DNA of 64,000 nt from Meira nashicola (lineage: Eukaryota > Basidiomycota > Exobasidiomycetes > Exobasidiales > Brachybasidiaceae), in the NCBI GenBank assembly GCA_001600355.1, contig BCJU01000001.1:3968013-4032012 (forward strand). The letters are read 5' to 3'. A program made the translations under genes and the position numbers. Below, piece after piece: positions 1 through 64,000 of the stretch. How positions within the stretch are numbered: position 1 is the stretch's first letter; the number at the start of each line of letters is the position of its first letter. The notes below the pieces were generated by a model. That model was not told where the DNA came from. It searched no databases and worked only from the letters and a program-made list of their open reading frames with translations.

Positions 1-857
1 ATATCATCGCGCTTTGTGGTACCATCAACGTTTCCGACGTTGACAGATTGAGCGACTTGGTTCAAAGCTGATGCTGCAGCGGAGAGTTGACCAGTGGTAT
101 CATCGCGCTTTGTGGTACCATCAACATTTCCGACGTTGATGGATTGTCCGACTTGGTTCAAAGCGGAAGCAGCGGCGGAAAGTTGACCTGTGACATCGTC
201 ACGCTTTGTGACACCGGTTGGTGCGGATCCCTTTACGTTTGTGACGTTGACCTTTTGTAGAACTTCGTTTAATGCGGACAAAGCGGCTTGGAATTGAGCC
301 ACGTAATCGTCACGCTTCTTGTTTGCACTTCCGTCTACGTTACCAACATTGACATTTTGTGCCAATTTGTTCAAAGCTGAAGCTGCTGCAGATGCAGATG
401 CAGCAATGCTGTCTCTCTTTGTGACTGGGATACCGTAACCTTCCAAACCGGTTGATTCGGCTGCTTGTGTTAAACCGCTTGTGTTTTCGAATCCTTTGAT
501 GGATCCTTGTGAGTAAGCATCTGCTGCGTTGTGTGCTGCTGTAACACCGGAAACATCTGAGACACCCTTGACACCGTTTCCTACTTCTTGAATGGTTTGT
601 CTTTTTGTGATTGCTTTGCCGAAAGGTTGAATTCCGAATCCAGTGGAAGCTTCTGTCAAACCGGAGTGGTTTTCGAATTGCTTCACAGATCCGTCAAGGT
701 ATGCATCTGCTGCGTTATGAGCATCTGTTAAGCCAATGTTGTCGCTAACAATTTTTGCTCCATTTCCAGCATCTTGAATTGCTTCACGTCTTCCGATTGG
801 GGAAGCGTATGATGAAGAGGCCAAAGCCAAAGTGATAAGTCCGACGGAAAGACGCAT
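1..857 (-). CDS. Kex2-processed secreted repeat protein, C-terminus beyond window
   Basis: The reading frame opens at an ATG at 857 and is still open at base 1, giving about 285 codons. It begins with a signal peptide (about residues 1-18, MRLSVGLITLALA...) and an Arg-Arg at 23-24. Two copies of a roughly 60-residue unit follow (…NGAKIVSDN… and …NGVKGVSDV…, both with AHNAADAY). Then come at least four copies of a 32-37-residue unit (core SAAASALNQ…NVGNVDGTTKR). Every unit ends in Lys-Arg, the site cut by the Golgi protease Kex2, so the precursor should release several related peptides. This layout matches fungal Kex2-processed repeat proteins such as Ustilago Rep1, whose peptides form cell-wall or aerial-hypha fibrils. 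Unit sequences are not those of Rep1 as far as I can judge, so the link is architectural. Almost no cysteine is seen. Signal peptide and repeats are read directly; function is inferred. Confidence 0.8.
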   Translation of the reverse strand, partial: MRLSVGLITLALASSSYASPIGRREAIQDAGNGAKIVSDNIGLTDAHNAADAYLDGSVKQFENHSGLTEASTGFGIQPFGKAITKRQTIQEVGNGVKGVSDVSGVTAAHNAADAYSQGSIKGFENTSGLTQAAESTGLEGYGIPVTKRDSIAASASAAASALNKLAQNVNVGNVDGSANKKRDDYVAQFQAALSALNEVLQKVNVTNVKGSAPTGVTKRDDVTGQLSAAASALNQVGQSINVGNVDGTTKRDDTTGQLSAAASALNQVAQSVNVGNVDGTTKRDD

Positions 858-2099
858 CTTGGTATATTTAAAAAGAAAGGTAGGGAGATGTGGGGACAAA
901 GCTTTGGAAGGTGATGGAAAGGTAGGTAAGTGAAAAGTTGTTTACTTTCCCGAAAGGTGATACTTATATACCTATTGGAAAAGTAAACAATGAATTGCGG
1001 ACCTTGTTTCAATTTTGGATCGATTCGCTTAAACTGTGCTGTCAATCGGCATCAAAACAGTATAAACCCTTTCGGACTTGGCTGGATGTTTACCGTATGC
1101 AAGTCTTTGGCATCATAGAACAATACTCCGGAATTTATTGCAAGAGTTAAAAAAGGTGATGTAATTAGCGAACGCATATGTTGAGTACGATTTCGAAGGA
1201 AACACTTCGATCAATTCACCGAAATGAACACCGTCTATGCACCTTTTCAACCAAAGAGTGTTCTACAATCGAAAGACTTGATCATCCTTTACGTTTTCTG
1301 CATGCGGTAAAGAGAGCACTTTATTATAGCAAGCAGGAACGAAAGCTCTACTTCGCTTACAATCGTTTGCTTTCCCAGAATCTTTCTACTATTTCTCCGC
1401 ATAAAATATTTGACATCTTCTCGACATAAATTGATGAAATCTTAGTCACTTTATCGGTCAAGAAGTATTAGCGTTAAAGTTCAACTTCTCCCAAGCACTT
1501 AATGATCAATTTGGAGATCTGATCCTACGTCGTCCTGCATAAGTATAGCGTAAAAGAACGACGTCAATCTGCTCGGATGATTTTTTTACTTAGACAAGAT
1601 TATCAATTAGCGTATTTGATCGAATGCCGTTGGACAGATTGGTTCGTGAGAAATATTATAAAGCTTGGATATATCCCTTCTATTGGTATGATGTGCTTAA
1701 ACGAACGATGCGGAAAAAATAAAATCATTATTGTTCACTTTATTTTAGCTTGATTTTTTGGCAGGCAATATCCTAAATGCCAACAAGAATACGCTAGCAA
1801 AAATCTATTCTTCTTCAGGCGCGTGATATGCAGTCGGCCGCTTGCGTTCCACACTCTACGCTAAAAGTTAAAACGTATAATGGTTGAAATGATATACCTT
1901 GATCAGAGTAAGCTTAGCGTAAAATCATAAACGCATTTGGTCATTATCGTAATAAGAGACAAAATTATGATCATGACGAAAACATGCAATATTCGTACTC
2001 ACGCGAAGGAAGTCACATGATTGGCAAATCGAAACAATGAGCACACGTGTTTCTATCATGTATTCTATTCTATGAAATTATCATTCGCAAGTCTTACAT
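858..2099. other. Intergenic, Kex2 repeat gene to CLPTM1 gene
   Basis: Apart from the promoter motifs at 938-990, I see only short open frames that lack a plausible start, protein-like composition or conserved motifs. The region is AT-rich and holds the upstream sequence of the repeat gene and the 3' flank of the CLPTM1 gene. Confidence 0.5.
938..990 (-). promoter_or_regulatory. TATA and CCAAT boxes inside an inverted repeat with forkhead-like arms
   Basis: Upstream of the Kex2 repeat gene, read on the minus strand, lie a CCAAT (974-978) and a TATATAAG (963-970). They are enclosed by a near-perfect inverted repeat: TTGTTTACTTTCC at 938-950 and GGAAAAGTAAACAA at 977-990, differing by one inserted base. 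Both arms contain GTAAACAA, the core recognised by forkhead transcription factors. The TATA is about 110 bases from the ATG. That this is the core promoter is inferred from position and motif. Confidence 0.5.
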
Positions 2100-4235
2100 C
2101 TATTGTGTCTTTTTGGTATCTGCCTTGACTTGATCTCGCTCAGGATGAATCTTTCCTTTTTCGATCTTTTGACCTTCCTTGACTCCCTCTTTTGATTCCA
2201 GCACTTGCCCAAATTCATTAACTCGGGTTGGGTCTACGCCGTAAATCCATCTTTGATATAAGAAAATCATAAATACGATATCATCACGGAAACATGCTAA
2301 ACGATGCAACCAAGGTTGACGAATAGCAAATGCAAAAAGATCATCTACAAAAGTTCCCAAAATCTTGTAAACAAATGTTTTTGAATTCATTCCTGCTGTT
2401 GATTTAAGCTTATAGTTCACGATCAATTGTGGAATCAAAGATACAAACCCAAAAGCATAAACGAACGAGCACAAAGTTCCAATCACGAAACTCCACCATC
2501 CTTTGTGTGTCTGATATAAGGCAGAATAGACAGTATATCCACCCAAAAGAGGTACAGCTACCCATGCAACTAAACGGAATGCAAGCTTGTCAAATTCTTG
2601 TGTCTTCTTTTCTTCTTCACTGGGAACATGCCTGTCGCGGATATCCAACCGGTAAGGAACCCATTGAAGATATGCTTTTCCCTCTCCCCTTTTTCGGGGT
2701 AATACGGTAACAGTCACAGCTTTTGTTAACTTCCATGCTTCGATCACGATACCAACAGCTTGCGAGGCGAGAATCATCCATGATGTATCTTGCGATTGAT
2801 CCAAAAGGTAGAGTAAGATAATAAGTTGGACGATGACATTGGTCATAATCGACCCCAATGAGACACCAGCCATGTTATCCTTCTTGCGCCAATGTGATAC
2901 ATCGGAGCTAAATGCCAAGAACTCGAACAGGCTATGTAGAATACTGACTACGAAAGTCAAACCTAGATACCATGGGCTATTTTCCAAAAGTGTCAATTTA
3001 ATCATATCCATCTCATTGGCTGCCATACCTGCTTGCTTGTCGAACGAATCTGACATTGCAGCCAACATCTGAAATTTGAAAAACGATGTCATGTAGAGAG
3101 AGACGTGCAACGGCAAAGACTCATGGGTAGTGTTGATCGGATGCATGTGCTCACGCAAATGCCAAAAATCGTTTGGGAAAACGACTGGATAATTGTAAGC
3201 TACCTTTTCTGCGGGTGATACAATTTTCCCTTCTTCATCCTCTAAAACGTGCAGATGTTGTAAGAGAGGGGGAGGCAAATTGCTCAAAGGCAGGCTTGTA
3301 CCCTTTGGCTGGTCGACAACAGCCAATGTGAGATTTCCGTGCCACCATGAAATCACTTTTGCTGGTTCCTTGTCCAAGAATGGTATTGAGATACCTCCTG
3401 ATGAATCAGATTTGCTTTGTTGTTCGGTTGCTTTCTCGAATAATTTCTTCTCTTGCTTCTCCTTCTTTTCCGGAAATAGTCTTGTTAATAGCTTGCGACT
3501 ATGCAACCTTTTTGATTCGACTAGTGATTTGCCAGAAGGAACTGCAAGGATATCTGCCCAAATACTGCCATTTTGCGATTGAACAACATTCGGTACGCTT
3601 ATCGTCAAATCTGCTTCACGTTGTAGCTTGCTATCATTCAATAGAACGTTATTCCATCTCAGAGCGCCAAGAATGTTCTCGGATTTGGATTTAGGATGCC
3701 ATATCTGACTCGGATCGGTGCTGATAGGGTTCAACAAATCGGAGAATTGGTTATCATCAAAATGCAAAATACCTTCCTCTCGACCTCCTTTTCCTCCTGG
3801 TACCAAACGAGATTGTTGAGATGTTAAATCATCATGTGTAGGTGCATTTGCCGCGGTGATGAAGATGTAAAAATCAAGGGGCAAATTAGGATCGAATAAA
3901 GATTGCGAAGTTGTTCCAGGAGAAAATTTCGTCAGAGGTTGTTGTTGTGGTATTTGACTTCCAAAAGGCGTTTGAACGTTTCCATTAGATGATGATATTT
4001 GAGTTGAACTTCCTTCTTCTACTTGAACATCTGATTGTTGTTGTTGCGTTGCAGTTTTGCCTTTGTACCAAGCTATCAAACCGTTTGGACCAGTAACGGC
4101 CGACATGGCAAAATACAAAAGCACAGATCTCAAAATTGTTTTCTTCCAATCATTTTGAGGTCTATCACCATCACCTGTACCGGCTGCAGCTCCTCTTCCA
4201 GCTACCGGTGTAGAAGCTTGGCCGTTTGAAGACAT
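2100..4235 (-). CDS. CLPTM1 family multi-pass membrane protein
   Basis: This 711-residue protein is of the cleft lip and palate transmembrane protein 1 family, ER/Golgi multi-pass proteins with poorly defined roles (lipid scrambling and receptor trafficking in animals). A poly-Gln/Ser stretch follows a short N-terminal hydrophobic segment near residues 38-52. A large lumenal domain contains the family-like SWWHGNLTLAVV. The C-terminal half has several membrane segments, including the family signature LFEFLAFSSDVSHWRKKD and the SLGSIMTNVIVQLIILLYLL helix. A charged Lys/Glu tail closes the protein. I place the start at the ATG at 4235 (context CAAAAAATGTCT). A longer frame upstream lacks an ATG. 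No intron is needed. Family assignment is firm; cellular role is not shown by the sequence. Confidence 0.9.
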   Translation of the reverse strand: MSSNGQASTPVAGRGAAAGTGDGDRPQNDWKKTILRSVLLYFAMSAVTGPNGLIAWYKGKTATQQQQSDVQVEEGSSTQISSSNGNVQTPFGSQIPQQQPLTKFSPGTTSQSLFDPNLPLDFYIFITAANAPTHDDLTSQQSRLVPGGKGGREEGILHFDDNQFSDLLNPISTDPSQIWHPKSKSENILGALRWNNVLLNDSKLQREADLTISVPNVVQSQNGSIWADILAVPSGKSLVESKRLHSRKLLTRLFPEKKEKQEKKLFEKATEQQSKSDSSGGISIPFLDKEPAKVISWWHGNLTLAVVDQPKGTSLPLSNLPPPLLQHLHVLEDEEGKIVSPAEKVAYNYPVVFPNDFWHLREHMHPINTTHESLPLHVSLYMTSFFKFQMLAAMSDSFDKQAGMAANEMDMIKLTLLENSPWYLGLTFVVSILHSLFEFLAFSSDVSHWRKKDNMAGVSLGSIMTNVIVQLIILLYLLDQSQDTSWMILASQAVGIVIEAWKLTKAVTVTVLPRKRGEGKAYLQWVPYRLDIRDRHVPSEEEKKTQEFDKLAFRLVAWVAVPLLGGYTVYSALYQTHKGWWSFVIGTLCSFVYAFGFVSLIPQLIVNYKLKSTAGMNSKTFVYKILGTFVDDLFAFAIRQPWLHRLACFRDDIVFMIFLYQRWIYGVDPTRVNEFGQVLESKEGVKEGQKIEKGKIHPERDQVKADTKKTQ

Positions 4236-4604
4236 TTTTTGACGTCTTGACTCACAGGTCAAGGAATGGTGATCAGAGCGTGAATGCTACTTGAACTCAA
4301 ATAAAGTTAGAACGTGTTTGCTTATGTGTGTACCTGCTTTGAATAGGCGTATTCCTAAAAATTGCATATGCCCTGTGCACTGCGCCGCGCTGGAATTTAT
4401 ACACTCTTCTTATGCCTATCGCACACTAACAGTAGACTAATGTCAAATTTGGGGGTTATTCACATTTATTGAGAGAAAGAGTGGTGAGCTCTGGGTATGT
4501 GTTTATGCTACAGGTGGGTGTGATGGGGACATATGTATATATGCATATATGTACCTTCATTTGGGGGATAATATCGGATTCGAATAGCCTAGCTACCATT
4601 TGAT
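4236..4604. other. Intergenic, CLPTM1 gene to Hsp20 gene
   Basis: It holds the upstream sequence of the CLPTM1 gene, with a GC-rich island TGCGCCGCGC at 4381-4390. Toward the Hsp20 3' end is an alternating CATATGTATATATGCATATATG tract near 4531-4552. No gene is visible. Confidence 0.5.
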
Positions 4605-5291
4605 TTAATCAGTTGCATCCTCAATGGTGACAGAACGAGGTTTAACCTTTTGTTCTTGAACGAATGGGATGGTAACTTTGAGAATACCATCGTTAATCTT
4701 TGCTGATACTTTTGTCAAATCAGCAGTAGAAGGAAGTACCCAACTACGTTCAACTTTACCATAAGAACGTTCAGAGATTAAAGTGCGTGGTTGTTCTTGC
4801 TTTGCAACTTCGGTGGATGTTGTTGTTGTACCTGCTTGATCTTGTACTGCTGGTTGATTTGTGTATGTCGTTTTCACTTCACCTGCAATCGTAATCTTTC
4901 TTGCTTTTTCATCAACTTCAAGTTTAATTTGATCTTTTGGAATTCCTGGAATTTCAGCTTCTAAGATGAATTCTTTTTCGTTTGCATGTAAATCACAACG
5001 TGGACCATTAAAGAAATCATCACGGAATAAGCTACGTTCACCACGACGAGAAGGTGTAAGATTGTTGTGTGCTTGAGAAGCATCAACTAAAGGATCCAAT
5101 AATAAAAATGGATTATTGCTTTGATTTAAGAAAAAGTCAAAAGGATGACTTGAACGTGAAAACAAAGACATTCTTGCGGTTGTGTTTGAAATGTTTCTAC
5201 GTGGAATAAAAGGTTGTAAGAATTGCTTTTTGAATGTTGAAGTTGGCTTGATAGATTTGCTTACTGTTTGTAAAGCTTGTTTGGTTAACAT
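4605..5291 (-). CDS. Small heat shock protein (Hsp20/alpha-crystallin), probably mitochondrial
   Basis: This 228-residue chaperone binds unfolding proteins and prevents aggregation. The alpha-crystallin domain runs from about residue 98 (GPRCDLHANEKEFILEAEIPG) to about 218. It includes the conserved strand ARKITIAGEV and a C-terminal KINDGILKVTIPF, equivalent to the family's A-x-x-x-n-G-v-L motif. A Thr/Gln-rich insertion near residues 143-165 interrupts the domain, as often seen in fungal Hsp30-type proteins. The first 40 residues are rich in Lys, Arg, Ser and Thr with no acidic residue (MLTKQALQTVSKSIKP…), like a mitochondrial presequence. A second in-frame Met at residue 41 (MSLFSRSSHPFDFF) resembles the usual start of cytosolic family members. 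The start at 5291 is the first ATG. Heat-shock elements lie upstream. Confidence 0.9.
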   Translation of the reverse strand: MLTKQALQTVSKSIKPTSTFKKQFLQPFIPRRNISNTTARMSLFSRSSHPFDFFLNQSNNPFLLLDPLVDASQAHNNLTPSRRGERSLFRDDFFNGPRCDLHANEKEFILEAEIPGIPKDQIKLEVDEKARKITIAGEVKTTYTNQPAVQDQAGTTTTSTEVAKQEQPRTLISERSYGKVERSWVLPSTADLTKVSAKINDGILKVTIPFVQEQKVKPRSVTIEDATD

Positions 5292-5326
5292 GTTGAGGAG
5301 AAAGAATGTTGTCGAGCGTGTCAAAG

Positions 5327-5490
5327 AGGGGGATTTATATACCTTTCATCCCCCCCTTTCAAATCACATACACATCTTAACTACATAGTCTAGTCACAAC
5401 ACACTCTCTTTCCGATCAAGTCTGATCGCCATCCATGATCGAGCAGCAGGGCGTGAAGTTTGGCGAGTGTTCTAGAAAAGCGTAGAAAAG
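5327..5490 (-). promoter_or_regulatory. Stress promoter of the Hsp20 gene: TATA, STRE, heat-shock element
   Basis: Read toward the Hsp20 start: TATATAAA at 5334-5341, about 45 bases from the ATG. STRE-type pentamers lie on both strands (AGGGG at 5327-5331 and CCCCT at 5353-5357). A heat-shock element TTCTAGAA sits at 5470-5477, with a further GAA in register ten bases on (5485-5487), the gapped form bound by Hsf1. The motifs are seen directly. Their use in heat induction is inferred from the gene they precede. Confidence 0.55.
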
Positions 5491-6711
5491 ACGAGGGCGT
5501 AAGCGCAGCGCGTGACATACATTTTTCATCCGCGTTCATTTTCGCGTTGCTTACTAAAGGAAACCGCCTACACTGTTTGTTTTGCACAAGCATCACTTTA
5601 TATTATGACGCCTTGCGGTGCCGTTATGCTATGCAATTATCATAATAATATGTGTTTACGTCATTCTTTTTTCGGATTTTTCGTCATTTTTCTTTTATTG
5701 ATCAATGCATAAACAATGTGATGTTTGAGCAAATCACATTCATTCCAGAAAGTAGTGGAAAACAATATTTTGTACGGATAAATATCTCCCGTGAAATAAA
5801 GCCGGTCAATTACCTTATGTGTACGAAAAGGGACATCAAAGCTTCTGAGCTTTCAACACCTTACTTTAAAGGCCTCCATGTGCCATGTGTAAGCATGTTC
5901 ACTTAACACGTTCGTGAAATACCTTAAAGCATTTTATGAAAGTTCAATTATAACTATTAATTAGTGAAAAAATTTATTGACGAAATGAATGTGACATCAA
6001 CCACACGATGTTCTTTCTCCAATTCACGCCTCCTAAATAAATTAGAGTACTCGTCTGTATTGTTAAAGCTGTATTACCAGGCTTTGTATACCACTTTCAA
6101 TTCATCGTCTTTTTGATGGTAAAGATATAAAAGCTGATTTCATTAAATCGTGGTATTTCTATATCTTTTCATAGAACAAAGGTATACAAAAACAACTTTA
6201 TTATGTGTATATGACATGAGCTGATGAAGTGACCTTTAGCTTAGTCTAAATCCATGTATTCCTCTCTCCTTAAGGTTCCCCTCTTACGATATGATCACAC
6301 GCAATTACCAAAGCATTACCTTTCCCTTCTATTCATATCTCTAAATCACGTGTTTTGAACTGTACATTTATACACAAGAAATACGAATATTAATAACTTG
6401 ATGCTAATCACTCTCATCAAAGCTAGAAAAAGATGACCATTAGTCACATTTCTCACTTCTTCTTGGCAGATTTCAAGCTATGGCATGCTCATATACAAAA
6501 TACATAGTCTAGGTGATTGATTCTCTCGGAACGCGTTGTTTACACGCAGTGTGTTTTTTTCGCGCTATTGGGTTTGACTGGCACGTAAACGAAAAACACG
6601 CGTACATTCTATAGTAGTGTCACACCACACGCGTCCTATAGTCAATGCTACTTATTCAAACATCTTGCATAATCGTACTTAGAAACTGTCAATGTTATAC
6701 AAATTTCCCAT
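5491..6711. other. Intergenic, Hsp20 promoter to APN2 3' end
   Basis: About 1.2 kb of AT-rich sequence. A GC-rich AAGCGCAGCGCG at 5501-5512 belongs to the scattered GCGC island set of this window. Short open frames here have no recognisable protein features. I see no gene. Confidence 0.5.
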
Positions 6712-8687
6712 TCATTTCTTTTGACGTTTAAAAACTGCAGATTTATGAGGTGCTCTTGTTTCAGCTTGTTCAGGTCCACGTTTTTCACCACTACCCAATC
6801 TAGGTGCTTTACCGGCAACTTCATGAAAGCTACGAGCTTCTCCATCTTCGTCTCGATCTAATTTTGATTGTCTTGCACGTATATCGCTATCCCATTTCCA
6901 ATATGAACATCTATATTTTATATCATCATTCGGATTACCCGTTCCGCCACTTCCAACAGGCCTTGAACACATCCAAAATTTACGTCCATGATTCGGTCCT
7001 GGCTTGTTCACCGTCCATGCTCGAGCAGGTTCATGATGAACATTACACAATGGTGCTTGTTTGGGAGCAAAGATTGATCCCCATGCCAATGCTGATGTAA
7101 CACGATCTGCACTATTTGTATCTTCCAAAGCGTCTGCTCCTTCACCTTTCCTTAAATCTGGAGAAGGTGAAGGCTGTTCTTTATTTGGCGATGAGAAGGC
7201 AGATCTCGCTGTATTTTTGTCTTCCTCCAGACTTTGTTTGCTTTCGTTTTCCATTGATGATACGATATCATGAGAATTTGTTTGCGTCTTTGGTTGAGAG
7301 AAGAAGGAGCGTAAATTTGTTTGTCCGTTTGGCTTTACTGAAGCCGAGCCTTTACGGTCTGTGCTTGCTTTTTTGGAAGGTGTGGCTTTTTTAAGTTCAG
7401 CTTTTGCCTCTTTATGATTTGAAGATGTAGCAGATGCGGGATCTGAAGTATTTATCTGTGAAAGCAACACTGGTGGAGGCGTCTTTGACGGAGGTGCAAT
7501 GGCTGTGGATGATGTTGCAGATAACGAATCAGGAGATGCTGCTTGTTGTGCGTTTGGAGCAGGACTCGGGGAAGGAGTCGCGCTCGCCTTGGGAGCAAAA
7601 AAGCTTTGTATCCTTCTCCCTGAAAATTCTGGCCAAGTGCTAGTTGCCAGTGCTGGCAGCTTTCTCTTGGTGGAAGGATCTGAGAGCAACGTATCCTTGA
7701 GCTTCACAGTTTTGCCATTTTCCAATTGAATTTCATCATGAAAATCCACGTATACTGGACAATGATCGCTTCCATATATGTTTGCTTGAATATCTGCACC
7801 TTTTACCCATGGCATCAAACCTTTGCTGACCAAAGTATAATCTATTCGAACACCATAATTAGCGGGTCTCGTGTCTTTGACAGTATCCCAACATGTGTAC
7901 ATGAACTTTCTTGATGGATGGTGTTTCCGTGTAACATCGTGAAATGCCCCATTTGGCATGAGAAATTGATCCAGCCATTGCCGAGCTGGATGAATATCGA
8001 GATGATCCTGACGAGTGCGTTGATTGACACCTTCGCAATGATCTATAGGTAAATGTGCGATATTCAAATCTCCGACAATGATCACCTCACGTCCGTTTGC
8101 TAATAAATTCTCTACCCTTTCAGCAAGGGTGTAATAATATCCCATTTTGTACTCCCTTCTACCTTCGTCAGTTTCGTTGGGGCAATAAAGATTGAACTGA
8201 GAGGCGGAAAGATTGTCAGTCTGCATGTTAAGCCTCTTCAAAGTTCTATACTTACAAGAACAAATAATCCACAATCCACAACAACTGCTCTTCCTTCTTG
8301 ATCAATTTGGTCATATACAGACAATTCCGGGGCACGTAGATCAGGATAACCACCAATGCTAGTTTGAGAGTCTCCTTTATTCTTCACCAATTCTCCCGTT
8401 AATCCCATCTCTGCTTTTCGTACATGACAAACATCTTTTTTGACAAATGTTGCCACGCCCGAATAACCTTTTGTAGGATGAAGATTATAGTAAGCTTCAT
8501 ATCCTTCGGCTATACACATATCTCTATGATAAGTGACCAATGCTTTACGTGTAAGTTTCACTTCTTGAAAACAGATTATATCTGCTTCTAAATAATCCAA
8601 ACATGCTTGCCAATCTTTGAGTGAATACCATGGTCTATATTGACGTAAAGTGCGTAAACCATTGATGTTCCAAGTGGTGATACGCAT
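6712..8687 (-). CDS. APN2: AP endonuclease 2 (class II, exonuclease III family)
   Basis: This base-excision-repair enzyme cuts DNA at abasic sites and trims blocked 3' ends. Exon 1 is 8687-8256 and exon 2 is 8196-6712. The 59-base intron 8255-8197 has GTAAGT and CAG borders and a CTTAAC branch-like site, in phase 0. Together they give 638 residues. The N-terminal nuclease domain shows RITTWNINGLR, CFQEVKL (metal-binding Glu), VGDLNIAH and the catalytic GSDHCPVYVD. After a Ser/Pro-rich linker come QTNLRSFF, an exact PCNA-binding box, and an earlier degenerate RRIQSFF. Near the C-terminus is a GRF-type zinc finger (CNVHHEPARAW…GRKFWMCSRP…CSYWKW), known in Apn2 to bind single-stranded DNA. Ends and start (ATG 8687) are clear. 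Confidence 0.93.
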
Positions 8688-9191
8688 TTCTGTTTTGAAC
8701 TACCTTACCAGCATCTTCTCAAACTATATCCTCACACGACTTCTTGCTATAATCGATGAAGGAAGTTGTAAGGATTGTTGATCTTCCCGAGTAAATGCAC
8801 AATTGTTGACATCAAACGAGACGCGTACGTAAGCCAAGCCAAAATACAAAAATACCCGCATTGACACAATTTGGTATGTGGAGTCTTTTTTAGCGTGCTG
8901 CACGCACGATGCAAGTGCTTACTGTGTACAAAATTGTTTAATCTTGATCTTCCCCGTACAGCTAGCACTACATGATTGAGGTAAATGCACCTATCCTCCT
9001 CTGCCGAAAAGCCGGGAAAGTGTGTCAATTTACGTCCAAATAAAAGTGGCTTTTTAGTTGATACATAGGTTCCGCTTCAAGTTCCTCGCACTGATTCATC
9101 CCCGCAAGATTCAACTTCTTCTTCTTCCCTTCCACGACAGTTATACATATACTGAAACCTAATCTCCTTCACAAACAAATACCTCTACAAA
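8688..9191. other. Divergent promoter region, APN2 / phospholipase C
   Basis: About 500 bases shared by two diverging genes. The stretch just before the phospholipase start is a pyrimidine- then adenine-rich leader typical of fungal promoters. I see no clear TATA and no RNA gene. Confidence 0.5.
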
Positions 9192-10955
9192 ATGTCCTCT
9201 CAATCAACAGATTCAAAGGAAACCGTTCCTTCAATTCCTACCCATCGATTCGCAAAACTCAATCCTTTTCGTGATGATGACGATGAAGGAGGTGATGATC
9301 TCGGAGAAGAAATCAATGAAACATCAGTTGCTGGTGGTGGTAAAGCTATCGGTGGTAGTGCAGACGTTGAAGCTCGTAAAAAGTTACGTGTTAGTCATGT
9401 TTTACGTTCATTCTTAGCGCAAGAAGGCGAGATTGCAAAAGATGCAATTGGAGGAAATGATTCAGAAACAAATCATTCTGAAGCTGTTCAAGCTTTACTT
9501 GCAAAGCCACAATTCATTCATCCAAAGTATGTAAACGATCGTTCTTACGGATTATCAGAATACTTTATCAGCTCTTCCCACAACACTTACCTTGTCGGTA
9601 AACAATTATACGGATCAGCAGATAGTATGAGTTACAAGCATCATTTAACAGCAGGCGCTAGATGTGTAGAAATTGACGCATGGGATTCAGACGATAAAGC
9701 AGAACCAAAAGTGACACACGGTTACACACTTACCCAGCATGTTTCATTCAGACATGTATGTGAAGCAATTAAGAATACGTTAGATGAAGAAATCGCTGCA
9801 AGCTCTAAACATCAAGGACATCCTCCTTTGCCTGTATTTATCTCTCTAGAAAATCATTGTTCGCCTGGCGGTCAAGAACGCTTAGCTACAATCATGGAAG
9901 AAGTTTTTGGTGATAGATTGGTTACTCAACATGCCAAAGAACAAAATGATCCTATCAAATTGGGCGAATTGGCAGGAAAGATTCTTGTTATGGTAGAATA
10001 TTACGGTCTCGAGAAAGAAGATGTTCCTGATGATATACCTGCTAATGCAAAGCAAGCACAAGATAGTGATGATAAAGCCAGCAAGGAAAATCGTGAAAAG
10101 AAGGAAGATAAACCTGTAAAAATTATTCCTCAATTAGCCGCTTTAGGAGTTTATGCTCAAAGTATGAAACCAAAAGATGACGCTTGGCTGAATGGAACAT
10201 TGACAGAACCACAAAATCATCTTGTCAATGTTGAAGAACGTGCAGTATTGGAATTAATCGAAAAGAAAGAAGGTCAAAGTGTATCAAAGCACAATGCCAA
10301 TCATCTTATGCGTATCTATCCAAAAGGTACTCGTATCAATTCAAAGAATCTGAATCCTGTACCTTTCTGGGGTGTTGGTGCTCAAGTTTGTGCTTTGAAT
10401 TGGCAAACGTTTGATGCTTCTATGCAAATTAATGAAGCCTTATTCGCCGGTACAGACGGATACGTTTTGAAACCGGAATATCTACGCAAAGATGGCAGCG
10501 GTCTAGCACCAAAAGGACAAAAAGTGCAATTAACGCTGGAAATTGCAGGTGCTACTGATTTAGCTGTTCCTGAAGGTAGAGAGAAAGATATAAAGCCATA
10601 CGTCACATGTACGTTATACTATCCAAACCAAAAGGGCAAACCAGAAAAAGAAAAGACATCACATTATCGTATCCATAAACATAAACAATTATTCGGACAT
10701 GAACAACCACCTCCTACATCCCCTGTTTGGGAACCAACGGAAAAACTTCAATGGACGTACGAAGAAGATGAATTGGCATTCTTACGTATTTTGATCAAAA
10801 GTGATGATGCATTCGCACGCAATCCAGCCTTTTTAGCTTCCGCTGTCCGATTATCCAGTATTCCAAAAGGATGGCATTTTATTCGTTTGCTCGATTTACG
10901 TGGTGGTGAAACGAAGGCTACTTTATTGGCACGTTATCATAAGAAAGCTGTTTGA
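9192..10955 (+). CDS. Phosphoinositide-specific phospholipase C, short form
   Basis: This 587-residue enzyme is expected to cleave PIP2 to diacylglycerol and inositol trisphosphate. The X domain (about residues 120-270) has both catalytic histidines, H130 in SSSHNTYL and H176 in THGYTL. It also has the calcium ligands N131, E160 and D162 (RCVEIDAWD) and E220 (ISLENHC). An acidic/Lys-rich X-Y linker lies near 283-310. The Y domain spans about 312-450 (MRIYPKGTRINSKN, FWGVGAQVCALNWQT, DGYVLKPEYLR). A C2 domain fills about 450-585. Only about 115 residues precede the X domain, with no recognisable PH domain or EF-hand pair, unlike yeast Plc1 and animal PLC-delta. The start ATG at 9192 has good context (AAAATGTCC). 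Single exon. The enzyme call is firm; the short N-terminus is directly seen. Confidence 0.92.
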   Translation: MSSQSTDSKETVPSIPTHRFAKLNPFRDDDDEGGDDLGEEINETSVAGGGKAIGGSADVEARKKLRVSHVLRSFLAQEGEIAKDAIGGNDSETNHSEAVQALLAKPQFIHPKYVNDRSYGLSEYFISSSHNTYLVGKQLYGSADSMSYKHHLTAGARCVEIDAWDSDDKAEPKVTHGYTLTQHVSFRHVCEAIKNTLDEEIAASSKHQGHPPLPVFISLENHCSPGGQERLATIMEEVFGDRLVTQHAKEQNDPIKLGELAGKILVMVEYYGLEKEDVPDDIPANAKQAQDSDDKASKENREKKEDKPVKIIPQLAALGVYAQSMKPKDDAWLNGTLTEPQNHLVNVEERAVLELIEKKEGQSVSKHNANHLMRIYPKGTRINSKNLNPVPFWGVGAQVCALNWQTFDASMQINEALFAGTDGYVLKPEYLRKDGSGLAPKGQKVQLTLEIAGATDLAVPEGREKDIKPYVTCTLYYPNQKGKPEKEKTSHYRIHKHKQLFGHEQPPPTSPVWEPTEKLQWTYEEDELAFLRILIKSDDAFARNPAFLASAVRLSSIPKGWHFIRLLDLRGGETKATLLARYHKKAV

Positions 10956-12244
10956 TTTTCCGATATATTCTATAGTATTTTAATCTTTATTCCCTAGTAA
11001 ATCCGCTTTGTAATGCCTTTTCGTACTTGCTTTGTATCTCTTTCGTTGGTTCTATTTGTGTGCAAATCGATGATATTATTTAAGCTTTCATGTCAGACCC
11101 TGCCAAGCCTACTGATACATTCAAAGATATCATTCTTATCCCCCATTTTGATCTTAATGGACGCATGATGGATGTTTCCCGAGGCTTCATAGTGGGGGGG
11201 ACCGGGGAAGCGTGGGGGGCATTATACAATCAAAAGACCGGCTGACAAGCTCATCATATAATCTTTGATACGTATCCATTTTGTTTAAGCGAAAGACCAA
11301 ATAACATGGGTACACACACATATACATATATAGAACTTATGTAGTATCCTTACAGAATGTTTAATATAAATGACGAGTAAGGAGAATTTAGCGGACACTA
11401 ATATTCCTCTTTTCCCCCACGTTTATTTTCTACTCAAATGAGCGGCTCTGCGCTGTTCCGGAATTCTTTGGTTTGAGCGTGGGGGGACGTCGATGTTATG
11501 TATATTAGGTGGGCGTAATTCCCCAAAGAAACAGAACACACAACACAAAAATAAAAAAGAGGTCCAAATTTGAAAGGCGGTGGTCTGGACTTTTGCCCGG
11601 TTAAAAAGGGTGCCACGAAATGAGGAGGGCGTTTAGAAGGTGTGACAAGGCCGGTGGTTTACACACATTTATCCTTTTATTCTTTGCACAGCGCGTACAA
11701 TGTACCAATTCATAGGAAATGTATGTATGCATGCATGCATGCATGTACTTCCCCCACGGTAGAGAAAGGAAGAAAAAAGTTTAAAGCTGCATTCAACTTA
11801 ATGTTGTCCACTTTCATCATCTTTTTGATTGATATAAAAAAGCGCATTCATCATTCAATGGTCATCCGAATCGAAAAAAGCGGCACCTTCTTTTTGCATC
11901 GTCATCATTCTCTAAACAATCTCGGAACCTAAACACGCGAGCGGTAATCTGTAAGTGTTTTTTTTTCTTTTTTATTTATCCAAGAACGCCGAACGAGCCA
12001 CCGAAGGGATGTTTCTAGAGCAAATATTTACACAAAACGGAACAGGAGCCCGTGCGGCTTTATTTCACTTTCCGTTCGTCATACTGGTGGATTCTCGGTC
12101 ATCGTTACGCAAATTAGTTGTAACGCAATCTATGTGAACGACCCTTTCAACTAAGGTATTCTCTTGAAAAGTATAAATATTGATATGTTTTCTTTCTCAA
12201 TCCTCTTTCCTTCAGTCCATTTCATCTAAAGCATACAAAGAAAT
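10956..12244. other. Long intergenic region with ATGC microsatellite and aldolase promoter
   Basis: About 1.3 kb without a convincing gene. It contains G-rich patches at about 11191-11219 and a tetranucleotide ATGC/GCAT tract at about 11723-11746. A TATAAATA lies at 12172-12179, about 70 bases before the aldolase start. Open frames within it show biased, non-conserved composition and mostly lack ATG starts. Confidence 0.5.
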
Positions 12245-13279
12245 ATGACAGCTTCTTTACCAACTATTCAAGGCTATCAGCCAATTCCTTTACCGGCGGG
12301 TATTTATGCTCCCATTCCTACCGCATTTATTGAGGATACGGAAGATTTGGATTTGGAAACGACAGTAAGACATGCAATTCGAATTGCCAAAGCAGGTGTT
12401 GGAATTGTTACTTGCGGTTCAACAGGTGAAGCAACTTCAATGTCATCAAATGAAAGAGCACAAGTTTGTTTAGCAATTCGAACAGCATTTCAACAACAAG
12501 GTTTACAAACTCCAATCGTTGCAGGAACGGGCGGTGGAAGTTTACGTGAAACTGTTTCTATGTGTAAAGATGCAAAAAAGTCTGGAGCTGATGCAGTAAT
12601 CGTTATCAGTCCAAGTTATTTCGGTGCAAATTTACAAGCTGACCGTCAAGGATTAATAAACTTTTTTCATTCGGTTGCCGATCAAAGTCCATTACCTGTC
12701 ATGGTTTACAATTTCCCTGCAGTAACAAATGGAATCGATATGGACTCTGAATTATTAGAACAAATTTCTCAACATCCAAACATTTGTGGAGCAAAGTTAA
12801 CATGTGCAGGTGTTGGTAAATTAGGTCGTTTAGCCAATAGCACATCAGTAAAACAAGTTAAACGTTCAACACCTTTTCATGCAGCACCAGGATTTGGAGA
12901 TATAATTTTCCCATGTATGATGATTGGAGCAACTTTGGCTATTGTTGGAACGGCAAACGTTGTACCTAGATTATGCGCTCAACATTTTAACGATATCGTT
13001 CAATTTCAACAATCACCTTCGAAAGAATTGCTAAATCAAATTCAAACAGATCAAGATATAATTTCTCGTTTCGATCGTGCAACAAGCAAGACGGGTATTG
13101 TGGGTACAAAATGGATGTTGGAAAGATTTTATTATAAACAAGGTGCTCCACGATTGCCTTTGCGTAAGCTCAATATTGATTTCGCATCGATGCAAGAAGC
13201 AGTCACGCCTGCTTTGCAACGAGAGAGACAATTAGAACAGGAACAAGGTATTACACAAGATCCTATTCAAATGAAATAG
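12245..13279 (+). CDS. DapA/DHDPS-superfamily aldolase (HOGA or Lga1/GaaC-like)
   Basis: This 344-residue class I aldolase has the dihydrodipicolinate synthase fold. Catalytic residues are visible: Tyr155 in VMVYNFP and Schiff-base Lys184 in CGAKLTC. The substrate-loop motif CGSTGEATSMSSNER begins near residue 57. Fungi make lysine by the aminoadipate route, so this is not a lysine-pathway enzyme. Fungal members act on 2-keto-3-deoxy sugar acids (L-threo-3-deoxy-hexulosonate aldolase of galacturonate breakdown) or on 4-hydroxy-2-oxoglutarate. The sequence alone does not decide between these. Galacturonate use would fit a fungus feeding on pectin. Start at 12245 has a TATA about 70 bases upstream; single exon. 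Fold and catalytic pair are firm; substrate is inference. Confidence 0.88.
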   Translation: MTASLPTIQGYQPIPLPAGIYAPIPTAFIEDTEDLDLETTVRHAIRIAKAGVGIVTCGSTGEATSMSSNERAQVCLAIRTAFQQQGLQTPIVAGTGGGSLRETVSMCKDAKKSGADAVIVISPSYFGANLQADRQGLINFFHSVADQSPLPVMVYNFPAVTNGIDMDSELLEQISQHPNICGAKLTCAGVGKLGRLANSTSVKQVKRSTPFHAAPGFGDIIFPCMMIGATLAIVGTANVVPRLCAQHFNDIVQFQQSPSKELLNQIQTDQDIISRFDRATSKTGIVGTKWMLERFYYKQGAPRLPLRKLNIDFASMQEAVTPALQRERQLEQEQGITQDPIQMK

Positions 13280-13638
13280 ATGAGCAAGAGATTAAGTCCA
13301 TGTATAGTCACAATTTGAAATATATCTCAGCTTGATAATTATCTTTACCTTCCAGTTCCAGTAAAGGCATGATAAATGCTAAAATGGTAAAGGCAGTACA
13401 ACCCTCTCTTTGATCATTGACAAAACCTGTCACGGAGTTAAGCTAACAATTAAGATAGTGAAAGGGCCCGCATGCATTAGACACGTTCGGAGATAGGATG
13501 CGCCGACATACTGCATCATCTTCCCCACATCGGACTGGCCGAGTGAAGTTAGAATTGGGAAAAAAGTATATAAAGAGTGTCGTCCGACATACACATTCTT
13601 ATCTTCACATCAACATAACAATCACGCTTATTTAGAAT
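13280..13638 (+). promoter_or_regulatory. Intergenic with GFA-gene promoter
   Basis: A strong TATATAAA lies at 13567-13574, about 65 bases before the next ATG. It is followed by a perfect small palindrome TGTCG-TC-CGACA at 13578-13589. The rest of the spacer shows no gene. Confidence 0.45.
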
Positions 13639-14224
13639 ATGACTACCAACAATCCTACAAATAATGGTTCATTGCCACTCGCTGGATTGGCACAGGATGG
13701 ATGGTCAAATGAAAAGGAAGCAACTGCGACATGCTTTTGTGGAAGTGTTCAGATGGTATTTGTGAGTGAGAGGTGGAAACTACTATTAAGTGTAAAAATA
13801 CTAATCTTTCTTCCCTTTGTTTAAGCCAACCGAAAAACCAGGCTTAGTAGATTCATTCGTTTGTAATTGTACAGATTGTCACAAGATTACAGCATCAATG
13901 TTTGCATCAAATTTTATCGCAAAAGATGAATATATTTCATATATTCGTGGAGAAGAAAAACTTAAACAATTTGCACAATCAAAAACGATTGAATCAGGAA
14001 ATACGATGACAAATCATTTTTGCGGAAATTGTGGTACTCTCATGTTTAGAGTTTCTTCTGGTGCTCCAGGAAGAAAGATTATGAGAATAGGAACGATTGA
14101 TGATTTTAAATTACAAGAAACAAAACTCAAACCACGTATCGAACAATACACAAAAGATCGTGTGAATTGGTGTGGAGATGCCCGTAGTGCTCAACAACAT
14201 GAAGGCGCTTTCTATAAATTGTGA
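13639..14224 (+). CDS. GFA/CENP-V family zinc protein
   Basis: Two exons, 13639-13761 and 13826-14224, are joined by removing a 64-base intron (13762-13825, GTGAGT…TTTAAG, phase 0), giving 173 residues. The protein has the cysteine pattern of the glutathione-dependent formaldehyde-activating (GFA) fold: CFCGSVQ near residue 32, CNCTDCHK near 54 and FCGNCG in the second half. These bind zinc. The VNWCGDARS near the C-terminus is also typical of fungal members. Despite the name, most fungal GFA proteins have no demonstrated formaldehyde activity. Small, single-domain and complete at both ends. It converges on the MOSC gene, with a hairpin-rich spacer between the two stops. Confidence 0.85.
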
Positions 14225-14271
14225 AACTTATGCCCGCAACACCTGATTCGGGTGGAATAAAAAATTGTTTT

Positions 14272-14471
14272 GCTTTTGTTTTGAGCAAAATAGGCCCACA
14301 CATATTTCGCTTGTTTTACTCAAAACACATTCTTGTTTCGCTTTTGTTTTGGGCCAAACAGTTTTGCTTGTTTTGCTCAAAACATATGTTTCGCTATTAC
14401 CTTGGGCACATGCTTCGCTTTTGTTATGGGCAAAACAGACACAAATGTTTTCCTTATTTTGCTCAAAACAT
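14272..14471. repeat. Hairpin-forming repeat cluster (TTTTGAGCAAAA / TTTTGCTCAAAA)
   Basis: The spacer between two converging stops (14224 and 14540) is built of six related arms of about 20 bases. GCTTTTGTTTTGAGCAAAA-like arms start near 14272, 14340 and 14417. GCTTGTTTTGCTCAAAACA-like arms, roughly their reverse complement, start near 14309, 14367 and 14452. The two kinds alternate, so each neighbouring pair can fold into a stem. The exact 12-mer TTTTGAGCAAAA (14279-14290) recurs far away at 51636-51647. Function is unknown; 3'-end formation for both genes is possible. Confidence 0.6.
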
Positions 14472-14539
14472 ATTGTACAATTATCAGATTATCAGCATGT
14501 TTACAGAAGTGGTTAAAGTACAAAAAGGGATTGCACCCA

Positions 14540-15871
14540 TTATTTGATATTTTTATGTTGACTTACTGGCGCAACTTGTCGAATTGTTCTTCTTCCGGCT
14601 TCAACTTCATCGTCCAACACATATGGTCTCCATCGAACTCGAACTGGATCGCCGACTTTGATTCGTAGAAAACCATTCGCTGGCTCTTCAGGGATGGAAT
14701 ACATACCAAAACATGGTGAAGGTCTTGATTTGATTCCAGGTTGACTGATTCGAGCTCGTGTTTCTCGTAAGATGGCTAATGGCACATTCGGATCACGATG
14801 TGCAGTCTCAGGATCAACTGTAGTGAGCAAACATCTCTCGCACCTTGCGACCAAATGAATTGGAAGTGTACCTTTTTCTGATTTTACCCAAATTGTCTCC
14901 CAACTATCTTCACTAAAAGCTGCATATTTTGCAATATCATCCTTTCCATCTTGTACCTTTCGACTGCGTAAAACTATATTCGGTCTAAATCTTTGAATTG
15001 GTAATGAAATATCTCGATCGGATCGTGACCAAAACACTTTGTCATATCGAAACTTTTCTTCTTTGATTGCTTTTTGAACGTGTTCGTTTACCTCTGCTAA
15101 ACTTTCCCTTGTTGCAACCAAAAATGGATAAAGATCTTGAAATTCCACTCCTGTAACACTATTCAATTGCTTTTGTCTTTCATCATCCCATCGAGAAAGA
15201 TCGTGTGGAGGCTTGAAGATAGGAAAAGCAATTCGTTTAGATGATATTGGATCGAATTGGAGAAAGTGTACCGGGTATCCGACTAATTCTGAAACCCATT
15301 CGCTAGGCGTACCTTTCCATTCCCATTCACCCAAAGCAAGTTGAGATTCTCTGCCATCAGCAAAATCGCCATAAAAGCTTATATTCTCTACGTGAGGCCA
15401 TGTTCGTAACGTTTTTTCGTCAATCTCCAGAGGCACAGCAATATCGGGTAATTGTACTTTTGATTCTTTGCTTATCCGTAATCTAAGCATATTATTATCA
15501 TAATCGAATGAAGGAATGATATGTGTAATCTTTGGTTCATCTTTCAAATTGAGCCTTTTCAATCCCTTTTTCGCAATAACGGCCCATCTTCGATCAAATT
15601 TGAACCCTTTACGTGAAACCATTGCATCGTCCAATTCTATCGCTCTTCCACTTTTGACAGGATATACAATGAGTGAATCAATCTCTGCAATATCTTCATC
15701 TTCTACACCTTCCTTCTCAATTTTACTCTTTGGCGGCTTTAAATAGAAATGATAAAATGCCGAAAGAATCAAGATAATCAACATCAATCCCACATTTATC
15801 GAAACGCTCCTTTGAAATTCGGCATCGTGTAATATCCTTCCAGGATCGCGGAGCAAGCCTCCGCTTACCAT
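14540..15871 (-). CDS. MOSC-domain molybdenum-cofactor protein, membrane-anchored (mARC-like)
   Basis: This 443-residue protein has the MOSC_N barrel (IDSLIVYPVKSGRAIELDDA…GFKFDRRWAVI, about residues 70-110) and a C-terminal MOSC domain (CERCLLTTVDPETAHRDPN, SPCFGMYSIP near 385-395, KVGDPVRVRW). Such proteins bind sulfurated molybdenum cofactor; animal mARC reduces N-hydroxylated compounds at mitochondrial membranes. One membrane helix near residues 25-42 (VGLMLIILILSAFYHFYL) follows a short basic N-terminus, suggesting membrane anchoring. By eye alignment, the Cys that binds Mo in human mARC is not at the same place; a Cys is found in SPCFG instead, apparently as in other fungal homologues. 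I start at the ATG at 15871, since the longer frame upstream has no ATG. Confidence 0.82.
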   Translation of the reverse strand: MVSGGLLRDPGRILHDAEFQRSVSINVGLMLIILILSAFYHFYLKPPKSKIEKEGVEDEDIAEIDSLIVYPVKSGRAIELDDAMVSRKGFKFDRRWAVIAKKGLKRLNLKDEPKITHIIPSFDYDNNMLRLRISKESKVQLPDIAVPLEIDEKTLRTWPHVENISFYGDFADGRESQLALGEWEWKGTPSEWVSELVGYPVHFLQFDPISSKRIAFPIFKPPHDLSRWDDERQKQLNSVTGVEFQDLYPFLVATRESLAEVNEHVQKAIKEEKFRYDKVFWSRSDRDISLPIQRFRPNIVLRSRKVQDGKDDIAKYAAFSEDSWETIWVKSEKGTLPIHLVARCERCLLTTVDPETAHRDPNVPLAILRETRARISQPGIKSRPSPCFGMYSIPEEPANGFLRIKVGDPVRVRWRPYVLDDEVEAGRRTIRQVAPVSQHKNIK

Positions 15872-16669
15872 GATTTTTCTCCTCCTTGCCCGATCGGCCA
15901 AATGATCAAGTTGTAAAATGGACGAAGTGAAGAAGACGTGTGTAAAATTAGCTTCCGTTCCTAGTCTTTAATTATTTGTTCATTGTCCGAACTTATCGCG
16001 CGAACTCTTTCCTTCTCATACATGCATGCATGCACCTTAGCCAAACGCAATAAGCGCAGTACACAGCGCTGCGCTGCGCGGCGCTGTCTAACATTGGCAC
16101 GGAAAGTGATCGACCACCAACATAACTTATCCGCTAAAATTGATGGCGGAAGAAATATCTTTGCTAGAGAAATGTATTCAACATAAACGTTCTCATATGA
16201 ATTTCTCCTTAAATTGTCGATCTAGTTGAAAAGTATCATTGCCGCACGTTGACGCCTACCTCGTGCTAACATGAATTTCGCCACAAGATCATGGATCAGG
16301 GACTTGAAAGGCTCCATGCGTTTTGCTCAAATATGGAGTTGGTGAACAGATCAAATAGCACAGCATATATCCTTTTGATTTGATGTCAAAACGCCAATTT
16401 GGTCAGCAAGTATGACGCCGTTTACTGCACTGCTTCTTCGGCTATCGAGCGCCATTTCGACGCCTCTTTGGCTCATTAGTGGCGTTGTAGTATGGTATCT
16501 ACTGTATAACCCGTGAAATATCGAAGAGAAATACATAAAAAGAATCTCTCATAATTGTCGCTGATCTTTTTGACATCATCACAAGTTCTTTTTTTGGATT
16601 CGCTTTTCAATAGCAAAGGAGTATCAGACACTGTTTTTATTGTCCCAAGTATCATTACAGGTTGAAGTC
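15872..16669. other. Divergent promoter region with GCGC island
   Basis: Eight hundred bases between diverging genes. It holds an ATGC microsatellite (about 16020-16034), ATAAGCGCA at 16050-16058 and a dense GC patch CAGCGCTGCGCTGCGCGGCG starting at 16064. The sequence ATTACAG at 16654-16660, just before the next ATG, could be the acceptor of an intron in the 5' leader. No gene is visible. Confidence 0.45.
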
Positions 16670-19216
16670 ATGTCTAGCTCACGCTCGCATGTTATGAAAC
16701 ATCCTAACAATAGCGGTTCTGTACGCTTTCATCCTAGTGTCGAAGAGATTGAGTCAAAGGGAGCTGGAGACAACGATGATGTAGGGCGTCGTTCTTCCTC
16801 TAACAAAGAGCTCAAATCGATATCTGGCAGGAGAGCAACAGGTTACACACCTCCAACGGACGATCTCGATGATGAACGTCGTCAAATTCGACAATTGATG
16901 AGCGAGCGCAAAATTAATTACAATCAGCATTCAAGCAGAAGTGAGAGGAGTGGAACCGATCGAGTTTCGACAAAGAAGAAAGTGCTGGAAGCCAACAACA
17001 CGGAAGATGCTTCCCTCACTTCATCTGCTAATGATCAGAGCGAGATCAATGCAATGTCCAAGCAGTCAAGTGAACATTGCACTAAGCAAGGATTTGGGGC
17101 AAAATTAGTCGGTGCAATGCGTTTTGGAAAGAAACATGATCATGCGGGCCATGACATGGATCACTCTAGTGCTAGACGTTCAACTTTACATAAAAGCACG
17201 ATCGAATCAGGATCAGATGGTGAATATGTACCACCTGAAAAAAGCAAATATGTGACTCCAAGTTACACTGAAGCTTTTGCACCGATTTTTGCAGATGGTC
17301 ATGGAATGTTTTTGCCTTCTACAGCAAGGGAAGGCAATTCTCATAATTTTCACAAAAATTTAGCAAACCTTCCAAAAGGCAACAGTAGCTTCGCTGCAAT
17401 TGTGCAAAGTGCCGTGCAAAATCAGGTCGTAGTCGGCGAAAGTCGAACTTCAAAGAAGTCAAAGAAATCCTCAAGGACGAAGCATGAAGATCTGAATTCA
17501 GGTATGACTGAAGACGATCTTGAAAAGATCATTTCCGAAGCAGTTCGCGAAAGACTTCGTTTTTTAGCAGCTTCAGCGAAACGAAGAGTACGCGATTCAG
17601 CACTCAAGGTTGCCGATTCTTTGGAAGAACCTGAGGGAAATACAAGCAGAAGCGGATCGAGAAGACCTTCTCTTGAACAAGAAAAACAAAAGACTCTACG
17701 AAACCATGAGCTTCCTCGTCGTCAAAACAGCAGAAAGCTTTCAGCAAAAGTTCATTACTTGCCCGATGAGGTGATTGATCATGATCGTCGACATGAAGGA
17801 CGTGAGCGTAAAGAAGTTACCGATGAGCCTTTACCCTGTGAAAATGATAGAATGATTGACGCAAAAACTGCTTTTAAAATTGTGGAGGCGGAAGGCTATC
17901 GTAATAAAAATTCAGCCGCTCATTCTGAAGTGGTTTGGATCGGTCGCGATGGTAATCAAATCGATGATCCCATCGCAAAGAAGTCAAAAGTACGTCAAAG
18001 ACAATTGACAAAAATGCCTATGCCTATGCCTATGCCTATGCTAGATGGTGCAGAAAGTGCTGCAGTTCATGATGAACCTTTAACAGATGCCGAACTCGTT
18101 CAAAAGAATAAGGAAAGTCGTGCCGATCGCCATAATGAGCGTCACGGAAGACCATCATTGGATAGTGTCCGATCTGAACCGCAACATCGTCCTACTCGAG
18201 AACGATCACGCTCCCGTCATCATCCACGTGTATCGGAGGATAATCTTGGCTCTGAGTATCATCATCGAGCATCAGAAGATATTCCAAGGAGTCATGGAAG
18301 TAGTAGACATCATCGTAGCCGTCATGAACGATCACATCGATCTCGCGATACAAATTCGGAAGAAAATGGATTCTCACAACTTGATCGTGCAAAAACAGAT
18401 GAAAGTTTACGTCATCATCAGCGAAGAATTGAAGAAAAAGAAAGGGATCGTGGAATGTCGACTCGTGAGATGGATCGCTCAAATTCTGTTCGCATCAATG
18501 AAAGAGAAAAGCACTCGAATGATAATCACGCTCTTAAACAAACAAGGACTGAGGAGGCGGATTTAAATGAATCTAGTGATAATGAAGTCGAGACGAATGC
18601 AGTTAATCATAGTCAAAGATTCAAATCTTTACGTGCTTTAGGTCATGCGATCGCTCTTGGAAATAGTATGCATGGAGGTAAGAAGGCAGATATCAAATCG
18701 GAAGATGTTCTGGATCCAGAATCTGTAGAAACAAAAGATCCAGAAGGAAGTGAACATGCAAACGGCGATACACAGAACAAATACAACAAATTTGTTGATG
18801 CTCATGGAGAAACAAGATTAAATGAAGCCTTAGATATTGCAAAGATGATGATGGAACAAGAATTGTTAGAGGTAAAAGCTGAGAAACGTCGACATCAAAC
18901 AAATTTAGCCGCTTTAGATCCAAACGCAAGTCAAAAAGGCGTAAAAGGTGCATTTAAAGCTGTAAAGAGTATTGGTCATAATTCACATCATGACGGAAGC
19001 GGAAGATTATCTTCTGGAAAAGCGAATCGATCAAGATCTTCTCATATTCCGGATAAGAAATCTACAGCATCTGCTCCATCTGATCACCATAATTCCAATC
19101 CGGCAGATGATGCTTATGAACAAGCACTTCGAGATGAGATCAAGAGTAAAAAAGAACGTATCAAAACTTCTCACTTTATCAATGATCAAAACTTCGGCAT
19201 CAATGGTCTGGTGTGA
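16670..19216 (+). CDS. Large disordered Ser/Arg/His-rich protein, unrecognised
   Basis: A single 848-residue frame starts at the ATG at 16670 (the frame is open further upstream but has no ATG). The protein is very polar: Ser, Arg, Lys, His, Glu and Asp dominate, with RS- and RH-rich stretches near residues 500-620 (ERSRSRHHPR, SRHHRSRHERSHRSR). A short Met-Pro tandem run (MPMPMPMP) occurs near residue 450. A few segments look structured: TEDDLEKIISEAVRERLRFLAASAKRR, the block FKSLRALGHAIALGN near 657, and a charged helix EALDIAKMMMEQELLEVKAEKRRH. There is no signal peptide or membrane segment. I recognise no domain. The coding character is supported by length and by strong avoidance of stops. 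Function unknown; a scaffold or RNA-linked role would be a guess. Confidence 0.75.
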   Translation: MSSSRSHVMKHPNNSGSVRFHPSVEEIESKGAGDNDDVGRRSSSNKELKSISGRRATGYTPPTDDLDDERRQIRQLMSERKINYNQHSSRSERSGTDRVSTKKKVLEANNTEDASLTSSANDQSEINAMSKQSSEHCTKQGFGAKLVGAMRFGKKHDHAGHDMDHSSARRSTLHKSTIESGSDGEYVPPEKSKYVTPSYTEAFAPIFADGHGMFLPSTAREGNSHNFHKNLANLPKGNSSFAAIVQSAVQNQVVVGESRTSKKSKKSSRTKHEDLNSGMTEDDLEKIISEAVRERLRFLAASAKRRVRDSALKVADSLEEPEGNTSRSGSRRPSLEQEKQKTLRNHELPRRQNSRKLSAKVHYLPDEVIDHDRRHEGRERKEVTDEPLPCENDRMIDAKTAFKIVEAEGYRNKNSAAHSEVVWIGRDGNQIDDPIAKKSKVRQRQLTKMPMPMPMPMLDGAESAAVHDEPLTDAELVQKNKESRADRHNERHGRPSLDSVRSEPQHRPTRERSRSRHHPRVSEDNLGSEYHHRASEDIPRSHGSSRHHRSRHERSHRSRDTNSEENGFSQLDRAKTDESLRHHQRRIEEKERDRGMSTREMDRSNSVRINEREKHSNDNHALKQTRTEEADLNESSDNEVETNAVNHSQRFKSLRALGHAIALGNSMHGGKKADIKSEDVLDPESVETKDPEGSEHANGDTQNKYNKFVDAHGETRLNEALDIAKMMMEQELLEVKAEKRRHQTNLAALDPNASQKGVKGAFKAVKSIGHNSHHDGSGRLSSGKANRSRSSHIPDKKSTASAPSDHHNSNPADDAYEQALRDEIKSKKERIKTSHFINDQNFGINGLV

Positions 19217-19335
19217 GGGTGTAATACATTATTGTCAATATTTTCACTCTTCGTTCTCGCTATATTTTTTTTAATTCTTTTTATTCTTGAACATATAATT
19301 GTGATGGTAATGGTAATGTCATTTGTCTTTCTTGT

Positions 19336-21662
19336 TTAAAAGGTGTTTTTCAAGCCCAAAGCAAGTTCTAAAAAGCAATGTTGATAGGTATATTCGGTAA
19401 TATAAGCGTTTGTGGCCGATCCTGAATGACCTGAAGATTTTGCCAAGTATAATAACATTGGCATAGGATTATCGGGATTATTATGTTGTAATCTTGCTAA
19501 AAACTTGAAACTTTGAGAAGCAGTGACACAATCATCTATACCACCAGCTTGAAGTAAAATTGCAGGGTAATGTTGATTTTCGTTTACGTTTTGATAAGGA
19601 GACCATTTTATAATTGAATCAAAATCAGAAGGATCATTCACATCGCCAAATTCACTTTTTTGCGTTGAACCAAGATAATTTCTTTGATCTTCAAATTCAT
19701 CACAAACAGCTCTTCTTGGTAAAATTGCACCGAATAAGCCAGGAGGTGCTTGATTTGCAACTGCAGCAACGGCTAAACCACCTGCCGAGCCACCATCACC
19801 GATTAAAAGTCCAGGCGCGCATATTTTACGTTGAACTAAATCTTTTGCAATTGCAATTATATCATCAAATGTATTTTGTTTATTTTTACCTTGACCTGCA
19901 ATATGCCATTCTTCTCCTGAATCTCCACCACCTCTTATTGAAAGCCAAACTAGAAACCATTATAACTTAAAAGCCAAGAATAAAATCCTATATCCCAATA
20001 ATTTCTTCCAATCGTACCGTAAGCACCATAAGCATGCATTATACAAGATGCAGTTCCATCCTTTTTTCTATTCTTATGAACGATTGAATAAGGTATCTTT
20101 GTACCATCTTTACTCGTTGCAAAGAAAGATTCAGTTATAAAATCTTCTGGTTTTGAACCTTCAATAGCTTGACGAGTGATTAAAGATTCGTAATATTTAC
20201 CATCTTTATATCCAATTTCATATATTGTTCTTGATGAAACTGTTCCGGAATAATGTAAAATTACTGAATCTATACTGTTCGTTGCACCGTACAAAGAACC
20301 AGATTCATTTGGCAAGACGTCCAACAAGAATTCACCCGTTAAAAGGTTGTATAACTTTGCAATATATCTTCCATTATTCGCACCTGTGATCAACAATTTG
20401 TCATGGTTAAACAAATAACTACTTGTAATTCTGTTCCCTTTCATTTCAGCAATCACATCGATCAAAGGAAGCTGATCGTTAAGTTCACTTAAGTTCTTCA
20501 CCGAACGTGCTTTATTCCAATCCAATTGAATTTTTACAACTTTACCATCCGGTGCATTAAAATCAGTTTGTGCATAAAATGTGTCTTCTATAATATCAGT
20601 GAATTGTAACCAATATTTGTATTGAGGTGCAATTGAAATCCATTTCATCGAATCAGAAATGGTTTGATTCGTTAAAAGAGAAGCATAAACTTTTGATTTT
20701 CCAGAAGTATCAATCAATCCTGTCAAAACTCACCAATTCGAATCTAAGCTTGAACTTAAAAACCAATAATTTTGATTTCCATCTTTATCAGGTTGTTCGG
20801 GATGAACGACGATAATATCATTTTCATTTTTTGTTCCAATTTTATGATATTTTATCGTTGAATCAACGTTTGGATTCGCTCCTACTTGATTATCATTCTC
20901 TTGAACGTAAAAGAAACTACAATTATCTTTTGTCCATATGATATTGTTATCACCAGGAATGAAAGTGATAAAATCTGTCAATGCACATTCTCCTCCTGGT
21001 GGAAAAGTTTCAGCTTGTACTAAAGGAGAATCAAATCTTCTTATAAAACCAGTTGTCAAATCTCCACCATCAGAGACTAAATAAGCTAAATATTGACCAT
21101 CAGGAGAAGGAAAGACGGAAGCGATGCCCAATGTTCCATTTTTGCTTAAAAAGTTTTCATCCAAAAATTTCTTGTCAGGAGGAATAGCAAGGTTATCTTT
21201 CTCTGCTTTTTCTAATTCATCAATTGAAGCTGTATACCATATTTGTTTATTTTGATCCTCACCCTTTTTCAAAGAATAAAGATAAAAAGCTTTTTTAGCA
21301 TTGATTAACTGCATATTATTATAATTGTCATAATTAAATGCATTTTTGATAGAAGTTTCAATTGAAGTTTTGGATTTGCATTGATCGATATATCTTTCGG
21401 TTAAATTCATTTGATCATCGATTAATTTATCAACGATTGCATCTTTACCAATTGGTTTTTCAAGAAGATAGTATGGATCTGCAAAAGTTACATTTCCATG
21501 CTTACTTTCAGAACGATAAGACCATGTTTTATTGCTTTGTTTAACTTGTGGATAAGGTGTTTGCTTCGGATTCCAAAATGGCGCAGTATCATTTGATGCC
21601 ATGCAAATTAGGGAAAATGAAAAGGTAACAGCCAAAGCCAAGAGTATCAATCGTTTATACAT
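19336..21662 (-). pseudogene. Secreted prolyl oligopeptidase (S9A), broken by a stop and a frameshift
   Basis: Three successive minus-strand frames together cover a full prolyl oligopeptidase, a serine peptidase that cuts after proline in peptides. The first, from the ATG at 21662, has a signal peptide (MYKRLILLALAVTFSFSLIC) and the N-terminal S9 region. It ends at an in-frame TGA (20730-20732). Homology continues in the same frame directly after it, so this is a nonsense codon. The second frame ends at a TAG (19950-19952). Homology then continues in another frame (VWLSIRGGGDSGEEWH), which implies a one-base loss there. The catalytic Ser (GDGGSAGGLA), Asp (GGIDDCV) and His (SSGHSG) are all still present. 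No intron with acceptable borders repairs either break. It is either recently dead, or the assembly carries two errors. Usual POPs are cytosolic, so the signal peptide is notable. Confidence 0.8.
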
Positions 21663-21909
21663 CTTTGTTAGAGGTATAAATGTAAAGAAGATGGTCAAGA
21701 GTTCACTTTGAGAATAGCTGGCATTCTTGTGTGAACAAAGTCAAACAACCGAACGGTACTCCGCCGCGTGTTTTTAGATCGCAGTCGGAATTCCGTCATA
21801 AGCGGAATCACTCCTTCCCAACTTGCGTGCGCTTATTCATCCGAGGTTAAAAGGAATGCAAGGCGTAAAGTGTATATATTCTATTAAAGGTTGTACACGA
21901 ATTAATTGT

Positions 21910-23625
21910 TCAAGATAAGAAATCGTCCACTATATGCTTAACGATAGGTAATCCTTTTCGATGTGGTTCGATAGAGAGTGAACGTGCAATAATGATAGCA
22001 TGACTATTATTCATATCAGGATAATATGTCCATACTTTTGTCAATTTAGGCAAAATATCAGGATTGTTTAAATTTTGTACCATATTATGTTGAGCTGAAG
22101 AAAGAGGTGCTTGCTTTTTGCTTTTTGGTAATTCGCCATGCTTCCAAGGTGAATGCCAAGGTGGACGAGTAATATTGTTTGATTCGGTTGTGATATTCTC
22201 ATTTGTTTTGCTTAGACCAGGTATTAAATCTTTATCACTTTCAACATTATCTTCTGTTATAGCCATTACCATATTTTTCATCAATCTTGACGTCCTTTCT
22301 TCGGTTGCATTTCTAGATTGATTAGTTCTTTCTATCGATTCTATAGATTTTTGCTTTTGCTCTTCATTATCTTCTTCTTCCTCCTCCTCAAATTCTAACT
22401 CGTTCCATTTACGTTCTAATTCTTCGATACGAAGTCTACTCTTTTGACTATCCTTTGATAGCTTATAAACAATCCGAACGGTAAAGAATGGAAGTAGGAC
22501 TGGTAATCCTAAAAAGATGATATAATTGTATGGAAAATTAACCGGAATTCTGTTTGGGTTAAACAAGCCGGGTGTCTTGCTTACTTTGGCTCGAAGGTTT
22601 TGAATAAAAGTTTGCTTTTCGGGTTGATGAATTTGAACGTCTGTCAAAATGGCAGCATCAGATAATAATTTCACATTCACTCCATCTTCTTGTTCAACAA
22701 AAGGATCCCATAATTCAATACAACCTGTTCGAAAAGGAACCGTCATATCATTTACTGCATTTGCATAAAAGTGTACTTTTTCGAATCGATTTAAAGCACG
22801 AATAAAGTATGTATTTGGCTTTGACATATATTCTAAAAGTCCAATTTTACCTTCTTCTCCTTCAATTTGCCATTCTTGATCTGCTCCATAAATTTGTTCA
22901 CCTGTTCTACTCAAAAGTCTAGAACCGAAAAAGCCAACTAAACGTCCAAACGTACCTGATCCTGGAGGTGATCCAATATGAGGTGTAGCGATTGTGATCA
23001 CTTGACGTGTTTGAATTGGTGTTCTTCCAGTTGGAGTGAAAAAAGATTGAGATTCTAATAAACCAAGTGCGAAACGTACTACTAATCCACCTAATGAATA
23101 ACCAACCATACTGAAACGTTGAATTCGTTTACCTTGTTTGGCAAGCTTTTTCTGTTCAATTTTAATTTCTCGAACTACTCTTTCACCTAACCAATCAATT
23201 CCATCGTACGTCTTTCCACCTTGATTGCTAGAAGTGTTTAAAATGACTACTTCCATATGATCCTTTGCATTTTTATCACGTACTGTACTTGCATGCTTGC
23301 TCAATAATTTTTCATGTAGTTTGTCTAATTCTTCTTCTTCTTTTTGTGCTTTCTCTTTCTTTATTTCCTCTTTAGATTTCTTCTTCTTCTTTCCATCATT
23401 TTCACTCTTTGTTCTTGTCTCTTTTGCTACTCTTTCTCTTTTTCTACTTGCATCCACAATCGTAGTTTGCTCTCCAAATGAATTTGCTAATAAAGTTTCA
23501 AGAGTACGTAAATGTTTTGGCTCTCCCCATAATCCATGACATAAAACGATCAAATGAACGGGGGTAGCAGTATCAGACGTTGAAGCTGCAGAAGAAGAAG
23601 CGCCAGAAGTATTATTGATCGTCAT
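21910..23625 (-). CDS. Putative serine esterase/lipase, DUF676 (Rog1-like)
   Basis: This 571-residue alpha/beta hydrolase starts with VHLIVLCHGLWGEPKHL near residue 23, the DUF676 N-terminal motif with its oxyanion region. A Lys/Glu-rich insert (about 60-118) precedes TYDGIDWLGERVVREI. The nucleophile is Ser177 in GYSLGG. ITIATPHIGSPPGSGTFGRLVG follows the usual lipase pattern. The stretch ANAVNDMTVPF probably carries the acid residue. One hydrophobic segment near 360-385 (YIIFLGLPVLLPFFTVRIVY) suggests membrane attachment. An acidic, disordered region follows, and the C-terminus has NSHAIIIARS with a possible catalytic His. Yeast Rog1 is a monoacylglycerol lipase of this family. Family is firm, substrate is not. 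ATG at 23625; single exon. Confidence 0.87.
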   Translation of the reverse strand: MTINNTSGASSSAASTSDTATPVHLIVLCHGLWGEPKHLRTLETLLANSFGEQTTIVDASRKRERVAKETRTKSENDGKKKKKSKEEIKKEKAQKEEEELDKLHEKLLSKHASTVRDKNAKDHMEVVILNTSSNQGGKTYDGIDWLGERVVREIKIEQKKLAKQGKRIQRFSMVGYSLGGLVVRFALGLLESQSFFTPTGRTPIQTRQVITIATPHIGSPPGSGTFGRLVGFFGSRLLSRTGEQIYGADQEWQIEGEEGKIGLLEYMSKPNTYFIRALNRFEKVHFYANAVNDMTVPFRTGCIELWDPFVEQEDGVNVKLLSDAAILTDVQIHQPEKQTFIQNLRAKVSKTPGLFNPNRIPVNFPYNYIIFLGLPVLLPFFTVRIVYKLSKDSQKSRLRIEELERKWNELEFEEEEEEDNEEQKQKSIESIERTNQSRNATEERTSRLMKNMVMAITEDNVESDKDLIPGLSKTNENITTESNNITRPPWHSPWKHGELPKSKKQAPLSSAQHNMVQNLNNPDILPKLTKVWTYYPDMNNSHAIIIARSLSIEPHRKGLPIVKHIVDDFLS

Positions 23626-24030
23626 CTTTAATCTGGTCTATATGATATGATGGAAAGGGATCGTGTGTATGAAAAGAGAATTGGAATGTTATTTATAGCA
23701 TGCATTCATTCAATCAACCAACACGAACAAAATTCCAATCCGTACCAAAAGTAAGAAAACATGCATGCAGGCCAAATGCCTATTTGTTGAAAGAATATCA
23801 AATCCCGCGGATTTTATATAATTCTGCTTACGATTCCTTTTTAAATGCAACAAAGTGGAGAAATTTCGCAGTGCTTATTTGCTCAGTCGGCTTTTGATCA
23901 ATACGCGCCTAGTCTTTTCTAAGGGTTCGCTCAGCAGTCTTTCCCATAAGAATAAATGCGAAATCCTAACACCGAAACGCTCGGCTTTAAAAACTTTACA
24001 TGCACCAGGGGAGAAGAAATGAAGCCACGA
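23626..24030. other. Intergenic, lipase upstream region
   Basis: About 400 bases upstream of the lipase start and downstream of the seven-helix gene. A CATGCATGCA-type run occurs near 23760-23770. I see no gene or RNA. Confidence 0.45.
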
Positions 24031-25943
24031 TCAAACAATCGTACTATAATCATCACGAGTTTTCGTTTCAAAGAATGTAGAGATGATATGATGATTTGTT
24101 GTCTTTCCTTTTTTATGTTCTTTTTTTGCTACTATAGGTGATTGTCCGATTCCTAAACGTGGTTCTACATTTTGAATTGATTGATAAACTTTATTTGCAC
24201 TTGAAATTGAACTAGAATGTGCTGCTGTATTCCGACTATGAGTTCCATTAGATGATGACGCTGTTATTGCACTAAAAACAGGTTCATACGTCCTTTGTAA
24301 AAGAGCAAAAGAAGCTCCACAACCAAAAATTATAACTGCATAAACAACACAAAGTAAGGCAATAATACCGAAATATTCAAACCTATTCCCTAGTCTATCT
24401 TTTGATGGTTGTTCAAAAGAAGGATGAATGGTAAGAGCCATAAAAAGTGCAATACTTGCAAACGTTCCACAACCCGGACTGACGACTAAAAATTGAACAA
24501 AAATCTGTAAAAATGCTTTACGCATTTCTTTCTTTTGTTCTGATCTTGAATCTTGTAGTGAAGCAGTAAATCTTGTACTTTCTTCTTCATCCGTTAAAAT
24601 CAAGTTTGGTAAGAATGATTTAAAGAAACTTGTTGAAGATTTAGGAGGATTAACTTGAATGTACATTTGTGATTGACCGATTGATTTATCATCCAAAGTT
24701 GTTGATAAAATTCCTGTTCTTTCTGATTGTGTGAGTGTAGAAGTCGATTGTCCAATATTTGAAGGAAGAACAGGTAAAGATTTCATTTTAAAATTAAGTG
24801 ATGAATCTCCCCCACTTTCATTTTCGGTGAAGCTCGATCCACTTCGTAAAGGTTTCATATTTACTTCTTCAATCGTAATCCTTTGTGATTCACGGTCTAA
24901 TCCTTCCGATTGACCTTGTGAAATAATTCCTTTTATTTTAGGATGTGCTGTTGAAACGATAAACGTAAAATCATCTTGTCCAGCTTTATTTAATTCTGAT
25001 CGAATTGTAAGGATTAATCTGATCGTTATAGCCGAATAAATTATCCAACAAACAACTGCCCAAACGAACCACAAAAAGAAAGTTATACTTGCTAAATATG
25101 CACTTGAAAGTACTTTATACCAAATCAATTGAGCTTCAATTATCATTTCTTGCGTGAATATAGTTTGATATTTATATCTTTCTTGCCATTCATCTTGCAT
25201 ACTTTCAGCTTTACTATAAAGTGCATTTGCCATTACACTTGGAATTGCAACCGTTGTACATAAGATTACAGGTAAACCTAAAGCAATAAAGTTCATCATA
25301 AATGCATTTTGAAATAATCTTTCTACCCAATTTAAACGATCAATAGAATCATCAACTATTGGCTTTACACGTGTTGGAGTTGCATAATGAACACCTAACA
25401 TTGCCCAATACGCTCCAAGGATTGCCGTACACCAAGGTAAAGTGATCCATAAAATGAAATTTGACGGCTTTATCTTATAATTTTCATAAAATTGACAAAA
25501 TTGAAAAAGAAAAGCGACTAAAACGATAATAAATATACTTTCTACCATGGCAAAAGATAAAATTGCATTAGGCTTAAAGAGGTGAAGAGAAGTCAGTTAT
25601 AAATAACAGCCTAACACCAAACCAGAAAACATACCACAACAATCGTTCCTGAAGGACGTTTAACAAGACGAGCGACCCAAAATGATTTATCGTACATTCT
25701 ACGAATGATGATCAAAATACCATTGAATAAAATTATAACGAATAAAGAAGCACCAAATTTGATTTGTGGAAATGAATGTGGAACTTGAAAATGAAAAAAG
25801 AATAATCTCATAATGAAACTTTTCATTTCTTCTACATTTTCAAAATTCGGTAATCTTGCTCGTGTATCTTCCGATCCGAAAGTGAGTATTGATCGAGCTG
25901 GAGGTGGTGGTAAAAATTCGAATGGATATGAATAAAGAGACAT
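24031..25943 (-). CDS. Seven-helix membrane protein, receptor-like, family not recognised
   Basis: Exon 1 is 25943-25635 and exon 2 is 25572-24031. The 62-base intron (25634-25573, GTATGT…TTTAAG, phase 0) joins …GTIVV to PNAILSFAMVES, restoring a continuous membrane helix. The product is 616 residues. Seven hydrophobic segments are visible: one in exon 1 (FGASLFVIILFNGILIII), one spanning the splice, FILWITLPWCTAILGAYW, IALGLPVILCTTVAI, LASITFFLWFVWAVVCWIIY, FVQFLVVSPGCGTFASIALF and YFGIIALLCVVYAVIIFG. A long polar loop of about 150 residues separates segments five and six, as in the third cytoplasmic loop of receptors. A Ser-rich tail follows. It lacks motifs of known fungal pheromone or sugar receptors. 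Topology is seen; a receptor role is inference only. Confidence 0.7.
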
Positions 25944-26368
25944 TTGATTGATTTTTCAAATGGGATGAGGTGGTGAAGAGAAAAGGGTGCGAATTTTATT
26001 TGGGTCAGCATTCAATTCAAATCATCAAAAGGCGTAAGTACTATCTTCGGAACGATATTAAATCACTTAGGCACAGATCGTTAATATGCAGGCCGAATGA
26101 TCTTCTGACTACTTTAATTCATTCTTCACCCTAGATGAAACTGATCTGATCCCAAATTTCGCCGCCATTAAAAGCTCGGACCGCGTTTCGCATATTATCA
26201 CTAAAAGTGGCTTGATTTTTTTTTCACAAGCACAATCACAATGCGGCTTAATTTTTTTTCAATGAAAATCAAAATGAAAATTTCAAAAAGGTATCTGAAT
26301 AGCTTTTAGACCATAAGGGTCTGTGTAGGTAGGTCTGTGTGAATTTGTTTTTAAAAAAATGGCAAACT
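25944..26368. other. Intergenic, seven-helix gene upstream region
   Basis: It contains two similar poly-T elements, CTTGATTTTTTTTTC near 26211 and CTTAATTTTTTTTC near 26247. Each is preceded by a GTGGC or GCGGC. Nothing else is recognisable. Confidence 0.4.
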
Positions 26369-28009
26369 TCAAGTTTGACGAGGCGTGAAATGAACAAAGT
26401 AAGGCGTGCATGGAAGTGTGAGACTATCGCCGTATGTAGGAGGGTTATTGCGCATTTGATTATCGTCAAAGTGCACATCATATTTACCCAAAATTGCAGC
26501 AGTGACTGCCATTCCTTCGTATACGGCTAACGTCTTGCCTAAGCACATTCTTGGTCCGGCATTAAAACTGTGGAATTTGAATTGACTGTATTCTTTGCAA
26601 CGTAAACGACCTGATTCATCTTTTTCTAAAAATCTTTCAGGTTTAAATTGTAAACAATCTTCACCCCAAACTTCTGGCATTCGGCTCATAGTGAAATCAC
26701 TCCAAATGACCGATTCACCTGCACGAACATCAACATCAGGTAAACCTTCAATTGTTGCTTCACCACCAGTTGGACGAATGATGTCATCTTTCATGACACG
26801 TTTAACGTTCTTCGGAACGGCTGGCCATAAACGAACGGCTTCATAAAAGCAAGCTTGTAAGAAAGGTAATTCCTTCATATCATCGTATTGCATCGGTCTT
26901 TGATCTTCAGGTGAGCCAACGGTAGACAAAATTGATTCTCTGATCAAATCAATGTATTTTGGTGACTTCCAAAGTTCAAAGAAAAGCCAGGCCAGACTTT
27001 GTGCTGTAGTATCACGACCAGCAATCAAGAAATTAAGAATTACCGGTAACAATTCTTCTCTTGTCAAACCGCGGTCCATGAATAGCTCCAAAAGATCTTT
27101 GCCCGTCTTATCCGTTGAAGTATTGGTTCCTTCTTTTTCCCTTCTGGCCAAACGAGAATCGATAATTTTATAACAATATGAGTCCAATTGACGAAGTGCT
27201 TTGCGCATTTTGTAACCTTCCTGTGTGAAATACTCTGACCATTTTGGTAGAAGAGCAAAGATACGATGATCCATCACTTCTTGAGCAAAGTCAAAGTTGG
27301 TTGCGAATTGGTTAGGGATTTGTAAGCCTTCAACTTTGGTAGGTAAACATTTAATATCAGCATCGAAAGCCATTAAAGAGAATGAACTCAAAGTGAATCT
27401 GAACATTGTATCGGGAAAGTTAACTTTGACCTTTGTTTGACAAGCATGTTGTAAGAGAGAGTCCAATGTTTGAATTTCTCGTACGACTGTATTTTGAACG
27501 TGTGTTCGAAAATTGTTGAATGAGAAGATGTTAGATGCCAACTTTCTCTGTTTTAGCCAAATATCACCATCTGATGCAAAGATACCATGAACGCCTAAAA
27601 CGTCTTTCATAATTCTTTGTTGATCTGGACCTTTTGGATAATTATCAAAGTTTGTCTTTTGAACGTGTTGAATGTATGCTGGATTATTGATCACTGTTAC
27701 ACGACCGCCCAAAGCAGGAAATGTCATGGTGAATGGCATTCCACCTTTTGCCTGAGTGGTTTGCAAACGATAGATTTCATCTAATAATCGAGTACGTTGA
27801 GCTAAAATGTCTAAGATCCATGTTAAATTACCGACGATTGGGTAAGCTGGTTGAGCGACGATGATGTTCTTACGACGTTTTGTGCCTACCAAGCTGTTGG
27901 GATATGCGATTGCCAATACAACGGTAGAGACGATGAATGTGACGAGTAAAGTCTTTGCGTCGATGGACCCGAGCAGACGGGAGAGTAGAGAAGATTGAAC
28001 GTCGAACAT
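26369..28009 (-). CDS. Cytochrome P450, CYP52/CYP63-type fatty-acid or alkane hydroxylase
   Basis: This 546-residue P450 has an N-terminal membrane anchor (about residues 18-36, AKTLLVTFIVSTVVLAIAY). The I-helix oxygen-binding motif is AGRDTTAQSLAW, the K-helix ExxR is EAVRLWPAVP, and the PERF motif is FKPERFLE. The heme-binding loop is FNAGPRMCLGK, with ligand Cys near residue 489. The AGRDTTA pattern and the VPKNVKR stretch after ExxR fit the CYP52 clan (CYP52, CYP63), which hydroxylates fatty-acid and alkane chain ends. Other clan members use other substrates, so this remains a prediction. I start at the ATG at 28009; the open frame extends upstream without an ATG and its composition there is not protein-like. 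Single exon. ER membrane location is inferred from the anchor. Confidence 0.9.
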   Translation of the reverse strand: MFDVQSSLLSRLLGSIDAKTLLVTFIVSTVVLAIAYPNSLVGTKRRKNIIVAQPAYPIVGNLTWILDILAQRTRLLDEIYRLQTTQAKGGMPFTMTFPALGGRVTVINNPAYIQHVQKTNFDNYPKGPDQQRIMKDVLGVHGIFASDGDIWLKQRKLASNIFSFNNFRTHVQNTVVREIQTLDSLLQHACQTKVKVNFPDTMFRFTLSSFSLMAFDADIKCLPTKVEGLQIPNQFATNFDFAQEVMDHRIFALLPKWSEYFTQEGYKMRKALRQLDSYCYKIIDSRLARREKEGTNTSTDKTGKDLLELFMDRGLTREELLPVILNFLIAGRDTTAQSLAWLFFELWKSPKYIDLIRESILSTVGSPEDQRPMQYDDMKELPFLQACFYEAVRLWPAVPKNVKRVMKDDIIRPTGGEATIEGLPDVDVRAGESVIWSDFTMSRMPEVWGEDCLQFKPERFLEKDESGRLRCKEYSQFKFHSFNAGPRMCLGKTLAVYEGMAVTAAILGKYDVHFDDNQMRNNPPTYGDSLTLPCTPYFVHFTPRQT

Positions 28010-29324
28010 TGTGTCTGGTATGTTGGTGGAAAAGAAGGAAGAATGTATGCGCTTCTCCTTCCAAGTCCTCCTTTGCTTATATATGCGTTTTTCCCGATTT
28101 GTGGAGAAATAGCCAATCAAGAGTGAATTTATGCTTCAAGTTCCTTCTTGCCTACATGTCTCTTCACTCGGTCAGCAGATTGTATGGCCGAGGTGCTTGT
28201 CAAAGTGTTTAATATTAAAGTATTGATGCAGCATGAATTGTTCTTTTTTCCCACCCTTCGCACGCTCCTCCTTGATTTTTTTTGTGGCAAGAATTTGAGG
28301 TTGAGGTGAACAGAGGGAGAGGATTGAGGGACCAAAGTCTAGTTTTAGCGTACTTTTTTTTTTCTCTAATCGATACTAAAGTGTCCATATCAATTTTTGT
28401 GGGGTAATGCATAGAAGCTCTGTTTATCCAAACGCGTACATGGCCGCTGCTTAAACTACAAAACGTTTTCATCGATCAAAAAAAGACATTTTAAGAACAA
28501 TACGAATTTCTATTTCGATTGCTTGACAATTTCTTAACCGAGCCTCGGTGATGGTGGTATTTTGATACAAGTTGATTTCCATTTTAGACTAAATCTTCTC
28601 CTGATGAATCATAAAAGCTAAATCTATTGCTTGACAATTTCTTACCCGAGCCTCGGTGATGGTGGTATTTTGATACAAGTTGATTTCCATTTTAGACTAA
28701 ATCTTCTCCTGATGAATCATAAAAGCTAAATCTTACCTACATTACAAAGACCATTTGCTCTCTCTGTAAGTAGGCATACTATATGTAGAATACGGATAAG
28801 AAGACTGGAAAAAATTTGAAGTAAATTTGTAGACTACACTACCGAGTGTCTTTGCCTTACATCAATATTTTAGGGTTATGATTATGCCTTTATATTCTAT
28901 TCTCCTATTCATAATTTGATGCCAGATCCAGCACGTGTTTAAATCCTGTCCACCTTTTTCGAATGAGGTTATAATATAACATCTTCTCATAAGGATGAAC
29001 AAACCTTGCTGCAAGTGAAGAACCAAACCCCAAATGACTGACTGACAAACGACGCATGCTCTGCGCGGATTTAGCAATTATATGTGTGCAGTGCATTAAA
29101 CGGCGGTACAGCTTTATCAATGCAGAGACAGGCGCAATACGCCCGCATTCCGGGTGCTATTGATGAAGCACTTGGCTCGATCGCCCGATCGCGCACGGGT
29201 CTCATTCATGACTTGACTCAGCGCGTATATTGTACGCCTTTTGGACCTAAATTTTGACAAGGGTTTGACATTTTTAGAAATAATCGTCTTTACCATCATC
29301 GATGAGAAGAAGTCAACGTTCAAA
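28010..29324. other. Intergenic with 108-base tandem duplication
   Basis: About 1.3 kb between the diverging P450 and secreted-protein genes. Apart from the tandem duplication at 28518-28733 I see AT-rich sequence with short meaningless frames. ACTCAGCGCGTATATTGTACG near 29216-29236 may be part of the promoter of the next gene. Confidence 0.5.
28518..28733. repeat. Two-copy 108-base tandem repeat
   Basis: Bases 28518-28625 and 28626-28733 are head-to-tail copies that differ at one position (TTAACCG versus TTACCCG). Each copy contains the palindrome CCGAGCCTCGG followed by GTGATGG and, 50 bases on, CTGATGA. Near-identity points to a recent duplication. There is no open frame of note and no tRNA-like promoter box. 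Confidence 0.9.
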
Positions 29325-30320
29325 ATGATGCGCTCCAACGTAGTTTTACCTTTAGTTGTTGCACTTTGCTTGCTCACCTTAACAAAAGCAGTACCTTGCC
29401 ATAAAGCTGCATTACAAAACATCGATACGGAAGATAAAAGTTATTTGAAAGAGTGGAGGGATGTACCAAGAAACGAAAGGCACAAATATCAGCCATATAC
29501 TATTCAAGATGAACATGCTATTCACGCAACAGATTTAGATGACGGTGATGGAAGAGGTGCACCACATATGCCAGGCTGGAAAGATCCACGCAAGAAAGGA
29601 GGAAGTATGTTGGATCTCGTTGGAAATGGTTTACGCGAACCAATCAATGCTATCATCTCTGGTCATTCCGATCCATACGTTTTGAGCGATGCAGGTTTAC
29701 GTGATTATGTTCGTACGATCGGTTTCTCGTTTGAATGTTTAGATTTGCATTTAGGTGGCCTTCAACGTGCAAATTTAGGTGACGGTCAAGGATGGTTAAC
29801 GGAAATGTTTGAATTTCGTCAAACGGAATCTTGGGGTGCACCAGGTAGATGGATAGGTGCTTGTTGGGAAACATTCAGAGGAGGAAATCATTTTCGTGTT
29901 TGGAAACAAAATGGTACACATGCCGATACTGGAGCTTGGTTCTTGGCCGTTTCATTGGAAAAAGATTTAAGACATCATCATACCATCGATGATGACGGAT
30001 ATAATCGTGGACGTGATTTATTGGTAGAAGCAGCACAATTAGGTGGTAGGTGGAAAATTTGGAAATGGAAAGCAAAAGTACAATATGAAGATGATCTTTT
30101 GGCTGCAGGAAGGCGTGGAATAAATCATGATATCGATCAAGACGGAAGAGTGGCAATCTTGACCGTTCATCGCGTGATCGAGATTGGTATGTTCAGCATT
30201 CCTCTCAATCCTTCTTGGATTCGTTTGCCCGGCCAATTGTATACCCAATTCACCAGCTTTTTCACGCCGATCTTTCATCTAATGCGATGGCTTGTATCGG
30301 TCAATGTTGGCTGGCTTTAA
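29325..30320 (+). CDS. Secreted protein of a conserved but uncharacterised fungal type
   Basis: This 331-residue protein begins with a signal peptide (MMRSNVVLPLVVALCLLTLT, cleaved near residue 22, followed by VPC). The core runs from about residue 85 to 260: LVGNGLREPINAIISGHSDPYVL, DYVRTIGFSFECLDLHLGG, NLGDGQGWLTEMFEFR, ACWETFRGGNHFRVW and GAWFLAVSLEKDLRHHH. I recall similar secreted proteins in many ascomycetes and basidiomycetes, with the NLGDG and GGNHFRVW-type motifs, but no assigned function. The acidic/His stretch RHHHTIDDDGYNRGRD is unusual. A hydrophobic segment near the C-terminus (FFTPIFHLMRWLVSVNVGWL) could be a membrane or GPI-type tail. The start is the first of two adjacent ATGs; the frame extends upstream without a good ATG. 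Extracellular location is a prediction. Confidence 0.75.
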   Translation: MMRSNVVLPLVVALCLLTLTKAVPCHKAALQNIDTEDKSYLKEWRDVPRNERHKYQPYTIQDEHAIHATDLDDGDGRGAPHMPGWKDPRKKGGSMLDLVGNGLREPINAIISGHSDPYVLSDAGLRDYVRTIGFSFECLDLHLGGLQRANLGDGQGWLTEMFEFRQTESWGAPGRWIGACWETFRGGNHFRVWKQNGTHADTGAWFLAVSLEKDLRHHHTIDDDGYNRGRDLLVEAAQLGGRWKIWKWKAKVQYEDDLLAAGRRGINHDIDQDGRVAILTVHRVIEIGMFSIPLNPSWIRLPGQLYTQFTSFFTPIFHLMRWLVSVNVGWL

Positions 30321-30466
30321 CGATTTCTCTTTTGTACGTACATTAAGTCTACGCTCTGTCTGCTGCAATTTTGTCAATGCTATCCGGTTCAATCAGTCTG
30401 TGTGTGAGTGTTACATCTTTGCATATTGCCATTAGACAAAAAACAGTTGTACATGTACAAAATATA

Positions 30467-31828
30467 TTAATTACCAAGTCTTTGACCTGAACCCCAACTG
30501 TGTTGTACGTCATCATCATTATCTTGATCTTTTTGATCATCATTTCCCGAAGGTGCTCTACGAATTTCTGCAACTCTTCCACCACTTCCACTAGCAGTTT
30601 CTTGATCTTCATCAGTACCCTTTTGTCTACTTTCTCCAAAAGAGATCGGATGACTTGAACCACCTACTGCTGAACCTCCAGCTGCTGCACGTCGAACGGC
30701 TTCTGTACCGGATTGAGATCTAGCTGTGGTCCTAGACGCTTGAGATCCTAATAAAGTGCTACCTGCCGATGCTGATGGAGTTTGACTTTGAGAAGAAGCT
30801 CTGGCTCTTGCTTCTGAGCTATTTGCTGCTTGAGCTGCGGCCGCACTGGCAGCTTGATTACGACCTGCGATACTATTATCACGTAAAGAACGTAATCTTG
30901 CTTCTGCAGCGGCAAGCATTGCATCTCGATCAGGTCTTGATTGACCTCTTAGGCCTGTACGTCCAGAAGTATTAGTAGATGAACCTGTATTTCCGCCACT
31001 TCCACCGCCAAACGACGGAAGCCATGATCGAATTCCTCCACCACTAGTACTGCCCAATCGTTGTCCTCCAGTTGAAGGTGTCGCACTCGCTCCATCACCG
31101 AAAGATCTACCTGCAGGTGCGAATGCTGTTCCTCCCCAAGCAGTACTGCGAACGCTTCCACCTTGCTGTGTTTCTTGTCCTTGTACATTTGGATCAGGAC
31201 TATCACGTAAGAGATTACGCAAAAAGTTGGGTGTGTCAGGTAAGTAGTTAGGACCTCGTCCGCCACTGGTTGCTGGTAAAACTTCTTTCAAGAAATAATA
31301 AATATGAGCTGATAATAAACCGGTTGCACTTTGAATAGCATAAGGCATCCCTCCGCGCAAAAGGTCGAACAGCAGATACGCATAAGGTAGATACTTTGCC
31401 GGACAATTAATCAATCCAAACAAGCTTACATTCGAGTGTGGATTAGAACGAGACCAAAGGTAAACGATTGCCATCAAAAGAGGATTGAATAAGACGGGGG
31501 ATTTAAGCGGATAATTTGTTGCAATGATCAAAGAACCAACTAAAATGAGTGCCCAAGCATAATCTGCAGTTTTACGATAAAATTTATTCGTTTCCAAATC
31601 AGTTGAATTCCTTAAGAGCAAAAAGATATCGAATAATAATTGTATACCAGATCCACCATAAAAGAAAGAAGTGAACAAACGCCAAACTTGAAACTTTCCA
31701 ATTACTGAAGGCCACCAAAGGAAGAAAACGTAAGGACTTAAGATTTGTAACATGCCTGGTAATGTGACACCTAAAGTGGCAAAGATCATCGTCCTTGTCA
31801 CAGGCGGAATTTTGTTAATTTCTTCCAT
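30467..31828 (-). CDS. Derlin (Der1/Dfm1-like) with C-terminal Cdc48-binding box
   Basis: This 453-residue ER membrane protein is a rhomboid pseudoprotease that moves misfolded proteins out of the ER during ER-associated degradation. The derlin domain (about 1-200) shows NKIPPVTRTMI, the WR motif in FQVWRLFTSFFYGG, and further membrane segments to YLLFDLLRGG. The C-terminal 250 residues are Gly/Ser/Ala-rich and disordered, far longer than in most derlins. The protein ends in QHSWGSGQRLGN, a close match to the SHP box with which Derlin-1 and Dfm1 recruit Cdc48/p97. That makes a Dfm1-type function likely. Start ATG at 31828. The gene for Ufd2, another Cdc48 partner, lies 27 kb away. Confidence 0.9.
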   Translation of the reverse strand: MEEINKIPPVTRTMIFATLGVTLPGMLQILSPYVFFLWWPSVIGKFQVWRLFTSFFYGGSGIQLLFDIFLLLRNSTDLETNKFYRKTADYAWALILVGSLIIATNYPLKSPVLFNPLLMAIVYLWSRSNPHSNVSLFGLINCPAKYLPYAYLLFDLLRGGMPYAIQSATGLLSAHIYYFLKEVLPATSGGRGPNYLPDTPNFLRNLLRDSPDPNVQGQETQQGGSVRSTAWGGTAFAPAGRSFGDGASATPSTGGQRLGSTSGGGIRSWLPSFGGGSGGNTGSSTNTSGRTGLRGQSRPDRDAMLAAAEARLRSLRDNSIAGRNQAASAAAAQAANSSEARARASSQSQTPSASAGSTLLGSQASRTTARSQSGTEAVRRAAAGGSAVGGSSHPISFGESRQKGTDEDQETASGSGGRVAEIRRAPSGNDDQKDQDNDDDVQHSWGSGQRLGN

Positions 31829-32904
31829 AGCTGTGGTTTTATTATTATGAGAAATGAAAGCGCAGATGATTGGTGTAAATTGATGCAAAGACTAGGTCTT
31901 ACGCGAACGCAAAAGCCCAAATGCAAGAACTGCCGATCGGGATATTCTTACAGATGTAGTTGAAGATGTACTTTTGGTAATACTTGAGATTGAAAAGATG
32001 CTTTTTATGACCCGATTTATACCAAAAATATACTTTCACAAACCAGATTGAACAGAAGGTGACAGTAAAGGACAGGAAAAAGGTTGAACATTATTTTCGC
32101 GAGCATTCTACATACGTGGAATTAGGGCCGTGCGCGGTAAGGCGTAAATGCAATTGCAATGATGTAACCCTACGCACTTCATACAAATTTATAGAGAACA
32201 TCTTCTCAAACAATTCTGATGGTTTCGATGACTTTATCAAATACAAGAGAAACCATATATATATTGTTGATCATTCATGCAATTAAACATCAATATCTAA
32301 ACTTTTTGCGCTTCAAATCCTTTCTTCCGGCAGTGGGGAAACCCAAAATGTTGTTCCTACTAATGTGGACTACACCAAATGCAAAAATAAGGTTGTGTAT
32401 ACACAAATCATTTGTACTGCGTTTCATTGGAAAAAAGGGTTGCGTATTTAACCTGGTCACATGAGATGTCTGCCTCTCTTCTCCATTCGGGTTTATCTTC
32501 CCCATGGGACGAAAAAGACGCACGCAATCCAGTGTAAAGGTGCACTAGACCCTGATAAGCGCGTGCGCGCTGCGCTGAGTTGCGCTTATTGTTGGCGTGA
32601 ATGACGAAAAATAAATAAATAACAAGGCAGGCACACGGGCGAAATAACTCCGAGTTTAATTTTTCAAACAGAATTTTGGTGCAAAAGATAAGAAGAAATC
32701 AAAAAAAAATACATCAACTTGCATTGCATGCATATGCTCAGCTTACTAGCCTGACCTTTTTCTTTCAGATTCATGTATCTCGGAGGAACACCCACTTATG
32801 TACATAGACTATAGACATTCTCATTCACTGCTTTACCTTTTTTTATCGTGGAAAATCGGACTGAGTTTCAGCATATCTACTACCATCACTATATTTCCAA
32901 CATC
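31829..32904. other. Divergent intergenic region with GCGC stem
   Basis: About 1.1 kb between the derlin and YciI-like genes. Bases 32555-32562 (ATAAGCGC) and 32582-32589 (GCGCTTAT) are a perfect 8-base inverted repeat around a GCGC-rich loop. Open frames here are short and unconvincing. Confidence 0.5.
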
Positions 32905-33672
32905 ATGGCTGCTAATCGTTTATTTAGTTTACCTATGAGCATTGCTTTACGTTCAACCAGAACGATTGCAGGACCAAGTAAGGAAAATGCTGTACGACAA
33001 TTTCACTCTTCTATTCCTTCTAAAGGTGCATGGGATGGTCCACTTTCTCAAGCAAAATTAAACAGATATTTAGTTGTAGCAGAAGATTTTCCTAATCCAG
33101 GCGCTTTAGCACGTAGATTAGAAGTTCGAGATGCACATATGAGTGACGTACGTAAAGGAGCAGAAGTTGGAAGGGTTGAATTAGGAGGTGGCTTATTAAG
33201 TAAAGATTTTCAAGATATAGGTGAAATGGATTCTCCCGTTTATTCTTTATGTGGTAGTGTTTTTGTCGTTCAAGCAGAAAGTTTAAATGAAGTTCGTTCA
33301 AGGGTTTTACAAGACGAATACGTTCAAGCAGGCGCTTGGGATCCAACTTCACTTAAAATTTATCCTTTCTTACCTGCATTCTTTCAACCTCAAGCTGAAA
33401 AATCTAGCGTGAAAGAACAAATGGATTTGATCGATAGGCGTACCCCTCGAGGTGTATCACAAAGTAGGGCAAAATTGATCAGAAGGAATGAAGTTTTCAT
33501 TAAAGATCCACGTACTTCAGGCGCAGCTTTGAATAAAGCTGATCGAGCAATAATTAAAGGATCTTTAAGTGAATTAAGAAGAAAAGGAGGCGAAAGTGCA
33601 GGACCAAGAAAGGCAACTTTGAATAATTTACGTAAATATTCGGTGCCTCCTATGTACAACGAAGGTGCATAA
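32905..33672 (+). CDS. Mitochondrial YciI-like (dimeric alpha/beta barrel) protein
   Basis: This 255-residue protein has a basic, Ser/Arg-rich N-terminus (MAANRLFSLPMSIALRSTRT) typical of a mitochondrial presequence. A YCII-type domain follows at about residues 54-158: RYLVVAEDFPNPGALARRLEVRDAH, then GGGLLSKD, SVFVVQAESLNEVRSRVLQDEY and GAWDPTSLKIYPFLPAF. The His in VRDAHM is at the position conserved in YciI. The YciI reaction is unknown in most organisms. The last 90 residues (from about 167) are basic and helical, ending in NNLRKYSVPPMYNEG. They are outside the domain and may bind a partner. The first ATG is 32905; the frame continues upstream only from a GTG. Single exon. Confidence 0.8.
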   Translation: MAANRLFSLPMSIALRSTRTIAGPSKENAVRQFHSSIPSKGAWDGPLSQAKLNRYLVVAEDFPNPGALARRLEVRDAHMSDVRKGAEVGRVELGGGLLSKDFQDIGEMDSPVYSLCGSVFVVQAESLNEVRSRVLQDEYVQAGAWDPTSLKIYPFLPAFFQPQAEKSSVKEQMDLIDRRTPRGVSQSRAKLIRRNEVFIKDPRTSGAALNKADRAIIKGSLSELRRKGGESAGPRKATLNNLRKYSVPPMYNEGA

Positions 33673-33786
33673 ATGTCAATCTTTTACGAATCAATAAAAA
33701 ATGTACTTTTTCTCGAAATTGTAGTGCTTTCAATCAGATGCGTTTGATATCCAACAACTTGTGAATCTAAAAAATCATTTCTCGCA

Positions 33787-34923
33787 TCAAACTCGATTTG
33801 TTCGTCTACTTTTCCCGCCAGATTTATGTTCGGGAGAATTATCAATGTCCATAGCATGGCTTTTCCCATGCGGTTGCTCTTTTGAAGACGGTGAAGGAGA
33901 AAGAAAACGACCAGATGAAATGCCTGAAGTCGATCTCAAAAGGGCAGATTCTTCTTCTGCTCCCCTTCTGGGCGTATAAGGTAAACTGTTTGATTTTGCA
34001 TTATGTTGTAAGCTGTTTGATCTGGTATTGTGAATTGGACTTGTATTATGTTGTAAGCTGTTTGATCTGGTACTGTGAATTGGACTTGTCGACTTTCTTG
34101 GAACACGCTCTGGAGAACTTTCTGAAGAACTTTCTGAAGAACTTTTTAGGAGTTCCCCTATCCTGTCTACAGGCACGTTCCTATGAATGTTATCTAGACG
34201 TTTACGAGCCTGAGCTCTGGACTCCCTGTTACTTCTACCTTTGTTGTTCTCATCAAATGTTTGCTGGAAACGATTATTTGTATGCACAAATTCGTGATTT
34301 AGCGTCACTTTAGCTTCTGGATAGCGATCTCTTCTTTTCTTATAGCCAGGAATGGAAGAGAATCGCGGGATTGTTGAAGGTGTTGGTTTTCGAGTAATTT
34401 TTTCTCTTAATGAGGCCTCCTTATCTAACCATTTTGAGTTGTACTTTTTATGTGTTTTTTTAAACTTCGAATCTGCGTTCTTCAATTCTTGAGAAAGCAC
34501 AATAGTATGGTGCTTTGGCTTCAAATACCTTACTTCAGGTCTGCGACCTTCTTTACTGCCATGGCTTCCACCGCTGTGGGTCGGAGATGATTCTTCAATT
34601 TCTCCACTTTTGCTGGTCGATGGCAGATAAGAAATCTGTTTCGTCTTCGGTGAGGGTGGGTTGTGCATTTCCGTATCAACTCGATACCATGTCTTAGTAT
34701 CTTCTCCATGATGAGGTTTTGGTGGTACGTCTTGTTTGGGCTTAGAGCCCCCAGTTGACGAATATGTCGTGGAAGTGTCTTGACCGTGCCACTCATCTTC
34801 ATTCATCATTCTTTTTTGAAGATTGAGCTTGGAAGTAGACAAATCTTCATAGACGGCAGAAACAAAGCATGGGAAGAGTTCAACAGAGATCAAGGCGAAG
34901 ATAAGAGCTCCAATTGCCTTCAT
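33787..34923 (-). CDS. Secreted Lys/Ser-rich protein with internal repeats, unrecognised
   Basis: This 378-residue protein has a signal peptide (MKAIGALIFALISVELFPCFVSA) and a Lys-Arg at about 37-38 that Kex2 could cut. The remainder is polar, has no further cysteine, and is rich in Ser, Lys, Arg, His and Pro. Near residues 275-285 are short SSES repeats. A 15-residue unit (SPIHNTRSNSLQHNT) then occurs twice, from a 45-base tandem DNA duplication. The middle has several stretches with Lys-Phe-Lys/Gln patterns (NADSKFKKTHKKYNSKW, HTNNRFQQTFDENNKG). I recognise no domain. Secretion is supported by the signal peptide; function is unknown and an effector or wall role would be a guess. Confidence 0.7.
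   Translation of the reverse strand: MKAIGALIFALISVELFPCFVSAVYEDLSTSKLNLQKRMMNEDEWHGQDTSTTYSSTGGSKPKQDVPPKPHHGEDTKTWYRVDTEMHNPPSPKTKQISYLPSTSKSGEIEESSPTHSGGSHGSKEGRRPEVRYLKPKHHTIVLSQELKNADSKFKKTHKKYNSKWLDKEASLREKITRKPTPSTIPRFSSIPGYKKRRDRYPEAKVTLNHEFVHTNNRFQQTFDENNKGRSNRESRAQARKRLDNIHRNVPVDRIGELLKSSSESSSESSPERVPRKSTSPIHSTRSNSLQHNTSPIHNTRSNSLQHNAKSNSLPYTPRRGAEEESALLRSTSGISSGRFLSPSPSSKEQPHGKSHAMDIDNSPEHKSGGKSRRTNRV
34000..34089. repeat. 45-base tandem duplication inside the secreted-protein gene
   Basis: Copies start at 34000 and 34045 and are nearly identical (one T/C difference noted). They keep the reading frame and encode a 15-residue repeat. A partial third copy is visible just before the first. 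Confidence 0.8.
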
Positions 34924-35188
34924 TACGCTTATTATCTTGATGTTTCTTTTATGGTATAAAGTGAAGTAGAAAGATGCTAGCAGAACCCTCTTTTATACCA
35001 TTAAAGACGCAAAAGATATCCAAATTCGATTTATGTTTCCACAGCTTTGAGTCCGTTTGGCAACCACTTTCGTTCGGCAAAAGGTAAAATCTTTCGGGGC
35101 GAAGAAAGTTTTGTCAGCTTTTCAAGATTAACAAAACACAGCAATGACCTTTGCTGAAATTTATCAGATCGGTTACGCAATCAGATTG

Positions 35189-35860
35189 TCAAAAAGTACT
35201 CACTCGAGCTATCACACGTCCGCGAATCATTCCAAGAGGAACAGGTCCATAATCTCTACTGTCGGTACTATTCGCCATATTATCACCAGTAAGCCAAACA
35301 TGTCCAGGAGGAATGACGATATATCGTGGTTCATTCTTTTGTTTATTAATCGTAATAGCATTCTTGTTAGCTGTCCATTGCAAATGATGATCCTCTTGAA
35401 CTTCGGTCCGAGGATCGATCAAAATTGTATCACCGGCCAAACCGATCACACGTTTACAAACTTCAATTGAGGCGTCTCGTTTTGAACAAACGGCCACCAA
35501 ATCCCCCACTGCGATTCCTGTGCCCATGGCTGGGTCTGCTTTATTTCGAGTTCCCCCAACGTGTGTTTGTTTTGAATTGTTCATTCCTTCCTCATTATTA
35601 TGAAAAGCCGGGGCTATTTCTCTTGGAAGATGAGGTGCCATAAAGCGAAAGAAAGGCAGTGGCATATGAATCAGATAATCACCTCTTGTATTCAAAGTTG
35701 GCAACATAGAAGGCCCAATCGTTTCCGAAGCAGTGATGAAACAATCTGCAATCAAATTACACGCAAACGTTGCTTTTAATCCGTTGATGGCCATACTTGA
35801 TGAAAACCTAGCAGCCGTGCCTAGCCATGCCCGCAATCGGGGATACGCAAAGGACCTCAT
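35189..35860 (-). CDS. IMP1: Mitochondrial inner membrane peptidase subunit 1
   Basis: This 223-residue S26 signal peptidase is expected to remove sorting signals from proteins in the mitochondrial intermembrane space. Catalytic Ser51 lies in IGPSMLPTL and Lys136 in CKRVIGLAGD. The later conserved box is GHVWLTGDNMANSTDSRDYGPVPLGMIRG. About 40 extra residues (75-115) lie between the Ser and Lys boxes, more than in yeast Imp1. The N-terminus has an uncleaved-type hydrophobic stretch. The frame ends RVIARVSTF. The last codons overlap a consensus donor GTGAGT, and an acceptor TTTCAG follows within about 50 bases, so a short intron and a longer basic C-terminus are possible. The start is the ATG at 35860. 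Confidence 0.88.
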   Translation of the reverse strand: MRSFAYPRLRAWLGTAARFSSSMAINGLKATFACNLIADCFITASETIGPSMLPTLNTRGDYLIHMPLPFFRFMAPHLPREIAPAFHNNEEGMNNSKQTHVGGTRNKADPAMGTGIAVGDLVAVCSKRDASIEVCKRVIGLAGDTILIDPRTEVQEDHHLQWTANKNAITINKQKNEPRYIVIPPGHVWLTGDNMANSTDSRDYGPVPLGMIRGRVIARVSTF

Positions 35861-36680
35861 TGGATAATTTGTTTATATCATAACGTTGAAGGTTGTTATC
35901 GTTTCAAGAAGAAGAGAATCAAAGCTCTCAGAGTTGAATTCACGCTAAGAGATAGTCTAGTCTCTAAAAAGAGAGAGAGAAGAAGAAAAAGGCCGTACAG
36001 CTTTGGAGTTGCATTACGCGTGTTCAAATGCTGCCAACATTGGCGGCGTACAAGGGGTGCATCTTCTCACTTAAATTTTGGGTTGGGAATAACGACGCCT
36101 TGATCTGTTCGCGAGCGAGACGAGGGGAAGCATACACTCTGCATTCATGTAGTCTAGTCTAGTAGAATACATTGTACGCAACAGCTTATGCGCTGCGCTG
36201 CGCTTCACCGAAGCTGCAGTAGAATTAATTCTTTATCGCCATCTTTCTGTTGTTCGCTTGTCTTTCGTATCTGATACCATCATCACCACCATCTTCACGA
36301 CAACAAATTCACCTGATGAAGTGAGATAAACGCAAACACTCGTTGCATAAAAAACAAGGAAGAATACTTTTCTACTTGCACCATCTGCCTTTGCACCGCC
36401 AAAAGGCGATCCAGCTGAAGAAGAAGTACGATACACCAAAAGGCAGATTCTACCCGTCTTCCTTACATTCTTTTGTTCAAACAACAACTTTCTCATGCTG
36501 GCGTTAAATTCTGTTTATAGGAGATCGCATTAATAGTGTACTCTAATATTTTGCAAATTGAAATAGAGGGTTTAGCATCAGGAGCAAGAATATCTGTGGC
36601 TGGAAAAAATCAACACGCATTTGCCCTTCAAGATTGTAAGAACAAACGTTCGACTGTTGTAAAGAGTAAGGCTCGCGGTC
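35861..36680. other. Region between IMP1 and the NAD carrier
   Basis: About 820 bases. GCTTATGCGCTGCGCTGCGC, starting at 36184, is one of the recurrent GCGC islands. An AG/GA-rich run lies at about 35968-35990. Besides the small possible gene at 36233-36496 nothing is recognisable. Confidence 0.45.
36233..36496 (-). CDS. Possible small membrane protein, 87 residues
   Basis: This short frame starts at an ATG at 36496 with A at -3, and has CCTATAAACA about 30 bases upstream. The N-terminal half is basic (MRKLLFEQKNVRKTGR). SSSAGSPFGGAKADGASRK is followed by a hydrophobic stretch (VFFLVFYATSVCVYL) and a second one (FVVVKMVVMM). The composition would suit a small mitochondrial or ER membrane protein. 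I recognise no family, and frames of this size occur by chance, so support is weak. Confidence 0.3.
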   Translation of the reverse strand: MRKLLFEQKNVRKTGRICLLVYRTSSSAGSPFGGAKADGASRKVFFLVFYATSVCVYLTSSGEFVVVKMVVMMVSDTKDKRTTERWR

Positions 36681-37925
36681 ATGATGCTACATGCAAGCGC
36701 AGTTGCAGGAGCTTGTGCTGGACTTGTATCATCCATCGTTACTTGTCCTTTAGATGTTGTCAAGACAAAATTACAAGCCCAAAGCGGACCATCAAGACCT
36801 TTACGATCAGGATGGAGCGGACCAGCGGGACATCCAAATGGCGGAATAGGAGGCGGTGCGGCGAGGGAAGCATGGGAGAAGAATTTACATGATCAAGCAC
36901 GAGCGAAAGGTGTTTCAGTAGCAGAGATCAGTAGCCAATATGAAGGTTTATCAGGTACAATGCGTAAAATTTGGACAGAAAACGGAGTAAAAGGTTTCTA
37001 TAGAGGTCTAGGGCCAACAATCTTCGGTTATTTACCAACATGGGCAATCTACTTTACAGTGTATGATCAATGCAAAACATTTCTTGCTTCGAATTTCAAC
37101 CCAACCGGAGAGGAAGACTTTATCAATCATATCTTGAGCGCAATGACTGCTGGAATGGTGAGCACTACTTGTACAAGTCCGTTATGGGTCGTCAAAACGA
37201 GGTTTATGTTACAGTCCGTCAAAGATCCATCCACTCGACCCTACAGACATACAGGAGATGCATTCGTTCAGATATATCGCACAGAAGGATTACGAGGATT
37301 TTATAGAGGGTTGTTACCTAGCTTGTTTGGCGTGAGCCATGTAGCTGTACAATTTCCTTTGTACGAAAGCTTCAAGGCATGGGTACGAGAGCAGAATGAA
37401 AGCGACGAACTTACGCCTAGCGCAATTTTGCTTTGCAGTAGTGGAGCAAAAATGATCGCTTCAATGTTGACTTATCCACACGAAGTATTGAGAACGAGGC
37501 TACAGATGCAACCAAGAATTATCGGCTCAGTAGCATCATCACCAGTTGCTGCTCCAGCAAATGGAGGACTTGAAGGAAAGATTTCACATGAGAGTGGAAA
37601 GAGAACGATGCATACTCTGACCGGGATGAAAAATATTCAAGCAAGGCGGACAAGGCTTGTGCCACAATTGGGCAACAGACAGATATCTGGAATGGGAAAT
37701 GTTTCTGGACAAAGTGCAAATCGATATACTGGAGTTTTACAAGCATGTGCAACGATTGCTCGAGAAGAGGGGTTGAGAGGATTCTATAAAGGTATGGGAG
37801 TGAACCTTATTCGGACCGTTCCAAGTTCGGCATTAACGATCCTAACGTATGAAGTTATGATGCAACATTTGACAAATACCGATCACGAACAGGAAGAATT
37901 AAACGATCATAAAGATGAACGGTAA
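36681..37925 (+). CDS. Mitochondrial carrier, probable NAD+ transporter (Ndt1/Yia6-like)
   Basis: This 414-residue inner-membrane carrier has three repeats. The signature of repeat 1 is CPLDVVKTKLQAQ (residue 22), of repeat 2 SPLWVVKTRFMLQ, where Trp replaces the usual acidic residue, and of repeat 3 YPHEVLRTRLQMQ. The Trp variant, with LPTWAIYFTVYDQ and KMIASMLTYPHEVLRTR, is what I know from the yeast NAD+ carriers Ndt1/Yia6 and the related folate/FAD carriers. About 70 extra residues (roughly 275-345) sit in the third matrix loop. The protein begins almost at the first helix with a double Met at 36681, so a short upstream exon cannot be excluded. It would bring NAD+ into mitochondria; substrate is inferred from family position. 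Confidence 0.87.
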   Translation: MMLHASAVAGACAGLVSSIVTCPLDVVKTKLQAQSGPSRPLRSGWSGPAGHPNGGIGGGAAREAWEKNLHDQARAKGVSVAEISSQYEGLSGTMRKIWTENGVKGFYRGLGPTIFGYLPTWAIYFTVYDQCKTFLASNFNPTGEEDFINHILSAMTAGMVSTTCTSPLWVVKTRFMLQSVKDPSTRPYRHTGDAFVQIYRTEGLRGFYRGLLPSLFGVSHVAVQFPLYESFKAWVREQNESDELTPSAILLCSSGAKMIASMLTYPHEVLRTRLQMQPRIIGSVASSPVAAPANGGLEGKISHESGKRTMHTLTGMKNIQARRTRLVPQLGNRQISGMGNVSGQSANRYTGVLQACATIAREEGLRGFYKGMGVNLIRTVPSSALTILTYEVMMQHLTNTDHEQEELNDHKDER

Positions 37926-38408
37926 AGCACAGCGTTGCGTGCCGACGGCGTTTTTCTTATTTCATTTTCTCATTTCATTCATTTGTGTACCGCATTTTAC
38001 AGGATTTCACATTGTAGCAATTCAGCATTTATTTGTTTCGAAGAAAAAGAAGGATGGAGTGAATTTCAGAACCGACATGCCAAGGGCGGTAAAATGAAAG
38101 GAGTATGCGGTATGGATGTTTACAAGCCGAGAGTGGCGGGTAATAACATCATTCCGCGTGAGTCGGTTCTTGTGTACCCTTGTTTGGGGCATCCGCCTTG
38201 ACCCCCTAAACGATAATGTCGTTGATGGGATGGTATGAAAATATTTCAATTTGGTAAGAGTACTGCAGGAATGTTTGTATAAGTAACGGACGAAGTATGC
38301 ATCTGAACTTGAAAAGAATCAAATGGCAGGGTATAGATATGGACACTTTTTGTCTTTTTTGATGTTACAATGATCATTTTAACAACCCACTTTTGAATTT
38401 TAACCAAG
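37926..38408. other. Spacer before the secreted-protein array
   Basis: It holds the upstream sequence of array gene 1. The stretch at 38186-38212 (GGGGCATCCGCCTTGACCCC followed by CTAAACG) has a diverged copy upstream of gene 2 at 39432-39471. Near 38331 is GGGTATAGATATGGACAC, matched by GGGTATAAAATTGACCAC before gene 2. This indicates that promoters were duplicated together with the genes. Confidence 0.5.
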
Positions 38409-39233
38409 ATGAAATTCTCTCAAACTGCTTCTTTGATCTGTTTCTTTGTTATGGTGACTTTTGTCACTATGAATAATGCAATATCCACTTCTGGTTTAGT
38501 CAAACGTTCAGACGCCAGCACGTTTCAATCAATCGTGAATGAATTTGCTAAAATTGCAAATACGATTAAAGGATTAGAAGATTCTCAAAGAAATGCAGGT
38601 CAAACCAATCCACCTAATTTCCAATTAGCCGCAAAAGGTTTAGCTGAATTATCGATGGAAGCCGAATCAGCCGAAGTTCAATTACGTTCTCTTGGTAAAA
38701 AACAATTGGATTCTTCTTCATCACAAAGTATTGGTGGTTCAGTAAGTTCATCTGCTCAACATGCTACAGGAATTACAACAATGATAAAACAAGGAAAAGA
38801 TTATTTTGCAAAATATCACGTTACTCAAGTTGTTATTCAAATTTTGAAAGCAAATATTGCTCAATTCAAAAGTTTATATACCGAATTAAATCTTCACGTT
38901 AATAATGCAACTATAAGATCTTATTCGCCATCAGAAATTACATTCTTATGCAAAATGGTTGATGCAATTGCATATCTTGATACTAATCAAATTTCACCTG
39001 CTGAAAAATCTTACTGTGCAACTGGTAATCATGAAATCTTTGATCCAAGCCGATTTGGTGAAAGTGCAAACGGTCCTGAAGGTTATGATAGTTGTGGTAA
39101 TAGTCCAACTACATTCTTTAAAGAAGCTTATACTTCCGGTACATTGGGAACATCTTCAACTTCTTGCAATTCAGGCGTTCAAACTCCAAACAGTTTCTCT
39201 ATTCCATCAAACAGTTTAATGATTAAAAATTAA
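38409..39233 (+). CDS. Array gene 1 (subtype A): secreted protein of unrecognised family
   Basis: This 274-residue protein has a signal peptide (MKFSQTASLICFFVMVTFVT) and a Kex2-type Lys-Arg at residues 32-33. The mature part is mostly helical. Its blocks recur in all array members: an opening helix FQSIVNEFAKIANTIKGLEDSQ; GQTNPPNFQLAAKGLAELSMEAESAE; VVIQILKANIAQFKSLYTEL; FLCKMVDAIAYLD; AEKSYC; and YDSCGNSPTTFFKEAYTSGTLGT. It ends SFSIPSNSLMIKN. Conserved Cys in the CKMVDA, SYC, SCGNS and TSC positions could form two disulfides. It lacks the N-glycosylation site found before the VIQIL helix in other members. It is closest to gene 2. Secretion and Kex2 cleavage are predictions; function is unknown, with effector one possibility. 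Confidence 0.85.
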   Translation: MKFSQTASLICFFVMVTFVTMNNAISTSGLVKRSDASTFQSIVNEFAKIANTIKGLEDSQRNAGQTNPPNFQLAAKGLAELSMEAESAEVQLRSLGKKQLDSSSSQSIGGSVSSSAQHATGITTMIKQGKDYFAKYHVTQVVIQILKANIAQFKSLYTELNLHVNNATIRSYSPSEITFLCKMVDAIAYLDTNQISPAEKSYCATGNHEIFDPSRFGESANGPEGYDSCGNSPTTFFKEAYTSGTLGTSSTSCNSGVQTPNSFSIPSNSLMIKN

Positions 39234-39726
39234 AACAACTGTTTCTTCTCTTCTTATCCCTCCTTAAATGACTATGATTTTATCTTCTCTTATTTTATGC
39301 TTTATTTTTAGTGAAAAGATAGAGCTACTTGTCAACTTTGCTTATGGCTATCCTTTCTGCGGCCCGAAAAAATAAGAGCGGATATTTACGTGCCGAAAGC
39401 GATTGATAATGTCATTCTTGCTTTATTAAACGGGCATCCTTCCTACGGCCCTCCGCTTTGACTCCTAAACGCTGACAACTTGTTCCTTGAATCAAGATTT
39501 GCAAACGAATTGTCGGAGCGCCGTAGAATTTGTCTTCTTAGAGAAAAAAAAGGACTCAAAGGAAAATTAAGTAAATAAGAAAATATTTATAGTAACAAAC
39601 TTATAAAATACGGCGAACCGAAGTGTGAATGATAAAGAAGGAGTTGTAGGGTATAAAATTGACCACTTTTTGGATTTGAAGAACGATTTTGACATCATCC
39701 ATCACCCACTCTCAAATTCAGTCAAG
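39234..39726. other. Spacer between array genes 1 and 2
   Basis: It contains two related stretches, TATCCTTTCTGCGGCCC near 39350 and GCATCCTTCCTACGGCCC near 39434. The second continues into a copy of the promoter segment upstream of gene 1. GGGTATAAAATTGACCAC lies about 80 bases before the gene 2 start. Confidence 0.5.
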
Positions 39727-40548
39727 ATGAAATCCTTTCCAATCGTTACTCTTTTATGCTTTGTTGTTGTAACTTTTGTTACAATGATGAATGCAAAACA
39801 TTCTGCCCATTTAGCCAAAAGAACAGGATCATCTTCTTTTCAATCAATTGCAGAAGGATTTGCAAAGATTGCAGAAACGATTAAAGCTTTAGATGATGCA
39901 CAACAAGCTGCAGGTCAAAGTGGTACACCTGATTTCAGTAAAGCATCAAAAGGTTTAGCAGAACTATCAATGGAAGCAGAAGCAACAGAACATGAATTAC
40001 GTGCAATCGGAGTAGTAAAATTAGATGCTTCAACTTCTAAAAGTATTGCAACTTCTTTAACTTTATCTGCTCAATACGTTAAAGGAATTACTCAAATGAT
40101 TAAAATTGGTAAAGATTTTTTTGCAAAAGGAAATGCAACAATGACTGTTATTCAAATTTTAAAAGCAAATATTTCTCAATTTAAAAGTTTATTCACAGAA
40201 TTGGATAGACATGTTGACTTTGCTATTTTACGTTCTTATGCTCCTCAACAAATTATTTTCATTTGTAGTATCGTTGATGCAGTCGTTACTCTTGATCCTA
40301 AACAAATCTCTTCAGGTGCAAAAGAATTTTGTTCAAGCAAAAAGAGTGATTATTTCGATCCAAACGTTTTCGGTGGTTGTACAAACACTCCTAAAGGTTA
40401 TGGTAGTTGTGGAAATAGTCCAACAACATTTTATCAACAAGCTTATACTGCCGGTACAATGGGTTCCAATTCAACTTCTTGCACTTCAGCTCCTAAACCT
40501 CCAAAAAGTTTCGCAATTCCAGCAAATTGTTTATCGCACGGCAAATAA
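39727..40548 (+). CDS. Array gene 2 (subtype A): secreted protein
   Basis: This 273-residue protein has the signal peptide MKSFPIVTLLCFVVVTFVT and Lys-Arg at 31-32. The first helix (FQSIAEGFAKIAETIKALDDAQ), GQSGTPDFSKASKGLAELSMEAEATE and VIQILKANISQFKSLFTELDRHV make it the nearest relative of gene 1. NAT, a glycosylation sequon, precedes the VIQIL helix. The C-terminal signature is YGSCGNSPTTFYQQAYTAGTMGS, and the end is SFAIPANCLSHGK, with an extra Cys. I start at the ATG at 39727 because the frame upstream runs into a TATA-containing promoter. The two spacers share sequence, so genes 1 and 2 look like a tandem duplicate pair. Confidence 0.85.
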   Translation: MKSFPIVTLLCFVVVTFVTMMNAKHSAHLAKRTGSSSFQSIAEGFAKIAETIKALDDAQQAAGQSGTPDFSKASKGLAELSMEAEATEHELRAIGVVKLDASTSKSIATSLTLSAQYVKGITQMIKIGKDFFAKGNATMTVIQILKANISQFKSLFTELDRHVDFAILRSYAPQQIIFICSIVDAVVTLDPKQISSGAKEFCSSKKSDYFDPNVFGGCTNTPKGYGSCGNSPTTFYQQAYTAGTMGSNSTSCTSAPKPPKSFAIPANCLSHGK

Positions 40549-40987
40549 AATAAAAGTTTGTTGTTCATATTTAGCCCTCTAATTTCAATATCATACTTTA
40601 TGCTTCATTTAGGATAGTTAAGGTATGACGAGTGTTCCTTTAGAGTTGTTAGAGTATGACGAATTATAATGGTATATAATATAAAATGACGCATCAATTC
40701 AAATTCCGCTTTGCTGAATAAATGAGAATGCGAAGCGGAACACCGAAAAATGGCCATAAATCAACACCCCAGCTCATTTCAAAATTTATTCGGCGAACGA
40801 AAAAGAAATTAAGACGGCTATAATCTGTATATTTGGTATAATTAGGCGCCGGAACAGATATATGAGTGGAACTAAGTTTGAAATGTGACCCTTCCTTTGT
40901 TGGTTATAAAAACAAGCAAAAAACATAAACTTGATCCACTTTTATTCCCCAACACAAACAATTTTCTCTCTCACCCACTTCCACACA
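40549..40987. other. Spacer between array genes 2 and 3
   Basis: It includes GGCGCC at 40845-40850 and a GGTTATAAAAAC box near 40909. AAGCGGAA and TTCGGCG short motifs also occur. No gene. Confidence 0.45.
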
Positions 40988-41794
40988 ATGAAGCTAATCA
41001 ACTTCTTTGCCTTTTTTACAAGTTTCATTTTAGCATTTACTGCTATTTCAACTTTAGCAATCCCATACACTTTTGATAAACGTGATTCATCTATTGCTAC
41101 CACATTCAAGACAATTAGTCAAGTTATTGGTCAATTACAACAAGCTCAAGCAAGTGCAGGTCAAACAGGAACACCTGATTTTAGTAAAGCATCAGGATTA
41201 CTCGTTCAATTATCTCAACTTGCCGAATCAGCAGATTCATATTTAGTCGGATTAGGAAAAAACAAAGTAGATTATACTTCTGCTAATAGTATCGGTCAAT
41301 CTCTCGCCTCTTCAGCTCAAAGTGTTAGTTCAATCACTTCTTTAATTCAAAAAGGTAAACAATGGTTTGCAAAAAATAATGCAACTCAAAAAGTAATTCA
41401 AATCTTACAAGTTAATATTAGTCAATTTCATCAATTATTTGTTAATTTGAATAGTCATGTGGCTAGAGCTAATTCTTATGTACGTCATGAAAAACGTATC
41501 ATTTGTGCAATGGTTGATGCTATTGCAACTTTAGATCAAGGTCAAGCTTCTGCTGGGGCAAGAAACTTTTGCAATGTTGGCAGTGATGGCGGTGCATACG
41601 ATGATGATAAAGGTCTTGATGCATTCAATAACGGAGCCACTCCTACAGGTTATGAAACTTGTGGAAACAGTCCAACTATGTACTTCCAACAAGCTTATAC
41701 CAGTAAAACATTGGGTTCAAACGTTCAATGCCCTTCAACCCAAAAACCTTCTCCTAATTCATTCAAAGTGCCAAGCAACCCTTTATTACTCTGA
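40988..41794 (+). CDS. Array gene 3 (subtype A): secreted protein
   Basis: This 268-residue protein has a signal peptide (MKLINFFAFFTSFILAFTAI) with Lys-Arg at 31-32. It opens DSSIATTFKTISQVIGQLQQ and carries the subtype hallmark GQTGTPDFSKASGLLVQLSQ. NNAT precedes KVIQILQVNISQFHQLF, giving a glycosylation site in the conserved place. An acidic insert, GGAYDDDKGLDAFNNG, appears before YETCGNSPTMYFQQAYTSKT. The same insert is present in genes 4 and 6 and absent from 1 and 2, so genes 3, 4 and 6 form a closer set. The C-terminus is SFKVPSNPLLL. Four Cys in the mature part. The start at 40988 follows a CACACA leader. Confidence 0.85.
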   Translation: MKLINFFAFFTSFILAFTAISTLAIPYTFDKRDSSIATTFKTISQVIGQLQQAQASAGQTGTPDFSKASGLLVQLSQLAESADSYLVGLGKNKVDYTSANSIGQSLASSAQSVSSITSLIQKGKQWFAKNNATQKVIQILQVNISQFHQLFVNLNSHVARANSYVRHEKRIICAMVDAIATLDQGQASAGARNFCNVGSDGGAYDDDKGLDAFNNGATPTGYETCGNSPTMYFQQAYTSKTLGSNVQCPSTQKPSPNSFKVPSNPLLL

Positions 41795-42297
41795 TTCGAT
41801 CTTCTTATTCAGTTGAACAGGTAGCTCGTCATATCACTTCAGCCCTTTTAATTTCAAATTTTATTCTTTTAACATATTCATTTGGTGTGCCTAGATTATG
41901 ATTGTACCTTGCAGGAATGACCTAAGCACTTTAAATTTTCGATATACTGAGTTTCAAAATGATATAAAGTCAAACGACCCTTGACTAATTTCATAAACCC
42001 ATTCGGCGGAAATGTACTTATTTAAGCGAAAGAAGATTAAAGTGCCGGCGCCTTCATGTGATTATTCAAGATAGAAAGGTTATTATTTTTTTTGGCCGAA
42101 ATTGTTCTCATTCTTTAGTCATCATCACAATTGGGCGTCATCCATCACATACGTACGTAAAGAAGGACCTTGATGGTCAGACTTTAATTGAAAATGTGAC
42201 GTATTTTTTTTTGAAGGATTGTTGATTATAAAAGCAAGGTAAATTTTTGATTTGATTTATTTCTCTTCCCAACAACAACATCATCATCATAAACATC
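41795..42297. other. Spacer between array genes 3 and 4
   Basis: It holds GGCGCC at 42047-42052 and GGCGTCATCCATCA at 42134-42147, the latter nearly repeated upstream of gene 6. GATTATAAAAGC near 42224 is the likely TATA. No gene. Confidence 0.45.
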
Positions 42298-43119
42298 ATG
42301 AAGTTTATCAACATTTTTACCTTGTTTACAAGTTTCATTTTAACATTTGCCTACTCAACGCTGGCAATGCCATATCCTGCTTTAAACAACAAACGTGATT
42401 CTTCTATTGCAAACACGTTTAAAACGATTAATGATTTAATTAGCGAATTAAAACAAATTCAAGAAGCAGCAGGTCAAACAGGTACACCTGATTTCAGTAA
42501 AGCATCAGGTTATCTTGCTCAATTAGCACAAACTGCAGAATCAGCAGATTCATCTTTAGTTGCTTTAGGAAGTAATAAGTTAGATGATAGTTCTGCTAAT
42601 AGTATCGGTGGTTATCTCGCTTCTTCTGCTAAAAGTGTCGTTTCCATTACCGCTTTAATTCAAAAAGGTAAAGAATGGTTTAAACAAAATAATGCAACTC
42701 AAAAAGTTATTCAAATCTTACAAGCAAACATTGATCAATTTCATCAATTATTTATTGATTTAAATTCTCATACGCCTGGAACATATGCTTTGAATTATAA
42801 ACCTGATGAAACTCGTATCATTTGTTCAATGGTGAATGCTGTTGCCGCTTTAGATGCAAGTCAAGTTTATTCAAGTGCAAAGATTTATTGTAATGGTGGC
42901 AGTGATGGTGGTGCATATGATGATGATGAAAAAGGTCTTGATGCATTCAATAATGGTATCACTCCTTCAGGTTATAGTACTTGCGGAAACAGTCCTACAA
43001 ACTTCTTCCAACAAGCTTATACTACTAAAACTTTAGGCTCATCAAACACTCAATGCACTTCAACTCAACAACATTCTCCTAATTCTTTCAAAATTCCAAC
43101 AAATCCTTTGTTACTTTGA
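42298..43119 (+). CDS. Array gene 4 (subtype A): secreted protein
   Basis: This 273-residue protein has the signal peptide MKFINIFTLFTSFILTFAYS, Lys-Arg at 32-33, and DSSIANTFKTINDLISELKQ. The GQTGTPDFSKASGYLAQLAQ block, NNAT sequon and KVIQILQANIDQFHQLFIDL helix are as in gene 3. The insert GGAYDDDEKGLDAFNNG precedes YSTCGNSPTNFFQQAYTTKT. The end is SFKIPTNPLLL. It is followed by a subtype B gene (5). The same A-then-B order recurs as genes 6 and 7, so this is probably the first gene of a duplicated two-gene unit. No intron. Confidence 0.85.
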   Translation: MKFINIFTLFTSFILTFAYSTLAMPYPALNNKRDSSIANTFKTINDLISELKQIQEAAGQTGTPDFSKASGYLAQLAQTAESADSSLVALGSNKLDDSSANSIGGYLASSAKSVVSITALIQKGKEWFKQNNATQKVIQILQANIDQFHQLFIDLNSHTPGTYALNYKPDETRIICSMVNAVAALDASQVYSSAKIYCNGGSDGGAYDDDEKGLDAFNNGITPSGYSTCGNSPTNFFQQAYTTKTLGSSNTQCTSTQQHSPNSFKIPTNPLLL

Positions 43120-43499
43120 TCTGTATGGGGTGAGAGTGTTCATGAATATCTTCATTTGAAATTCATATATTTCCAAATCTTGCCTAGTAATATTCTCAAT
43201 CCAATAGAACTGTTAGGAGACCGTAATTAATTTGAGAAAAGTTGTGACTAGGGGGGGGGGGGGAGGCGTCAACTTACAAATCTATTCAGGAGACCGCGTT
43301 TGACAAACAATGGCACAGTATTTCCTTCTAATATACACATTTCAAACTCTCTCCTTAATTATACGGAGAAGATATTCCCTCTTTTAAAAGAAATGCAATG
43401 ATAAACATAAAAGGTATATAAACACATCATTTTGATAACAATTTGCAAACATCATCCATCAACACTTTTTCCAAGCAAATCTTATATCCAACAACAAAA
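43120..43499. other. Spacer between array genes 4 and 5 with 13-G tract
   Basis: A run of 13 G (43251-43263) is followed at once by AGGCGTC (43264-43270), another GGCGYC motif. GGTATATAAAC near 43413 is a good TATA about 85 bases before the start of gene 5. Confidence 0.55.
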
Positions 43500-44342
43500 A
43501 TGAAGATCAATCAATTGATTACCATTGCTGCACCTTTGACTTTATCATTGGTCAGTATGACAACAGCTGTACCATCTAAGGTATCAGCAACGAGCAAGAG
43601 GGAAAATACGCCAGTCTATATCGAATTCCAAGAAATTGCTCGTAAATTTGTCTTTTTTGATCTTTCCTTAAAAGCTGATAAGCCAGATTATAATCAATTA
43701 GCATATGACTTAAACGATATCTCGACAACTGCAGAAGCAGCATGGAGTTTATTACGTCAATCTAACAAAACTCAATTACAAGATCAAGAAGTAAGTACTA
43801 TCAGTGAAAATTTATCAAAGATTGCAAGTAAGTCAGGTTTAGTTGAAGCAATGGCAACTAAAGGTCAAGATTGGTACAAGGAAAATAAAGCAGTTGATAA
43901 AATTGCTCAAATCATTGAATTAAATGCTTTTGAATTTTATACTCTTTTTAGAGAATTTAAAAATTACGTTAATCAAACAACTTATTCACAATATGGTAAA
44001 GATTTCACAACTACAATTTGCGAATTTGTTACTGCAATTCACGTCCTTAACCCTAATACACCTGCTCAAAATAATGATGCATATGTTTATTGCGTGAATT
44101 ATAAAGCAGGAGCAAAAGGTAATTTAGCAAAAGATGACTTTAATATCAGTTCAATGACACCACCTGGAATGGAAACTTGCAGTAACCAAACAACAAGATT
44201 TTTGGATGCTGCTTATACGGAGCATACTCTTGGTACCGTTGTTACAAAATGCACTGCTAAGAATATTGGTATCTCGGGTCCCTCTTTGCCACAAGACGCT
44301 CTCGAAATAAGTCTTCCTCAAACAGCGAACAAGGCTAATTGA
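43500..44342 (+). CDS. Array gene 5 (subtype B): secreted protein
   Basis: This 280-residue protein has the signal peptide MKINQLITIAAPLTLSLVSM and Lys-Arg at 33-34. It differs from subtype A by KPDYNQLAYDLNDISTTAEAAWSLLRQ in place of the GQTGTPDFSKAS block. It has VDKIAQIIELNAFEFYTLFREF in place of the VIQIL helix, and an insert YCVNYKAGAKGNLAKDDF. The C-terminal signature is METCSNQTTRFLDAAYTEHTLGT, where Asn-Gln-Thr replaces Asn-Ser-Pro and makes a sequon. NQTTYSQYGKDFTTTICEFV aligns with the VxxYxxYGxSIxxxIC stretch of subtypes C and D. Its only close relative here is gene 7. The frame upstream of 43500 is open but lies in the promoter. Confidence 0.85.
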   Translation: MKINQLITIAAPLTLSLVSMTTAVPSKVSATSKRENTPVYIEFQEIARKFVFFDLSLKADKPDYNQLAYDLNDISTTAEAAWSLLRQSNKTQLQDQEVSTISENLSKIASKSGLVEAMATKGQDWYKENKAVDKIAQIIELNAFEFYTLFREFKNYVNQTTYSQYGKDFTTTICEFVTAIHVLNPNTPAQNNDAYVYCVNYKAGAKGNLAKDDFNISSMTPPGMETCSNQTTRFLDAAYTEHTLGTVVTKCTAKNIGISGPSLPQDALEISLPQTANKAN

Positions 44343-44912
44343 AGACTGTTCTTTTACCTACTTACTATATTATTACCTTAACAAGACTATATAAATACTA
44401 TTCTTCCACCTGCTTCCTTACTTCTTCCTGTCTTTACTCCCTTTTAATAAACCCTAATTTTATTCACTCCTATCCTTACTTCTTCCTGTCTTTACTCCTC
44501 TTTAATAAACTTCAATTTTATTCACTTGATCCTTTTTAGGTTAACTTGTCTGATTAATTTAGGATGTTGATTGATGATGTTGCCTTTTAGAATTATCGGA
44601 ACATGACGTAATAATTTGAATTTTGGAAATGACTGAAAGCGGACCGCTTTTGAGCATGCAAAAATTATGACAAATTCTATCGGGCAGAGGTCCGCTAAGG
44701 TGACAAAAACAGAATAAAGGCGCCTTTGTTATTGTTATTTGAGAAAACTTTCTCATTAATTTTTTCGGTCATCAGAATTTTGGCGTCATCGATCAGGAAC
44801 GTTTATAGTCGTTGATAGTGAAACTGAATTTGAAAAGAAGGCTCTATATAAGAGCTACAAAGCGGAAAAGAAATATAAAAAACTCCTCTAATTACTCACC
44901 ACACATCTCAAC
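44343..44912. other. Spacer between array genes 5 and 6
   Basis: It contains a 58-base tandem duplication (44416-44531) and the palindrome AAAGGCGCCTTT around 44719-44724. It also has GGCGTCATCGATCA at 44782-44795 and a TATA set in a perfect inverted repeat, GCTCTATATAAGAGC (44841-44855), about 60 bases before the gene 6 start. Confidence 0.5.
44416..44531. repeat. 58-base tandem duplication
   Basis: Copies start at 44416 and 44474, each opening CCTTACTTCTTCCTGTCTTT. They differ at a few positions. They lie just after the stop of gene 5, in its probable 3' untranslated region. Confidence 0.8.
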
Positions 44913-45731
44913 ATGAAGAACATCAACTTTTTTACCCTATTGACAACTTTCTTTTTGGCATTTGCTATTTCAACTTTAGCAATTCCATACAACACTTTTG
45001 AAAAACGTCATTCATCTATTGCAACTTATTTTGAAAGTATCAGTGAATTGATCGCTAAATTACAACAAGCTCAAGCAAGTGCAGGCCAAACAGGAACTCC
45101 TGATTTTAGTAAAGCATCAGGTTTACTCGTTCAATTTTCTCAAACAGCTGAATTAGCCGATTCAGCTTTGGTTGGATTAGGACGTAAAGGTTTAACTTAT
45201 AACTCTACTAAAAGTATTAAAGCATCATTAAAGTCATCTGCTTCAAACGTTCATTCAATCACTTCTTTAGTACAAAAAGGAAAAGAATGGTTTGCAAAGA
45301 ATAATGTAACTGAAAAAGTTATTCAAATCTTACAAGCAAATATTGATCAATTTCATCAATTATTTAACGATTTAAACTTTCACGTTTCGGATAAAGTTTT
45401 CAATTCTTACGTACATTATGAAAGAAGGATTCTTTGTTCAATGGTTGATGCAATTCTTACTTTAGATCCAAAACAAGTTTCTGCAACAGCAAAATCCGTT
45501 TGCAGTGGTGGTGGTGATGGCGGTGTATATGATGATGATATAAATGGTCTTGATGCGTTTAACAATGGAATCACTCCTGCAGGTTATGAAACTTGTGGAA
45601 ATAGTCCAACCATGTTCTTCCAACAAGCATATACCAGTAAAACATTAGGATCATCAAACACTAAATGTTCTCCAGGTCAAACTGCTTCTCCTCAAACTTT
45701 CAGAGTTCCAAGTAATCCTTTGTTACTGTGA
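44913..45731 (+). CDS. Array gene 6 (subtype A): secreted protein
   Basis: This 272-residue protein has the signal peptide MKNINFFTLLTTFFLAFAIS and Lys-Arg at 31-32. HSSIATYFESISELIAKLQQ and GQTGTPDFSKASGLLVQFSQ place it with genes 3 and 4. NNVT before EKVIQILQANIDQFHQLF keeps the glycosylation site although the surrounding residues changed. GGVYDDDINGLDAFNNG and YETCGNSPTMFFQQAYTSKT follow, with the end TFRVPSNPLLL. It sits between two subtype B genes, which argues for duplication of an A-B pair rather than single-gene steps. Confidence 0.85.
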   Translation: MKNINFFTLLTTFFLAFAISTLAIPYNTFEKRHSSIATYFESISELIAKLQQAQASAGQTGTPDFSKASGLLVQFSQTAELADSALVGLGRKGLTYNSTKSIKASLKSSASNVHSITSLVQKGKEWFAKNNVTEKVIQILQANIDQFHQLFNDLNFHVSDKVFNSYVHYERRILCSMVDAILTLDPKQVSATAKSVCSGGGDGGVYDDDINGLDAFNNGITPAGYETCGNSPTMFFQQAYTSKTLGSSNTKCSPGQTASPQTFRVPSNPLLL

Positions 45732-46118
45732 TAGTGTTTTGTGACTTCTTCTTTAGCTTTAATCGTATAATTCCGTCTATGACGTTAGTAGTGATAGTAT
45801 TCCGATGGATAATATCAGAATTATGAGCAGGTTTGTTTATAACTCCGTCATTTATTTATTTATTGGTGGTATTCCGACGACAAATAATAATAAAGATGGG
45901 CGCAATATAAGCGGGTACAAATAATGAGTGGCTTCGGAATGACCTTTGGAAATGACCTTAATGAAAGTAAAAACAGAAGTACTCTCAAATGAGAGTCTGT
46001 GCATTTCTATTGATTTTCATAGCCTTTGTGAAAGGTATATAAACTCGCTTATTTTATAGACAAAGATAGAAACGCAACCTCATCAACCTCAACACTGTAA
46101 ACAAATATCAACATCAAC
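45732..46118. other. Spacer between array genes 6 and 7
   Basis: Its length (387 bases) is close to that of the gene 4-5 spacer (380), as expected if the A-B pair was copied as a unit. GGTATATAAACTC near 46034 resembles GGTATATAAACAC before gene 5. No gene. Confidence 0.45.
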
Positions 46119-46979
46119 ATGAAGATTTCTCAATCTCTTATCATCTTTACTGCTTTGAGCATTTTAATGGTCAGTTTGACTAATGCAGCTCCCTATGAAG
46201 CTATTCAAAAACGAGAAGATACACCAGTTTGGGTGGAATTCAAAGATTTGGCAAGTACGTTTACCGAATTTCAATCTAGTGAATCAAGTGCTTCACCAGA
46301 TTATAATCATTTAGCGTACGATTTAAATGATTTATCAACAACTGCGGATGCAGCTTATAGCTTATTACGTAAGATGGGTAAAACTCAATTAACTTCTAAC
46401 AATGGTCAAAGTACAGGTAAAAGTTACACAGTTACTGATGACATTACAGAAATCAAGGAAAGTTTAGCCACTTTTGCTTCAGCATCAAGTTCAGTAGAAG
46501 AAATGGCAGTAAAGGGAAAAGTTTGGTATGAAGAAAAACAAGTTGTTGGAAAGATTTCTCAAATTTTAGAATTGGACGCATTTCAATTTTATATTCTCTT
46601 TAAAGAATTAAAAAATCATGTTAATCAAACAATTTATTCCGAATTCGGTAAAGATATGAGTACAACTTTATGCGGTTTCGTCAACGCAATCGAAATTATT
46701 GAACCAAATACATTCGGTAGTAACAAATCAGCATATACGTACTGTGTCAATTATAAAGCAGGATTACGTGGTAATCTCGCTACAGATGGATTTGATATCA
46801 ATTCAGTTGCACCACCTGGAATTGATAGTTGTGGAAACAGTGCTTCAAGATTCTTGGATGCTGCTTATTCAGAAGGTACTCTCGGTTCAACAGTAACAAA
46901 ATGCACTGAAAAGAATGTTGGTATTATTGGTCCTTCATTGCCAAAGAATGCTCTCGGTTTGAAAGAATGGAAAAATTGA
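46119..46979 (+). CDS. Array gene 7 (subtype B): secreted protein
   Basis: This 286-residue protein has the signal peptide MKISQSLIIFTALSILMVSL and Lys-Arg at 31-32. SPDYNHLAYDLNDLSTTADAAYSLLRK and YCVNYKAGLRGNLATDGFDINSVAPPG match gene 5 closely. An extra Ser/Thr-rich insert (NNGQSTGKSYTVTDD) lies near residue 90. The C-terminal signature is IDSCGNSASRFLDAAYSEGTLGS, followed by CTEKNVGIIGPSLPKNAL, like gene 5. A glycosylation sequon NQT occurs at the start of NQTIYSEFGKDMSTTLCGFV. Function unknown. Confidence 0.85.
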   Translation: MKISQSLIIFTALSILMVSLTNAAPYEAIQKREDTPVWVEFKDLASTFTEFQSSESSASPDYNHLAYDLNDLSTTADAAYSLLRKMGKTQLTSNNGQSTGKSYTVTDDITEIKESLATFASASSSVEEMAVKGKVWYEEKQVVGKISQILELDAFQFYILFKELKNHVNQTIYSEFGKDMSTTLCGFVNAIEIIEPNTFGSNKSAYTYCVNYKAGLRGNLATDGFDINSVAPPGIDSCGNSASRFLDAAYSEGTLGSTVTKCTEKNVGIIGPSLPKNALGLKEWKN

Positions 46980-47672
46980 TTTTAAATGCTTTATCAAGCA
47001 TACTTTTCACCAATTAATTCTTTTCGCTCTTATAAATCATGTTATTAGCCCTTTCCGCTCATATAATTCAAATAATCAACCCTCTTCGCTCATATAATTC
47101 ATATAATTAAATGATTCATTTTGCCCCTTTCATTTAACCGATCGAGACTGAATAGTATATCTTTAGGTTTTTAGACTCCGAACTGATGTGGAACGTTGGC
47201 AAAACAACTAACTTTGGCGCCAATATGTCTTCATTGATTGATTGTTATACGCAAATGTTGTTGAATTGTATATCATTAATATTGTTTAGGCTCCGAGCTG
47301 ATGTCGAACGTTGGCAAAACAACTAACTAATTTCGGCGCCGATAAATATTTATTAATTGTTGTACGCAAATGGTGTTTAGATTATATCTTTTATTAATCT
47401 TTTGCGGAGTACTATTCACCGTCGACCTACTTCATTTTATATGTTTACGGGTTTCCGAGGTTCATTGAAGTGGAGCGTTAATTTGATAAGTTGACTCATT
47501 TCCTATTGATAGAAAGGTACTCCGTTTTTGCCTTCATAATGAAGTTTGACAATTATGTTTTGGAATTTGATTGTTGAATAGAAAATATATAAAACACCCC
47601 ATTCTTCTTTCTGGTAGGAGACCTCTTTCCCATTAACCCGTTTTCATCATCATCTTCTTAACCCTTATAAAA
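46980..47672. other. Spacer between array genes 7 and 8
   Basis: It starts with short near-repeats of CGCTCATATAATTCA (about 47050-47105) and then the roughly 104-base direct repeat (47171-47388). AAAATATATAAAACACC near 47582 is the likely TATA of gene 8. No gene. Confidence 0.5.
47171..47388. repeat. Direct repeat of about 104 bases, two diverged copies
   Basis: Copies run about 47171-47274 and 47286-47388. Shared parts include AACGTTGGCAAAACAACTAA, a GGCGCC palindrome (47216-47221 and 47335-47340), and a closing TACGCAAATG…TATATC. The palindromic cores, TTGGCGCCAA and TCGGCGCCGA, differ but stay symmetric, which hints at selection for a dimer-binding site. Confidence 0.75.
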
Positions 47673-48497
47673 ATGAGAAAGTCAAACATCTTTACCTTGT
47701 TGACAATTTTAGCAACAATGCTTATTAGCTTTACTGTTGCAATGCCCTTCCAATCAAGTATGGAAGAAAGATCAACGACAACAGCCAACAAACCAGTCTA
47801 TTTGACATTCAAAGAAATTACTCAAATCATTGTTCAATTAGATCAAGCTCAAGACAGTCCTGCTCCAGCTGGAGCTCCGAATTTTAATGCTAGTGCATAT
47901 TTACTTAATCAATTATCTTTAAAAGCCGAAGAAGCAACAAGTTTATTACAACAAATGGGAAGTGATCAATTGGATGATGAAAGTATTACTGATATCTGTA
48001 GCAGTTTAAGCATTTCAGCTGAACATGTTGTCGCAATCACAAGAATGGTTGAACAAGGAAAAGATTGGTTTGCACAACATAAAGTAACTTCAAAAGTCGT
48101 TCAAATCTTACAATTGAATGCATATCAATTTTCCGCTTTGTTTACTGAGTTGGAAAAACACGTTCCTCCTACTGTTTATGGAGAGTATGGAAGAAGTATT
48201 ACCAATTTCTTATGTTCGATCATCAATGCTATCGAATATCTCGATCCAAACGCATGTGCACCTGAAGGTAAACAATTCTGTGATAGTTGTCAACAAGATC
48301 AATCACAATATTATCAAGGTGATTCATATGATTATACTCAATTAGCACCACCCGGAATGGATTCATGTGATTACAGTTCAAATTCATACTTGCAATGTGC
48401 TTATGAACAACAAACACTTGGTACGCAAGATACAACTTGTGCTTATGCAATCATTTCCGTCACTTTCGAATTACCCCAAAACGCTTTATGTTTGTGA
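47673..48497 (+). CDS. Array gene 8 (subtype C): secreted protein
   Basis: This 274-residue protein has a signal peptide (MRKSNIFTLLTILATMLISF). In place of the Lys-Arg of genes 1-7 it has Glu-Glu-Arg. It mixes features: FKEITQIIVQLDQAQ and SKVVQILQLNAYQFSALFTEL recall subtype A, while VYGEYGRSITNFLCSIINAIEYLDP leads to subtype D. CDSCQQDQSQYYQGDSYDYTQ is a private acidic/Gln insert. The C-terminal signature is MDSCDYSSNSYLQCAYEQQTLGT, with Gly-Asn lost and an extra Cys. The end is FELPQNALCL. It looks intermediate between the A/B and D groups. Confidence 0.85.
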   Translation: MRKSNIFTLLTILATMLISFTVAMPFQSSMEERSTTTANKPVYLTFKEITQIIVQLDQAQDSPAPAGAPNFNASAYLLNQLSLKAEEATSLLQQMGSDQLDDESITDICSSLSISAEHVVAITRMVEQGKDWFAQHKVTSKVVQILQLNAYQFSALFTELEKHVPPTVYGEYGRSITNFLCSIINAIEYLDPNACAPEGKQFCDSCQQDQSQYYQGDSYDYTQLAPPGMDSCDYSSNSYLQCAYEQQTLGTQDTTCAYAIISVTFELPQNALCL

Positions 48498-48976
48498 TCA
48501 AAGCTACAAATGTAGTTATGATGAAATGAAATCTGATTTGCCCCTTGAATGAATGTATGCATGTATGCGTGTGTGCGCGGCAAAACGAGTCTTCCTTTCG
48601 TGCGATATCTCCTTCCGAAACACAATCCTCTCCCACTTTAGGATGGACACCTTTGTACGCGCGCGCTGCGCTTCCATCCTTCTTCCTACCTATCATGGAT
48701 GGATGAAAAGAAGGAAGGAAGGAATGTGAAGTACAAATACAAGTCATCGGAATTCCTCATCTACCTTTTCGGTTATGATCAAGGAGGGGAAAATGTAAGT
48801 AAAGGGTAAAAAGCGGAATATGACACTGCCACGAAAAAGGCTGAAATATCATTTAGCAAGCGCTAATTACGGAAGTGGAATCCGCAAATTAAAAGGTATT
48901 TAAAGAAGACAAAAAATTCATTTTAATCTCTTTCGTAACCCACAACCATCCACCACAAAGAACAATTCGATCAAAA
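48498..48976. other. Spacer between array genes 8 and 9
   Basis: It contains an ATGTATGC microsatellite (about 48550-48572), the GC island ACGCGCGCGCTGCGCTT (about 48657-48673) and a GGAA-rich run (about 48707-48724). AAAAGGTATTTAAAG near 48892 is the probable TATA of gene 9. Confidence 0.45.
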
Positions 48977-49963
48977 ATGAAATCCTCCTCTTTCTTTGCT
49001 TTTATTCCTTTCCTCTTTGTGCTCTTTTTGGGTACAGTACAATGTCTTCCATGGAACGATTATCATCCAAAAGTGACTCCACCACCAATCAGTAAACCAA
49101 TCTCGAGTTATTTCGTGGAAATTGATACAATCATTACCCGTTTAGCCACTTGGACTCCAAGTGATAAATCATCCGATTTCCCAGGAGCAGAAAAAGATCT
49201 TTTTCAACTCGGTCAATCGATCGATCAAGCAACCCAAGCATTAAAGGCTTTCAATGGTACAATTGATTATCAAAATTTGATCAAAATTGATACAACACTT
49301 AAATCAAGTTCCAAAAATGTTGTCAAGATTACCAAAAATGTTAAAGCAGCAAAAGAAGTTTTTGTAAAATACAATTATACAACTTTGATCGTTCAAGTTT
49401 TACAAGCAAGTGCAAATCAGTTTTCAGTCTTATTCCCACTTTTGGAATCTCATTCACCTCCAGCTTCTTTTGCTTCTTTGGGTTATTCTATCAGTTTGAT
49501 CATTTGTTCGATCGGTGATTCGATCGAATATTTGCAACCACATTCATGCACACCTGAAGGATTAAAATTCTGCAAATCATTGAAGCACAGTAAAGCAGGT
49601 TCAATTGATACCAAGCCTGCTTGTCAAGTTGTCAAACCTTCCGATTCATTCTCTCAATGCAACAATAGTTCAACAACTATGTTCAAATACGGTTATGAGA
49701 ATTCTTGCATCGGTAAACCACAAACAGGAGCATGGTGTGACAAAGGTACAAAAACAGGATCTGAATCTGGTCAAGAAGGTCAATCTAGCTCAAGTTCAAC
49801 TGTTAGTCAATCATCAAGCAAATCTTCAAGTTATGTTCCAGGATCAAGCAATGGCGCTGAAAGCTACTCTTTTAGCTCACACTTTGAAGTTGACATCAAT
49901 ATCGTCTTTGGTTATACGCCTGCCCAAAGTCAATTGTATACAGTTTGCAATCCACCAAAGTGA
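48977..49963 (+). CDS. Array gene 9 (subtype D): secreted protein with Ser-rich tail
   Basis: At 328 residues this is the longest member. The signal peptide (MKSSSFFAFIPFLFVLFLGT) ends before CLPWNDY and there is no Lys-Arg. ISSYFVEIDTIITRLATW opens the mature part. NYTTLIVQVLQASANQFSVLF keeps both helix and sequon. FASLGYSISLIICSIGDSIEYLQPHSCTPEGLKFC matches genes 10 and 11. The signature is changed to SFSQCNNSSTTMFKYGYENSCIG and is followed by WCD. A Ser-rich linker (SSSSTVSQSSSKSSS) leads to a C-terminal stretch with HFEVDINIVFGYTPAQ. The Ser-rich part may be O-glycosylated. Function unknown. Confidence 0.85.
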   Translation: MKSSSFFAFIPFLFVLFLGTVQCLPWNDYHPKVTPPPISKPISSYFVEIDTIITRLATWTPSDKSSDFPGAEKDLFQLGQSIDQATQALKAFNGTIDYQNLIKIDTTLKSSSKNVVKITKNVKAAKEVFVKYNYTTLIVQVLQASANQFSVLFPLLESHSPPASFASLGYSISLIICSIGDSIEYLQPHSCTPEGLKFCKSLKHSKAGSIDTKPACQVVKPSDSFSQCNNSSTTMFKYGYENSCIGKPQTGAWCDKGTKTGSESGQEGQSSSSSTVSQSSSKSSSYVPGSSNGAESYSFSSHFEVDINIVFGYTPAQSQLYTVCNPPK

Positions 49964-50284
49964 ACCATTAGCCTCAGAAGGGGAGTTTCTCTCTCCTCCT
50001 CCGCCTATCACTTTTCAAGTAAATATTTTGTAGACACCCTTTTCTTATTGTTGTGGACAATGTGTCTAGAATCATCTTTATGAATATTCATGAATTTACG
50101 CAAAACATCGTAAGCGCCCTTGACATGAAATTCACTTGAAAGTTAATTATTGTGCCCTAATTGATCGTCTCATTTGGTAAAAAAATTTAACGGCCCGCTT
50201 CTCAGGTACATACGTAATCCGTAACTAAATGCTTGTAAAGGTATTCTCCCTCTCTTTATTATATACTATCACAGCATTGACAAG
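49964..50284. other. Spacer between array genes 9 and 10
   Basis: Short AT-rich spacer with TATATACTATC near 50261. No gene and no GGCGYC motif that I found. Confidence 0.4.
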
Positions 50285-51121
50285 ATGAAGACAACAACAA
50301 TTTTTGTAACAGTGTTTATGTTTATGCTGATTAACATTATCAATGCAATTCCAACGACAAGCGAAACATGTCCGATCCCAAAGACGAATACTCCTATTCC
50401 AGCTTATTTTAAGGAGATGAACAAGATTTTAAAGTTGTTATCGGTTTTTGAACCATATTCCGATGCTAGACCAGCTAATGCAACATTTGAAAGATCAGCA
50501 AAACGTTTATTCAAATTAGCTCAAACTATCGATCAAGCAAGTCAAATTTTAAATGAAGAAAAAGGACATCTTGATAGTTCAAGTTTAAAATCAATCGATC
50601 GTTCACTTGGATTGAGTGCTGCTTATGTTGTTAATATAACTGAATTAGTCAAATATGGTAAACCTTTATCGGATAAATACAATTATACAACTATGAACGT
50701 TCAAATCATTCAAGGTGTAACAAGTCAATATTTAACTTTATTTAAAGCTTTGATCGTTCATGTTCCCCAAGATAACGTTGCTTTTAATTCAATCACTCAT
50801 TCTATGGCTTCAATCATTTGTTCTTTAGTTCAAACTATGGAATACCTACAACCTGGCGCATTCTCAAAAGAGGGAAAAGAAATTTGTCAAAATTTAAACA
50901 ACGCAAACCCTGAACAAGTGTTTTGCATTTTCACTCCTCCTTCTGCTTTTACACAATGTGGCTATAGTGCAACTGCTATGTTTAATTACGGTATTGATAA
51001 TAATTTGATGGGTAAACAAGTGCAACCTTCATCCGATTGGTGTCCTTCTAACAGCAGCAGCAGTTCATCAGTATGTACTTATCATCCTTCTTGTGCATTT
51101 TCACATTCATCCAATTGGTGA
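50285..51121 (+). CDS. Array gene 10 (subtype D): secreted protein
   Basis: This 278-residue protein has the signal peptide MKTTTIFVTVFMFMLINIIN and no Lys-Arg site. IPAYFKEMNKILKLLSVF, LFKLAQTIDQASQILNEEKG and YAVNIT-type blocks align with gene 9. NYTTMNVQIIQGVTSQYLTLF holds the conserved sequon, and a second NIT sequon lies just before it. SIICSLVQTMEYLQPGAFSKEGKEIC keeps the paired Cys. The signature is AFTQCGYSATAMFNYGIDNNLMG, then DWCPSNSSSSSSVC. The Ser run is much shorter than in gene 11. The end CAFSHSSNW lacks the hydrophobic finish of subtype A. Confidence 0.85.
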   Translation: MKTTTIFVTVFMFMLINIINAIPTTSETCPIPKTNTPIPAYFKEMNKILKLLSVFEPYSDARPANATFERSAKRLFKLAQTIDQASQILNEEKGHLDSSSLKSIDRSLGLSAAYVVNITELVKYGKPLSDKYNYTTMNVQIIQGVTSQYLTLFKALIVHVPQDNVAFNSITHSMASIICSLVQTMEYLQPGAFSKEGKEICQNLNNANPEQVFCIFTPPSAFTQCGYSATAMFNYGIDNNLMGKQVQPSSDWCPSNSSSSSSVCTYHPSCAFSHSSNW

Positions 51122-51702
51122 TCAATCGCTGTAAGAATTCTATCCTCCTCATCTCACCCGCTGAATTAAGCTAATGAATTATGTTGTTCATATTCTGAAA
51201 AGAGTGTTTCATATTCTAGTTCCTCTTTAAAGTACGCCAAATAAGCGAAATTAAGCATTCTTGTTTGCTAATGAACAATACGGTGGACTTTCTTTTGAGA
51301 ATATTGAAAATGCGAAATTGAAGTCTAAAATTCTTATTCTTTCTTCTTCTTTGTTCGCGGAAGTGCGCCAACGCGGTGGCCGTTCGGCGTTATTATACTT
51401 ATCATTTGACATGGATTCGTACGGCGTAAGATCGCAGTTCTAAAATTCGTTGATTGTTAGTCTCGTTATCAATCATCTTCATACAAAATTTTGGCGTCGG
51501 AGGGGCTGAAAAGTTGCACACTACCGCCCAATGGATTCTCATTTGCGCCCGGATTGATTTTGTTGTATAATATACCTTCCGACGTAACAAATTGAGGATA
51601 AGCAAAGATGTTTTTTAGTCTATATAAAGAGAATGTTTTGAGCAAAACAGTTTATTTTTTTCCTTCAGCAAACTTCATTATTGCTCCATCCCCCTTTTCA
51701 TC
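51122..51702. other. Spacer between array genes 10 and 11
   Basis: It has a GGCGTC at about 51492, CTATATAAAG near 51620 (TATA) and TGTTTTGAGCAAAACA at 51634-51649. The last is a palindrome with 7-base arms, sharing its 12-base core with the repeat cluster at 14.3 kb. Confidence 0.5.
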
Positions 51703-52685
51703 ATGAAATTCTTCAATTTATTCACGCTTTCTTTGGTTGGACTCTCTGTTTTAATTGGATCATCAATTGCATGCGATAAATGCGATCTTACTGCAGCACA
51801 AAATGCTGGAGTACCAGTCAATAAGCACGTTTATATTTATTTTCGTGAAATTGCACAAATTATTAAAGAATTAGCTTCTGCTCAATCTTCTGCAAACGTT
51901 CAAGGTCCACCTGATTTCAGTCAAGCAGAAAAAGGTTTATTCTCTTTAGGTAAAACAATTGAACAAGCGAACAAGCAAGTAAAGTTTTACAAGTTTATCA
52001 AGGTACTTTAGACGATAATAATGCAAATCATATTAATAAATACCTTGCTTGGTCAGCAAAAGATGTTGTTACAATTACAACAATGATTAAATATGCTAAA
52101 CCTTATTCTGATAAACAAGGTTATACAGGTATCATCGTTCATATCTTACAAGGAATCACTTCTCAAATTTCAATTTTATTTCAAGAATTAGAAATGCATA
52201 TGCCTTCTTCTGTTTATGCATCTTCAAGTTATAGTATCAGTGTCTTTATTTGTGCAATGGCAGATGCTATTGAATATTTACAGCCTTACACTTGCTCAAA
52301 TCAAGGTAAACAATTTTGTGCAAATTTAGCAAGACAAAGTTCAAATTCTTGTGGAACGAAAGAATATAGGAAAAAATGTTCAAATGTGGTTAAAGTACCA
52401 AAATCATTTAAACAATGCGGTAATAGTGCAACTTCAATGTACGAATATGGTTATAAAAATAAATGCTTAGGTTCAAAAAAACATAAGAAGGATTGGTGCC
52501 ATGACAAGAAGAAGAAACATGCAAAAGTACACAGTCATTCATCTTCAACAAAGAGCTCAAGTTCATCTTCAAGTTCGTCTTCAAGCTCTAGTTCATCTTC
52601 AACTCAATACTCTTATTCTTATTCTACTTGTTTTACCTACACTCCTACTCCAAGTGATTGGTATTGCACAAACAGCAGCTATTAA
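51703..52685 (+). pseudogene. Array gene 11 (subtype D): broken by an 8-base tandem duplication
   Basis: The first frame starts at the ATG at 51703 with a signal peptide (MKFFNLFTLSLVGLSVLIGS) and YIYFREIAQIIKELASAQ. It reads correctly as far as LFSLGKTIEQA. There the 8-mer GAACAAGC occurs twice in a row (51961-51968 and 51969-51976), shifting the frame to an early TAG. The family sequence resumes at once in another frame and continues intact to 52685 (DVVTITTMIKYAKPYSDK, GYTGIIVHILQGITSQISILF, SFKQCGNSATSMYEYGYKNKCLG). It ends with a run of about 17 Ser and SYSYSTCFTYTPTPSDWYC. No intron fits. The rest is undamaged, so the break is recent, polymorphic or an assembly error. Confidence 0.85.
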
Positions 52686-52963
52686 AACACACACACACTC
52701 TTTCTTTATGATTTATATCTTTCCTTGTCTCTTATTTCTTCACAGAACATTAACAAACATCTTATATCCATCTGAATCAATGACATCCATTCCCCTCTTT
52801 ACGTGTTTTACGTATGTACCCCGCGTTTATTTTTATTACCGGCAATAAATTTCCTCTAGCCCGGTTTGCCGATACACTTAGAAAAGAACGGGCTACTTTG
52901 AATAAAATAAGTAGACTAACTCTCTCTTTCTTCAACACTATCACAAACACACACACGCCAAAA

Positions 52964-53884
52964 ATGTCAAAAATAGAAACATTACCGGATTTAAGTCATA
53001 GAACTTTATTCGATTTAAAGGGAAAAGTGATCGTTGTAACTGGAGGTGGAACAGGATTAGGATTTATGATGTCAACTGCATACGTTCAAAGTGGCTGTGA
53101 AAGGATTTATATTTGTTCAAGAAAGATGAAAAATTTAGAAAAAGCAGCAAATTCACTTAATTCGATTAAAGCAGGAGTTTGCATTCCTTTAGAAGCTGAC
53201 CTTACAGATGCAAAAGGCTGTAAACAATTAGGAGAAGAAATCGCAAAAAGAGAAAAAAAGATTCACGTTTTAGTAAACAATAGTGGCGTTTCTTGGGCTG
53301 CACCAATTGATAAATTTGATGAAGAAAAAGGATGGGATAGATTATTGGCTGTCAATGTGAAAAGTTTATTTTACCTTACAGTCGCTCTTTTACCTTTACT
53401 CAAAAAAGACGCAAATATAGATAATCCTGCAAGTGTTATTAATATTTCTTCCATTTATGCTTCTTTACCATTACCAAATATGCCTTCTGCTCCAATCGGA
53501 ACTGGCGGTTGGAGTTATTTGGCATCAAAAGCAGCCGTTAGTCATTTAACAAGAACCATGGCTGCAAATTTAAAACCATCTCACGTAAACGTCAATGCAA
53601 TTGCACCCGGCTATTTCCCTAGCAACATGACTTCCTTTGCTGAAGGAAATATACTAGATCGTTCACAACCTGCTGGTAGACAAGGAACACCGGCTGATAT
53701 GGCAGGTCCAGCTCTTCTTTTAGCCGGAAGAGGTGGTGCACATCTAAGTGGTGTCGTATTGGGAACAGATGGTGGAATTCTATCACAAAATTTCAAAGCA
53801 CTTCCTAATAATATCTCTAGTCGTTGGCTACCGGAAGGATGGAGAACGGCAGAAGACGTTCGATCAGGTAAAAGCAAGCTTTAA
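52964..53884 (+). CDS. Short-chain dehydrogenase/reductase (SDR)
   Basis: This 306-residue NAD(P)-dependent oxidoreductase has the nucleotide-binding motif VTGGGTGLG (residues 25-33). NNSGVSWAAP stands for the NNAG motif. The catalytic Ser is in INISSIYAS, and Tyr and Lys are in WSYLASKAAV. The motif after the active site is APGYFPSNM. LEADLTDAKG near 80 and the GTPADMAGPALLLAGRGG / LGTDGG end are typical of classical SDRs. The pattern is close to the fungal RhlG-like or 3-oxoacyl reductase-like group; the substrate cannot be told. The ATG at 52964 is preceded by a CACACA leader, and the frame upstream lacks conserved residues. Single exon; no signal peptide, so cytosolic. Confidence 0.88.
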   Translation: MSKIETLPDLSHRTLFDLKGKVIVVTGGGTGLGFMMSTAYVQSGCERIYICSRKMKNLEKAANSLNSIKAGVCIPLEADLTDAKGCKQLGEEIAKREKKIHVLVNNSGVSWAAPIDKFDEEKGWDRLLAVNVKSLFYLTVALLPLLKKDANIDNPASVINISSIYASLPLPNMPSAPIGTGGWSYLASKAAVSHLTRTMAANLKPSHVNVNAIAPGYFPSNMTSFAEGNILDRSQPAGRQGTPADMAGPALLLAGRGGAHLSGVVLGTDGGILSQNFKALPNNISSRWLPEGWRTAEDVRSGKSKL

Positions 53885-53943
53885 AAAAGATAATATTACA
53901 GGCGTGCGATTAGCATGTATAACAGTACAAATGTATAAATTCT

Positions 53944-55350
53944 CTAGGGATCTTTGATGTGTTTAGACCAAAAGTTTTTCTTGCCATCAGTTTTTGCTTC
54001 TTTAACGCCGAGCATATGCATGATAAGATTAAAAATTTCAACATTGCGGAAAGGTTCTATATGCTTGGCTGAAGTTGATTGGATAGAAGGTCCTCTTGCC
54101 AAGAAGAATGCATGCATATCCGGATGTGTCGCATCATATCCATGATTTCCTCGGGGACCATAATCGAAATTAAAGCTTGCCATCTCTTGATGTGTAGTAA
54201 TGCTCCAACCAACTTCTGGAATGACCCACAAATTAGCCACTCTCTTTTCCACCAAATCAGTCATTGTCCAATTCCACCTTTTGACCAATTCCTGTCGATC
54301 AGCAACCTCAAAAGCATGTCTCCCTTCCCTTTTCATCTTTTCACTTTCTAGTATGAGCCTACGCCTCGCCTCTTCTTCATCCGCAACATCTTTAAAACGT
54401 AACCCTGCATTCGGCCATCCATCATGAGTAACAATTTTGCCAAGCAAATCTACGCCAACAATATCGTCAATATAAACAAGCTTCGAATTGGACGTGAATG
54501 TCATCCCATGGTCACTGACGATGACTACATTGACGATAGAAGAAGCATTGCGTTCTGCGATACTGGTAAGGATTCGATGTATATATCCATCAACCCTTCT
54601 CAAAGCAGTTGCAACTTCTACCAATTCCGGATCCGGTCCAAGATTATGAGTGACTGTATCCACATCAGGTGCATAAGCACAAATGAATTGAGGCCTTTTT
54701 TCCGTTTCCAAGTCTAACCATTGCATGATTTGATCATGTCGTCTTTCTACTGACCAACCTTTCTCGTATTTCTGAAAATATGTACTCGTTACATTATTTT
54801 GCGTTATAGGAGGTCCAGGCCACATCAAATTTGCCGTTTGTAAACCTTTGTTAACCAAATATTCCCAAAGTGGACTTCCATGCCACCAGCTGGCGTCCCA
54901 AGATCTATTTGGGTCGGTATAATAAAATGAAGAATCTCTACCTATTGCACCATGCTTTCCGTGTATTCTATGAAAATCGTTTGCTATTATTCCATGAGAT
55001 GAAGGTTGCAAACCTGTTTGTAAGGACCAGTGGTTTGGGAATGTTAAGCTGGGAGAAGCTGGTAGCATATATTCAGATGTAATGACTCCAATTGATTGAT
55101 GATCTTGTGAGAAATATCTCCCTTGTGCTAAGGCTTGAAGGACTGGCGTATGTCCTGATTCTAAATAAGATGGCTTGAATCCATCAAGTGATAACAAGAC
55201 TACCGTCGGAGACCAAGGATGTGTTCCATTTGATAAGAATGCATGATTAGCATTAGGTTGAAAGTATGGTAATCTAAGCAAGAGTGACAATATCAGACTG
55301 GTTGTTGCTGCTAATATTGCTTCCCTTATCCTTCCAAGTCCTGCTAGCAT
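53944..55350 (-). CDS. Nucleotide pyrophosphatase/phosphodiesterase-like enzyme
   Basis: This 468-residue protein is of the type I phosphodiesterase/nucleotide pyrophosphatase family (alkaline phosphatase fold, two zinc ions). A single membrane helix near residues 12-28 (ILAATTSLILSLLLRL) suggests a type II membrane protein with the catalytic domain outside. Metal and catalytic residues are visible: Asp in VVLLSLDGFKPSYL, the nucleophile Thr in SLTFPNHWSLQTGLQPSSHG, then DVDTVTHNLGPD, VIVSDHGM and GNHGYDATHPDMHAFF. The length suits the catalytic domain alone. It would release nucleotide monophosphates from dinucleotides or sugar nucleotides outside the cell. Start ATG 55350. The stop lies 60 bases from that of the converging SDR gene. 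Confidence 0.88.
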   Translation of the reverse strand: MLAGLGRIREAILAATTSLILSLLLRLPYFQPNANHAFLSNGTHPWSPTVVLLSLDGFKPSYLESGHTPVLQALAQGRYFSQDHQSIGVITSEYMLPASPSLTFPNHWSLQTGLQPSSHGIIANDFHRIHGKHGAIGRDSSFYYTDPNRSWDASWWHGSPLWEYLVNKGLQTANLMWPGPPITQNNVTSTYFQKYEKGWSVERRHDQIMQWLDLETEKRPQFICAYAPDVDTVTHNLGPDPELVEVATALRRVDGYIHRILTSIAERNASSIVNVVIVSDHGMTFTSNSKLVYIDDIVGVDLLGKIVTHDGWPNAGLRFKDVADEEEARRRLILESEKMKREGRHAFEVADRQELVKRWNWTMTDLVEKRVANLWVIPEVGWSITTHQEMASFNFDYGPRGNHGYDATHPDMHAFFLARGPSIQSTSAKHIEPFRNVEIFNLIMHMLGVKEAKTDGKKNFWSKHIKDP

Positions 55351-55629
55351 GATTGTGATATCCTATCGATCCAATTCGAGAAAAGAAGGTTAGGAGAATG
55401 GCTCGAAAAGAGAAATTTGGGGTTCCAAACCTCGAATATGAACATTGGCGCTCCCGCCTCGCATACATTCTAGGCGTTCAGTGCATCTCGCGCCAAATAT
55501 TCGTACAAATGCACGGACGCGGGGGAGTAAAAGCTCATCATTCTATCTTTTTTGAGAGACTTACTTCTTAAACAGCATCACCTATTCCGACTCTCTTGTC
55601 CCACCTATCCAGCGCTGTGCGCTTCGAAT

Positions 55630-58600
55630 ATGACTTTCGGTCAATCTGAACAAGGAGTGGCACCTTTGGTTTCACTTTTACGAATAATCTTTTCGTCTGA
55701 ACAAGGAGTGGCACCTTTGGTTTCACTTTTACGAATAATCTTTTCGCAGGCCGATTTACAAATCTCATTAGCCGGATCAACGGAATCTGAAAGGAATCGT
55801 AATATAACATTTTATGATGAAATCGTTCCATTATCGATCCGATTACGTATTCCAGCATCTAATCGTACATTACCTGCACCTTCTGATGACTCTTTACCAA
55901 GTTTCAGTATACCTTTAACGGTACCTGATACAAACGATGAAGATTACGACGAAGAAGGAGAGTATGGACAGAGAAATCAAAAGCCTCCCTTACTTCTCGC
56001 CCTCCTTTTGTCATTTTTGCGTATCAGTGTAGAGGCAGCTTATGTACCACCTCGCCTTCAAAGACCGACTACAAATGCAATCACACAAGGTGAAACGGAA
56101 TCATCATCGAGTACACAATTGATCGCATCAGTAGGAGAAGATGATACTGCATATCAATCAGTTAGACTTCAGGGGATTGACGCCAATATGGAGGCAACTC
56201 GAATGTTTCATTCAACATGGTCAGGAAACACTATTCCATCAAAATCAAATATCAAAAAGCCTTCATCTAATAAGGGTAAAGAATCATACGCAGCACAAGT
56301 TGAAAATGGAAGAGGAGCAAATGTATGGTTCACACGACAAAGGGATGAAGAATATTGGACAGCAGAATGGCAGTGTCAAATGCCAGTAATCTTTTTGCGT
56401 TCTCGTCATCCAAGTCCTGCGATAGTGATCAATTCAGAGGTGATACTACAATTGCAAGCATCAAAATTAAGCTCTTTGGCACCATCCTTAGTACCAATAG
56501 CACGCACTACAGCACCAGAAGCACTTTTCCTTCATGATCTTCTCAGTCCGCTTTCCGAAGGTCCTTCATATCCCGATGAATCACATACCGAGAGAGCAGC
56601 AAGAGCAGATGCTAGCTTAGCAAAGCTACCATTGGGTAAACTTCCAAGTTCTGTCTTGGGTAGTAAATTAGTCACACCCGCTCGAGGAGCAAAAGATGTA
56701 GGTAAATTAATTGAGGAAAAATTACAGCTAGCGAATGGCGATATGGGCGATGCAGAAGAATATAACAGTCTCAAGCAAGGCAAAAGAGATCTGACAGATG
56801 AAGGTCTGTTGAAGATTGGCGAAAGTGATGGAATAAATGAAGATCTTGGTTTGGGCGAAGATCTGATGGTGGTAAAGCGAAGCGCAAGAAAAGCACTAGA
56901 CGTGCGAAGTGCGGTACAGGTGCGAATGCGAACGACAAACATCGCAGGAGTGGGCGAAGGCTTTGGTCATAACACATCCAATGATGGCGATAACGGTATT
57001 TTACCTACACTTGTACTGTGTGTGGAAATCGAAAATCCAGCAAATAGCGGTATACGATTCCGTATGGACGATATAAGCGTTCAGGCTACCTTACCGAGTG
57101 AAGTGCAGAGCGGAGGAAATTTACATCCTTCTGCACGAATTCACGTTGAAGCGAATCAGATAGGACAACCAATCAAAAGCATGGTGATAGAACAAGGCAG
57201 TCAACATAATCTGCTGTATAGGGTCGATTTCGCTTTGCCTTATGTAGATGGTTCACTAAACTCCAATGAGCTAGATCCAATAAATTTAGCAGCTGAAACG
57301 CAACGTACGATCACAATCGAGCTTTTCGGACATCCAATCTTATTACAAAAAGTGATAGCAAACGGTGTTGTATCCTCCGAAGATTTCTCACCTGCCAACA
57401 GTTTCACATCGACATGGTCTTGCACTTTAGATTTTGCGACTCAAATTCATTCACTTATTCTACAAGAACAGATAGCAGAAGGAGCGGGCGGATTTTCTCT
57501 TGGTCCGAGAACGGTTGACCTTTCTGGCAGCTACGATACCGTCTATGAAGATCAAACGCCAGAACCAATCAAATCAAAGGAAGGAAAAAATACATTAGCT
57601 CCATTGCCAAGCATTTTGGCACAAAGACGAATCGCATCAACGCAAGGATCGCCAATGTCACCTCTTCCCAGATCAAGTTCTATGATGAACAATCAAATCC
57701 AAAGTGCACCTATTCGACCTTCAATGTCGCGTGCAACTACGGATATTCGTACTCCTTCTACAAGTGTTGGAACAGTAACGATGGCCAGTCCATCTTCCAT
57801 TCACAGGCCCAATGTTCGAAGTGGAACGAGCGGAGCATATGCTTCGGAATCGTTTGTTACTTTACAACAAAGAGGACCAGAATTGGAACGTCAATCGCTT
57901 GAGAGAGGAAGGGGTTCCTTAGATTTTCACCGCAGGGAAAGTCATAGTCCTGCAATGCCATCTAGCATGATCGGACCTAGCATTTTAGCAAGAGCAAGAC
58001 GTAATCGTCAAGCTTCTTTGCTCGCAAGTGGTAGTTATGGTAATAATATTGAAGCAAATCGATCAGCAAGCGCCGCACGCAGAAGCACTTTATTAAGTCA
58101 TGCTCCGTATTATACCTCTGGAACTCAAGCTAGAATAGTAACTCGACCAGGACGGTTGGAGTCTTCTTCGTGGCACATCAAAAATGCTCTCTCTGACAGT
58201 CAGAATATCGATCCGAATGCTTTACCAATCTTCCCCTTAGGAAGCAAAGCAACTTGGACACGATTGCCCAATTTGGTACAACAATCAGGTAAAGAACAAG
58301 GGCTGCTTATCGAGATCAAGGCTTTGAATGAAAGCACAATCATGCAAAACGATAAAGAGAGCTCAAAGAAAGAATTGGATGTACAAGTTCAAATAGACAA
58401 TCGATCTGATTTCACTCGAACGATTTTGTTACAATGGAATCGTAATGCATTCGTAAACAAGGACGGAAAGCCATCAAAAACGACATTTTTACCAGATGAT
58501 GATGCATCACAGGTAGGACCAATACCGCCTGGGCAAGCCGAAGTGGCCGTTTTGCGTATTTCCTCCTTGTCATTGGTGAAAGACAAAGAGTTTGTCATTC

Positions 58601-58683
58601 CGCCTCTTATGCTTACTGATGTGGAGACAGGTGTTCAACAAACATTAATTTGTGTGCAAAACATCGTTCATCCAACAAGTTAG
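55630..58683 (+). CDS. Probable TRAPPII complex subunit Trs65-like protein
   Basis: This 1,017-residue protein has no membrane segment. The N-terminal part has QADLQISLAG… then ITFYDEIVPLSIRLRIP, resembling the start of fungal Trs65. A middle beta-rich region has PTLVLCVEIENPANSGIRF, and FEIFGHP-like stretches follow. A Ser/Arg/Pro-rich disordered segment covers about 670-850. The C-terminal domain contains LDVQVQIDNRSDFTRTILLQWN, GPIPPGQAEVAVLRI and a closing PPLMLTDVETGVQQTLICVQNIV, which fits the last immunoglobulin-like domain of Trs65. Trs65 helps the TRAPPII exchange factor at the Golgi. The match is from memory of the family and is moderate. An exact 51-base duplication lies at the N-terminus. 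The ATG at 55630 is the first in frame. Confidence 0.6.
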   Translation: MTFGQSEQGVAPLVSLLRIIFSSEQGVAPLVSLLRIIFSQADLQISLAGSTESERNRNITFYDEIVPLSIRLRIPASNRTLPAPSDDSLPSFSIPLTVPDTNDEDYDEEGEYGQRNQKPPLLLALLLSFLRISVEAAYVPPRLQRPTTNAITQGETESSSSTQLIASVGEDDTAYQSVRLQGIDANMEATRMFHSTWSGNTIPSKSNIKKPSSNKGKESYAAQVENGRGANVWFTRQRDEEYWTAEWQCQMPVIFLRSRHPSPAIVINSEVILQLQASKLSSLAPSLVPIARTTAPEALFLHDLLSPLSEGPSYPDESHTERAARADASLAKLPLGKLPSSVLGSKLVTPARGAKDVGKLIEEKLQLANGDMGDAEEYNSLKQGKRDLTDEGLLKIGESDGINEDLGLGEDLMVVKRSARKALDVRSAVQVRMRTTNIAGVGEGFGHNTSNDGDNGILPTLVLCVEIENPANSGIRFRMDDISVQATLPSEVQSGGNLHPSARIHVEANQIGQPIKSMVIEQGSQHNLLYRVDFALPYVDGSLNSNELDPINLAAETQRTITIELFGHPILLQKVIANGVVSSEDFSPANSFTSTWSCTLDFATQIHSLILQEQIAEGAGGFSLGPRTVDLSGSYDTVYEDQTPEPIKSKEGKNTLAPLPSILAQRRIASTQGSPMSPLPRSSSMMNNQIQSAPIRPSMSRATTDIRTPSTSVGTVTMASPSSIHRPNVRSGTSGAYASESFVTLQQRGPELERQSLERGRGSLDFHRRESHSPAMPSSMIGPSILARARRNRQASLLASGSYGNNIEANRSASAARRSTLLSHAPYYTSGTQARIVTRPGRLESSSWHIKNALSDSQNIDPNALPIFPLGSKATWTRLPNLVQQSGKEQGLLIEIKALNESTIMQNDKESSKKELDVQVQIDNRSDFTRTILLQWNRNAFVNKDGKPSKTTFLPDDDASQVGPIPPGQAEVAVLRISSLSLVKDKEFVIPPLMLTDVETGVQQTLICVQNIVHPTS
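55645..55746 (+). repeat. Exact 51-base tandem duplication in coding sequence
   Basis: Bases 55645-55695 and 55696-55746 appear identical. The unit keeps the frame and encodes the 17 residues SEQGVAPLVSLLRIIFS twice, six codons after the start. Identity over the whole unit implies a very recent event or an assembly artefact. Confidence 0.9.
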
Positions 58684-58766
58684 ATTACTCCAAAAATGAT
58701 TGTATTATATATGAGAATGCTATAATCTATCACACATGTACATTGTGTCATTTTTGAATAGAACAT

Positions 58767-61700
58767 TTATTCCTCCATCTTGGTTTGCTGATGAGCTTGT
58801 CGTCTCTCTAATCGGAATGCCTCAATCTGGGCTTTGAGATCCGTCGCTGGCAGTACTTCTTCCAATTTCAAAGGTGCTCTATTGAAAGGATCTGTCGGAT
58901 CAGATAATAAATGACTCTTGATTGTGGAGCGATCCAAAATTGCCTTACTAGAAGGTAAAATGACAGGATCAGTCATTAGAGTTGCCATCAATGGATCCAA
59001 GAATTCATCTGGAATTTCTCCAAGCTCTTCGTCCTCTTCTGCTTCTTCTTGACGAACTTTTTCGACTTGACCAACCATTGATTTGATAACTTCCAATTCA
59101 GGTCCACCATACAACATATACTTGTATGCAATTCTAATCGCTTTTTCAAACGTTGCTTGTCGATAACTTCTTCCGTCCGCCGAGACAGCTTTGATGAATT
59201 CTTGTCTTTTGGCTAGGTTCATATAAACCCTTAAAATCTTTTTTAGCAATTCACGAGGATGAAATCCGACCTTTTTGGGATCTTTCACTTTCAACTCTTG
59301 ACATTTTTCACCTACCATAAGATCCAAGTTGAAATCCAACATACTCGCTAGACGACCGACAATCTCACTCTGCATAAAGGCATCCTTCGTTCTTCCTTCT
59401 TCGCCTGTAAAGTCAATCAGTCTTTCCAAAAATTCGTTTCCAAACTCAAGCATGCTCCTAATTTGTCCTTCTAGACCGCGGGCGTGTCCTTCCACTTCGC
59501 TTCTTTCTTCGGGTGTACGTTGTGCAAATGCTTGGCTATCTATTTCGACTTGTTTGTTACGCAATTCCACCAACTTTTCCAAAGCATCATCGAGCAAGAA
59601 AGTTACATCGTTCAACAGTCGATTGACAAACACAGCAAATCGATCATCATCAGCACTGGCAACCGAGTTCAATCGTTCTTTGTGTTTTGCATTATTCCAT
59701 ACCGTTTTAAAGATTCTTGATAGATGGTATCGAATGTTAAATTTATCATAGAATTGTGTATGTGAACCTGTAGATTCTGCCTCGATCCAGAAAGACATCA
59801 AAGCTGGCACAAGATGTTCCAATGCAAGCGGGTGGAAGTTGATCAAATCTCCCACAACACCTGAGCTTGCTTGACCAAAAGGAAGAACGTTGTAGAACAG
59901 GATTTCTACCAATTTTGCCTTCAAGAAGGGATTTGTAATGAACCATCCTGAGCTCAAGAATGTCGTACAAAAGGTTACAAGATCCTTCTTTGCCGGTTCC
60001 GTCAAAGCGTTTGGCTTATAACGACCAAAGAACAGCAAGACCTCACAAACGTCCTCAAAGATGTGTTCGGGAAGCATCTTGAATAAGACTGGAACATCTT
60101 TGCTTAGTGGAAGCTTCACTGTAGTATGAGGATGATTTCCGCCATTATCTGCAACACGTACAAGCCAGGTCATGATGAAACTGACCAGAATCACAAGCCG
60201 ATTGACGAAATCATCATCGAGCAATTGGACTTCTGTGGCAAGAAGCTCAGATTCCATTCGTGTGACTTCAGCCTGTGCACGTTTCAAGAATACCTCATAT
60301 TGCGTAGCCTGCGGTGAAGAGCTCCATGAAGCTCGATCTTGTTCGACCTCCTTTACACGTTTCTTTAGTCTTCGCATTTCCTCTGCTTTTTCGTTCAAAG
60401 ATCTGATGGCTTTGCAAGGCCCCAAATTAAGTAGTCGTAATCCAATAAAGAAGCATTCTGTGATGAAATTTGGTGGTGTGGTAGAAGCCGTTGCTTCTTC
60501 AGCCCATTTCTTTGCTTCCGGTTCACTGGCGTTCAGTCTAGTCAAGTCGTCTACTTGGAAACGTTTTTGCCGTCTTAAATATTCTGCATCGATACGATCG
60601 ATTTTTGAGTAATTGAGATCCATGAATGGTTCACAAAATCGCATCACTAATTCGAACAAGTTCACCATAAAGCTATCGGACGACACTTCTTTCGACCGTA
60701 CTCGCATTGCTCCTCTCTTTTTATTCAATTCACAAGCTGTACCCCAGTATGCAAGAACAGCTTCACGACTCTCAGCACCGCCCGATCGAATGAGATTGTT
60801 AAAAAGTTTAAAGTGAAGTCCGTGTATTGTTGTCAAAGTAGACCGTAGCGTGGTTTGAGATCCGTACATAGTCGCTTTTGCGGAAGGATCTCCGAAGAAG
60901 TCCCGACATATTGCGGGTGATGAATCAGCAAAGGATGATAAGCGCAAGATTGGTCCAAGGAGGCTGCTTCGCTCAAAAGATGGTCCGTTAAGGTTTCCAG
61001 GATTGAAATTCTCGAGTTTTGTTAAGGCTACTGCAATTGGTTTGATATTCGAGCAATCCAGGAATGCGTTTACATATGTTGTCCACTCCATCGACCCTAG
61101 GTGGATTCCTTCCCCACCTTGGTTTGGGCTGCTCTGAGATGCAGAAGCTACATTTGTGCCACCTGCTGCGTTTGCACCACCAGGTGCTTGACCTAAAAGA
61201 TGAGCCAAGACTGCGCGTACATCTCCAGCCGCTGCTGCAGCATTCAATGCCTCATTATCTCCACCAGGTCCTCCATTTGATGTCGATGACGATGGCTGAT
61301 TGATTGAGGTTGTTGTTCCATCATCTGGACCTTGTAATACCTGCCTTCCAATCTCAGAAAGAGCAGGACCGACAATATCCTCTAAACCCTCTCCATCGAA
61401 TCGTTTTGCCAATTCCGACAAAATATCTGGCAATTCATGTGAAGCAAAGACGGCCCATCGATTGTCATCTCCGTCTGACAGGCTTGATACTTGAGTGGGT
61501 GTAGATGCGTATGGATCAGCAGTAGAAGCCAAACTTCCAGATCCTTGTCGAAGTAGGGATGGAACTAGACATAAAGGCGAAACGGCTTTCTGCCTCAATT
61601 GTGACGATGAAGGTTTCGAAGCATTGGCAAACATATCTGGCGTCATGATCACTAAGCCAAGGTATGAAACAATTAAGCCTCTAATATCATCAATTGTTGC

Positions 61701-62075
61701 TTGAGCGTTTGAATTATCTTCAGAAGATAAAGCTTTTCGAATAAGACCTTGTTGTGACCGACTCCGTTTCCAAGCCCCGGCTAGATAGTCAAAAGATGTC
61801 TGTCCTTTAGGTAAATGCGTCAAAACAGCATTTTTATCGTTATCTTCCGTCATTGTTTCGGAAGGATCCAAAGATAGTCTAGCAATTAAGATCCTATCGG
61901 CTATTTCCCCAGAAATCGAAGGTAGTGTCCCATTGTTCTCTTCCTTCAACTCCTCTGCCAATTCTTTCAAGTATACCCTTTTCCATTGACTTGATTCTGC
62001 TGAAGATCTGTCGAATGTAACATTGAAGATCGTAGCAGTAGCTGATGATATCCAATCAGCCAAATTTGTCGTCAT
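58767..62075 (-). CDS. UFD2: Ubiquitin conjugation factor E4
   Basis: This 1,102-residue U-box ubiquitin ligase extends short ubiquitin chains on substrates handed over by Cdc48, acting in ER-associated degradation and the UFD pathway. The long Ufd2 core (about 150-990) is helical and includes [20 protein letters not shown], the region [18 protein letters not shown], and [14 protein letters not shown]. The U-box lies at about 1,010-1,085: [41 protein letters not shown] and [21 protein letters not shown]. It binds the E2 without zinc. The length matches yeast and other fungal Ufd2. Start ATG 62075; single exon. The derlin of this window also carries a Cdc48-binding box. Confidence 0.93.
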
Positions 62076-62460
62076 TTTGACGTTTGATGTTTGAAAGGAA
62101 GAATGATCGTGTGCACGCTAATGTAATTTTCAAAACATCGCTTCGCAATCCAAATTCGTGTAAAATGAGCCGTGCGGGCTGCGCTTATCATCATCCTGCA
62201 CGGTTGATTCAAGCTTCAAAGAAAAGAGTGGAGTTGCGTACGTAAGCAAGCAGCTTTATTAAATAACACTTTTCGCAAAGCGAGTTCGCATGCAAAATGA
62301 ATGAACGCGTCGGTGTTGTTTGTTGTTGTTGCGTTTTTTGCGCTAAACGGCTGCAACTCTACAACATCTGAAATAATGCACAGCCATCAAGAAGGTACTG
62401 AAAAGGTACTTCATCAATCCCTCAATACGATCACCATCTTTTCAGGAAGTCAACTGTACG
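62076..62460. other. Divergent promoter region, UFD2 / alpha-actinin
   Basis: It contains GGGCTGCGCTTATC (TGCGCTTAT at 62180-62188), TATTAAATAAC near 62258 and a TTGTTGTTGTTG run near 62319-62331. No gene is visible. Confidence 0.45.
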
Positions 62461-64000
62461 ATGGCATATAAAAGGGCTTCTGTTTTGGCAGGGTTGCCTG
62501 ATGCAGATCGAGAATGGGAAGACGTTCAAGCGAAAACGTTTTGCAAATGGCTTAATACAAAATTGGAATCTCGCGATCTTCCACCGATGAGATCTCTTAC
62601 GACTGATCTCTCAGATGGTGTCCGTTTGATCGAATTGATGGAAATTATGGGAGATACAAGCTTAGGTAGATATTACAAAAATCCAAGAATGCGTGTACAG
62701 CAAGCCGAAAATGTGAACAAAGCATTGGACTTTATCAAAAGCAGAGGTGTAATCCTGACCAATGTTGGAGCAGAGGATATCGTAGACGGCAACCTTAAAT
62801 TAATTCTTGGTATGATTTGGACATTAATTTTGCGTTTCACGATCGCAGATATTAGCGAAGAAGGTGTAAATGCGAAAGAAGGACTTCTGCTCTGGTGTCA
62901 ACGCAAGACGGCACCATACAAAGAAGTAGACGTAAAAGACTTTACCTATTCTTGGCAATCTGGATTAGCATTTTGCGCTTTAATTCATCGTCATAGACCT
63001 GATTTACTCAATTACGACTCTCTCGACAAGACTGACGCACATGCTTGTACTCGAACTGCATTTGATGTTGCACAGCAGCATCTTGGAATTCCGCAATTAT
63101 TGGATGTTGAAGATCTTTGCGACGTCAAAAAGCCGGACGAAAGAAGTGTCATGACGTATGTTGCACAATATTTCCACGCATTCAGTAGTATGGAACAAGC
63201 TGAAGTTGTGAGTAGACGAGTAGCGAAGTTTGCAGATGTTATGCAAAGTGCATGGATGATGCAAAATGACTATGAAAGGAGAGCGAAGGAAATATTGCAT
63301 GCTATGATTGAAGTTCAAAATGCATGGACGGCTGCAACTTTTGCAGGAACATATGCTGATGCTAGAATGCAGCTCAAGAGTTTCAATGAGTATAAGGCCG
63401 GTTCAAAGCGTATTTGGGTACAAGAAAGGACAGATTTGGGAGCACTTCTGAGCAATATCCAGACAAAGTTAAAAACTTACCATCTACGAGAATGGCTACC
63501 ACTGGAAGGTTTACGTCAAGGTGATTTGGATTCGGCGTGGGCTCTACTGGCCAAATCAGAAGCATCTAGAAGTAGAAGGATTAACGCAGAGATCAGGAAT
63601 GCGAAAGATTCACTTCGTGTCCGATTTGCCAATTTAGCCAATGCTTTTGAACAAAATTTGCGTAACATCACCACTGAAATCGTCAGCCTTAGTGGAGATT
63701 TATCAGAACAGCTGGTCAATGTGCAAAGATCACAAAGTGAACTGATCCCATTACAAAATGATTTGTTGCGAGAACTACGTGAGACAGACAAAGAGTGCCA
63801 AGAGGCCAACGTGGAAGAGAATGATCATACAGTTTATACACTTGACGATCTCATCTTTGAGCTGGAATTGGTAACTACGAGCGTGGCAAAAAAGCTAGCA
63901 TTTATCGAAAATCAAATCGTCTCAAGACAGCACACCAATCTCACGCCGGCTCAATTGGAAGAATTCGAAAGCACATTCCGATACTTTGACAAGGATGCAT
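62461..64000 (+). CDS. Alpha-actinin, 3' end beyond window
   Basis: The first 513 codons of an actin cross-linking protein start at the ATG at 62461. Two calponin-homology domains form the actin-binding region. CH1 is about 23-130 (WEDVQAKTFCKWLNTKLESR, LSDGVRLIELMEIMG, IVDGNLKLILGMIWTLILRF). CH2 is about 133-245 (AKEGLLLWCQRKTAPYKEV, DFTYSWQSGLAFCALIHRHRPDLL). A helical rod with spectrin-like heptads runs from about 250 to 495. LTPAQLEEFESTFRYFDKDA at the edge is the start of the first EF-hand, so calcium-binding EF-hands should follow outside. The rod is short, as in other fungal alpha-actinins. It should act in the contractile ring and actin cables. Single exon so far. Confidence 0.93.
   Translation, partial: MAYKRASVLAGLPDADREWEDVQAKTFCKWLNTKLESRDLPPMRSLTTDLSDGVRLIELMEIMGDTSLGRYYKNPRMRVQQAENVNKALDFIKSRGVILTNVGAEDIVDGNLKLILGMIWTLILRFTIADISEEGVNAKEGLLLWCQRKTAPYKEVDVKDFTYSWQSGLAFCALIHRHRPDLLNYDSLDKTDAHACTRTAFDVAQQHLGIPQLLDVEDLCDVKKPDERSVMTYVAQYFHAFSSMEQAEVVSRRVAKFADVMQSAWMMQNDYERRAKEILHAMIEVQNAWTAATFAGTYADARMQLKSFNEYKAGSKRIWVQERTDLGALLSNIQTKLKTYHLREWLPLEGLRQGDLDSAWALLAKSEASRSRRINAEIRNAKDSLRVRFANLANAFEQNLRNITTEIVSLSGDLSEQLVNVQRSQSELIPLQNDLLRELRETDKECQEANVEENDHTVYTLDDLIFELELVTTSVAKKLAFIENQIVSRQHTNLTPAQLEEFESTFRYFDKDA

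Follow-up and report, generated by a model that had tools for sequence, protein, structure and literature searches.

What do the clustered genes for secreted-looking proteins on contig BCJU01000001.1 of Meira nashicola encode, and what might their products do? The window, i.e. the whole 64,000-nucleotide stretch analysed here, had been described from its letters alone as holding eleven consecutive, same-strand, intronless genes of one unrecognised secreted family, with an arrangement typical of effector clusters. A literature search by titles and beginnings of abstracts, in one library, returned no account of this array.

Architecture of the array

The open reading frame (ORF) listing places the array at 38409-52685 on the + strand:

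36681-37925: mitochondrial carrier gene, flanking the array upstream
38409-39233, + strand: gene 1, 274 aa, clade A; AlphaFold model a predicted five-helix bundle (residues 36-190) plus a Cys-containing tail
39727-40548, + strand: gene 2, 273 aa, clade A; 67% identity to Meira miltonrushii P0003
40988-41794, + strand: gene 3, 268 aa, clade B
42298-43119, + strand: gene 4, 273 aa, clade B
43500-44342, + strand: gene 5, 280 aa, clade C; second AlphaFold model, predicted fold as in gene 1
44913-45731, + strand: gene 6, 272 aa, clade B
46119-46979, + strand: gene 7, 286 aa, clade C; insertion separating helices 2 and 3
47673-48497, + strand: gene 8, 274 aa, placed with clade C; additional cysteines
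48977-49963, + strand: gene 9, 328 aa, clade D; Ser-rich C-terminal extension; the sole window member with a (sub-threshold) HsbA hit
50285-51121, + strand: gene 10, 278 aa, clade D; long branch
51703-52011, + strand: gene 11, N-terminal half; leader and first helices, then a frame change
52083-52685, + strand: gene 11, C-terminal half, frame differing from that of the N-terminal half; carries CGNS and a Ser-rich tail
52814-53884: short-chain dehydrogenase (SDR) gene, flanking the array downstream
53944-55350: flanking phosphodiesterase gene

The description as eleven intronless genes holds for ten intact ORFs (268-328 aa, counted from their own ATG); the eleventh gene is split over two frames. 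No further ORF of at least 150 aa is listed between the carrier and SDR genes besides the array, including the downstream half of gene 11, in agreement with the statement that no other gene type interrupts it. When gene 9 is used as query, its residues 16-93 match the first frame of gene 11 and residues 75-313 the second. Because this homology runs through the frame change uninterrupted, an intron is not favoured; a small length change, either real or an assembly error, fits the sequence better.

The GC content of the bins covering 38001-52000 is 0.33-0.38, versus 0.41-0.43 in the two bins directly upstream and 0.41-0.45 from 54001 on; a comparable dip occurs at 20001-26000 in the window, and the dip is therefore not peculiar to the array. 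Upstream 8-mers and 9-mers common to the array genes lie inside the range of 10 shuffles. The most widespread 10-mers are found upstream of 7 of the 11 genes, a maximum not above that of the shuffles; there are 12 such words versus 0-10 in the shuffles, and this word count may indicate a weak common promoter element.

Sequence features of the proteins

Hydrophobic N-terminal leaders, read by eye, are present in all eleven genes, as the signal peptides claimed earlier would require, and mark the products as putatively secreted. A Lys-Arg pair follows the leader within residues 31-34 in genes 1-7 (7 of the 10 intact genes), which we take to be a Kex2-type processing site. The spaced cysteines were likewise recovered: the C-terminal C181, C203 and C229 (gene 1 numbering) are invariant in the alignment of the ten intact genes, and a fourth, C253, is invariant in 18-row and 17-row alignments, being shifted by a gap in genes 9 and 10 in the ten-gene alignment. 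The proposed Cys-Gly-Asn-Ser-type signature is exact in seven of the eleven genes; the other four carry the variants CSNQ, CDYS, CNNS and CGYS at the same place. Genes 9-11 have Ser-rich tails.

Paralogy and distribution

Queried with gene 1, the own genome (17.88 Mb, 20 contigs) yielded 11 matches, all of them inside the array (E 4e-177 to 2.6e-15). With genes 1, 9 and 5 of the eleven as queries, no convincing family member appeared elsewhere in the genome, the best outside matches having E-values of 0.08 (gene 9) and 0.43 (gene 5). Since the matches within the array are strong and those outside are poor, paralogy is far beyond chance, and the tandem array of paralogues postulated before is sound. 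Its members have nevertheless diverged very unevenly (15-72% identity across the 45 pairs of intact genes), and distant pairs are linked weakly: gene 5 matches genes 9 and 11 at E 0.012-0.013, gene 10 not being listed. In a midpoint-rooted tree of 17 rows, the window genes form clades A (genes 1, 2), B (3, 4, 6), C (5, 7, with 8) and D (9, 10); gene 11 is absent from this tree, but gene 9, itself aside, matches it best (44%).

A profile of the ten intact array proteins retrieved 10 database matches among 4093 candidates, in a search that reaches relatives with common short words; three of them (P0001, P0002, P0008) duplicate window proteins in full or in part. The two named matches are both from M. 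miltonrushii and fall into clade A, and clade D contains a metagenome protein with 68% identity to gene 9. To this extent, and with the leaders read by eye, the array is a lineage-restricted, tandemly expanded secreted family in a smut-subphylum basidiomycete, as had been anticipated. Genes 1-2 share 57-67% identity with the M. miltonrushii proteins, versus 90% for the flanking phosphodiesterase. In M. miltonrushii, the contig of the phosphodiesterase counterpart equals in length (806,927) that of both array proteins, from which we infer conserved synteny of the region. In Exobasidium rhododendri, too, the phosphodiesterase has a relative (52%), while the 10 array-family matches, from a search whose sensitivity is limited to shared short words, include none from Exobasidium. 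Because just two M. miltonrushii proteins surfaced, both of clade A, the sequences suggest that the array may have expanded here or been reduced there. A separate observation on such fungi concerns whitefly salivary FTSP genes, for which horizontal acquisition from Meira-like fungi has been reported (PMC10583550).

Predicted fold and relation to HsbA

The profile searches that the sequence-only reading had recommended produced no Pfam family over its cut-off in ten window proteins and, from NCBIfam, sporadic hits to one member at a time, none better than E 0.0028, on which grounds a housekeeping family is rejected. Other weak Pfam rows (DUF3450, 0.011; cytochrome b562, 0.038) involve one protein each and were taken as chance. 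A sequence-profile search of the PDB likewise gave chance-looking rows alone (designed helical proteins, integrin, EsxA etc.), with E 0.026 or worse.

The array proteins have conserved amphipathic helices, and AlphaFold models of two of the eleven, genes 1 and 5, consist of a five-helix bundle of about 150 residues. Both models show the fold of Mp1p and g7941, which places them in the Mp1p/g7941 fold class; judged by entry titles, six of the best eight structure matches are domains of Mp1p or Afmp4p with palmitic or arachidonic acid. The family that had gone unrecognised is thus recognisable by its predicted fold, an Mp1p/HsbA-type five-helix bundle. Sequence identity of the array proteins to the ligand-binding domains of Mp1p (Talaromyces marneffei) and Afmp4p (Aspergillus fumigatus) is 7-14%, and to g7941 (PDB 6zpp), which stems from the nematode-parasitic ascomycete Drechmeria coniospora, 7-15%. 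In contrast to Mp1p and Afmp4p, the array proteins combine one such domain with a C-terminal tail carrying conserved cysteines, and they occur in a basidiomycete, as eleven tandem genes.

The relation to HsbA (PF12296; Pfam gathering score, 33.5 bits) is fainter. None of the ten window proteins reaches this cut-off, gene 9 giving the one hit (17.7 bits); of four relatives from outside the window, P0007 and P0009 hit at 16.4 and 16.1 bits and P0003 and P0005 did not. Weak, overlapping profile hits are hence found in 3 of the 14 array-family proteins scanned, all below the curated cut-off, whereas two over-cut-off members are encoded elsewhere in the same genome. In a profile-profile comparison with a 14-row HsbA alignment, Prob was 21.8 (P 0.00098) with leaders kept, a part of which stems from the leader; with leaders removed, Prob fell to 1.9 and the score to 20.5, a value matched by 1 of 200 column shuffles (reversed profile, 12.1). 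With a shallower HsbA profile, made from six ORFs of this genome of which two exceed the cut-off, Prob was 1.1 and 1.7, values that we do not count as support. Common descent of the array family with HsbA/Mp1p is in our judgement likely, with the predicted fold as its main basis.

HsbA-like proteins occur in this genome apart from the array. A true member (75.8 bits; L012:786-1304) lies at most 1.4 kb from the end of contig C2, and a second cluster of small, secreted-looking, HsbA-related ORFs (175-182 aa, five read) is located at about 1,188-1,198 kb on contig C1 (L013-L015), with one further match inside it (E 0.001) and one on contig C5 (E 0.03).

Array proteins acting as HsbA-type surface proteins would form a layer on cuticle or other hydrophobic surfaces and draw esterases or cutinase to it. 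HsbA has been reported to bind polyester and recruit CutL1 (PMC9394342), and HsbA and cutinase genes to be co-expressed in Venturia (PMC9632046); together with the weak profile hits and two cutinase-family matches in the own genome, these reports speak for such a role. Both cutinase matches are on other contigs (C3, C4), however, the over-cut-off HsbA members are encoded elsewhere in the genome, and the ten window proteins stay below the threshold, which leaves this function quite improbable. Structural cell-wall or antigen-like proteins, in which the fold is kept without a lipid role, would accord with the Ser-rich tails and with 1 of 24 HsbA relatives being named cell wall galactomannoprotein; yet inspection by eye of the final 25 residues of 17 sequences (the ten intact window genes and seven others) revealed no hydrophobic GPI-type tail, and we consider such a function very unlikely.

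A probable role in extracellular lipid capture

A functional precedent comes from Yarrowia lipolytica. Its eFbp1-4 (UP1-UP4) are lineage-specific secreted paralogues whose nearest solved structures coincide with those of the array proteins (PMC9526294, Table 5). They are reported to bind extracellular fatty acids in this non-pathogenic yeast, and delivery of these acids to the cell has been proposed (PMC9526294). They differ from the array proteins in length (223-226 versus 268-328 aa) and number (four genes versus eleven), and a scan of 17 sequences (10 from the window, 7 others) found none of the seven conserved eFbp sequence motifs; the array proteins are therefore like eFbp in predicted fold and perhaps in role, but not members of that family. 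Within the genus, M. miltonrushii is listed among phylloplane species switching to filamentous growth on Tween40, another Meira strain staying in yeast form throughout (PMC7766764). Lipid sensing or use in Meira is plausible, no more.

Considering the fatty-acid complexes of Mp1p and Afmp4p, the eFbp role and the Tween40 response, we favour extracellular lipid capture: the array probably, if by no means securely, encodes secreted fatty-acid- or lipid-binding proteins of a leaf-surface, yeast-like Meira, the predicted shape matching that of known fungal fatty-acid-binding proteins. The products of genes 1-7 would undergo Kex2-type processing at the Lys-Arg pair after the leader. In the mature protein, an acyl chain may be held in a hydrophobic space among the modelled helices, and the C-terminal tail would be pinned by disulfides, presumably formed among the conserved cysteines. 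Diverged paralogues could cover different acyl chains, so that lipids of leaf cuticle or arthropod surfaces might be solubilised and delivered to the fungal cell, by analogy with the proposal for eFbp.

A more specific scenario is doubtful. It adds Meira to the Mp1p-type moulds and Yarrowia as a third lineage in which a repertoire of secreted lipid-capturing proteins arose independently from this bundle, here as an eleven-gene, disulfide-pinned array with paralogue-specific ligands that strips cuticular or host-signal lipids off leaf or mite surfaces; M. miltonrushii would possibly possess far fewer copies (two found).

A possible effector function

Smut effector clusters of the Ustilago type are lineage-restricted groups of tandem secreted paralogues. 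The array, with its putatively secreted products, resembles them in these respects, and this part of the comparison with effector clusters stands; it differs in lacking a Pfam family over cut-off and in belonging to a genus so far known as non-parasitic. Host-directed effectors would sequester plant or mite/insect lipid signals (oxylipin or eicosanoid precursors), the array diversifying under host pressure. Such a function would be consistent with the lineage restriction, with genes 1-2 diverging from M. miltonrushii faster than one flanking gene, and with a fold common to Mp1p, for which sequestration of arachidonic acid is reported, and g7941, a bundle counted among broadly conserved orphan candidate-effector families (PMC10462633). 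On the other hand, dN is lower than dS in all 45 pairs of intact genes (e.g. 0.19 versus 0.49 for genes 3 and 4), many pairs being near saturation; this is no sign of gene-wide positive selection, which was accordingly rejected as proof of effectors. Moreover, Meira is described as known from its haploid non-parasitic stage alone, parasitism not being excluded (PMC13010171), and 13 other Talaromyces Mp1p homologues are reported not to be virulence factors in a paper that also questions the tie between fatty-acid binding and virulence (PMC5488042).

An effector role does not follow from the anatomy of the array, given that in a non-pathogenic yeast a family with this predicted fold reportedly binds extracellular fatty acids (PMC9526294). 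We regard the effector reading as unlikely. The array is real and lineage-specific, but it represents a known fold class, not a new system.

Lipid capture as the favoured function gives an orphan secreted array a hypothesis open to biochemical testing, namely fatty-acid binding. The Mp1p/eFbp fold class now reaches into an epiphytic basidiomycete, with an array that escapes sequence searches. In a structural survey of orphan candidate effectors of fungi, basidiomycetes are named as one of the lineages yet to be covered (PMC10462633). Tandem secreted arrays should not be called effectors without structure.

Other observations in the window

On the minus strand, adjacent ORFs at 19336-21698 resemble pieces of one prolyl-oligopeptidase-type peptidase, either a broken gene or one with introns; the one piece scanned has a weak, sub-cut-off hit to an S9 N-terminal domain. 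Three ORFs (24031-25548, 29241-30320 and 33787-34923) have no Pfam family at E 0.001; by eye, one of them contains several hydrophobic stretches, and two carry hydrophobic leaders near the N-terminus.
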